The position numbers and the translations under genes were made by a program. The notes below the pieces were generated by a model. That model was given only the letters and a program-made list of their open reading frames with translations, made no database searches and was not told the origin of the DNA. A DNA stretch of 64,000 nucleotides from Antedon mediterranea (Eukaryota > Echinodermata > Crinoidea > Comatulida > Antedonidae): contig NC_092674.1 in NCBI RefSeq assembly GCF_964355755.1, forward strand, positions 19,928,001-19,992,000, in the 5' to 3' direction. Positions 1 to 64,000 of this stretch are shown here, piece after piece (positions within the stretch are counted from its first letter, which is position 1; every line of letters begins with the position of its first letter).

Positions 1-694
1 TTTATGGAAGTTTCAGAGAAATTGGTAATTAATCATTCTTTTATGAGTGTTTAATTGCTGTCTTTCTGGATTTAGCCAGGTTTCAGAGGCTGTAGTTGAC
101 CCAGCAAATGTGTAGGCACACTTTGGGACTGTATAGTGACCTTTCAGATATAATAAACAAAAGATTTTAATGTATGCAAATTATGCTACTTTTGTGCAAA
201 AAGTTAAATTGTAAAACTGTTATCTGGTGCCATTTATTTTTCGTAAATGTTTTATTGGTTTGAGGATGCGTCTCAATTCTCAGCAAGTTCTGGGTGCTTA
301 AATCCAACTCCGACAGCATTGTACAGCGGGGCTCTTTAGGCTTTAGATATTTCATAAACACTATTGGTAGCTTGGTGGTATTGCCAGCTTGGTGGTATTG
401 CCAGCTTGCTAATTTCATGGTCTTGCATTAAAACCCTGATTCTGTTAATGTACTAGGACACCAAAGACGAATAATATTATCTATTGCACACTGTATTTTA
501 GTTCATTACGAAAGTTCATTTGACCATACTAATGAAATATGAAATATTTTAATGATGCAAGTAGTGTGTTTTGAAGCAAACTAACTTGGTTCTTTGCCAG
601 TAGTACTATTTTTGGTGGTGGTTTCATTATTGCTGAATTAGTCATTTCTTAGAAGAGATCAAGATTACCAATAGACATCCAAAGTTTTCTACGG

Positions 695-1580
695 TCCGTC
701 CTGTTTCTGCTGCAACTGCTCAAAATACGGTATAAAAATACGGTATAAAATACGGTATTTTTTATACCGTATTTTTTAGTACCCCGTTTCTGCTAACAAT
801 ACTTCTTGGGTGGTCGTGTTAAATTTCATCCTTTTTACCCAAATTGCCATTCATTTATTTGGTCAATAATTAAAAGTCGCAATAAAGGAAGTTTTACGTC
901 TCACTTTCAACAGCCTAGCCCTAGTGATAGAGATGTTGTGAGAGCACAGAAAACATTGTAATGGGGACAAGTAATTCCTTCCCTTTCCGAGTTATTGTCT
1001 TTTACAATCTTTTACTGCTTTCGCAGGCTCTTCAGCTTTGAATTTACTTGCTTTGGAGTCTATTCCGTACTCTTGCTTTATTTTTTTAGAAATGTCTTTA
1101 TAAATGTGGTTGTCCCTTTTATTACCTTTTAGTTGGCCGGACATTTTAGCTTCCCCATCCCCTCCTTCCCCACCCCCTCCTTCCCCATCCCCTCTTTCCC
1201 CATCCCCTCCCCCTCCTTCCCCACACAGATTTATATAGTAAATACTGTGACGTCTTCGCTCCACATTTTCGACGAATATCTATACACGTGTGTAAAACAG
1301 CTGACAGCGACAGAAAATAAAAACACGATGTTGACCTCATGTCACAGGTAAAAAAAAAATACGGTATTTTTTATTGGCAGCAGAAAAGGGTACAAAAAAT
1401 ACGGTATAAATTTGTAAATACCGTATTTTATCCACAAATTTGGTGGGGAAAATACGGTATACAAAATACGGTATTTTTTTTATGAACGCAGTTTCTGCTG
1501 CCAAAAAAATATGGTATATATATACGGTATTCAAAAAATACCGTATAAAATACGGTATTTTCTTGGCAGCAGAAACAGGG
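695..1580. mobile_element. Non-autonomous TIR element with AATACGGTAT arrays
   Basis: The ends are inverted copies of CCTGTTTCTGCTGC (700-713) and GCAGCAGAAACAGG (1566-1579). Just inside each end is a cluster of the near-palindrome AAATACGGTAT in both orientations (about 723-775 and 1360-1560), so each arm can fold on itself as well as pair with the other. The GGCAGCAGAAA motif recurs internally near 1376 and 1496. The centre carries a pyrimidine tract and no transposase ORF. Possible degenerate target duplications (TCTACGGT at about 687 and CCTACGTT at about 1581, 6 of 8 matching) would fit an 8-bp class, but this is weak. Confidence 0.55.
1151..1224. repeat. C-rich/G-rich mirror tract (CCCCATCCCCTCCTT)n
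   Basis: About 74 bp of nearly pure pyrimidine on the plus strand, built from runs of three to five C separated by AT, T or TT. The minus strand therefore has more than ten G-runs of three or four with short loops, the classic pattern for G-quadruplex potential, and also H-DNA potential. Open frames across it are composition artefacts. Confidence 0.8.
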
Positions 1581-2042
1581 CCTACGTTACCTTATTTGAC
1601 TTGACACTTGATCACCAACTATACTGAGCTGATTTGATTTTACATAAGAGTACATTTTGTGGAAGCCTAGAGGTGACCAAAACTTGGTCTTTCAGTTGGT
1701 CACAGACAGCCCATCCAAAAATACAGTATGAACAAAAACTCTTGTCTTTGAGTCAGTTACAGTTTTAGAAGTCCCTCTCAATGAGTATGGATTACTTTAG
1801 TTTTGGACTTTGACAAACTTCACTTTAGCAGGCCATCTTCCTAATGTAAATATTCACAGTATTAGTCATGATATAGCTGTTAATATTAGGTGGTTGGGAA
1901 TAAACATTCCTAATAAAATGCACCCTGCTGCTGCCTAGGAATGCAATTTACAACTTTCCATTTCTATATGTAAAGAATTTGTTTATTTTCTCAAACCCAG
2001 TAAAATGGTTAGCTTGTTGCTTGCAGTGTCTTTCATTTTCTC

Positions 2043-2183
2043 CTTTTCGTATAGTTGGGTCTTTTTTCGTACATTTAAGTCTCCCTTTCTTTGTATATTT
2101 AAGTCTCACTTTTTTTGTATAGTACTTAGTAGAGTCTCCCTTTTCGTATAGTGGGGTCTCTCTTTTCGTATTGAGTCTTGGGT
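2043..2183. repeat. Short degenerate minisatellite, about 22-bp unit
   Basis: Six imperfect copies of a unit like TTTTCGTATAGTNGGGTCTC lie head to tail, with lengths from about 17 to 31 bp. The minus-strand frame through it (Lys/Arg/Thr-rich, with repeated TKKxRLK) is a translation of the repeat and not evidence of a gene. Confidence 0.6.
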
Positions 2184-4840
2184 CTTTGGTCTCTAGTTTC
2201 GAAACACCCAAAATGTGTAAGGTTTAATATAGTTTGATGTGCATTAAAAGTGACCTGAAAAGTGTGTTACAAGTAGACTAGTTAGTATGTCCTAGTTTTC
2301 ATCATTAAAATGTTATTATGCCTATCTCAAAGCCTAGGTCAAATTTAGGTCATGTTAGTATTAGTCAGAAGTAGCAAGTTAAAAGGTGAACATCATCATT
2401 GGCTATATACCAGAAGAGGGATCTTGTTGCCATTGTCATGGTAACCATACTGTACTTTTTATAAACAAGGAAGTAAAATGATGCATTGGTTCTGTTGTGT
2501 CAAGTATGGTATATCACTCAGAATAGCATACAGTATTACTTATGCTTTTTTCTCTTTTAACCTTCATGCACTTGTTCTACCCACACCATTTATGTCAGAT
2601 TTAGGATATGGTTTGGATCATACAATTATGCTGCAATATATATTTGAACAAAATGCCAATGTTTGAATTGTTTCTAACTTTAAACTCTTTACAATACAGG
2701 GGGTTGATAAAAGGAGAAGTGTTTTAAGACATGTTAACTGTACAATAAAATAAATGTTATGAAATGATCTAGAGAAGTACTACATACTGTACACTCTTTC
2801 CCAAGAAAAGGATAAAATGCCATAATATTAAATATACATAATTACAATGGCAATTGTTGTTGGTTATCAATTTAAAGAAACTAAAGAGCTTACAGTTTTT
2901 TTGTTATTAGTTATTATTACAGAATTTACTACCATTAACAAGACATATTTTTTTCAGTTTTTCCTCAACACTATTGGCATTTTAATCTGGTTCCAGCCTA
3001 CCCAAAAGGAATTACATTAATAGCCTAGCCACTGATCAGGATTAGTGGTACAGCAAAATGAAGGTCTCCAGAATTAATGTAGTGAAACAATTCTTTGTTT
3101 CAGTTTGGCCCACACACCCAAAGGCCTTCACCTGTTGCAAACACTGAAATATCACTCTTTACTGACCCCTACATCTTGCTAATTAATTAATCTTGATGTC
3201 ATGTGTAGTTTTGAACATTATACAGTTTGTTCCAAATTTATCAGAATTGCTCTAGAAATGATTTGCTTCAGTACATGCTATATCTACTGACTCATACATA
3301 CAGTATATTTGTTAATTAACCAGTTTAATTATTTATTCTTAAACTAACTTTAACAACTTTATAGTAATCACCCATTCCATCTCATTCTAATCTGCTCCTA
3401 CTAATACTATACTCTCACTCTACTTCCTTAAGAATTTACATTGCAAATTACTCATTTACATACACATGTCCTATTGGTATAAGCACTCTAGGCGTTGTTT
3501 ACAGTGTTCTGATGATGAAAATAGTTTCTCGAAACATGTCACATTTACATTTTAAGGCAGTTTGCCTTTTTATTAAATGCCTCGCTATAGTCATCTTAAC
3601 TCGTAAGTTTGGTGGTATTATTCATGATTGCAAATTGTCTTTTTGATTATGTAATTTGCTTACCTTTATTCCATGTACTTATAATTTTTTTTTACTAAAA
3701 CTATACAATCATTTCATGTTTATAATTGTTATTTTCCCTCAACATTCTAAAAATCTTAAAGTAACTTTAACTTATTGTAATCATACATACATTTTGGCAA
3801 ATTGATAAATTTACAAAAAGTTTCAGCTACCTTTGCTCAATTAAAAAGTCTAAACTAGTATGAAAAATGTCCCTACTATACTAGAAAATTGCTGGTTTGC
3901 TGATGTGCTTTTGAGCTCACTTTGTATAATTTACAACTTTCCTAAAAAACTATGTATTCTAACATTACAACTTATAGGATTATAACAAATTATAGAAATA
4001 GTAATTAGTTTGTAGAATGTACTATATTAAAAATGACTAATTTGGATTATTTTACACCATTATAGTGTATTTACATTCATTATTAGGTTACCAAATACAG
4101 TTTCCTCTATTAAACAACAATAGAGACTTTACAATAAACAATTGTGTTGCATGTATTGTGTTTAAGCATTGTTCCAAGTCAGAAAGGTGTTCCACAACTC
4201 TCATGAGTATTGTTTGCAGCTTAAATTGACTAACCACAGAAACGCACAGCACTGAATACAACTACAAGTAAAACAGCGTATCTAAATTGTAATCTTATAA
4301 AGTCCATGAATGCTGGACCAGTACAGATTCCACCATCCAGCTAATATCTGGAACCCACTTTTCTACTCTATTTCTCTTACTAAAATGCAATGGAACTTAT
4401 ACTATAAGTTATAGTATATGATAAAACCTATAATAAATATATATAGAAAGGTTAATAAATGATAATAGTGAATAGCTTAGTGGTCATAATCAGCTGGTAG
4501 TGTTTTGTGGTTTGTTTTATTCTGGTTACAGTTTAGTTTTGTCATCAAATAACTAATACAACTTTGTATTGCACTTCTGAAAAACTGTAATCTTCAGCTT
4601 TGTTCATTAACCTTGAATAATGAAAGAAGTAACAAACTGCTATCATGCAAACTAATAATCATAAATTAATTGGTTTATCATATATGTATACAATTTTTAA
4701 GACTGAAAATATTAACTAATCAGCATTTCTTGTTCAATTTTTCATATATTTAATAATACGTGTCGCGCTTAATACTTTACTATCTTTAAATCGCTTCACA
4801 TAGGAATTCACATGATCACCCCAACCATTTGTATTTGTAC

Positions 4841-4940
4841 AAACATGTATGGAAACATATGTTGCAGCTAGTAATCAGTGCAGTTTGATCTTACCAGGTA
4901 CCCATTTGTACACCTTGGTGAGGAGAGAACATTGGAATCT
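4841..4940. mobile_element. SINE fragment in YAP1 intron
   Basis: The stretch from TATGGAAACATA through GGTACCCATTTGTACACC to GAGGAGAGAACATTGG matches, with substitutions, the body of the SINE at 46575-46680, which has ATGGAAACATACTCCC followed by GGGTACCCATTTATACACC. Only the non-tRNA body is present here; no A or B box is seen. An open frame starting at 4849 is therefore repeat sequence. Confidence 0.55.
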
Positions 4941-5018
4941 ACAATTTAATTTTATGTTTCATTCTGTGTATTTTCTTTCAAAGAAAAATGTTTTTTATTT
5001 TTCAGTTTCATCCCTTAA

Positions 5019-11904
<6,886 letters not shown>

Positions 11905-14900
11905 GGTGATCTAAATCAATAAATTACTTTTGTATTATATACTATTTTATAAGAAATAAGGGAAAAACAACTGGTTAGTATCTTCAACACCAGAATTAAA
12001 ATCTGTAAATTGAGTTCCAATACTCTTTATTTAAATGTTAAATTAACTGGAACTTCAGTTAATGTGGATATATTTTCTATGCAAAGTAAGATAACTTTGA
12101 GTGAGCTGAAGTTGTATTTATTCTGTAGTCTCATCATGAGGTGTACATCCCATGTTATCTTTATTCATTCAAATTGTCCATAGCTGTTTGTACTTAATTA
12201 CAATTGTTGTATCAAAATACAGATTGGAAATGGTGTTAACCAATCATAGAAGCTATTTGCCTAAAACCTCAGGATGATAAATTCAGTAGGATGAATAATA
12301 ATAGAGCCACACCAAAGCACAAAAAAGCTGATTTGAATCAAGTAACATTTTAAAACTGTATATTAATTTATATAATTATAACCATTTTAATATGCCATTA
12401 TTTTAAGAATGATAGCCTTGATGCCATTATTTTAGACTGATGTGTATAATTATACAATTATGTCTCGATCTGTTGTCTGTAACTCTGAAAAAGCAATAAC
12501 AATTAACAAATAGTACTAACTCAATAATTAATTTGTAGATGTACTTAGTTATGCAAAAATATTAGTTTAGTGTCATATACTGTATGCCTATGAATTATTT
12601 AACATTATATTGAATCATCGGCAAAACCTTGGGTAAACCTTGTATCTTGCAACTTATATGCACTCTCATCATTACATTCAATGTTATTTGCAGCTTTTAC
12701 AAGAACAAATTGCCGTTTGTAAACAAGCACAATTCACAAAATAGAATTGTCAACACAAACTGGGAAAATATGCCACAAGCACATGGGCGTGGATTGCAAA
12801 ATGCAAGAATTTTTTCAAACTTAAAGGCATTTGAAAATATAAGAATTTTTACATATACTAATTTTAAGAAACTGGAGTTGCTTAAAACTGTACTGAATTT
12901 GCCTTCCATCTAAATAGTAGAATTGAATGTAGCCTGTTATTTTCATCTTATTGTCAATTCCATCCAGTGTTATGTATCACCTTGAAAACTCATTCCTTGA
13001 ACAACAATCTTGGCAGTTTTGTTTATAAATGAAGCAATAAATAAAAATAAATAACAAATAATAAATTACTTCAATCCATATTTTATTCTATTATGATTTT
13101 TTTTTAAATATTAATAATTTTTTGTTTGGGTGCAAGTACAAAGTTTGAGTTTATTTGATGTTTATGTGCTCTCTTAAACTTTACAGTTAATAATACTTGC
13201 CTGGAGGTGCCAGTGTTTTTGGTTTTATGGAAACTGTCTGATTTCATGTGAAGTTGATGTATTGGTTTTCCTCCCTCTGCCAGCTGTTACCTTGTAGATG
13301 ATGTGATTTGTTGCCCAGGTGTTGCTGTCTGTAATTTTACTCCAAAATATGACCTTTTTCAGCTTGCTTCTTCTTAAAGGTCACGTCATCATTGAAAGTT
13401 TCAGAGATAATATCAACCTTTAATTTTTGTTTATTTGATTAACTTTTTTGTTTTTCTTGGCTCTTGATACACACCAATCACACTTGCATCCAAGACAGTT
13501 ACCCGCTATATTAATTATAAAATTTCTTACTTGATTACATTATTTATTAAAACTTAAGTTAAAAGTTGAAAGAACATAGTTGTATGTTATGATTTTACTT
13601 TGAGTTGCAGCTATAATTGATGATGTCTCTTGATGATAAACTAACCAATCACAACTTGTCTTTGATTACATCATCATCTTATATCTACCTCATCTTCACA
13701 AAAACAATATTATTGGCATCAAAAACCCATTTAAATTAATACAGTAATTTATACTATTCACATGGTTGTTGGTTAGTTTTTTATATTTTACTTAGCTGTC
13801 TTCTTTCCTACTTAATAAATGTCCACCTTCTTGATTTGTAATTACTGGACCATGCTAGAAGGAAACTGGTTGAACTTTGACATCTTAAAGGTGACTGAAT
13901 GATTACCAAATATGGATTGAGTATTGGTAGGAGGTAGATGGAGAAGTGTGTTGATTTCGCATGTGTTGCTTAGCAAGGGTAGTGTAGTGGTCCACTGCGT
14001 CATGTTTGAAATTTGATATCATGTAGGCTAAACATCCATCTAAAGAAACTGGCATGCATTTTGAAAGCTTAGCTAATTTGGCTACAGCTCATTCTTAATG
14101 CTTGTTAGAGTGTTTTGCATCTGATAAAACTTTGAGGAGCCAGAAGTCATTACGTAGTGCATAAATATTAGATAAACGCAATAAACAATCTTCACCTTAT
14201 GTATTCTAAAGTACAACAGCAAATTTGATTTAACTTGTGATTTCATGTTTGTTTTTTTTCCATATATAATATATTGTTTAAATAATAATATACATACATT
14301 TTATATATTAATATATGATCTTAAGATGAATACTATTTTAATTGGAAATTATTACCTGATTAGCAATTCCTATGTTATAATATAAAAAAGTTGTGTAGCA
14401 CCACCACCTTTAATTAATCATATTTAATCCTAAGTCATATTTTAAATTATATTTTATTTCTTGAATGTCAAACTATTTTCAACTAAAATTTCCACTACTT
14501 TCCCAAACTACACTTTATCATTCCTTTATTCTCATTCCATTTTGATTTATTTATTTCACTCTAATTTATTTTACTTTAGTTTCAATGCTTTTTTTGGAGT
14601 TTGTCTTGTTTTATTATAACGAACAAAATAACTTTTATAATTAATCATTAAACATATGTATACATTGATCTGTTCTGTGACGAAACAACACTTAATGCTT
14701 AGTCGTAAATAAACAGTATAAATATGACAATGTTGCACACTTAACGTTACGTATACGTCTGTTTAAGCACTAAAAGATATAAACACCATTTAGTAATTAA
14801 TCATTAAAATAATGATTGCAAGTCGCAGCCAACATCGCGGCAATAAACAACGTTTCAATAAAACATGACAAGGTTTTAACTCCTAAAACCTAAAGATTAG

Positions 14901-17900
14901 AAATCCATTTTCCTTATTCATATTTATTTTAATAATTTCATATAATACTAGTGGATACAGAGACCTTTAATGGATTACTCATTTTATGTTTTCGGTGATA
15001 ATTTACAATGTTAAATGAGGGAAATTTTCACTGAAATTTAACTTAGATTTATGGCAGGACATTTTGAAATAATAATTTTGGTACATAGATAAGCCGTCTA
15101 ATTCCCAGTGCATTTATTAATATATATTCAAAACTGTAAAATCAGGAAATATAACTTCATCCAACTAATGTCAATTGCATACGAAAATAAAACTTTTTCA
15201 ACTTCTTAATTCATGAAGGGTGTTTTTGTATGTAATGTTCTTCTGATGACTTTTAAATATCAATTTCAACCTGTTAGAAAGTTCAGGTTAAACAAAATGA
15301 ATAAACAGTAAGTTTCAGCATAACAAAATGTTCAGAATAATGATAATGTGTCTGTGAACAATAGAAACCATGTAATGCAATACTAAATTTGTTTTTCTTT
15401 CTTTATTGCTTTTTTGAATGAAGTTTTCTATTTTAAAATAACACATGATATAAAGAAATATGATTATCTATACATAAGTAACATTGTCTTTACGCTTCTA
15501 AGAATCGACATTTACTGTAATTCCCAGTCTTGGCCATACTTATACACCAACATTGTCTAATCTCTGCTTAGACCTTGAGTAACTCACCTAGGGCAAGAAA
15601 CATGTGGTATTCATCACTAGACTACCACTGATTTAGAACCAACCAACATGGTGGATACTATAACATTACACAGGCCATATTTACATGATCATAATATAAA
15701 AGCATTTATAATTACATAAATGATGTGTTTATTTGTTATTGTTTTAGACCAGTCTCTAACAGTTTAGATATGTACAGTACAAGCAAAGTACTGTACTTAC
15801 TTTCTTGTACTTTGGTGTATTCAGATTTAATTTTTATAGCAACTCTTGCAGTATAGCATTTTTTTCCCTTTTTCCTCGTTGTGTTTGCCCTTATTTACAA
15901 TTTTTGTTTCATTTAGGGAATAACAAATCTTTCAGTTAGGTTTATTGCCTAATAGATTTTATTATGTTTAGCTTGAATGTTTCCTTAAATGACTCTGACT
16001 CTATTCTTTGATATTATTAATTGTAAAAACACATTTTAATTGATCCAGTACAGTCTAGTACCTAATGTAGAATGACAAGATTGTACCTCTATTCCAGCAT
16101 TGTTTTGAAATTGATTAAATTTAATAGTCTATAAAATATCTACAATTATACTTATTATGAACAAATCAAAACTGCCAAGAATTGTAGCCCAAATCAGATG
16201 AAAATAACAGGTGTTCTTCCAGTTAATTTATGTAAATTAGATTAGCTATGCATGTCTAGAATATCAATATGCAGATTAATAAGTGTGAGCCTTGATGGAA
16301 CAAATGTTTCTTAAAAATTTGATTCAAATACTGGTTTTTGTTTCTTGCTTGCAATCAAGTTTGATATTGTTTTAATTGAACATTGAGATGAAATAATTGC
16401 TGCTTTGGTTTAATAACTCTTGATTCACCATAAGAAAAAGGAGATCATCTATTTTTCGGGAATATTGTGGTAAGCTTGGATGATCTTTAGGGCGTGTTTG
16501 TGTGCGTGTGCGAACTACAATGCAATTTTACAGTTTGCATGTTGTTACCAGTTAAATGTGCCTTGTGCCTTCTTAGATCATACACTGCATTTCGCATTAT
16601 TATTTTGTTGCATTGTTTTTGTGTGGGACTTGTTTTCAACTAATTTTAAATTGGAAATTAATGAAAATCTGATGAATCTACCCTGTAAATATTTAGTATT
16701 TTTCTATGTGAATTTTAAATATTTTTTATATTGTTAATTTTATGCAAACATTTGTTTAATTTTTTTTGTTGGTCGGGTTTATTGTGGTGAAACAATGTTG
16801 TTAGATAGATAGATCTATACACAAGGGTTTTAAGAAAAAATATTTTTTTTTAAATATATAACTAAATCATGTTTACAGGTAGGCAAGATACTGTCCATAT
16901 TAGTACAGTATCATGGAAAAGTTTAGTGATACAGTGTCAGATTATGATGCCTTTATTTTTCCTGACTTTAAAATTAATTCCCCAATAAGAACGTAATTCA
17001 TATTTAATTATTCTTTATATATCATTATAGAACACTTCTTCAATCTGAATTGGAATTTTTAGCAAAACAATCTCTAACAAACACATTTATTAAAGACATT
17101 TGGTGAAGAGGTATGAAAGTTGATGTTTCGAGTGTAAATGTAGTTAAAATGTTCTATTCATGTATAAGTAATGACTTGTTGAAATAATGTTACATAAATT
17201 ATAGCTATTATTGCTTTGTAATTGGTATCAACAAATCATATTTTAAGTGTTTTTAATTGTCTATTGTAATTTATCAGCAATGTATTCATGCCTATTTTAT
17301 TTAAATTTTGACTAATTCATTTTAAATAATTTAATGCTAACAAACTTATTTATTACAAATTATGTTTATTTTAGTATTTAATCTTTATGCGGATTAGTTG
17401 CCATCAACTGTAATAAATTACTTATAATATTAAAATAATGTCGATCACTACTATTTCTGTTTCTAGTAGGACAATATATTATGCTAATTTATGCAAATAT
17501 TTATGCAGACGTTGAATTTAATTTGGACCAAACTTACCAGGAAAAAATGTATATAATAACGAATGCCAATAAATTAAATGTGAAGAAATGCTACAATTAA
17601 TTTGGTCTTCAGAACAATAAAGTTTGATACAATTTCAAGCAATACAGGTGTGACAACCCTTAATTGATTACTATTGGTGGTCAGTTCAAATATCTTCCAT
17701 TTAACAAATATGCAAATAACAGTATCAATATTGTTAATATAATTATATGTTGTGATTTTAAGCATGTGTTTGTATTCCAGTAACTTTACAGAATGCAACT
17801 TTTTTGTGTCCTAAAAACACAGTTGTAAAAATAAAAGCAAAAATAACAAACCATTACAGTAGCAGCCACTATTAAAGTTGTCCCTTTCTGTTGTAGAGTC
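11905..17900. other. YAP1 3' UTR then gene-poor AT-rich sequence
   Basis: The first poly(A) signal candidate AATAAA is at 11918-11923, only 14 bp after the stop; several more lie near 13030-13070, so the 3' UTR may be longer. Beyond that I find no exon-like open frame, RNA gene or clear repeat. Short frames at 12629-12913 and 16480-16737 have no recognisable motifs and look like chance. Confidence 0.55.
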
Positions 17901-18065
17901 AGCTTATATTGAGTACAGTACTCCTATTTAGGGGACACGTTCCAGTGAAACAAACTATGGAAAATGTTTAATACTAAATCAACCACTACTCAGGGGACAC
18001 CCTGTTAAGGGGACACTTGTTTTGGTCCAGGAAGGTTTCTCCTGAATAAGGGTTGTGCTGTATTA
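17900..18065. repeat. Probable dispersed repeat with GGGGACAC motifs
   Basis: AGGGGACACGTTCC, CAGGGGACACCCTG and AAGGGGACACTTG occur at about 17931, 17993 and 18010, followed by TTGGTCCAGGAAGGTTTCTCC. The GC content and repeated block differ from the surroundings, which suggests an interspersed element. I cannot assign a family. Confidence 0.4.
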
Positions 18066-19635
18066 TATATTTTGTATGAGTAGTAATTTTTTCAACCAAG
18101 TATTATGTTTTGTTGCATGCATATCCCATCTCTTACCTTGAAATTTAGTTTTGTTCAGTTTTTTTTTCAAAAATCTGTGATTATTTTAGGTTGGATTGAT
18201 TGTATTGAAATTTATGTATATATTATATATAATATTAATTTCTTTTAAAATTTTATCTTGCATATTATAACATGGAACTGATTATACTGATTGAAGGCTA
18301 TGTTTTAATTCATTTAGTTGCTAATGATAAATTTAAGTATGTTTATTTAATGTTTTTTATTATTGCAGATTAACAAAGAAAGCACTTATTTTTATATTAT
18401 TATTTACAATTTTGTAAAATTAGTAGTTTCATGGGGAGCCTACTACACTCAAATATGATGTGAAATGATTATAGTCCTATTGGTATAATTGCACCCACAC
18501 ATGTATTCAACAGTAAGCTATTACTCGCTCTACAATAAGTAGGCCTACCCAAACCTAACAAAATGTCTATAAAAATGACAACAATTTTTATTCATTAATT
18601 TGTATTTTATTTAAAATATGAACGAACACATTTTTAATAAAAGCATAGTTAATAAAGTATTATTTGCATATGTAATTAGTGTAGTTAAATACGGCTTATC
18701 ATTTGGATTCATCCATTGATTTGTTGTGTAAGAACAAATTTGATTGAAAGCAATAGACTACATCATGTATACAAAACTTTATTGTACAAAAAAAGCCTAC
18801 AGAAAGAGCTGTTTAATGGTCAGTGTCTAAACGACATGATTTCTACGGTTTTGTAAAGCCTACTATAGAAGGTAACATTTAGCAGTTTCTGTACGGTTTA
18901 TCAAAGTGAATTGCCAAATATTGTATAATTGTTAGCGTCCTGTAAAGAAGGAGCTGATATACGTATATATCCATACAGCGTATAGATGAAACAAGGTGTC
19001 AAATTTATACGACAGAATCATGAAAAGAGTTATTGATAGTGATACATTAAGGCAAATGCGTATGCTTGTTTTAGGATTATCATTAAGTACTTGTGACGCC
19101 TTGGGCCAAACACGTTTAACAAGTGTTGCTTCTAAGTAATTTTTAAGTCTCCAATAAAAATATGAATCGTACATAAAAAACAACAATTAGAAACAATAGT
19201 CAAATTCTATCATAAATCATTCTTCAAATTTGTCTCAATAAATAAAGTATTTACGATTTATGTTCCATTTATTACGGTAATAACAAATTTGTGTTGATTA
19301 TTTGGCCTTATGTAATTTATATATTTGGATAAAACTCTGTTCATTTTATTTTGTTGGATTATAACATTTAAAGTTTTCGTTTTACAGTAGTTAACCGAGA
19401 TGGTGATATAATATGGTCCTGCAGATTTTATATTACAATTATGATGTGAACACAGAATTGAAAGCAGTATATTGTTTGTATGTATTTAAGCATTTTACTT
19501 GATGCTACTTAGATGTAGATCTACCTTAACAGTTTTTTTGTGATACCCTGCTTCTAGGAAGGTTTAGGCTGTAAATAAATTGAACATTTTGTACTCGCTT
19601 TATTTTTGTGTTTGATTTATTTAAGCTATCTATTC

Positions 19636-19765
19636 GGTGAATGATAAAAGGACATATTTCAACTCGACTTTACCTCATTGAAATATAACCTTTCATCATT
19701 CACCTCATGGCATTATTTGTACCATTCCACTGATATCATAAACATTCATTATTTGTATATATTAT
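19636..19765. repeat. Hairpin-type dispersed repeat, copy 1
   Basis: GGTGAATGATAAAAGG near 19636 pairs with CCTTTCATCATTCACC near 19690. The loop carries TTTCAACTCGACTTTACCTC, and the block TAAACATTCATTATTTGTATA follows near 19740. The same parts occur in the same order at 20490-20645, which identifies a repeat family. Confidence 0.45.
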
Positions 19766-20489
19766 AACACACATGATTATATTCTTGCAATGGTGATAAT
19801 TAACATGCTTGCCGAAAACATGTTGAGGATTTTTGACATGCTACATTGTTAAAATCAACTTTTGTGCACGCTGTCTTCTAATCCACATACTGCATAAAGT
19901 TAAAGCTCAGGTACAGGCATGAATTTTAAATATAATATCTGGTTAATTGTACATAAATCAAATATTAATTGTAACAAAAATAAAGACGAAAAAACATGAA
20001 TTTCCCTGAATATGGACAAATACAAAATTTCGCAAAATTCTGCCATAAAAACCAGGAAGACTTTTTTTCAGTAGTTAGGTAGTTTAACCTAATGTAATAA
20101 CATGTCTGGTGACTCCCTAGAAGGTGAAAAAAGATAGTGGATATACGGTGGATATAGCATGAAAATAAAAATCTGAAGTTGAATAAAAATACCAGAAATG
20201 TTAAATTCAAGTTATACAATATTACCTATATTTAGTCATCTGATAAAAATTTTTTACCACACCGTAAATTTGCAAAATGTGTGTACAAAAGAATAGAGAT
20301 TTTACTGTGTAATTTGAACTATCTATTTCGTGTAACCCAAATATAATCCCAAAAATTATGAAACAGAGGGGAAACTATAGATCGATAATTATTGGAATAG
20401 AATTTTTTTGCCCGGACCTGGCCTTTTTTTAATGTCCTAGCATCCCGACCTAGCATAAGTCAATGAAATACGTAAAATAAAAGTAGATA

Positions 20490-20645
20490 AATTGAACAAA
20501 TAATGAATGTTTTGTATTCTGTAAATGGAGAGAATATTTTATTCAAAGAAAAATTGACTGCTGTATATTCAACTCGGCTCCGCCTCGTTAAAAATTCATA
20601 AGATATTCTCACCATCCAACTCGTAAACATTCATTATTTGTATAA
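20490..20645. mobile_element. Short MITE-like element, CAAATAATGAATGTTT ends
   Basis: ACAAATAATGAATGTTTTGTA (left) and TAAACATTCATTATTTGTATA (right) are inverted copies about 150 bp apart. Inside is TATTCAACTCGGCTCCGCCT, shared with the copy near 19660. There is no coding capacity. A third, degenerate copy lies at about 61670-61780. Confidence 0.5.
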
Positions 20646-20789
20646 TATTGCATTATTTATATAAATCATATATATCATCTTTATGTTGTTTACCATTGTG
20701 AAATAGCTTCTGGCTAAAGTGTAGCGCAGAACTACCCTTGAACTCTCCCAATAATCACATGAGTTTCTCAATATTTTGTTTCACATCTT

Positions 20790-23165
20790 CCGGTGACTTA
20801 CTTGACTTGTCTTATGGCGAGTGGAATCCTCGAACCGCCATGGCCCTCCAAAGTTTCCTGTCTCTCATAGCTGTTTCCACTTCTGCTCCATCCAAGCCAG
20901 TATCCATCTTTAGAACGCCTGTATACGAAAGAGGTGGTCTGCCTGGTTTCCTTTTCCCATGTCTTGGTTTCCAGACTACTAGTTCTGACACAGGCTCTTG
21001 CTTGCTTCTGAAGCTGCAGTGGCTAGCAAATCGGTTCCTTTTCTCTCTGATTTTTTGAGAGAGATTTGGTAGATCACACCATAGAGCTCCTTGTTGGTTT
21101 TATGCTTACTTCAATGAATGTTGAAAACTGTTCGCATCATCCTTATTTAACAGCCATCTAGGCTCTTTTCAATCTTTTTGGTGACTGTCCAGGACTCACA
21201 TTCATAGAGAAAGACTGATTCTACCGTGGCTGCGAAGATGCAATACTTTAGCGATTTGGGCAGAACTGACTTCCAGATTTTCGTTAGTTTACAACATGCT
21301 CTCCAGGCGGCTGCTTTGCGGACCTTAATATCCTGCTCTGTACTTAACATCCAAGCGCCAAGATATTTGAAATCATGGACTTCATCAAGGATGGAACCAT
21401 CTTTTGTTTTGATGGAGACTGGTTGCGTTTGGTTGTAGGCCATGTATTTGGTCTTCTTGGTGTTCATTGCTAGCCCCACAGATGCTACTAATGCTTCCAC
21501 TCTGTATAGAAGGTCTTGTGACTGATGTACTGCCTCTGACAAGAGGGCGATCTCATCAGTAAAGTCTAAGTCTGTGAGTACCTTTGGGCCAACTCTTTTG
21601 CTTTGCCTCCTAACAAGTTGGAAACCAAGTTCTTCCTCTTTTCCATCTATTGCCTTCCTCATTGCATAATCAAGAGCAATAACAAAGAGATATGGAGCTA
21701 GAGTGTCTCCCTGAAGTACCCCTGCTAGAATGTTAAAAGTCTCAGTATCTCCGTCAGGTGTGACCACTTTAGCCTTAGTACCTTGATACATAATCCCAAC
21801 AGCATCAACAGTCTCTCTTGGAATTCCATACGCCTTAAGAATTAAAAGCATCTTCCCACGGCGAATAGTGTCAAATGCCTTCTTAAAGTCGATGAATGTG
21901 ATGATAGCAGGCAAGTTGTTCAATTTTACACCTTCTATTACGCGTCTTAGGGCAAGAATGTGGCTTACAGTTGTTCTCCCTTCTCTAAAGCCATTCTGGT
22001 TTGTGCGTATGATCATCAAGCTCTGGTCTGATTCTGTTGAGTATCATTTTATTAAAGATATTGGCGACAATTGAACTTAGACTGATACCTCTGTAGTTTC
22101 CAGCCTTACTGAGGTCCCCTAACTTCGGTATCGGAATGATGTTGAGGATTGACTACTGTTCAGGATTCCTTCCTTCCAGCAGAACTTGGTGGCAAAACCC
22201 AAGGATAATGTCATCAAGGTTGCATCTCTTCAAAACTTCTGGAGGAATGCCATCTTCTCCAATACTCTTCTCTTCGACAAGTGATCCTTTCGCTTTATTA
22301 TACTCCTCTTAATCAAGTGGCCCTACTTTGATGTCAAGTTCATTTAGGATTGGTGGTGTTTCTTGGTCTTCATCCTCAATTACAGGCGGGTTTCCTAACA
22401 GATTCCTGAAGTGGTTGTACCAATTCTCAACTCTCTCCTGTTGGGAAATTCCTTCAAGCTGTCATCTTGCAGATGTTCTCCTCCCTGTAATCGAATTGAT
22501 CAGTTTCCAACTTTCTCAATGTTTACGATTGACATGAGCTTCTTCCAGTTTGTAAAGTTTCTGTGTAAGGTCTTCCTCAATGACAACGTTGTAGGCTTGC
22601 TCTAGGCTTTTCTTTGCATCTCTTTATACTGAAGTCTGTTCTCCTCAGTAGTGTCTTGTTCGTTCCTCTCTGTTTCTATCTTCTCTGATATTTCTCACAT
22701 TCAAAGTTGCAAAAGTTGTTATCGATTTGCAGCTTGTAAGTCTATTCGTTCCTTTTGTTAACACCATCTTCAAGTTTGCCCCTCCTAGGTAGGTTTAAGG
22801 ACAACCCGTCATGTGATTTGTAGAAATCAGTGTCCGCTCCAGGAATTGGTAAATTAGGGACTTTAACCCTAGTGTTTCTTTGGTTTGCCATCATAGTTTT
22901 TCAGTTGCTAGTTATAACTGTGGTCGCAACTCCTACAGTCACGTTTCAGTTTAGATGTTTTAATAGCATTGTAGAGTTTTCCTTCTCATCAAGTCAGGTT
23001 TGCTGTTGGAGTTTTCCTTCTCTCTGATGATTGCTCAAATAAACTATGCATTGAGTCTTAGCATACATAGTCAGTCCGTCCCAATTGAACAAATCAATTG
23101 GTTAACAACCCTTACCGCGTGAAGGTTGACCAGGACGTTTACCCGATGTCACACAAGTCGAAAAT
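20790..23165 (-). mobile_element. Decayed non-LTR retrotransposon (RTE-like), with reverse transcriptase
   Basis: The minus strand has a 290-codon open frame at 22019-21147 encoding reverse-transcriptase blocks: NGFREGRTT, FIDFKKAFDTI, GVLQGDTLAPYLF and LDFTDEIALLSEA, then NTKKTKYM and a C-terminal FLYECESWTVTKK. The frame then stops; further C-terminal blocks (KPGRPPLSY, DRKLWRAMAV) continue to about 20790 with stops. Upstream, an endonuclease-start motif (TTFATLNVRNIREDR) appears near 22710 and then jumps to late linker sequence, so most of the APE endonuclease is deleted. The part from 22790 to 23165 looks like 5' non-coding sequence of the same element and is the least certain. The catalytic box reads FTDE where F/YADD is expected, consistent with a dead copy. 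RTE is a best guess; the LINE identity is firm. Confidence 0.85.
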
Positions 23166-23594
23166 ATAACAATTTGTAATATACTATGGTTTGATATCTC
23201 AAAATGTTAAAGCACCCTCTATAGTTTGGACATGCTTTATAAAACCTCCCGATATTTCATTTTAACAAAGCTGTATACAGGTATGATTGTGTACACTACC
23301 TTTTTTTTTGTATTTAAAAATTAAATGTATTTTCACGCCGCGGCTTTAACCAGCTATATTTCAGAAAGCTGTCAACCTATAGATATTTACAATGACTCCC
23401 ATTTGACTGTCAATCTAGGCTGATATTGTAATAATTTTATAGTTTTATTCCAAGATTTATTCGTGTTTTTCCTTCTATTAATAAGCTTTGTTTATTACTT
23501 TCCAACACAAATTTTACTTATAATTTAGGAAAATACGTCTACTTTGCTTTTGAAAGAAGAAACCATTATCTTAAGTTATAGTTAATTTTTATTT

Positions 23595-23665
23595 GTTTGT
23601 ATTAGGGCCAAAGGCCAATATACTTTGAACCAATAAATTCCCTGAAAAGGGAAAGAAGAAGAAGA
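23595..23665 (+). repeat. 3' tail of a retroelement ending in (GAA)n
   Basis: GGGCCAAAGGCCAATA is followed by ACCAATAAATTCCCTG, AAAAGGGAAAG and a short GAAGAAGAAGAA tail. A GC hairpin followed by a simple-repeat tail is typical of LINE or LINE-mobilised SINE 3' ends. No body is visible upstream. Confidence 0.45.
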
Positions 23666-25064
23666 AGAATTCACCTTCATATAATCATTGAATTATGATC
23701 AAAACAGTCCATAGTAAAGTTTTTGTTGTTTGTAATAGGATACAATTTGTTCACACCTGAATGTCCCTTTATATATAGCACCTTTAGTCCTTTGGGTCTG
23801 ACTGGCCATTTATCACTTGATGACACCTTAGGCTTGATGAAATGACCCCCAAATTTTACCTTTAAAAAATAAACATATTGGATATAACCCACCTTGGTGG
23901 TATTATTTGGTTTGAGTGATTTGAATTAAATAAATTCAAAGTATAGGCTACTTTCTTTCTTTTTACTATCTAAGCAAGCAGTAGTTATAGTATCTAAGGC
24001 CGAAAGTGTTCCGACTTTGTAAACTCGACTATAATTTATAGATCCCAGCTGCTGGACCCAAAACGTCTGGGAAAAGAGAGTCTATGAGTGCTCACGGTTG
24101 AACGATTTTGGATTTTCGCCCTTTGATTGGTTGCCGCAAATCAATAGACTGGGAAGAATTTCTCACTTGTACCGCCGTGAAGTCATGTTGTCTCTAGTAT
24201 AGAGGGTATTCAGTTGCATGCATACAGGTAGGTTGAGGTCACACACAGCACATTAAAGTTCAAAATTGACCATTTTTTATGGGCATGTGATTCATAATTA
24301 AAGAACTATCTTTGATTTGTATCTTTTTAATAATTAATCATAAATATATCTGAAGAAAGAACAATGATTAATTTTAAAATGTCGAGCAGCGTTTTTTGTA
24401 AGATTACAACTACTGACAGTACCGTACACTACTATAGTTTAGTTTATGATTATATTTTTGCTCTGTACAGTAGGTCAGACTATATATTTACGTTACACAA
24501 AATGTTTGCTACTGATTGTTAAACAAAAATAATTGATAATAAATCATTATTTCTGAAGAAAGAACAATTATTTAAGGTGCATTGTCCCCGCAAAACATGA
24601 AAATGAAGATTGAATACTAGGTAACTAAGTAGGTAATTTTGTAGTTTAGATCAAGTTATTTACTTCTGTAAAAAACAAACAAAAAATTAAGAAACGTTTA
24701 ATTTTAACAAAAAAACATTTAAAAAAATGTAGGGAGACAATAATATCTCTAAAACTGTTACGTTACAAGAGGCGTTTTTATGAGACCAAAAAAAAAGTTA
24801 ATTTTCATAGAGGGCGTTATAACAATAACTATATTCATCACATTTTTCTAGAAAAATGAATCAAAGTTTAACCAGAGTCTATCTAAAAACGTCTATCCCC
24901 TAAACCATGAAAATTAATATAAAATGAGACTTTGAATAAGCCAATTTTTAGTTCATATACATCATATGCACAATACAAGACAAATTAATCTGTTAAATTT
25001 AACAGACAATTGAATTACAGTTTATCTTGTAAATTGAATAATTCATAATTTCTGCCAACTCGAT

Positions 25065-25150
25065 TCTTTCCAAAATACGTAAACTTTGAAGTATTCATTT
25101 TCCAAAATACTGTACGCGAATTTTCCATAATACGTCAATTTAAATATGAA
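25065..25150. repeat. Stray fragment of the CCAAAATACG repeat family
   Basis: TTTCCAAAATACGTAAAC, CATTTTCCAAAATACTG and TTTTCCATAATACGTCAATTT resemble the sub-terminal repeats of the element at 45449-46553. It looks like a solo, decayed terminus. Confidence 0.45.
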
Positions 25151-26319
25151 TTAGTTTACGGATGGACTAGTAGGCCTAATTTGATAATTAGACTACAGTA
25201 TCTGTATCGACGACGTACATAGGCCTAGACCTGATAATATTATTGATGTAGGCCTCTCACAAGCCGTACGACATGACGTGATTTGGTTAGATTATACTTA
25301 TTTTATTTATGTTATACGGAAAGAATAAATGTTGGACGCACCCACCAAAAAGAACAAAAATAAAATCATAAGCTTTCAACGTGATCATTCGACTCAATCA
25401 TGACGTCAACAGGGCATATTAGCAGCATATTTATGATCCATAACCAATAATTGTATAACCATGATATGCATATAAACAGGTCAAGGGGTAAACATAGGCC
25501 TACGCACAAAAAACGTACGTGTACGTACGCACACTTGATTTTTTGTGCGCAATCCCAAGTCAACATTTCAAAATGCTCAAAATCAATTTCTATAATTCGA
25601 GTGGTTCATTAAATTCTATTATTTCAAAATTGTCCAATGTTCCCGTCATGCGCATACAGTATTTAATATTTTGGACACAGCACGTGAGTGTCTAAAGCAA
25701 AAAGTGCAGTTGAATTTTTTTCTTCATACCCTACTTTTTAAATGTCAAAAACGTGACAAGTACAAATGCACGTAACTTAAAAATTGTGCGCACTCCAAAT
25801 GAGCAATTTATTGCAAATTTTGTGTTTAGTCTCTTATAATAACTCTTCTTATTTTGAAAACACACAGTTTCACGTAGGCCTAACTTTATTTTTAAAATAT
25901 CAACATAAAATATAATTCTTGTGTAAAGTATGAAAATCAAAAATAATCAGTGACTCATTGTGTGTTTCCCGGTGTGTTTAATCACGTCTCTGTATCAATT
26001 GAAAATATTATACAGTTCAGTATATTTAACATGTGCCGGTAACTTGCATATGGCGGTTTTAGCGTTCCATAGATATGGTTTTTGGATATTCGAAGTGCTC
26101 GTGTGCCCCATGTGAACGGTGGAGGTATATTCAGAGCGTCATTTCGACGATCGAGCATTCTCTACTTCTACGGAGCACCATTTATGCCTTTATTTACTTC
26201 CGAATTAGAAATAGTACTATACGGTAACTGCTCCAGTGGACCAAATTTAGCACCGGTGGAGCAGCACAGTGATATAAAATAGAAATAAGTCACTAATTTT
26301 AATATCTTTTCGTATGTAA

Positions 26320-27055
26320 ATACACTGTGCTCAAGTGGACCCAATTTGGAGCCAGGGGAGCACAATAATATAAAATAGAAATAAATCACTGAATTTTAAT
26401 ATCTTTTCGTATGTTAATACACTGTGCTCAAGTGGACCCAATTTGGAGCCAGGAGAGCACAGTGATATAAAATAGAAATAAGTCAATGATTTTTAGTATC
26501 TTTTCGTATGTTAATACCCTGTGCTCAAGTGGACCCAATTTGGAGGCAGGGGAGCACAGTGATATAAAATAGAAAAAAGTCACTGAATTTGAATATCTTT
26601 TCGTATGTTAATACACTGTGCTCAAGTGGACCCAATTTGGAGACAGGGGAGCACAGTGATATAAAATAGAAAAAAGTCACTGAATTGTAATAATTATCTT
26701 TTCGTATGTTAATACACTGTGCTCAAGTGGACCCAATTTGGAGACAGGGGAGCACAGTGATATAAAATAGAAAAAAGTCACTGAATTGTAATATATTTTC
26801 GTGTTTTAATACACTGTGCTCAAGTGGACCCAATTTGGAGCCAGTGGAGCACAGTGATATAAAATAGAAAAAAAGCAATGAATTTTAGTATCTTTTCGTA
26901 TGTTAATACACTGGGCTCACGTGGACCCAATTTGGCGCGCGCGCCCAATAAGCACACAGTGATATAAATAGAAAAAAAGTCACTCAATTATAATATCTTT
27001 TCGTATTTTAATACACTGTGCTCAAGGTGGACCCAATTTGGCAACAATGGGAGCA
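26320..27055. repeat. Left arm: about eight 97-bp tandem units
   Basis: Units start at about 26323, 26421, 26518, 26614, 26716, 26812, 26909 and 27015. Each contains CACTGTGCTCAAGTGGACCC, CAATTTGG, GAGCACAGTGATATAAAATA, AAGTCACTGAATTTTAATAT and CTTTTCGTATGTTAATA. CACTGTGCTC and GAGCACAGTG are complementary, so every unit carries its own hairpin. One unit near 26935 has GGCGCGCGCGCC in the loop. Confidence 0.8.
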
Positions 27056-27974
27056 CAGGGAAATAGTCACATTACAAAAACATCGAGAAAAAATACTTCT
27101 GGAATTAAAAAATATTTCAAACTTGGTATGTATGTTCAATATCGGTTACTCCCTCCGTAAACCAAAAGAAAAAATAGTTTCAAGCCACATCAGTGATTTT
27201 AATAACTTGCGTTTGCTTATAAATAATACTTACGAAAAAACATACAATTCTGACAATAATGATTTTTACAACAAAAAAACCGGTTAGGAATTCGATTTTT
27301 CCCTGTAAATTGACCAACTTAAATTTAAAATATACCAAGAAATATATATTGAAATTAAGGAGTATTTTTGTTTACAAAAGAAATGTTCGTATGTTAAAAC
27401 ACTGTGCTCCAGTGGATCCAATTTGGCGCCAGTGGAGCACAGGGAAATAGTCACATACAAAAACATCAAGAAAAAATACTTCTGGATTTAAAAAATATTT
27501 CAAACTTGGTATATAAGTTCAATATCGGTTACTCCATCCGTAATGCAAAAGAAAAATTAGTTTCAAGCCATATCAGTGATTTTAGTAATTTTCGTTTGTT
27601 TAAAATGTATATTTATGATAGAACATAGAATTCCAACACATTTTTTAAACTTTAAATTTTGATCGTCATCAAATAATTGTCCTACACATTTGAAATTTGG
27701 TAGTATACGTTCAATAGGTTACTACACGTTCAATATGTTACTACATAATTCATATTTTTAACATATGTCTTTTTTTTAATCGCTAAAGTTTAAAAAAATG
27801 TGTTGGAATTGTATGTTCTTTCATAAGTATTTATCTTAGACAAACGCAAGTTATTAAAATCACTAATGTGGCTTGAAACTAATTTTTCTTTTGCATTACG
27901 GATGGAGTAACCGATATTGAACTTATATACCAAGGTTGAAATATTTTTGAATTCGATAAATGCCCCCATTGGTG

Positions 27975-28885
27975 CCAAAGTGGGTCCACTTGAGCTCAGT
28001 ATATTAACATACGAAAAGATATTAAAATTTAGTGACTTTTTTCTATTTTATATTACTGTGCTCACTGGCGCGCGCGCCAAATTGGGTCCACGTAAGCACA
28101 GTGTATTAACATACGAAAAGATATTAAAATTTAGTGACTTATTTCTATTTTATATCACTGTGCTCCACTGGCTCCAAATTGGGTCCACTTGAGCACAGTG
28201 TATTAACATACGAAACGATATTAAAATTCAGTGACTTATTTCTATTTCATATCACTGTGCTCCACTGGCGCCAAATTAGGTCCACTTGTGCACAGTGTAT
28301 TAACATACGAAAATATATTAACATTCAGTGACTTCTTTCTATTTTATATCACTGTGCTCTCCTGGCTCCAAATTGGGTCCACTTGAGCACAGTGTATTAA
28401 CATACGAAACGATATTAAAATTCAGTGACTTATTTCTATTTCATATCACTGTGCTCCACTGGCGCCAAATTAGGTCCACTTGTGCACAGTGTATTAACAT
28501 ACGAAAATATATTAACATTCAGTGACTTCTTTCTATTTTATATCACTGTGCTCTCCTGGCGCCAAATTGGGTCCACTTGAGCACAGTGTATTAACATACG
28601 AAAAGATATTAAAATTCAGTGACTTATTTCTATTTTATATCACTGTGCTCTCCTGGCTCCAAATTCGGTCCACTTGAGCACAGTGTATTGACATACGAAA
28701 AGATATTAAAATTCAGTGACTTATTTCTATTTTATATCACTGTGCTCCTCACTGGCGCCAAATTGTGTCCACTTGAGCACAGTGTATTAACATACGAAAA
28801 GAATATTAAAATTAGTGACTTATTTCTATTTTATATCACTGCGCTCCACTAGTGCTAAATTTGGTCCACTGGAGCAGTTACCGTA
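27975..28885. repeat. Right arm: about nine inverted 97-bp units
   Basis: The same unit as the left arm, in reverse complement: TATTAACATACGAAAAG, ATATTAAAATTCAGTGACTT, ATTTCTATTTTATATCACTG, TGCTCCACTGGCGCCAAATT, GGGTCCACTTGAGCACAGTG. Two neighbouring pairs of units (about 28190-28330 and 28385-28525) are nearly identical to each other, indicating a recent two-unit duplication. The GGCGCGCGCGCC variant appears near 28067, mirroring the left arm. Confidence 0.8.
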
Positions 28886-29037
28886 GTACAGTACTATTTC
28901 TAATTTGTAAATAAATAAAGGCATAAATGGCGCTCCGTAGAATTAAAGAATGCCCGATCGTCGAAATGACGCTCTGAATCAAAGATCGTATAGCGCTATA
29001 GTATCTTTGCTCTGAATATACCTCAACGGTGGACGTG

Positions 29038-29365
29038 GTGGGTGGTGGTATCTGGGTTCTCCTGAAATTAAATACCAAGCTCTACCGGATCAAATATATA
29101 GTTAGTGACGTATTATGGTTACGTACTTAGGCCTAGCCTAGATTGATTCCGTTTTTGTTGCCCTAACTTTTAGGCCTAGCTAGCCAGACACGTTGTAGTA
29201 AGGCTGGGATCCGTAAGACCGGGATCCGTAAGAGACGGTAAGACTAGGCCTAGGCTAGGCCCCGGCCTAGCCCTAGGCCTAAAGAGTAAGGCTTAAAGGC
29301 CTACTAAAGACTAGCTAAGAGAGGCAAATCAAGTTGCCTATGCTTTTTCTGTAGCTGATTGAATG
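29038..29365. other. Short spacer rich in AGGCCTA palindromes
   Basis: At about 29120-29310 the sequence is dominated by overlapping AGGCCTAG, CTAGGCC and GTAAGACCGGGATCC motifs, including the doublet GGGATCCGTAAGA. No gene is seen. Confidence 0.5.
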
Positions 29366-31608
29366 GGGATCCAGTCAAGTCGCCCAATACAAAGTCGCCC
29401 CATCGCAAAGTCGCCCCAAAACAAAGTCGCCCCATCGCAGAGTCGCCCACGGTTTTATTTCGGTATGATGATTATGAAGCGCCGCCGCTAGTAGTATGCT
29501 GTTTTAATCATATCGGTTGCGTTTGATATTGATTGCGTTGTTACTTTGGTCGCGCTAATGCACTTGTCAATTGTATGACTCACTATACGACCCCCGGGAG
29601 AGGTGCGTCATGGGTGCGTCATTTACAAATAATTACTGACGCAGGGGTGCGTCAAAAAACCTAGATGGTACGTCACATCAATGAACAAGGTGTGTCAATG
29701 TCCGTCACTTTACCACCCACCATATCATAAACAACATGGTCACAGTGCGTCAAAATGGGTGCGTCATGGTCACCTAAAGGTAAGTCACCTTTTTGACGTA
29801 CGGGTGCGTCATGGTATTCAAAAGTATGACGCACATCGGACAAATGACGCACCTCTCCCGGGGGTCGTATAGTGGGTCATACAATTGACAAGTGCATAAA
29901 TGTCGTATAGGCCTACATTATAATGTTTATCCTATTATATACATAATTTGTGTTTTAATTTTAATTTTACAGGTTTTAATGGAGTGATGTGCTTTTTAAA
30001 AATCATTAAAAAAATAGTCCCTTTGTCTTTGTTTCAAAGTTCTAAAAAGATTATCCCTGATTTATAGTTGCGAAAATGTTAATTTAATATGATTTTAAAA
30101 TTAGTTACTAGAGCCACAATTACGAATCTTTCTTCAACCTACGCGTGAATACCAGCTCATTTTTTAGGATAATATAATATTAAATGTATAAATACAGTAG
30201 TAGTAGGCCTTCGTATAGATTTACAGTAGTTAAAACAATAACAGTGTTGTAAGACAATGAGTGTTATAGGCTACTTATTGATCATTTTGCATTTATTGAC
30301 AAGTTAGGCTATGCGTCTTAATTTTATAATGACTCAAAATGAAGAAATAAAAAAAAAAAAAGGATTTCATCGCCGATATGATTGTTTTACATGCAAGTAT
30401 TTTAGTAAAATTTAAAACGCTACATTTTGACCATGGAAAAACCATTGTACAGTATCGTGTGCGTGTTTTTTAAAAAGGGGAATCCCCGACGGTCAGCAGA
30501 AAGACGTAGCAGCTGTGAGGAAACAGATAGCAGAAGGCGCAGCTCCGATTGGTTTCAGAGAATGTTTCAGATGGCGAGTCGCCTTTTATTCAACAGCACA
30601 ATGATCATATTACTGAAGAAATTCTTTTCAACCCTTTTGGTTATAGAACATTCTAATTATCATGCCTAATAAATATCCTCATATCGGGTGTTTATTTAAT
30701 TTTATATTAAACAAGACAGTGAAGAGGCACGGAATAATACGTACACGGACGTACGACGAATACACACACGCACGTCATCATTTACGACATATAGTGGTGA
30801 TATGATGCAATTGTATAATGGATATAATGATGGGATTGCCTTTCCAGGCTTACAATCAATGTTCATTGTAATACTATGTATATAATAGTAAACTGAATGT
30901 TTATAAATAAATTGTTTTACGTAATTTGTTGCATATAAAATAAAAGACACAGACGCCGCCTACGTTTCCTGTAAAATATTTCACATTTAAATAATTATGT
31001 ACTGTTAAATGACATTATGCTGGATAATACTATAATCTTAAACTATGTTTACAAATTGTCATTTTTTAAGGCACACATCTTTCTCATCATACTGACCTGT
31101 AAAATAAAAACAAAAATCAATTATTAATATAGGCCTAATAATAATAATAAATATTCATCGACCAAAGTAAAAATAATCTAGATCGTATAACATCATTTTA
31201 TGGCGACCAAAATTAAACGCGACCGATTTCGAACGCGACTGATATCATCGTAAAACTCCGGCGGGGTTTCCCCATCTTCAGATGGTGCGTTGTAGTGCGA
31301 CAACGGCGGAGTAATTACGGGGGTTTCCCTCTGGTAAGCTAGCACATTAGTGCGACCGCGGAGTGATTAGTCGGTGTTTCCTCTCTGATGATGGGGATGC
31401 GTGCCGATCGTGTGACCTGAGACTACACGTTCCGTGTTATTTTGTGCATCATTGCGACATTTTACGCACTTGTAAACTATTTTTTAACGTTTTGGGGCGA
31501 CTTTGTGATGGGGCGACTTTGCGTTGGGGCGACTGTGCGATGGGGCGACTTTGTGATGGGGCGACTGTGTCGGGGCGACTTTGCAATGGGGCGACTTGAC
31601 TAGCATCC
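29366..31608. mobile_element. 2.24-kb TIR element with 8-bp target duplication ATTGAATG
   Basis: ATTGAATG occurs at 29358-29365 and again at 31609-31616. Between them, GGGATCCAGTCAAGTCGCCC at the left is mirrored by GGGCGACTTGACTAGCATCC at the right. Inside each terminus is an array of about 16-18-bp units (AAAGTCGCCCCATCGC on the left, the complement GGGGCGACTTTGYGATG on the right), four copies left and about six right. The interior lacks a transposase ORF and hosts a nested MITE (29559-29896) and two GC-rich tandem copies near 31255-31400. An 8-bp duplication with GG ends would fit Merlin- or hAT-like transposases, but the family is not established. Confidence 0.75.
29559..29896. mobile_element. 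Nested 338-bp MITE, TAA target duplication, copy 1
   Basis: TAA flanks both ends (29556-29558, 29897-29899). The termini TGCACTTGTCAATTGTATGA are inverted, and the inversion continues through CACTATACGACCCCCGGGAG and AGGTGCGTCAT for more than 50 bp. The interior repeats GTGCGTCA/TGACGCAC about a dozen times in both orientations. A TAA duplication suggests a PIF/Harbinger-type transposase. It has no coding capacity. Related copies lie at 51147-51417 and 51585-51903. Confidence 0.75.
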
Positions 31609-31624
31609 ATTGAATGATACCGTT

Positions 31625-32420
31625 TCGACAACTGTTGAAACCAGGGGCACCATTTGAATGGAACAATAACCTACAACTATTGGAATTGAAGAATCCAAAC
31701 TCATTATAGTCAGTGAGATCGAGGAAGGTAAGGTGTTAGAATATTCAACAATATGCGACCTACATGTCTTGCTACAGATTAGTCCAAGACGGGTATCGGA
31801 TTCTGGCTGCTTCAGAAGCATTGCGAATGTCCATCTACCATCTCATTCAGCCAAATCACGATATGCTCCAGTTGAAGGTGAAGCGTTGGTGGTCACATAT
31901 GCACTTGAGAAAACATGCTATTTTGTCCTAGGCTGTAATGACCACACTATTGCAGTTGATCATAAGCCTCTATTAAAAATATTTGGTGACAGATCGTTGG
32001 AGGACATTCCGGTACAGATTTCGAATGATTCATATCCCCGGAGCACGTCACCGAGCTGCTGACTCAATCTCTCGACACCCATGCTGCCCTAAGAATGTTC
32101 TTGCACCAGTTCTTACGGACGAGGCCAATATAACCAACCTCAACAACATGGAGACTACCTCACCAGTATTCTGCCTTCGGACCGACTATGTTGACTCAAC
32201 CAGTGAGAGTGTCGATCAACAGTTACTTACCTTCAGCTCTATGGCATTGGACGATCTACAACGTGGGATACAGTCAAGCTGGAGACAAATAGCGACGACA
32301 ACATGGCCAGTCTGCTCACTATAATTGAGTTGGGTATGCCTCACTCACCCCATGAACTGCCTGGTATGCTACGTGAATACTTTTCGATCCGTAAAGACTT
32401 GAGTTCCTTCCATTCATTCT
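31625..32420 (+). mobile_element. Ty3/gypsy pol remnant (end of RT and RNase H)
   Basis: Broken frames keep the signature order of a Ty3/gypsy polyprotein: KPGAPFEWNNNLQ near 31635, VSEIEEG near 31710, SRYAPVEGEALVVTYALEK at about 31855, CYFVLGCNDHTIAVDHKPLL and GDRSLEDI near 31990, then in another frame RYRFRMIHIPGARHRAADSI and SRHP near 32020-32080. The jump between GDRSLEDI and RYRF removes the residues normally between them, so there is a small deletion with a frame change. No LTRs, integrase or gag were found. It is a dead fragment, directly abutting the right end of the TIR element. Confidence 0.8.
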
Positions 32421-32935
32421 TCTCTATTTGCTGCTTCTTCTTTTAGTTCCAAATAATATGTATTTTTATTTTTTAATCAGTTTGATTAGCAATATTGCTA
32501 AAGAAAATTTTAAAATGAAATTTTTCCCTGCTGAATAATGTCATCATTAGCCAACCAGAAGTAATTTTTAAGATTTTTTTTAAAAAGGACCTTCAGCGCG
32601 AACTAAATATCAGGTCACACTTTTTTGGCGACATGAAAAAGGGGTGTGTCACCATGAGTTGCAGGTCTATCAAGTACTACCCTTTTCCTTCCTCTTTTTG
32701 TTTTATCTTCATATGCCTTCTGTCACAATTTTCAATAATATACTAATCCTCTTTCTCTAATTATGTTCCCAATCCATTGTTTTTGCTGCTCCGCTATCCT
32801 TGCCTACTTAAACAACAATTTCAACCTTTCCTAAACTTATACCCCTTAACACCGCTGAGCTTATCCTAATTTTATGTAAATTAAATACTATAGTGAGCAG
32901 GGATAGTAAACAAACGGGTAAAGATACGCTGAGTG
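32421..32935. other. Intergenic spacer
   Basis: No gene or repeat is recognised. TC-rich sequence at about 32680-32840. Confidence 0.4.
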
Positions 32936-33134
32936 TTTTACACCGCAATCACAAGTTCATCCCTGGTGCGTCCCGGGTTGACTTGACGCTGAATACATTC
33001 CGCATCACTTACCCAGGTGGTTCAGCAACCCGGGTAACTTTTTACGTCGTTTACACTGGCCTACATTTCCACATTTTTGCGTCCCGGGTACGACTCAGGT
33101 TTATACAATTCTGGATCAATTCCGCGGTGTAAAA
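32936..33134. mobile_element. Small TIR element in the LIPT2 upstream region (candidate)
   Basis: TTTTACACCGC (32936-32946) and GCGGTGTAAAA (33124-33134) are inverted. Inside, CGTCCCGGGTTGAC, AACCCGGGTAAC and CGTCCCGGGTACGAC repeat a CCCGGG core. It is GC-richer than its neighbours and lies directly upstream of LIPT2, so it could equally include promoter or 5' UTR sequence. No target duplication was seen. Confidence 0.45.
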
Positions 33135-33290
33135 GGGGAATTAGATCCTAAATCTATGAAACCTGAAGATGCTTTGATATTACAGTATTGTAATTATGTT
33201 AATTGTAATTTCTATTGAGACTAATAAGTTAAATTAAATATACAGTAGTCAATATCTGATAATGACTTTTAAACTTTTTATTTGTTTCAG

Positions 33291-34122
33291 ATGGCTGTCA
33301 GACGCTCTCTCGTAAGTGTCTGCAACCTTGGACGAATACCCTATACAAAAGCTTTAAAAATCCAAAAAACAATTCAATCCAATATTAAAAATGGCCTAAA
33401 CCAATCAAATTCTGTACCGGTAAACACGCTATTATTATGTGAGCATAACCCTGTCTATACAATAGGTATTCGGACTAAAGACTACGATTTGAATGAAGAA
33501 GAACGCTTGCTGAAACTTGGAGCTGAATTTCTGCAAACTGATCGTGGTGGTTTGATAACATTTCATGGACCTGGGCAGCTTGTAGCATATCCTATTTTAT
33601 ACCTAGGTGACTTTAAGAAGAGTGTGCGCTGGTATATTTGTGAATTGGAAAAATGTATTATAGAGACATGCCGTAGGTTTGACATTCAAAGCGAAACATC
33701 TCCACATACTGGTGTCTGGGTGAATGATAAGAAAATAGCTGCAATAGGTCAAGTACATTGTACCTTAATGTCACAATATATATGAAGTTTATTTTTGTTA
33801 ATCCCTTATTTTTTTTTATTCAATAATTTAAGCCTTATATTTATTTTATTTTAATATTTTTTCAGGTGTACAGTGTAAACGCTTTGTAACATGTCACGGA
33901 CTAGCTCTCAATTGCAATACAGATCTTAGTTGGTTTTCCAACATTATACCCTGTGGAATTGAGGGAAAAGATGTAACATCGTTGACTATAGAATCCGGGG
34001 CAGAGGTTACAGTAGAAGATGTTATTCCAAGCTTTGTTGAATCATTTTCATTGCAATTTCAATGCGATGTCAAAGAAATTACTCTTAAAGAACTTACCAA
34101 TCAACTCAATTTTAATTTATAA
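33291..34122 (+). CDS. LIPT2: Lipoyl(octanoyl) transferase 2, mitochondrial
   Basis: Two coding exons, 33291-33747 and 33866-34122, joined in phase 1 (ATAG|GT...CAG|GTGTA), give 237 residues, close to vertebrate LIPT2. The LipB signatures are intact: CEHNPVYTIGIR, TDRGGLITFHGPGQLVAYPI, HTGVWVNDKKIAAIG with the conserved lysine, THGLALNC-like CHGLALNCNTDLSWF, and IIPCGIEGKDVTSL holding the expected catalytic cysteine. The family moves octanoyl groups from acyl carrier protein to the glycine-cleavage H protein and 2-oxoacid dehydrogenases, the first step of mitochondrial lipoate synthesis. The ATG at 33291 directly follows TTTGTTTCAG, which looks like a splice acceptor, so a non-coding first exon probably lies upstream. 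AATAAA signals occur at 34121 (overlapping the stop) and 34167. Confidence 0.93.
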
Positions 34123-34299
34123 TAAAAAAAATATATCTTTCTGCTTTTATTAATATATATTTACTTAATAAAGTACTGTAATGTGAATCTGAAAACATTT
34201 TGCCATTTTCATTTATTTATATTTATTTGTAAAGGTCACATAAATCATTAACGAGCACCTCAAAAGGATAGAACACAATCGTCAGTCCTGATGCACACC

Positions 34300-37200
34300 A
34301 GATGCCTGAAAGCAAGAGTGTGGCATACCTCCAGATGTTTCAAATTAAATGTGTAGTGCACCTCCTTATTCCTCAAGGGTGTAGCACACCACCAGATACC
34401 TCAAAGCAAGAGTTTAACACATATCCAGGTACCTCAAAGCAAGAGTGTAGCACACCTCCAGATACCTCAAAGCAAGGGTGTATAACACACTTTCAGATGC
34501 ATGGAAGCAATATGTAGTGCACTTCCAAGTTCCTCAAAGCAGGAGATTATACTGTACACACTTTATGCCTCAAAGCAAGAGAGTAGCACATCTCTAGACA
34601 CCAGGGCAATAGTTTAACACACTTTCAGATGCCTCAAAGCAAGAGAGTAGCACATCTCTAGACACCAGGGCAAGAGTTTAATACACTTTCAGATGCCTCA
34701 AAGCAAGAGTGTAGCACATCTCAAGATATCAGAGCAAGAGTTTAACACACTTTCAGATGCCTCAAAGCAAGAGAGTAGCACATCTCTAGACACCAGGGCA
34801 ATAGTTTAACACACTTTCAGATGCCTCAAAGCAAGAGTGTAGCAAATCTCTAGACACCAGAGCAAGAGTTTAACACACTTTCAGATGCCTCAAAGCAAGA
34901 GAGTAGCACATCTCTAGACACCAGGGCAATAGTTTAACCCACTTTCAGATGCCTCAAAGCAAGAGAGTAGCACAGCTGCATCTCTAGACACCAGGGCAAT
35001 AGTTTAACAAACTTTCAGATGCCTCAAAGCAAGAGTGTAGCACATCTCTAGACACCAGGGCAATAGTTTAATACACTTTCAGATGCCTCAAAGCAAGAGT
35101 GTAGCACATCTCTAGATACCAGAGCAAGAGTTTAATACATTTTCAGGTGCCTCAAAGCAAGAGTGTAGCACATCTCAAGATATCGGAGCAAGAGTTTAAC
35201 ACACTTTCAGATGCCTCAAAGCAAGAGTGTAGCACATCTCTAGACACCAGAGCAAGAGTTTAACACACTTTCAGATGCCTCAAAGCAAGAGTGTAGCACA
35301 TCTCAAGATATCAGAGCAAGAGTTTAATACACTTTCAGATGCCTCAAAGCAAGAGTGTAGCACATCTCAAGATATCGGAGCAAGAGTTTAACACACTTTC
35401 AGATGCCTTAAAGCAAGAGAATAGCACATCGCTAGATACCAGAGCAAGAGTTTAACACACTTTCAGATGCCTCAAAGCAAGAGAGTAGCACATCTCTAGA
35501 TACCAGAGCAAGAGTTTAATACACTTTCAGATGCCTCAAAGCAAGAGAGTAGCACATCTCTAGATACCAGAGCAAGAGTTTAACACACTTTCAGATGCCT
35601 GAAAGCAAGAGAGTAGCACATCTCTAGACACCAGAGCAAGAGTTTAATACACTTTCAAATGCCTTAAAGCAAGAGTGTAGCACATCTCAAAATATCAGAG
35701 CAAGAGTTTAACACACTTTCAGATGCCTGAAAGCAAGAGTGTAGCACATCTCTAGACACCAGAACAAGAGTTTCATACACTTTAAGATGCCTCACAGCAA
35801 GAGTGTAGCACATCTCTAGACACCAGAGCAAGAGTTTAACACACTTTCAGATGCCTCAAAGCAAGAGTGTAGCACATCTCAAAATATCAGAGCAAGAGTT
35901 TAATACACTTTCAGATGCCTCAAAGCAAGAGTGTAGCACATCTCAAGATATCAGAGCAAGAGTTTAACACACTTTCAGATGCCTTAAAGCAAGAGTGTAG
36001 CACATCTCTAGACACCAGAACAAGAGTTTAATACACTTTCAGATGCCTCAAAGCAAGAGTGTAGCACATCTCTAGACACCAGAGCAAGAGTTTAACACAC
36101 TTTCAGATGCCTCAAAGCAAGAGTGTAGCACATCTCAAAATATCAGAGCAAGAGTTTAATACACTTTCAGATGCCTCAAAGCAAGAGTGTAGCACATCTC
36201 AAGATATCAGAGCAAGAGTTTAACACACTTTCAGATGCCTTAAAGCAAGAGTTTAGCACATCTCTAGACACCAGAACAAGAGTTTAATACACTTTCAGAT
36301 GCCTCAAAGCAAGAGTGTAGCACATCTCTAGATACCAGAGCAATAGTTTAATACACTTTCAGATGCCTCAAAGCAAGAGAGTAGCACATCTCTAGATACC
36401 AGAGCAAGAGTTTAACACACTTTCAGATGCCTCAAAGCAAGAGTGTAGCACATCTCAAAATATCAGAGCAAGAGTTTAATACACTTTCAGATGCCTCAAA
36501 GCAAGAGTGTAGCACATCTCAAGATATCGGAGCAAGATTTTAACACACTTTCAGATGCCTTAAAGCAAGAGTGTAGCACATCTCTAGATACCAGAGCAAG
36601 AGTTTAATACACTTTCAGATGCCTTAAAGCAAGAGTGTAGCACATCTTTAGACACCAGAGCAAGAGTTTAATACACTTTCAGATGCCTTAAAGCAAGAGT
36701 GTAGCACATCTTTAGATACCAGAGCAAGAGTTTAATACATTTTCAGATGCCTCAAAGCAAGAGTGTAGCACATCTCAAGATATTGGAGCAAGAGTTTAAA
36801 ACACTTTCAGATGCCTTAAAGCAAGAGAATAGCACATCGCTAGATACCAGAGCAAGAGTTTAATACATTTTCAGATGCCTCAAAGCACGAGTGTAGCACA
36901 TCTCAAGATATCGGAGTAAGAGTTTAACACACTTTCAGATGCCTCAAAGCAAGGGTAGCACATCTCTAGACACCAGAGCAAGAGTTTAACACACTTTCAG
37001 ATGCCTCAAAGCAAGAGTGTAGCACATCTCAAGATATCAGAGCAAGAGTTTAATACACTTTCAGATGCCTCAAAGCAAGAGTGTAGCACATCTCAAGATA
37101 TCGGAGCAAGAGTTTAACACACTTTCAGATGCCTTAAAGCAAGAGAATAGCACATCGCTAGATACCAGAGCAAGAGTTTAACACACTTTCAGATGCCTCA

Positions 37201-40200
37201 AAGCAAGAGAGTAGCACATCTCTAGATACCAGAGCAAGAGTTTAATACACTTTCAGATGCCTCAAAGCAAGAGAGTAGCACATCTCTAGATACCAGAGCA
37301 AGAGTTTAACACACTTTCAGATGCCTGAAAGCAAGAGAGTAGCACATCTCTAGACACCAGAGCAAGAGTTTAATACACTTTCAAATGCCTTAAAGCAAGA
37401 GTGTAGCACATCTCAAAATATCAGAGTAAGAGTTTAACACACTTTCAGATGCCTGAAAGCAAGAGTGTAGCACATCTCTAGACACCAGAACAAGAGTTTA
37501 ATACACTTTCAGATGCCTCACAGCAACAGTGTAGCACATCTCTAGACACCAGAGCAAGAGTTTAACACACTTTAAGATGCCTCAAAGCAAGAGTGTAGCA
37601 CATCTCAAAATATCAGAGCAAGAGTTTAATACACTTTCAGATGCCTCAAAGCAAGAGTGTAGCACATCTCAAGATATCAGAGCAAGAGTTTAACACACTT
37701 TCAGATGCCTTAAAGCAAGAGTGTAGCACATCTCTAGACACCAGAACAAGAGTTTAATACACTTTCAGATGCCTCAAAGCAAGAGTGTAGCACATCTCTA
37801 GACACCAGAGCAAGAGTTTAACACACTTTCAGATGCCTCAAAGCAAGAGTGTAGCACATCTCAAAATATCAGAGCAAGAGTTTAATACATTTTCAGATGC
37901 CTCAAAGCAAGAGTGTAGCACATCTCAAGATATCAGAGCAAGAGTTTAACACACTTTCAGATGCCTTAAAGCAAGAGTGTAGCACATCTCTAGACACCAG
38001 AACAAGAGTTTAATACACTTTCAGATGCCTCAAAGCAAGAGTGTAGCACATCTCTAGACACCAGAGCAAGAGTTTAATACACTTTCAGATGCCTCAAAGC
38101 AAGAGAGTAGCACATCTCTAGATACCAGAGCAAGAGTTTAACACACTTTCAGATGCCTCAAAGCAAGAGTGTAGCACATCTCAAAATATCAGAGCAAGAG
38201 TTTAATACACTTTCAGATGCCTCAAAGCAAGAGTGTAGCACATCTCAAGATATCGGAGCAAGATTTTAACACACTTTCAGATGCCTTAAAGCAAGAGTGT
38301 AGCACATCTCTAGATACCAGAGCAAGAGTTTAATACACTTTCAGATGCCTTAAAGCAAGAGTGTAGCACATCTTTAGACACCAGAGCAAGAGTTTAATAC
38401 ACTTTCAGATGCCTTAAAGCAAGAGTGTAGCACATCTCTAGATACCAGAGCAAGAGTTTAATACATTTTCAGATGCCTCAAAGCAAGAGTGTAGCACATC
38501 TCAAGATATTGGAGCAAGAGTTTAAAACACTTTCAGATGCCTTAAAGCAAGAGAATAGCACATCGCTAGATACCAGAGCAAGAGTTTAATACACTTTCAA
38601 TGCCTTAAAGCACGAGTGTAGCACATCTCTAGATACCAGAGCAAGAGTTTAATACACTTTCAATGCCTGAAAGCAAGAGAGTAGCACATCTCTAGATACC
38701 AGAGCAAGAGTTTAATACATTTTCAGATGCCTCAAAGCAAGAGTGTAGCACATCTCAAGATATCGGAGCAAGAGTTTAACACACTTTCAGATGCCTCAAA
38801 GCAAGAGTAGCACATCTCTAGACACCAGAGCAAGAGTTTAACACACTTTCAGATGCCTCAAAGCAAGAGTGTAGCACATCTCAAGATATCAGAGCAAGAG
38901 TTTAATACACTTTCAGATGCCTCAAAGCAAGAGTGTAGCACATCTCAAGATATCGGAGCAAGAGTTTAACACACTTTCAGATGCCTTAAAGCAAGAGAAT
39001 AGCACATCGCTAGATACCAGAGCAAGAGTTTAACACACTTTCAGATGCCTCAAAGCAAGAGAGTAGCACATCTCTAGATACCAGAGCAAGAGTTTAATAC
39101 ACTTTCAGATGCCTCAAAGCAAGAGAGTAGCACATCTCTAGATACCAGAGCAAGAGTTTAACACACTTTCAGATGCCTGAAAGCAAGAGAGTAGCACATC
39201 TCTAGACACCAGAGCAAGAGTTTAATACACTTTCAAATGCCTTAAAGCAAGAGTGTAGCACATCTCAAAATATCAGAGCAAGAATTTAACACACTTTCAG
39301 ATGCCTGAAAGCAAGAGTGTAGCACATCTCTAGACACCAGAACAAGAGTTTAATACACTTTCAGATGCCTCACAGCAAGAGTGTAGCACATCTCTAGACA
39401 CCAGAGCAAGAGTTTAACACACTTTAAGATGCCTCAAAGCAAGAGTGTAGCACATCTCAAAATATCAGAGCAAGAGTTTAATACACTTTCAGATGCCTCA
39501 AAGCAAGAGTGTAGCACATCTCAAGATATCAGAGCAAGAGTTTAACACACTTTCAGATGCCTTAAAGCAAGAGTGTAGCACATCTCTAGACACCAGAACA
39601 AGAGTTTAATACACTTTCAGATGCCTCAAAGCAAGAGTGTAGCACATCTCTAGACACCAGAGCAAGAGTTTAACACACTTTCAGATGCCTCAAAGCAAGA
39701 GTGTAGCACATCTCAAAATATCAGAGCAAGAGTTTAATACACTTTCAGATGCCTCAAAGCAAGAGTGTAGCACATCTCAAGATATCAGAGCAAGAGTTTA
39801 ACACACTTTCAGATGCCTTAAAGCAAGAGTGTAGCACATCTCTAGACACCAGAACAAGAGTTTAATACACTTTCAGATGCCTCAAAGCAAGAGTGTAACA
39901 CATCTCTAGACACCAGAGCAAGAGTTTAACACACTTTCAGATGCCTCAAAGCAAGAGTGTAGCACATCTCAAAATATCAGAGCAAGAGTTTAATACACTT
40001 TCAGATGCCTCAAAGCAAGAGTGTAGCACATCTCAAGATATCGGAGCAAGAGTTTAACACACTTTCAGATGCCTTAAAGCAAGAGAATAGCACATCGCTA
40101 GATACCAGAGCAAGAGTTTAATACACTTTCAATGCCTTAAAGCACGAGTGTAGCACATCTCTAGATACCAGAGCAAGAGTTTAATACACTTTCAATGCCT

Positions 40201-43200
40201 GAAAGCAAGAGAATAGCACATCGCTAGATACCAGAGCAAGAGTTTAACACACTTTCAGATGCCTCAAAGCAAGAGAGTAGCACATCTCTAGATACCAGAG
40301 CAAGAGTTTAATACACTTTCAGATGCCTCAAAGCAAGAGAGTAGCACATCTCTAGATACCAGAGCAAGAGTTTAACACACTTTCAGATGCCTCAAAGCAA
40401 GAGTGTAGCACATCTCAAGATATCAGAGCAAGAGTTTAATACACTTTCAGATGCCTCAAAGCAAGAGTGTAGCACATCTCAAGATATCGGAGCAAGAGTT
40501 TAACACACTTTCAGATGCCTTAAAGCAAGAGAATAGCACATCGCTAGATACCAGAGCAAGAGTTTAACACACTTTCAGATGCCTCAAAGCAAGAGAGTAG
40601 CACATCTCTAGATACCAGAGCAAGAGTTTAATACACTTTCAGATGCCTCAAAGCAAGAGAGTAGCACATCTCTAGATACCAGAGCAAGAGTTTAACACAC
40701 TTTCAGATGCCTGAAAGCAAGAGAGTAGCACATCTCTAGACACCAGAGCAAGAGTTTAATACACTTTCAAATGCCTTAAAGCAAGAGTGTAGCACATCTC
40801 AAAATATCAGAGTAAGAGTTTAACACACTTTCAGATGCCTGAAAGCAAGAGTGTAGCACATCTCTAGACACCAGAACAAGAGTTTAATACACTTTCAGAT
40901 GCCTCACAGCAAGAGTGTAGCACATCTCTAGACACCAGAGCAAGAGTTTAACACACTTTAAGATGCCTCAAAGCAAGAGTGTAGCACATCTCAAAATATC
41001 AGAGCAAGAGTTTAATACACTTTCAGATGCCTCAAAGCAAGAGTGTAGCACATCTCAAGATATCAGAGCAAGAGTTTAACACACTTTCAGATGCCTTAAA
41101 GCAAGAGTGTAGCACATCTCTAGACACCAGAACAAGAGTTTAATACACTTTCAGATGCCTCAAAGCAAGAGTGTAGCACATCTCTAGACACCAGAGCAAG
41201 AGTTTAACACACTTTCAGATGCCTCAAAGCAAGAGTGTAGCACATCTCAAAATATCAGAGCAAGAGTTTAATACACTTTCAGATGCCTCAAAGCAAGAGT
41301 GTAGCACATCTCAAGATATCAGAGCAAGAGTTTAACACACTTTCAGATGCCTTAAAGCAAGAGTGTAGCACATCTCTAGACACCAGAACAAGAGTTTAAT
41401 ACACTTTCAGATGCCTCAAAGCAAGAGTGTAGCACATCTCTAGACACCAGAGCAAGAGTTTAATACACTTTCAGATGCCTCAAAGCAAGAGAGTAGCACA
41501 TCTCTAGATACCAGAGCAAGAGTTTAACACACTTTCAGATGCCTCAAAGCAAGAGTGTAGCACATCTCAAAATATCAGAGCAAGAGTTTAATACACTTTC
41601 AGATGCCTCAAAGCAAGAGTGTAGCACATCTCAAGATATCGGAGCAAGATTTTAACACACTTTCAGATGCCTTAAAGCAAGAGTGTAGCACATCTCTAGA
41701 TACCAGAGCAAGAGTTTAATACACTTTCAGATGCCTTAAAGCAAGAGTGTAGCACATCTTTAGACACCAGAGCAAGAGTTTAATACACTTTCAGATGCCT
41801 TAAAGCAAGAGTGTAGCACATCTCTAGATACCAGAGCAAGAGTTTAATACATTTTCAGATGCCTCAAAGCAAGAGTGTAGCACATCTCAAGATATTGGAG
41901 CAAGAGTTTAAAACACTTTCAGATGCCTTAAAGCAAGAGAATAGCACATCGCTAGATACCAGAGCAAGAGTTTAATACACTTTCAATGCCTTAAAGCACG
42001 AGTGTAGCACATCTCTAGATACCAGAGCAAGAGTTTAATACACTTTCAATGCCTGAAAGCAAGAGAGTAGCACATCTCTAGATACCAGAGCAAGAGTTTA
42101 ATACATTTTCAGATGCCTCAAAGCAAGAGTGTAGCACATCTCAAGATATCGGAGCAAGAGTTTAACACACTTTCAGATGCCTCAAAGCAAGAGTAGCACA
42201 TCTCTAGACACCAGAGCAAGAGTTTAACACACTTTCAGATGCCTCAAAGCAAGAGTGTAGCACATCTCAAGATATCAGAGCAAGAGTTTAATACACTTTC
42301 AGATGCCTCAAAGCAAGAGTGTAGCACATATCAAGATATCGGAGAAAGAGTTTAACACACTTTCAGATGCCTTAAAGCAAGAGAATAGCACATCGCTAGA
42401 TACCAGAGCAAGAGTTTAACACACTTTCAGATGCCTCAAAGCAAGAGAGTAGCACATCTCTAGATACCAGAGCAAGAGTTTAATACACTTTCAGATGCCT
42501 CAAAGCAAGAGAGTAGCACATCTCTAGATACCAGAGCAAGAGTTTAACACACTTTCAGATGCCTGAAAGCAAGAGAGTAGCACATCTCTAGACACCAGAG
42601 CAAGAGTTTAATACACTTTCAAATGCCTCAAAGCAAAAGTGTAGCACATCTCAAAATATCAGAGCAAGTATTTAACACACTTTCAGATGCCTGAAAGCAA
42701 GAGTGTAGCACATCTCTAGACACCAGAACAAGAGTTTAATACACTTTCAGATGCCTCACAGCAAGAGTGTAGCACATCTCTAGACACCAGATCAAGAGTT
42801 TAACACACTTTAAGATGCCTCAAAGCAAGAGTGTAGCACATCTCAAAATATCAGAGCAAGAGTTTAATACACTTTCAGATGCCTCAAAGCAAGAGTGTAG
42901 CACATCTCAAGATATCAGAGCAAGAGTTTAACACACTTTCAGATGCCTTAAAGCAAGAGTGTAGCACATCTCTAGACACCAGAACAAGAGTTTAATACAC
43001 TTTCAGATGCCTCAAAGCAAGAGTGTAGCACATCTCTAGACACCAGAGCAAGAGTTTAACACACTTTCAGATGCCTCAAAGCAAGAGTGTAGCACATCTC
43101 AAAATATCAGAGCAAGAGTTTAATACACTTTCAGATGCCTCAAAGCAAGAGTGTAGCACATCTCAAGATATCAGAGCAAGAGTTTAACACACTTTCAGAT

Positions 43201-44500
43201 GCCTTAAAGCAAGAGTGTAGCACATCTCTAGACACCAGAACAAGAGTTTAATACACTTTCAGATGCCTCAAAGCAAGAGTGTAGCACATCTCTAGACACC
43301 AGAGCAAGAGTTTAATACACTTTCAGATGCCTCAAAGCAAGAGAGTAGCACATCTCTAGATACCAGAGCAAGAGTTTAACACACTTTCAGATGCCTCAAA
43401 GCAAGAGTGTAGCACATCTCAAAATATCAGAGCAAGAGTTTAATACACTTTCAGATGCCTCAAAGCAAGAGTGTAGCACATCTCAAGATATCGGAGCAAG
43501 ATTTTAACACACTTTCAGATGCCTTAAAGCAAGAGTGTAGCACATCTCTAGATACCAGAGCAAGAGTTTAATACACTTTCAGATGCCTTAAAGCAAGAGT
43601 GTAGCACATCTTTAGACACCAGAGCAAGAGTTTAATACACTTTCAGATGCCTTAAAGCAAGAGTGTAGCACATCTCTAGATACCAGAGCAAGAGTTTAAT
43701 ACATTTTCAGATGCCTCAAAGCAAGAGTGTAGCACATCTCAAGATATTGGAGCAAGAGTTTAAAACACTTTCAGATGCCTTAAAGCAAGAGAATAGCACA
43801 TCGCTAGATACCAGAGCAAGAGTTTAATACACTTTCAATGCCTTAAAGCACGAGTGTAGCACATCTCTAGATACCAGAGCAAGAGTTTAATACACTTTCA
43901 ATGCCTGAAAGCAAGAGAGTAGCACATCTCTAGATACCAGAGCAAGAGTTTAATACATTTTCAGATGCCTCAAAGCAAGAGTGTAGCACATCTCAAGATA
44001 TCGGAGCAAGAGTTTAACACACTTTCAGATGCCTCAAAGCAAGAGTGTAGCACATCTCTAGACACCAGAGCAAGAGTTTAACACACTTTCAGATGCCTCA
44101 AAGCAAGAGTGTAGCACATCTCTAGACACCAGAGCAAGAGTTTAACACACTTTCAGATGCCTCAAAGCAAGAGTGTAGCACATCTCAAGATATCAGAGCA
44201 AGAGTTTAATACACTTTCAGATGCCTCAAAGCAAGAGTGTAGCACATCTCAAGATATCGGAGCAAGAGTTTAACACACTTTCAGATGCCTTAAAGAAAGA
44301 GAATAGCACATCGCTAGATACCAGAGCAAGAGTTTAACACACTTTCAGATGCCTCAAAGCAAGAGAGTAGCACATCTCTAGACACCAGAACAAGAGTTTA
44401 ACACACTTTCAGATGCCTCAAAGCACGAGTGTAGCACATCTCTAGATACCAGGGCAAGAGTTTAATACACTTTCAGATGCCTCAAAACAAGAATGTAGCC
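34300..44500. repeat. 10-kb hierarchical satellite: 32-bp half units, 64-bp monomers, about 1.85-kb higher-order repeat
   Basis: Roughly 155-160 tandem copies of a 64-bp monomer. Each monomer has half A (CAGATGCCTCAAAGCAAGAG then TGTAGCACATCT) and half B (CTAGACACCAGAGCAAGAGT then TTAACACACTTT); both are 32 bp and share AGAT/CxCC, GCAAGAGT and a CACA block, so the monomer is a diverged dimer. Half B comes in types (CTAGACACCAGAG, CTAGATACC, CAAGATATCAG, CAAGATATCGG, CAAAATATCAG, CTAGACACCAGAA). Their order recurs about every 1,852 bp (29 monomers). Marker CTCACAGC lies at 35791, 37517, 39369, 40903 and 42755; marker TGCCTTAAAGCACGAG at 38601, 40133, 41987 and 43839. The array begins about 180 bp after the LIPT2 stop with degenerate 32-mers and ends abruptly near 44500. 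All frames close quickly, so it is non-coding. Confidence 0.95.
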
Positions 44501-44800
44501 AACTGATAATTAGAACTTTTCCCCCCTTTTTCCATTTGTTCAATCCATCTAAATGTAACGTAGTGACTAATTAAGAACAAAAAAATAATTTAATTTCAGT
44601 GCTTTTGCAAGCTTAAATGTTATTAATGGACTAAATATATAACAAATTCATGTAGAAATATCAATGCACATACATTATATTTATTACAAAGCAATATTAA
44701 TTTTATGTGTTTTTGTTATTTCTTAAATATTACTGTGAATGTGTGCTCATTATGAACGGCCCTATATAATTGAGTAGTAGTTAAATAGCTGTGAGTGAGT
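44501..44800. other. Unique spacer after the satellite
   Basis: AT-rich sequence with no gene or repeat that I recognise. Confidence 0.4.
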
Positions 44801-44814
44801 GTGTCCCGTATTCA

Positions 44815-45015
44815 TTCTGAACGCAGGGGAATGAGCTGTTAGGAGCTCATTATGTGGAAGGGTGGCCAGTTCCTTTTCACGCCGTCTTTTTTCTCCCTAG
44901 TATTTTCAACCAGGTACTCATTTACAGCTGAGTGGACTGGGAGTTGTCAGGAATTGAACCCAGGTCTATCTGTATGACAGTCAAGTGTCCTAACCACTCG
45001 GCTATATTGCACACT
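44815..45015 (-). mobile_element. tRNA-derived SINE, first copy
   Basis: On the minus strand TAGCCGAGTGGTTAGGACAC matches the pol III A box and GGTTCAATTCC the B box, about 45 bp apart, followed by a non-tRNA body containing CCACTCAGCTGTAAATGAG, TACCTGGTTGAAAATACTAG and GGAACTGGCCACCCTTCC. The tRNA part has no intact acceptor stem as drawn from the sequence, so it is a SINE head and not a tRNA gene. Confidence 0.7.
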
Positions 45016-45355
45016 GGACTCATTTTACAAAAAATGTGTTTCACCACTCCACAATAGATTAATTTCGTGCTACAAAAGCCATCTTGCAGAGATGACAAAC
45101 AGTCGTGAGCAGCCGAGCATAAAAAACAAAAATAAAAGTGTTTCTGGGGATTTCAGGACCCTATGTTAATTACTGTAAAATGTTCTTAAATTAATGGCCT
45201 ACATCACTGTATGAAATTCATCTAAATGCAATGTTTGAACATCTCAGTTACTCTTAATTTATTGATAAGGAAAAACAGAAAAATAACATGTTAGAAACTA
45301 TGTTTTATATCAATTACAATTACATTCAATCTTAAATTATTAAATAACAAGGATT

Positions 45356-45448
45356 ACATATAATAATAATACCACATTTATATAGTGCCCTTTTCATGAG
45401 TAATCATGCTCAAAGGCGCTTTACAAGGATTATTACCCCAGTATTTTT
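45356..45448 (-). mobile_element. 3' part of a SINE split by a TIR element
   Basis: CCACATTTATATAGTGCCCT, GCTCAAAGGCGCTTTACAAG and ATTACCCCAGTATTTTT form the distal body of a SINE whose head is at 46554-46790. The two pieces join without loss if the intervening element and one GTATTTTT copy are removed, which is good evidence that they were once continuous. Confidence 0.7.
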
Positions 45449-46553
45449 CAATAGTGTTGGTGAAATTCAGTCCAAAATACGCAGAATTTTTTCCAAAATA
45501 CGTCAAGTTGAGGGCGCTATACTAATCCAAAATACGTCGACTTGAGGGCGCTATTCATTTTCCAAAATACCCGAATTGTCCAAAATACGTCAAGTTGAGG
45601 GCGCTAGTCATTTTCCAAAATACGCGATTTGTCCAAAATACGTCAATTTGGAACCGCTTGTAATTTTCCAAAATACGCAATTTAAATAACTCCTTTACTT
45701 CTTCTAACCAATTAATTATTGATATTATTTTAATCACAATACCATATGCTTTTTATTATTATATATTATATGAAATAACTATTATGTTAGATTTCAGATT
45801 AGGTAACTTATTAGACCATAAGTACTGTACATTAAATTGAAAGCGATGTTTGTCTGTCGAGCTCGGGAAAAATATCGATTTTGTAGATCACCAAATATAT
45901 AACACATGCCTATGACTATACTTAAATACTATATACGTACATGCTGGTTTTGTAGCCGGTTTATGCCGCATTTAAACTAGCTACGTCTGGCAATGCAATC
46001 GTACATCGTTCAGACATTATTAATGTATATTATAGGCACTGTCTATTGACTGATGTTGGCACATATTTGTTTTTATTCAGTAATAAATGATTACATTGAA
46101 AAATAATAATTGGCTACTCTATGACATTTTATTTACAAAAAATGCTGCCTTCTAATACTTTCATTTATAACTAAAATGTACTTGTTTGTTTTATTCCAAG
46201 AAACTTTTTTTAATACATTAAACTGTAATTTTACCTTACACTCTCAATATGATACATTTGGAAAGGCTCTCGTATTTTGGAAAAAAGTTTGCCGCCCTCA
46301 AGTTGACGTATTTTGGAAAATTACTAGCGGTCGCAAATTGACGTATTTTGGACAAATCGCGTATTTTGGAAATAAATAGCGCCCTCAATTTGACGTATTT
46401 TGGACAATTCATGTATTTGGGATAATTTATAGCGCCCTCAACTTGACGTATTTTGGACAATTCGCGTATTTTGGAAAATGAATAGCGCCCTCAAGTCGAC
46501 GTATTTTGGAAAAAATTCTGCGTATTTTGGACTGATGTTCACCAACCCGACTC
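45449..46553. mobile_element. 1.1-kb hAT-like TIR element with CCAAAATACG sub-repeats
   Basis: It is flanked by GTATTTTT at 45441-45448 and 46554-46561, and it interrupts a SINE. The termini match as GTTGGTGAAATTCAGTCC against GGACTGATGTTCACCAAC. Each arm (about 220 bp left, 280 bp right) is made of four to six units containing TCCAAAATACGTCAAGTTGA and GGGCGCTAGTCATTTT, inverted on the other arm. The middle, about 45690-46260, is AT-rich without a transposase. An 8-bp duplication and ends beginning CA are compatible with hAT, which is inference. A decayed relative lies at 25065-25150. Confidence 0.75.
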
Positions 46554-46795
46554 GTATTTTTTGGGATCAAACACGTATGGAAACATACTCCCATAATGCA
46601 GCCGGTAACCAGCGCAAAGATGTGTCTAGATCTAACTGGGTACCCATTTATACACCTGGGTGGAGAGAGGCAACGCAAGTAAAGTATCTTGCCTACGGAT
46701 ACAAGCAATGCGGCGAGAGTTGGATTCGAACCTAGGTCTGACGATCGGTAGTCCAACGTCCAACACACTGCGCCACACGCCCTCACATATATAGT
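46554..46795 (-). mobile_element. tRNA-derived SINE head and body (rest at 45356-45448)
   Basis: Read on the minus strand: GTGGCGCAGTGTGTTGGA (A box region), then GGTTCGAATCCAACTCTCGC (B box), then the body GCAAGATACTTTACTTGCGT, CACCCAGGTGTATAAATGGG, TACCCAGTTAGATCTAGACA and GGGAGTATGTTTCCATACGT. Removing the TIR element joins it to 45356-45448. The partial copy at 4841-4940 is the same family. Confidence 0.75.
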
Positions 46796-47061
46796 CAGTA
46801 CCCATATGTCACAGTTAAATAATGAACACATACAGTAATTGCCATCCAATCAGGACTGTCGGGGTCATAACTGAACAAAAGTAAATGGACACATGAAAGT
46901 AAATAAATTTACAGTTTCCAATCATCAAGCTGCATATAGTCGTCACGCATTGCTGTGCATTTGTATGGCAATACATTGTAAATATCAACTTTTCGGGAAT
47001 GATAGAAGTATAAATATATCTATGAAATTACATTTTCAGATTCAGGTGAACTCAAATAAGC
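46796..47061. other. Likely 3' UTR or downstream flank of the 47-52 kb gene
   Basis: AT-rich sequence between the SINE and the stop codon of the minus-strand gene. No clear poly(A) signal on the minus strand was found close to the stop. Confidence 0.35.
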
Positions 47062-50000
47062 TCAGTATTTATGAGCAACTCTCTGTGAAAATTTATTACT
47101 TGAAGCCTGGTAAACAACTTGTCCTGTATGAGAAATATTGCTTTTTGATTGATTATAGATGTTTGGTACATCCGGTTGTTGATGGTTCACCACAGGTTGG
47201 CTAGGCTGGGATAACTGATCATATTGTGCTTGTTTTGTGTAATAAGGTTGTGGTGCTGGTATGGGTTGTTGTCTTGGTACAGGTTGCTGTCCTGTCATGG
47301 GCTGCTGATATGGTATAGGCTGCTGGGCTGGTATGTGTTGGTGGCCTGGTGGCTGGGGTTGTTTTACAGATTGATTGTATACATTACTTTGAGAAGGCCT
47401 GGGTGGGATTTGTGTTTGTTGTCCTCTAGCATGAGAGAACTGCTGGCCATGTGTAGGACTTGGTTGTGGTGTTGGATGAGCAGCTTTCAATTTCTGTGTT
47501 ACCAGTAAAAGATCTTTGAAGTGTCTCTTGCTAAGTTCCCTTAGGTCTTCCGTCACTGAAAACAATATTCATTGATAGGTATAATTTGCAAATAATTTAT
47601 ACAAATTCTAATTAAACTAACAATCAAGGACAAATGTATTACATTAATACAACAAACCCTTTTTTTTTAGGATAAAGGTCCAATCTGAATGGTTTTTCCT
47701 ATTCTAATTTGGAATTGGTAATGGCTAAAATTGTTTACATTCACCTTCAATGATGGCAATTTATTAATGTAATGTATTTTATTTGATATTCCTTTACCTA
47801 ATCCACTGTAACCTTTGTCAGCTCCGTGATCCAGAACCTTCTGCAAGAAGTTGACCATTGCACCAGTTGACAAGAATCGTTCTTCAAGATCTAACATGTC
47901 AAAGTAGTTAGTATCAACTGCGAATGGATTACGTGGAACTGGTAATGTGTTGATTTTGACAAGCTCTGCTACGATGTCCCACACTTGGACATCTGAAATT
48001 AAATCATCAAAAATATTGTTTCATTCAACATTTGTTTTCAGATGAAAAGACATTTTTTTTTGTCAACGGTTATTTTTATTTCAGTATGACATGAATACAG
48101 AAAAAGTTTACATAATAGACAACAAAGCAACTAGAATCATATTGAGGATCTATACTAGAAGAATAAATTATTCTTGTCACATATAAGACCCTTTTCAAAC
48201 TAAAATAATATAATTAACTAAGTAAACAAATAAAGTAAATTAAACAATTTACGGTGAAGCAAAAGTAATATGAATTCAACGTTTTAGGGGGTTTATTTTT
48301 GCAATATATAAAAAACATATCCACTGTACACCAAGTTTTTTATTTTCTAGAGAGAAAGGTAACATCAGGAATAACTACCTGACTACAAACTACAAATTCA
48401 GTATTGACAATTTTAAGAGAAATTCTTTTCATAGTGGTTTACCATGTACATTTAACCAATTTGAAATTCATGCCTGAGGTTTTAAAGGAAATTGGTTTTT
48501 AATGAACTCTATTGTTCTAAAGTCAGTAAAATGTTACTTTACAGACTTGGGATCCCTGCAAGTGGATTATTTACAGAGTTTCACCATTTTTAATATCCTG
48601 CTATCAAATGATTTTTTTTGACAAAATGGTTCTCTTGTATTGCTGACAATTATAGTCTTTTTATGGAATGATATGAAACAGAATAGCTTCAATACTACCT
48701 TTATCATTCCAGGCTGTAGTTGACTTTAACTTCAGTGGGCTATCTTTTGAAAAACGTTCATTGTCTTTTGCCAATGTCACTAATCTTTCGTGGTTATTTC
48801 GAACCCAAACATACGGACATGAGTATCTAGCGTAACCAGCCAATAGGAATAGAGTAGAACCATCATCCTAAAGAATGTGATACAAATTGATAAATTCCTT
48901 TGTTGTAAACTACAAAAACACAATCATTATTTCTTTTCATTATTATTTTACTACCTCATAAAAAGCTTTGCTTTTACTTACAGTGGGGGCAATTTCTCTT
49001 TCGCTAGGTGATGCTGGTGGAAGTCCTACATCCATATACCCATAACCACTCAACCTGGAAATGATATCCAATTAATGCTTGACAACAAATGATTACAATC
49101 ATCATTTTGTGTGCTAATAGGGTGGTTGATGACAAACCAAGTTTTGTTTTTAGGCCTTGTAAAGTTAGTTATAAGTTAGCTTGGAACGTCAATCAATTTT
49201 TGTATTTATTGAATTCAATTATTGCATATCACATAAAAATCAGTAATTTTAAAATGGTAAATTCTGGTATTGTTTATTTATTAGAAAAAGAATATGGTTT
49301 ATGACCAAATTAGGGAAACACCACCCACCCCAAAGGTCAGACTACACATTAACGGGAAAAAATAGAGTTGATGCAGCACAAAGGCAATCATACATACTTT
49401 TTTTGTGTGTTTTGTGACAGCATTAGAGAAGTTCTGAAAAAAAAGTAAAAATGAAGACATCATCTCTATTATGTTACAAAGCTGTAGTATTCTAGAATGG
49501 CGTCAGTCTAGATTAATCTAACACAGACTTCCATAAATACCGAAAATAATCAACTTTTAAAATAAATTTTTATTAATTCTACTTTTTTTTTATATTAGAT
49601 AGAACATTACAGTAAAAGTATTTTACCATTTATTTACAGATTTTTTCTTTTTTTTTTAATTAATTAAAAACTAATTATACTTCCACAATTACATATACAT
49701 TTGTTTATCAGAATTTAAACTTACTGGTCAAAGGGCATATCTGTAGAGTTGAAACTTCCACTGCCACTGTATGTAATTTCTTGGTTGGCGTTTGTTGGTG
49801 ACATACTTCTTGGTGTCTACAAATTTAACAGTGATCCTTTGATAGATTATTATACAGATATTGCTTAGAGGTAAAATATAAGATTTGACATCCCCGGAAT
49901 CAGCTGGTTTGATATTAAGCTATTGTGAAAATATAATGTAAATGCAAGCTTTGAAATGGTAAAAATCATTACATTTTATATTATTGTGCATGCAAAAATC

Positions 50001-52502
50001 AATATAGTATATATATAGATATAGTTTGCAATACATTACATTTTAACCATACAATTTTGTTACACATACATTTAGCTTATTCAGTTTTAAATCCCATGTT
50101 TCCTAATTTATTTTTTCAGTACTTGAAGAGCCATTTATGAGGAAAAGAGGTTTTAGATGGCGATTGATTTTTTTGCATTATTTTGATCAGTGAGGATTGT
50201 TCACATACCAGTGGTTCATAACCATTACCATATGGAATTATCATTATTTTCACATACCAGTGGTTCATTGAGCACTTTACAAATCATCTCTTCTCTGCCT
50301 CTCATATAACATGAGAAATATTTGAAACCCTAAATAAAAAACAAAAAATAGAAAGAAATATGGTCAATGAATAAGGCACTACAGAATGTAATTAGAGGTT
50401 CTGGACACCTGCCACAAAACAAAGAATGTTGCTGTCCTCTGTTGGTGGTCAATGAATAAGGCACTACAGAATGTAATTAGAGGTTCTGGACACCTGCCAC
50501 AAAACAAAGAATGTTGCTGTCCTCTGTTGGATGTTCCATAATCATTTATATCATGTTTAAATATGGGTTTTCCAAGAAGACTGTAGCCACCTGAAAATGA
50601 GTGTACATTAAACTATAAGTAAATTTGGGTATACTCTGAATATACAGTACTGTCAGTGTCTCCTAAATATTTGGTGCAATACTTACTACCCTGAATGGAG
50701 TTTCTTCAGAACAATGGTATCTCCTGAACTATGTATGACACCCCCTGAATATGGATTCCATAGAATACAGATGAATTATTTGGGTTAAAAATGTATTGCA
50801 AAAAAATAAATAAATATAAAAAAAAGAATTTAAAGTGAATACATTAAAAGTTACCTTGAGACAACCAAATTTGAGAGCTTCCCCTAAAAACATGCTGAGA
50901 CGCTTCTTGACAGCCTTTTCTCTTTCCTGTAATAACATTATAAAAGCAAATAAATAAAATATGTCATGTATTAGTTAGGCCTAGTATTTCCAGCTTAGCT
51001 ATTAAAAAAATATATTTTTAAAATAACCCAATGGATGATACCTCTCTTCATTTGCATTGCGCAATTTTATTCAAAATGCACAGGAAATTTCAAATTGTGC
51101 AGAGTATTTTCAATATTTGATTATAACCAAAGCATGATAACCTTTATGCCAATTATATTTATATATATCAGCATATGACCCCAGGAGAGGTGCATCATGG
51201 ATGCATCATTTACAAGTAATTATTGACGCAGGGGTGCGTAAAAAAACAGGTGGTACAGTACATTCACATATGAACAATGGTCACAATGCGTCAAAATGGG
51301 TGTGTCATGGTCACCTATCTATTAATATAAGGTAAGTCACTTTTTTTTTTGTCATTACGCACATCGTACAAATGACGCACCTCTTCGTAAAATAATGGGT
51401 CCTACAATTGAAGTGCATTAGATTTATAAATAATGCAAGTATTGGGCTATATTATTTTGGATAAAAAAAAATATAAAGAAGAAAATGAGTTTGCCTATGT
51501 TTATAATAAGAAGACAGGGTGTTTTATGTGCGGAGTTCATTTTGTGTTCAAATTGTGCAAGAAAATCACTGCGCAATTTCAAATTGTCAATTGTATGACC
51601 CACTATACAAGGGGGTGCGTCATTTGTCCAATGTGCGTCATACCTTTTTAATACCATGACGCACATGTGCGTAAAAAATTTGACCTACCTTTAGGTGTCT
51701 ATGACGCACCCATTTTGACGCAATGTGACCATGTTTTTTTATGATATTTTTAGTGGTAAAGTGACGGATATTGACACACCATCGTTCATTGATGTGACGT
51801 ACCTTCTAGGTTTTTGGACGCACCCCTGCGTCAGTAATTATTTGTAAATGACGCACCTCTCCCGGGGTCGTATGGTGGGTCATACTTACAATTGACAAGT
51901 CCATAATCATATAACATCACTTCCTTTCTTTACTTTTCAATAAATAATGAGAATCATTTGACGTGTGAGCCTTGGTCAGTAATTTTTTCCAATAATAATT
52001 ATAATATACTAGCTAGGCCTGGCCTATACTAGCCTACTTAACTACTACTATAACTAGGCCTAGCCTAGTAGTAGGCCTAGCCTAGCTAGTTAGGCTAGCT
52101 TAACCTACTGTACATTTACAAGGCTACAGAATATTAATTACTAAGGCTATTTAGCCTAGCTAGTAGGCTGAGCTAGTAAGGCTAGGCCTAACCATAGAGA
52201 TATTCCTAATCTAGTTTAGTACAGTAGGCCCAGCCCTACTGGTCTAGCCGTCTAGCCTAGCTATGCTAGTAGAGCTCCCGCCGCCGACGACACAGCAGGT
52301 CGGGCTCACATGATGATGACGGACGGCCTGGCTGAAATGGTGGTGGTTGATGAGCCGTTCAAATATATCTAAAACTCAATGCAATAGCATTTATTTGAAC
52401 TGTCAATATTATACTATAGCTATACAGTACTATAAGTACTAGGCTTAGGCTAGGCCTCCTACTATGTAAAAGTTTAGATACCGTTGCTGCTGTCGCTGCC
52501 AT
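47062..52502 (-). CDS. Unidentified nine-exon protein, 407 aa, with Gln/Pro-rich tail
   Basis: Minus-strand coding exons: 52502-52482, 50926-50855, 50329-50258, 49816-49725, 49433-49398, 49054-48982, 48867-48699, 47992-47798 and 47555-47062. All have GT/AG borders, compatible phases, and a summed length of 1,224 nt. The start MAATAAT sits in a GC-rich first exon and is the least certain join. The N-terminal half includes KKRLSMFLGEALKFGCLK and KYFSCYMRGREEMICKVL. Middle exons carry Ser/Thr-Pro-rich linkers, GYARYSCPYVWVRNNHERLV, and VWDIVAELVKINTLPVPRNP followed by LDLEERFLSTGAMVNFLQKVL, probably helical. An NPF tripeptide (in RNPFAVD) is the classic EH-domain ligand. The last 130 residues are low-complexity with repeats such as AQQPIPYQQP and RQQPIPAPQP. 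No signal peptide or membrane segment is seen. I do not recognise the family; the NPF hints at, but does not prove, endocytic trafficking. Confidence 0.75.
50362..50531. repeat. Exact 85-bp tandem duplication in an intron
   Basis: The segment starting GGTCAATGAATAAGGCACTA and ending CTGTCCTCTGTTGG is present twice in a row (50362 and 50447) with no difference that I could find, so it is a recent duplication or an assembly artefact. It lies within about 35 bp of the 50258-50329 exon. Confidence 0.85.
51147..51417. mobile_element. GTGCGTCA-family MITE, copy 2 (degenerate)
   Basis: Related to 29559-29896 by ATATGACCCCAGGAGAGGTG, CATCATTTACAAGTAATTA, TGACGCAGGGGTGCGT and AATGACGCACCTCT. TTA may flank it on both sides (51144-51146 and 51418-51420). 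The left terminus is eroded. Confidence 0.6.
51585..51903. mobile_element. GTGCGTCA-family MITE, copy 3
   Basis: Starts TTGTCAATTGTATGACCCAC and ends GTGGGTCATACTTACAATTG followed by ACAAGTCCA. Internal GTGCGTCA/TGACGCAC motifs alternate as in copy 1, but in opposite overall orientation relative to copy 2. Copies 2 and 3 lie 170 bp apart inside the first intron of the unknown gene. Confidence 0.65.
51990..52280. repeat. Cluster of overlapping TAGGCCTAG/CTAGCCTAG palindromes
   Basis: Nearly every 10 bp contains TAGGC, GCCTA, CTAG or AGGCCT, giving a low-complexity region made mostly of C, T, A and G in palindromic hexamers. It lies in the first intron, close to the presumed promoter of the minus-strand gene. 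A similar cluster lies at 29120-29310. Confidence 0.6.
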
Positions 52503-52620
52503 GATGATGAAGTTCGTCGTCCCTTTTCTGAGCTCTAGTTTTGGTTTTAACCCCTGGATATATGGGAGGCGAATAGGGCCATAATCTTTATTAATCTACA
52601 TCTACCTACTATATAGTGTC
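52503..52620 (-). promoter_or_regulatory. Likely 5' UTR and promoter region of the 47-52 kb gene
   Basis: The ATG at 52502 sits in a CpG-containing stretch within AT-rich surroundings (CATCATCATGGCAGCGACAG on the minus strand). No TATA box is obvious, consistent with a housekeeping-type promoter. The assignment depends on the first coding exon being correct. Confidence 0.4.
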
Positions 52621-53594
52621 GGGGGCTAGGCCTAATACGATGGCACAGAATGATTAAATGTATACAATAAGATATTTATCAAGAGAAAGATTATAATGCG
52701 AAATGTAGTGAAATTATAAGACTACAAAACATATATTTATATACTAGGGGACAGGAAGGGTGACTAATTAAATGCGAGATTAAATGGTACCACACTTTGA
52801 CTTTTGGAAGACCAACCTCTCAGGAATTAAGTGTTCCAGGCCCGGAGAGAATAATGGGTGAATCACATGTTACATCTGCTGAGCATTAATGGGTATCTTT
52901 GAAAGTTGACATACCATTATGTTTTGTTTTGTTTATTTACTTTTCTCACGACACTAAATAATTGTGTAGCCAAAGTATGATTGTAGGCCTATTCATCATC
53001 AACACCAAAATCTGCCAAAAATAAACCGTCAAAAATGATTTAACTTCAAAATACAAACTCATGACAATGAACATTATAGATTTAACATGGCTGTATAGTA
53101 ATTACCTCCATGATTTAACAAAGAGGAGTGATGAGGGATATGTAATTTGTCAGCGATGAATCATACTCCAAACGCTATACTCTCAACCCTCTTTTCAAAC
53201 AAGAGTGTATTGAATTACCGGCTTAATATACATTTTACCATTCTTATTTCCGAACGTTTAGGATGTTATTCTATTACAACAATTTCCATAGCAACATCTG
53301 TAAGCACTCGATATACTTTCCAATTCAATCTCCCATGTGGTCTTAGTTTTCTCTGAAGAACGACTCACGGGGCAGAACTTTAAGATTGACATTGGCACAG
53401 TTAACAAACATGATTCCTCGTACGGTGTATCAATGAATATAATCAATGATATCCACTCTAATGACGAATACGGTCAATCAAACAGTAGCCGATCAACAAA
53501 CTAGGTAATCACCTGATAGTCAAAAATCAATTGCCCTTCACAACTAGCAAAATGATATTACCCTGCGCCACTGTGTGTAGTTAGTTTTGACATA

Positions 53595-53730
53595 TCATAT
53601 CAATCAAACTTACTAATGAATGAATCAGTGAATCAATCAATCAAAGACCAATCAATGATTGACCAATCAATCATTCGATTAGTCAATGACTAATTAATTA
53701 ATAACCAATCAAACGACCAATAATCAATAT
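53595..53730. repeat. Degenerate (AATC)n simple repeat
   Basis: Many AATCAATCAATCA-type tracts, with the inverted form TGATTG and ATTAATTAATAA toward the end. Simple repeat, no coding role. Confidence 0.65.
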
Positions 53731-53801
53731 TATGTAACACCTAAATAAATACATATCATTTCATTGGACAATTGTGATTCACATAGCGTGCAATAGTACG
53801 C

Positions 53802-53850
53802 ACTATTAAACGATCGTTTAATAGTACTTTTTTTCGTTTACGAAAAAAAA
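53802..53850. repeat. 24-bp perfect palindrome beside a T/A-tract hairpin
   Basis: ACTATTAAACGA is followed directly by its exact reverse complement (53802-53825) with CGATCG at the centre. Two bases later TTTTTTTCGT, a TT loop and ACGAAAAAAA form a second hairpin. The role is unknown. Confidence 0.7.
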
Positions 53851-54344
53851 AATCTTTTCGCGTTTGAATTTTTTTTTTATACTATTACTTTTGAAATACT
53901 GTACATTAGCCCCACCTAAATAGCCCCATCCAAAAACGCGTAGTAATCCTTATACATCGTTCCCTGTGTCATATGGCTCCCCTGAAGATACATAACACAA
54001 TTTAACCTTAAAGTTAAATTATCCTTATTTGTTTCTTACATATTACGTTCCATTTGATAATTTTGATGTGTTATGATAATAATATTTATCTTAAAAGTAA
54101 TGTTTAGTGGTGTGTAAATTAATGTTTAAATTTTGTAATTTAGATGTAAGAGTATTACAATTTTTTAAATACTTCTTCTCAATTTGTTTCATATTTTTAT
54201 TACCTGTATATAATAATACATTTCAAAAAACAAAAAACAAAAATATGGTTCATAGTACATAATATTATACTCAGTATTAATATTATTTAGAGCGTTTTAG
54301 CAGTAATTTGTCACAGTCGCAATTAGCCGGATTCGGACATGGCT

Positions 54345-55632
54345 TCAGTTTAAATTCTCCTTCGCTGCCCATTCTCTCCAACTTCCCTCGTAATAACGTG
54401 ATCTGAAATAAGTATGTTATTTTGAAAATCAAAGTCACAAAAAAATAATAAATTAAGACCTCACATATTGAGCGAATTATTAATAAAGATAAAGTGCATG
54501 CTAGTTACGAGCCTATATTGGCCCATATTGAAGAGGCCAGTCTATAACAGATAATTCAATTTGGATCGGTTTTTATTTGTGTAACATGATCAATTATCGA
54601 TTTTAAAGGTCTATTTAGGCCTACATAGTTTTTTTTTTAAGAATGTAAGAGTGTCTATATTAATTAACACTTAATAAGAGCAATGTAGCATGGAATATGA
54701 TGTGTAAATTTGCCAGTCTTTCAACTTTAAATTCAGTAGAAGAGTAAGCCTACGGGACGGTACCAAAATCATTAAAGTAATGATGAACTTACTTAGTGAA
54801 GCCTAATTCCCGGGCTGTTTCCCAAGCAGTCTTGCAGCGGACGCCGGCCGTACATGAGAACACAAGTCGATCGTCATCAAAGCTTGGTTTGGTAATTCCG
54901 TATCTATGCGTAAATTCCTTTTCTGGTAATTGTAATGCGTCATTAATTGTTGCCACTATGTAAATAAGAAAATATTTAACTGAAGCAGTGGTCGACACTG
55001 TGAGGAATTGGTCCTTTTGGATTTTTCGTTGCTTTTCCCTGTGTTTAACATATAGACACTTTGGCTATGTTTGTGCTAAGACCATAACATTATGCTAGTT
55101 TTCCTATTTCTTCCGTCTGTTGTGTGACACAATGAATATTGTTACTTATATGCTAGGTACGCCTGACCATTGCTATCTAGCAAGGGGACTTTTGCCTTTG
55201 AAATTAGTGCTTAAGCTGCTTATTTTGCAGATACAAATCTAGTTTGAATGTATGCTTAATCAATTGCTATTTGTCTTAGAGACCTTTGAAATCATTGTTT
55301 AAGCTGCTTATGTTGCTGAAGCAAAGTAAGCTGTAATAGGCGGTGGTACAAACAGCAAAAATGCTTAAATATGATATTAATGTGAAACGATCACAGTGAC
55401 AAAAGTATTTCTATTAAAGAATGTGTAATCCAGACTTTTCGTACATATACGTTTCTAATAATTATTATAACATACCTGGTATGACTGTGGCTTTTCCAAT
55501 TTTCCCAGAATTCTTCACTTCTTCGTTACTTCGTACATCAATTAAATGTACGCGATCTTCATTCACTAGTTTGCGTAGTTCATCATACCTTATTATACCG
55601 CTGTTCTGTTGCTCTTTTTCACATGTGGTCAT
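54345..55632 (-). CDS. Single-domain rhodanese (thiosulfate sulfurtransferase-like)
   Basis: Minus-strand coding exons 55632-55476, 54955-54793 and 54402-54345 join in frame to give 125 residues. The order is that of a rhodanese domain: IRYDELRKLVNEDRVHLIDVRSNEEV (split here as DELRKLV and LIDVRSNEE), an IP...ATVIP strand, PEKEFTHRYGI, DDRLVFSCTAGVRCKTAWE with the active-loop cysteine in CTAGVR, ARELGF, and a closing YYEGSWREWAAKE typical of the family. Closest by size and motifs are TSTD1, TSTD3 and Hsp67B2-type proteins, which transfer sulfane sulfur, for example from thiosulfate to thiols. No targeting sequence is evident, so cytosolic location is likely. A splice acceptor at about 55659 (TTTATAG) suggests a non-coding exon upstream, possibly the one at 60151. 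Confidence 0.9.
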
Positions 55633-55658
55633 TTTTTTCTTTCCGGTTCAAATTTTCT

Positions 55659-57640
55659 CTATAAAATTCAGAAATAGGCCTATAGATAGTAAGTGTTGAA
55701 TACAATAACTAAATGCTTTAAACGAAATATCGTATTGAACTTCTGTAGGCCTTATATTAATTTGACAAAAGATGATAATTTAAAAAGATACAAGTGCTGC
55801 CACTCCTCATCTCATCAATTATATTGAAAACATTAGAAAAATAATAAGAGATAACATAAATAACTTTATTTACGTTTGAATTAAAACATTTTCAAACGAA
55901 GGGTTGCAAATAAAAGCAAAACAAAAATGGAAAAGTGTATATAAACTTAGCATTTTACATTAATTACCAATCAGATACAAGTTTTTCCATTTACAAATTT
56001 TGATACATTTATTTTCTAGTTAAAATCAAGTCAAAAGTAACATTTATTTCTTTTTAAGTTCATAATAATTGGATTAAATTATAAGAGGAGTGGATAAAAG
56101 CAAAGCTTGTGAAAGGCAGCCCATAACACTGAAAAAATGAAGGAAACATGACAACACGGGAACCGGAAACAGGACTGTAATAAACTGTAAGGCTTGCAGT
56201 TTCAGAGTACTGAAAATTAAAATATAAAACAGCTTATATAAAGTAGGTCTACCGTTACACTCGTATAATGGTAGGGAAAAGTTCATCTTGTTCTTCAACA
56301 AGAAACGATTTGGATTTTGTTAATTTTTAGTTCATTATAATTTTTAGGTAGGGTGGGGATTACGACATCTGGTTTTCATTAACAGTTAGCAGAGGTTGCG
56401 TTTTAGCTTTTATATAAAGAATAATAGTTTGTAAAAGAAAAAATAACAAACAATCTGAAAAAAAAATTTTTTTGTTGTTGAATATGATTAATGTCATAAT
56501 AGTTATTCACTTTGATACAAAATTGGATCGAAAATAAAAATTATTTACCTGAAAATAATTAATTTAAAGCAACGTTAAATTGTCAGATTATGTTACCGTT
56601 TATTTTGCCTTTTTATAACTGAAATCATTATTTTTGTTTTTTTAACCGAAGTGAATATATAACTCTATCGGAACAAAAATTCAGAGTCTGATTTTCCTTT
56701 TTTTTAAATGTTTTACTTTTTGAAGGACAATACCTCTTTAAACGAAAATTCATTTTCTTTTATCCAAATTTTTAGTTGTTTCAACTTCTCATCAAATATA
56801 ATATGTGAATAACGTTTGCTTGCAACGTGACTACAGACTATTTACTTTAATAGGAGCCAGACAAGTAATAGTCCCTGGGACGTGTATCGGATTTGACCAA
56901 GTCAAGGCCATCGGAATAAGACTACGCGCTGGGTAGGATGTTACGCGTTAACCGTTAATATGGTAAATAGTAAAGGATCCGATGTGGATGAGTTTTGCAC
57001 TCAAAATATCATGGTTTGACATTCACCTGATGATGAGAAACCTGGATTCAGTTCAAGGAGAAATACACTTGTGTTTGCACGTGAAATATTGAAAACTTTT
57101 ATAGGTAGTTTTGGTAACAAAACGAAACATGAGTCGAATCAATATATTTTAAACGTAACGGAAGAGAACGCATTAATCAATCAATCAACAAATCAAAATG
57201 TTGATTGATTGATGATAGATCAATCAGCAGCAGTTAACCAATTGTGTTTGTAGTGTTTGTACCAACACCATCTCTTAAATCCGTCTGACGATCCTAGATG
57301 CATAGTAGGCTAATTGTTATAAATCATATTTGATTTTTTGAGTTGTACATTGCCTGTTTGCGCTAATTACAATTACTTCCTGCGCCCATCCACTACCTTT
57401 CGACAATGCCACTGACCTGTACGTTTAATGAAAACACCCGATCCCCAGGGTCTTTAATTCATAGGGGGTCATCAAACGTCCACTCAAAAACTTTTACCTA
57501 AACAATTAGGCAATTATGCTGACGTGATATCCCAATTGACAGAAACTAATACATTGTATAGGCTAAATATTAAGCGAGGATGAAGAAATCAAAAAGTGAC
57601 ATAACCACATTCTTTTATCAACATCATTAGAATCAACATT
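55659..57640. other. Probable 5' intron of the rhodanese gene; no features
   Basis: AT-rich sequence with a short palindromic AATC stretch near 57175-57230 (TCAATCAACAAATCAAAATG then TTGATTGATTGATG). Nothing else is recognised. Confidence 0.4.
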
Positions 57641-59745
57641 AACATCAACATCCACGCATCATTGCTATAAGGCATCACCACATCATAATTACCATCTCCA
57701 CATCAGTGCCTACCATCACCAGATAACCAACACCAAATATACCCATATCATCATTACATCACCAATACCAAATATACCCAAATCATCATAAGCTATACCA
57801 TCTTTACATAGTTAATACCATCTCCATTATTATTGTCTAAAACATCATGATCTTCATCTTCATCGTTATTCACATCTTCGTGGCTATTACCATGGTCATT
57901 CCCGCCATTAACATCGTCATCCGTACCATCATCACCATTACCATCGGCATCTATAGCATCATCACTATTACCATCGTCATATATACCATCATCACCATTA
58001 CCAACGTCATCCGTACCATCATCACCATTACCATCGGCATCTATAGCATCATCACTATTACCATCGTCATTATGGACGTACCATCATCACCATTACCAAC
58101 GTCATCCGTACCATCATCACCATTACCATCGGCATCTATAGCATAATCACTATTACCATCGTCATGTACCATCATCACCATTATCATCGTCTTTCGTACC
58201 ATCATAAACATTACCATCGTCATATGTACCATCATCACCATTACCATCGGCATCTATACCATCATCACCATTACCATCGGCATCTATAGCATCATCACTG
58301 TTACCATCGTCATATGTACCATCATCACCATTACCATCGGCATCTATACCATCATCACCATTACCATCGTCATCTATACCATCATCACCGTTACGATCGT
58401 CATCTATACCATCATCACCATTACCATCGTCATCCGTACCATCATCAACATTACCATCGTCATCCGTACCATCATCACCATTATCATCGTCATCCGTATT
58501 ATCATCGTCATCCGTACCATCATCACCATTACCATCGGCATCTATACCATCATCACCATTACCATCGGCATCTATACCATCATCATCATTACCATCGTCA
58601 TATGTACCATCATCAACATTATCATCGTCATCCGTACCATCATCACCATTAACATCGTCATATATACCATTATCACCATTACGATCGTCATCTATATCAT
58701 CATCACCATTACCATCGTCATATATATCATTATCACCATTACAATCGTCATCTATACCATCATCACCATTACGACCGTCATCTATACCATTATCACCATT
58801 ACCATCGTCATCTATACCATTATCACCATTACCATCGTCATCTATACCATTATCACCATTACCATCGTCATCTATACCATCATCACCATTACGATCGTCA
58901 TCTATACCATTATCACCATTACCATCGTCATCTATACCATTATCACCATTACCATCGTCATCTATACCATTATCACCATTACCATCGTCATCTATACCAT
59001 CATCACCATTACGATCGTCATCTATACCATTATCACCATTACCATCGTCATCTATACCATTATCACCATTACCATCGTCATCTATACCATTATCACCATT
59101 ACGATCGTCATCTATACCATCATTTTTATTTCATATTTTATTTTATATTTCATACTCATCCAACAGCGAGTAACCCGCCAATTACAGGATGGATAAACTA
59201 TTTAATAATTTCACAAGACAAACATATACACAAGATGCTCTACATAAACAAAGACTTATTATTAAGTCTTTGGGAGTGGAGTTGTAAATTGTCATGAGAA
59301 AAAAACCCTGACATCATCACCATTACGATCGTCATCTATACCATTATCACCATTACGATCGTCATCTATATCATCAGCACCATTACCATCGGCATCTATA
59401 CCATCATCACCATTACGATCGTCATCTATATCATCATCACCATTACCATCGGCATCTATACCATCGACACACCATTACCATCGTCATCCGTACCATCATC
59501 AACATTATCATCGTCATCCGTACCATCATCACCATTACGATCGTCATCTATACCGTCATCACCATTACGATCGTCATCTATATCATCAGCACCATTACCA
59601 TCGGCATCTATACCATCACCACCATTACCATCGTCATCCGTACCATCATCAACATTATCATCGTCATCCGTACCATTATCACCATTACGATCGTCATCTA
59701 TACCATTATCACCTTTACGATCGTCATCTATACCATCATATTCAT
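57640..59745. repeat. 30-bp minisatellite of ATC-rich triplets
   Basis: Degenerate CATCA/ACCAT triplets begin near 57640 and become a regular 30-bp unit (ACCATCATCACCATTACCAT then CGTCATCTAT) from about 57850 to 59745, more than 50 copies, interrupted at 59124-59311. Variants CATCGGCATCTAT, CATCGTCATCCGT, and TTACGATCG alternate in patches, with identical runs of several units at 58770-59100, so local homogenisation has occurred. Because the unit is 30 bp and poor in stops, frames stay open; none shows gene-like features. Confidence 0.9.
59124..59311. mobile_element. Retroelement-like insert inside the minisatellite
   Basis: A 188-bp unique segment (TTTTATTTCATATTTTATTT at the left, GAGTAACCCGCCAATTACAG inside, AAAAAAACCCTGA at the right) splits the array. 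The A- or T-rich end and lack of repeats fit a truncated LINE/SINE insertion. CATCAT flanks both ends, but the array itself is full of CATCAT. Confidence 0.5.
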
Positions 59746-60150
59746 CTTAATCTATAACCCTTAAATTACTATCGCAATCCAAACTATAATCATCGATATA
59801 CCATCTTCATTCATCATACACAATTCATACACGTCATTCTGCCCACAATAACTTATCCCAACATCATCAGCAAATTACCATTACATCATCTCTCATCATC
59901 ACCATTTTATTTATATCAAACATGCAACGAAAAGAAAAGCAGATCTATAAACCATGCTGACGAAACTAGAAATATCTCTGATTACAAATACAATAAGCTA
60001 CTGAAAACAGAACCAATATTTCATTTCTACTCAACTTAAGCTTTAGTTGGATGCAAATCACGAGGAAAAGAGACAGATACCTAGTTATAACAAAACTGAA
60101 AAAGATTACTGTCACTATCTATTAAGTATAATATATTCAATGGAACTCAC
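59746..60150. other. Flank of the minisatellite; no features
   Basis: Degenerate CATCA triplets fade out to about 59900, followed by unremarkable AT-rich sequence up to the candidate exon at 60151. Confidence 0.4.
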
Positions 60151-60250
60151 CTTAAAATCAGAGTTAAGAGAGTGAGGCTTAGATTACTCTTGATGTCCAA
60201 GTCGAATCGAACAGTGAGAATTCCAAGACAAGACGTAAAACCTATATATA
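60151..60250 (-). promoter_or_regulatory. Candidate TATA promoter and non-coding first exon
   Basis: On the minus strand TATATATAGG (about 60250-60241) is followed within 30 bp by TTTTACGTCTTGTCTTGG and a GC-balanced segment ending ...ATTTTAAG|GTGAGTTCC, a strong donor at 60150. This layout suits a short untranslated first exon, perhaps of the rhodanese gene, whose first coding exon has an acceptor at about 55659. The link across 4.5 kb is inference. Confidence 0.4.
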
Positions 60251-61571
60251 CTGATCGAATAATCACGTTTAATCTTGTAACTATGGCAATACCAAGTCCC
60301 CGGATCGACTTTGCATTTAAGTTAAGTCGATTGGCTTCAACAAATTAATAAAATGCCAACTTTAACAAATAAAAATCGATCATAAATTAAGTAGTGATAA
60401 CAATATATTGATACCTATTTTAAAAATTAAGCGCCCCACAACGAGACATGGATATATTGAAGCAATGCGAATACAACTAAAAAATACAAAGTTAATAAGT
60501 GAATTAATTAAGAGACACTTTAGAAGTTAAAATAACATAAACAACCAGCATGTAAAATATATTGACATGGTAAAACATAAACAAAATATAGATTATTTAC
60601 AAATAATACAAAATTGAAAAATGTTGGCAGAAGGTTTCCATGGCGAAATCAATATGTTGATATAAAGTTTGTTTGATAAAGAAGAAACTCAACAGTTATT
60701 TTCAGAACATAGGCCTATCGCAAACTTTATATTAACATCTTCTGTTGTTGAAGCTTTCCTTTAAATTCTGTAAACTATGGCATATTTTCCCGTCTGATTA
60801 AAGAAACTTTATTTTTTCTTCTTGGAAAGTTTCATCAACTTCAAATCACAACATAGTTTATCGTAATGAACAATAATAATCCAAAATAATGAGGCAGGAA
60901 AAACAAGTTTTAAAAATGTCGAAAGGTCCTCCACATTGACTAATGTTTCGTGAAATGTATACGGTATTGATTTACGTTCATTAAACTAAACATGTTATAT
61001 ATAATAATAATTTAGTTAATTGGGATTTGATTTGATTATTTTTTATTTGATTTATTTCGATATATAATACCATACATAAAGAAAACAGATACAGAAGAAA
61101 TAACGCAATCATTGGTATGTAGGGAGCTAAATTGAATGCTCATCCTAAGTTTTGGCCAATCGCATCGACAAATAGTTTGATCAATTATAGCAAGGTAATG
61201 GCCTACACGACAATCGAGACAGTTCTATAGGCCTACATACAATTCAAAGTATAAAAGTCATAAAGAATAATTAATTTAATTAGTATCTACTAATACTAAT
61301 AAATAAGGATCGACGAGTCGTAATGAGTACAAACATAATAACAAGGTAGTATTTAAAATTATTCATACTTTTTATTAAACAACAATAATCAGTCGGCCTT
61401 AACAATTGAACAATTAACAGATTCGCATGTATCTATACGTTAAATAGAACACTACAGTAGGCCCCTACTAAAAACTTGAGAATACAATTACGTTACATTA
61501 TTATACAGTATTTCTGAATAATGAATAGATTAAATCCAGGAGCACTGCATTTTCGAATAGTTTAGACCATG

Positions 61572-61634
61572 GATTAAAGAATAGAATATTCTTTAATCCA
61601 TGTTTAAAGAATAGAATATTCTTTAATCCATGTT
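61572..61634. repeat. Tandemly duplicated hairpin
   Basis: ATGGATTAAAGAAT, AGA and ATATTCTTTAATCCAT form a near-perfect hairpin; its right part, AAAGAATAGAATATTCTTTA followed by ATCCATGTTT, is immediately repeated once. Confidence 0.65.
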
Positions 61635-61669
61635 TAGACCTAGCCTCTTGTGGAAAGTAGGTGTGTTAT

Positions 61670-61780
61670 AAAACAAATAATGAATTTATTTCATTTGGTG
61701 AAAGATGAACATTTGTTCTATTTACACTTAATAACATTATTTGTACCATTGCACTCATAAACATTCATTTTATATATTTC
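61670..61780. repeat. Hairpin-type dispersed repeat, copy 3
   Basis: ACAAATAATGAAT on the left, then CATTATTTGTACCATTGCAC and TAAACATTCATT on the right, matching the copies near 19636 and 20490. Confidence 0.4.
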
Positions 61781-63313
61781 ACCTCTGAAAACTCAGCAAA
61801 ATGAATGATATTCAATTTTTCTGGGTACAATATAATGTAAATTTAAAACAACAATAATATTAAACGCTTCTGTTAATTATTACTGGAGCGAGGTTTGTAA
61901 AATAATTGTCTTGTCCCCTAATAAATACTGCGTGGCATATACAACAATCAATCAACAAATAATCAAGGTTTTGTAATCTTTGGTCTAAAATAAATCAAAT
62001 CTACTTATCCGGACAATTATATATACTATTTTTTTTATTTATTTATTTAACGATTTTATTTTGGATCATTATTATTGTATGTTGTTAGGTAATTGTAATT
62101 TTAAATAGTGATATCAAAAGATAATATAAAGATTACAAGCGTTCATTAGTAACAATGTAGTCGTTAAGTGCTTCTCATTTAATATGCGTCACTTGCTGAA
62201 TCTCACACATAATTGTTTTTTTTGCATTGTACAATTGCTTGATCAGTTGCTGTTAGGAAACGAAAAAGTAGAAGTAGCTATAGTGAAATAGAATCTGTGT
62301 GAGTTAATGTAGCCTACTGTTCATATAACTTTCTGTGTTAGCATCTGTCAAAATTAAATTTTGCAGATTTTATAGTACACAAGCATGCATTCTTAAACAC
62401 TAAAAAAACATCAAAAAAGCACAATACAGTAGTAGTAAAATGATAGTAATAAAAAGCAATATTGTGCTTGTTAAATAGTGAAAGAGTGTATTGGTGAAAA
62501 ATAATGCATCCAAAAATTCAAAATGTGCAACAACAAAAAACACAAAAACAACCAATTTAATTTAATCACAATATAAAACTTTATCTTAAAATAATATAAT
62601 GTACTACACCTAATACTAAAATGTATTGCATAGATAAAACGCACGATGTACAGTATTAAAAGTGTATTCAAACACAACACTCATTTTTTTTCATTTCCAC
62701 ATTCTTTCATTCTAATCTATTCACTTCATTAAATTGTTCAATCATGCAATCACAGTCCCACAATATCATTTTGGATATTAATGTAGTACAGTATGGCCAG
62801 GGTTCACAACTCAAGAAAGAGTTAAATGATTTTCATGATCAGTTTTACACAACAGGTTAGAATGTCATAGTAATGTGGAATAATGTTATAATTGGTGTCC
62901 AAATATAAAGCAAATTTTCTTAATTTGATCTTATTTTATATTTTAATTCATGACTTTTTAATGAAAAGACTGCCCAGGCCTGAAAAATATTATAGTAATA
63001 AAATCCATGATTTTCCAGGTTTCCAATGACATGTAGAACCCTGTAGACATCATACTTCACAAAAATATCAAACAAATAAAATACTAAACTTTCTTTAACA
63101 GTAAACATCAAATTTAAAAAATAACCTAGCAACTAATTCTTCACTCTATTTACATAATACTGTACATAGCTCAATTCATATTTACATGCTCCATTACCAT
63201 AATGTCTGACATCATTTTATACAAAGTATATCCCTCTATACACATTTCCTATCATCGTATACATCATCATGAACTCATACAATTCATATAGCACACTCAA
63301 ATCACACAACAAT

Positions 63314-63701
63314 TTAATTACATTGTACATGTATATTATTCACACTATTTACTTTGCATGGTACTGCATGTGACACACCAACCTCTGTCTTCTGTAGGTC
63401 TTCAGAATCATAAAGATTTTCAACATCTTCAATAGCAAGTTTCTTCCCAGTTCTTCTATCCCCACCCCCTCCCTTATTCCCAACACTCTTTTCACTTCTT
63501 TCCAACTCAGTCCCTTTCTTTTGGTCTCTATCTGATTCTTTACCAGTCTTTATTTGAAACAAACTCTTTTCAAATGCCATAATGCAATGTAGGTTACCGC
63601 CAGTTTTCTTTGTATTTCGCATTTGTTTGCCAAGATGCACTTTTCTAATGTTGATAAATTCTGGAGACTGGCAATTAACATCTGCAGAAATGTCTTCCCA
63701 T
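63314..63701 (-). CDS. Possible last exon of an unidentified minus-strand gene
   Basis: A 129-codon open stretch after a plausible acceptor (TTATTGTGCAG) ending at TAA. The conceptual protein begins WEDISADVNCQSPEF and INIRKVHLGKQMRNTKKTGG, then becomes highly charged (KTGKESDRDQKKGTELERSE, GNKGGGGDRRTGKK) and ends in an acidic segment (IEDVENLYDSEDLQ). The frame is unusually long for this AT-rich DNA and the composition is protein-like, but I recognise no domain. The upstream exons would lie beyond 64,000. Confidence 0.4.
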
Positions 63702-64000
63702 CTGCACAATAAAAAAAGCAAAAAAATGCCATAAAACACAACTTAAAACAGTAATTCAAATGTAAATCTAATGTGTGAAAATGTGAAGAACTTCTGATCT
63801 ACAAGGCTACACGTAATGAAAAACAGGCTATAAAGTTCATCACAAATACTTAAGTTAGCCCATATGTATCTACTGCCTGGCATAAATTCATTTCCATAAA
63901 AATACATAACATTGTGTGCTTTATCATACAGATATTGACTGCATAGGTGTATTATAACATTTGAGATCCCTTGAGGGAATTACATTTTTTTTCGAGGGAT
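63702..64000 (-). other. Probable intron upstream of the 63.3-kb exon
   Basis: AT-rich sequence; nothing recognised to the window edge. Confidence 0.3.

Follow-up and report, generated by a model that had tools for sequence, protein, structure and literature searches.

A single-locus 64-bp tandem array with irregular higher-order repeats beside LIPT2 in the crinoid Antedon mediterranea

We analysed a window of 64,000 nucleotides from Antedon mediterranea (contig NC_092674.1, forward strand), in which a long tandem array lies next to LIPT2 (lipoyl(octanoyl) transferase). The coding end of this gene occupies positions 33273-34122 on the + strand, outside the array, as two stop-to-stop frames (33273-33785 and 33832-34122) separated by an intron. 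Both frames match family models of the enzyme (Pfam LplA-B_cat, E-values 4.6e-30 and 6.1e-10; NCBIfam lipB TIGR00214, 5.4e-28 and 8e-15), in agreement with the gene named in the original prediction. The last base of the LIPT2 stop codon is 34,122, and the repeat becomes recognisable from 34,299 onwards by wraparound alignment with the 64-bp unit (34,298 in the analysis of the left edge), leaving about 176 bp between gene and array, as expected from the distance of about 180 bp to a housekeeping gene that had been noticed earlier. The last LIPT2 frame looks unbroken, and growth of the array beside it thus seems not to have cut the gene. The sequence that separates LIPT2 from the array (left flank, 34125-34300, 176 bp) and the right flank (44500-44760, 261 bp) each have a single match in the genome, namely themselves at 100% identity.

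The array consists of head-to-tail monomers, about 158 copies of 64 bp over about 10.2 kb. Tandem Repeats Finder (TRF) reports a 64-bp unit at 34,374-44,499 (158.2 copies, 91% matches, score 16,266) and wraparound alignment extends the array to 34,299-44,499, with 161 rows of which the two terminal ones are partial; the 64-bp monomer proposed earlier is therefore confirmed by both methods. A unit of this length in 158.2 copies falls among minisatellites, that is, tandem units of roughly 10-100 bp. All repeats are on the + strand, with 152 forward and 0 reverse matches to a marker unit within the window (≤2 mismatches). Among 155 core monomers we counted 52 distinct sequences, only 16 of which occur once. 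No long open frame was found in the array, and a coding array is ruled out by longest stop-free runs of 72 codons on the + strand and 61 on the - strand.

Each 64-bp monomer is itself a pair of related half units. The consensus halves are identical in 24 of 34 alignment columns with a score of 32, which none of 2,000 shuffles equalled (mean 7.6, maximum 26). Half units of 32 bp had been predicted: the kinship of the halves holds, while their lengths are 31 and 33 bp instead of twice 32, and the raw identity at lag 32 (0.254 in the array) gives no ungapped half-unit signal. The left edge of the array (34298-34575, + strand) is degenerate, with eight complete units, each 29-36 bp long, and some partial ones. 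Here a 33-bp period fits better than a 64-bp period, with wraparound scores of 338 and 258, respectively (at most 34 in 200 shuffled edges), in a comparison that leans towards 33 bp since an edge unit itself served as the 33-bp reference. If the first half (A) and the second half (B) both descended from a 33-bp unit, each should be closer to the edge unit than to the other half; this is observed, with 28 of 33 columns matching the edge unit for A and 27 of 33 for B, compared with 24 of 34 when the two halves are aligned to each other. This pattern is suggestive, though not proof, of a common descent of both halves from an edge-type unit. Divergence from the consensus averages 9.4 columns in the first 16 rows, a figure in which partial units are scored as gaps, and 3.0-3.5 columns in the next nine groups of 16. 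Such decay is confined to the left side; the right edge is sharp and carries no degenerate old units.

Beyond the edge, the monomers are arranged in higher-order blocks, all on the + strand. The first 18 homogenised 64-bp monomers (34576-35733; rows 5-22 of the monomer table) are in irregular order and include one with a 6-bp insertion. They are followed by block 1 (35734-37459; 1,726 bp, 27 monomers), which matches block 2 at 99.19% identity once a 126-bp gap is set aside, and by block 2 (37460-39311; 1,852 bp, 29 monomers), which aligns gap-free to block 4 (40846-42697; 1,852 bp, 29 monomers) at 99.62% identity. Between the latter two lies block 3 (39312-40845; 1,534 bp, 24 monomers), whose monomers are in a rearranged order joined in 64-bp register; its identity to the other blocks by MAFFT is 94.87-96.80%, values that may be low given that the gap was placed at the block start. 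Block 5 (42698-44499; 1,802 bp) is cut by the right flank and shows 98.22% identity with both block 2 and block 4. Exact repeats in the array extend over 1,254 bp between copies 1,852 bp apart, over 1,053 bp for a lag of 3,386 and over 613 bp for a lag of 1,534.

The order of monomer variants was compared with that in 1,000 shuffles of the 155 core monomers. Two monomers differ by 4.87 columns on average, by 3.20 columns at lag 29 and by 2.97 at the best lag of 53, which equals 29+24; the lowest mean difference in the shuffles at any lag from 1 to 80 was 3.96. The periodicity near 29 monomers is thus real and withstands the refuting check proposed with the original prediction; variants recur in fixed order, and monomers at matching positions in different blocks resemble each other more closely than adjacent ones do. 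The unit length is not constant. The original prediction gave a higher-order unit of about 1,852 bp (29 monomers) with marker spacings of 1,852-1,854 bp, and this fits four of the seven intervals: marker CTCACAGC is spaced by 1,726, 1,852, 1,534 and 1,852 bp and marker TGCCTTAAAGCACGAG by 1,532, 1,854 and 1,852 bp. The higher-order pattern accordingly stands and its regularity does not, with blocks of 27, 29, 24 and 29 monomers in which 1,852 bp is the commonest among several lengths. The length differences between blocks are 126 and 318-320 bp, corresponding to two and five whole monomers. A sub-layer of four monomers is visible in runs, but its mean at lag 4 (4.10) is not below the lowest shuffle (3.96). 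Lag 3 (5.10 against the mean of 4.87) is not favoured as a period, and nucleosome phasing at 3 x 64 = 192 bp was rejected on this ground.

Searches of the 354-Mb assembly, which comprises 11 contigs of 22-41 Mb and smaller ones such as C12 to C18 (13 to 567 kb), place the array at one locus on one of the 11 large contigs. All 76 genome matches to an exact 26-mer fall within the window. A 19-mer allowed ≤2 mismatches has 157 matches, 152 of them in the array; the five outside (among the matches listed, two on contig C2 and one on C3) are at the level of the reversed-pattern control, which gave 4. Strongly diverged copies could escape these searches. None of the 14-mers of the array occurs in 13 other stretches of the genome that were examined, and COX1 has no match in the 354-Mb assembly. 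As a background, we took one arbitrary 10-kb sample from each large contig and found arrays of at least 500 bp in three of the 11, including one sample in which arrays of a 106-bp unit measure 1.9 and 5.2 kb. The monomer-order test was applied to four other arrays. One of them passes, the unrelated 5.2-kb array of 106-bp units (positions 4469-9630 of sample L006, near 6.0 Mb on contig C6; lag 14 = 3.27, lowest of 1,000 shuffles 3.81), and the other three do not exceed shuffles; a fifth array (sample L009) was viewed by raw autocorrelation only. Long arrays, at times with higher-order order, are thus part of the repertoire of this genome. At about 10 kb, the array beside LIPT2 is longer than any in the samples, which counts towards an outlier in size.

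Taken together, these data make it very probable that the array is a single-locus minisatellite (a variable number tandem repeat, VNTR, a class defined by length variation between individuals, applied here to an array known from one assembly) that carries higher-order repeats in nested layers and has no demonstrated function. From the observed layers, whole-monomer length differences and single-locus state, we infer an order of events and a mechanism of exchange. A unit of about 33 bp would have been duplicated in tandem, and two diverged neighbouring units, one of which had lost 2 bp (31+33), would then have been amplified jointly as the 64-bp monomer. Subsequently, a run of about 29 variant monomers may have been re-amplified, either through unequal exchange in register, involving sister chromatids or homologues, or through slippage during replication. 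Later exchanges would have removed or rearranged whole monomers, giving blocks of 27, 29, 24 and 29 monomers, and the outermost left copies presumably escaped homogenisation. The length differences of two and five monomers, together with the long near-identical blocks, support in-register exchange; a single assembly does not discriminate between unequal crossing over, gene conversion and slippage. Several layers of tandem growth (33 bp, 64 bp and blocks of 24-29 monomers), along with the likely ancestral units, can thus be read in a single 10-kb stretch, making an otherwise ordinary array a small and clean example.

Arrays of this kind have been described elsewhere. Human locus-specific VNTRs are reported to include arrays >10 kb and higher-order repeats, with the label 'HOR' on 6 of 18 rows marked VNTR among those listed in a Table 1 (PMC2588610). 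The closest counterpart there is a 61-bp VNTR at Xp22.33, of 18.6 kb, whose irregular higher-order repeats measure 1.6 and 2.4-2.5 kb (PMC2588610). As far as described there, both arrays occupy a single locus and share a unit of about 60 bp, a length of 10-20 kb and irregular higher-order repeats; the array studied here differs in its length of 10.2 kb and its blocks of 1.53, 1.73 and 1.85 kb, and the hosts are unrelated. The array fits this known kind of single-locus VNTRs with irregular higher-order repeats, by a likeness of plan and not of sequence. A further source also cites higher-order repeats in beetles and other animals (PMC5615363). Consequently, the earlier association of higher-order arrays with primate centromeres proves too narrow, given such arrays at human single-locus VNTRs (PMC2588610), in beetles and other animals (PMC5615363) and in one of the four other arrays of the present genome. 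Compared with primate alpha-satellite higher-order repeats, as outlined in the same source (PMC5615363), the array shares variants in fixed order and blocks (mostly 97-99.6% identical) more alike than neighbouring monomers; alpha satellite has a 171-bp unit, megabase arrays, many chromosomes and centromere function, none of which was found here. The euchromatic satellite repeats described in beetles (PMC5844308, PMC11049206) are likewise tandem repeats outside heterochromatin and near genes, but those families occupy many loci, frequently as solitary repeats, and the present array was found at one.

Other explanations of the locus were weighed. A transposable element might have brought the array to this position as its repeat core, an idea favoured by the common occurrence of tandem-repeat-armed elements nearby, one family of which (97 bp) has 1,242 matches genome-wide. 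Element sequence flanking such a core should recur at other loci, but the 176-bp left and the 261-bp right flank are each found once, the ground on which a transposon-borne array was rejected, and an inverted partner is absent from the window (0 reverse-strand matches, ≤2 mismatches); we consider this origin improbable. To about the same small degree, the array could be a functional local element whose variable length sets the chromatin or expression of LIPT2. Its position about 176 bp from the gene would suit such a role, and satellite repeats near genes in Tribolium are reported to affect their neighbours (PMC5844308). That effect, however, works through a family shared with heterochromatin, and no such family was found here. 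The folding of a monomer pair does not exceed that of shuffled sequence (z = +1.01), so that no notable strand structure was found in it, and the longest stop-free run of 72 codons leaves no long open frame. Even less probable, by a little, is a broader proposal in which a recent expansion has made the array a chromatin element of variable length that tunes LIPT2, or in which it is the precursor of a satellite or centromere yet to form, still confined to one locus and with its 33-bp ancestors kept.

We give the same slight chance to an assembly artefact, in which wrongly joined or collapsed copies would make the block pattern. Near-identical blocks of 1,852 bp are the likeliest sites of misassembly, and the pattern is judged from the assembly alone; on the other hand, the window is free of N, the blocks bear variants of their own and differ by 0.4-5%, and an array of about 10 kb is within reach of long reads. 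Least probable of all, and very much so, is a centromeric or pericentromeric satellite with higher-order repeats as in primate centromeres, the kinship implied in the original prediction and supported by none of the tests: the blocks are alpha-satellite-like in form and 98-99.6% identical, but the array is only about 10 kb long, lies between genes and unique flanks on both sides, contains no match to the CENP-B box on either strand (a motif that is dispensable in many animals) and was found at a single locus, on one of the 11 large contigs, instead of forming large arrays common to chromosomes. The link was rejected on this one-locus distribution together with the unique flanks. A higher-order arrangement by itself does not point to a centromere.

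The observed/expected ratio of CpG is 0.08 in the array (34298-44499) and 0.69 in the rest of the window. The near-absence of CpG may be a chance property of the founding unit, as 3.3% of shuffles of a 64-bp unit of this make-up contain no CpG. With this probability, and with TpG not raised in the array (0.71), no conclusion was drawn on CpG loss as a sign of methylation.

The window contains several other repeats. Tandem arrays of a 97-bp unit at 26263-27065 and 27966-28876 are in opposite orientation, with foldback-like arms of up to 398 nt that are 93% complementary; a 34-base piece of this family (≤2 mismatches) has 555 forward and 687 reverse matches in the genome (control 0), often as paired opposite clusters among the 100 matches listed. 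Just right of the 64-bp array, 53-bp tandem arrays at 45492-45676 and 46307-46531 are arranged in the same foldback-like manner (147-nt arms, 87% complementary). Two short arrays of 16 bp (29377-29448 and 31493-31597), whose TRF consensus units look reverse-complementary by eye, lie beside an RNase H-like retroelement frame (31670-32059), and a reverse transcriptase frame is found at 21150-22043 on the - strand (Pfam RVT_1, E-value 2.6e-19). Farther along, about 61 copies of a 30-bp CATCATCAC-rich unit span 57905-59739, with higher-order order not beyond shuffles. Finally, the stretch at 44940-45010 resembles, by eye, a tRNA-derived SINE.
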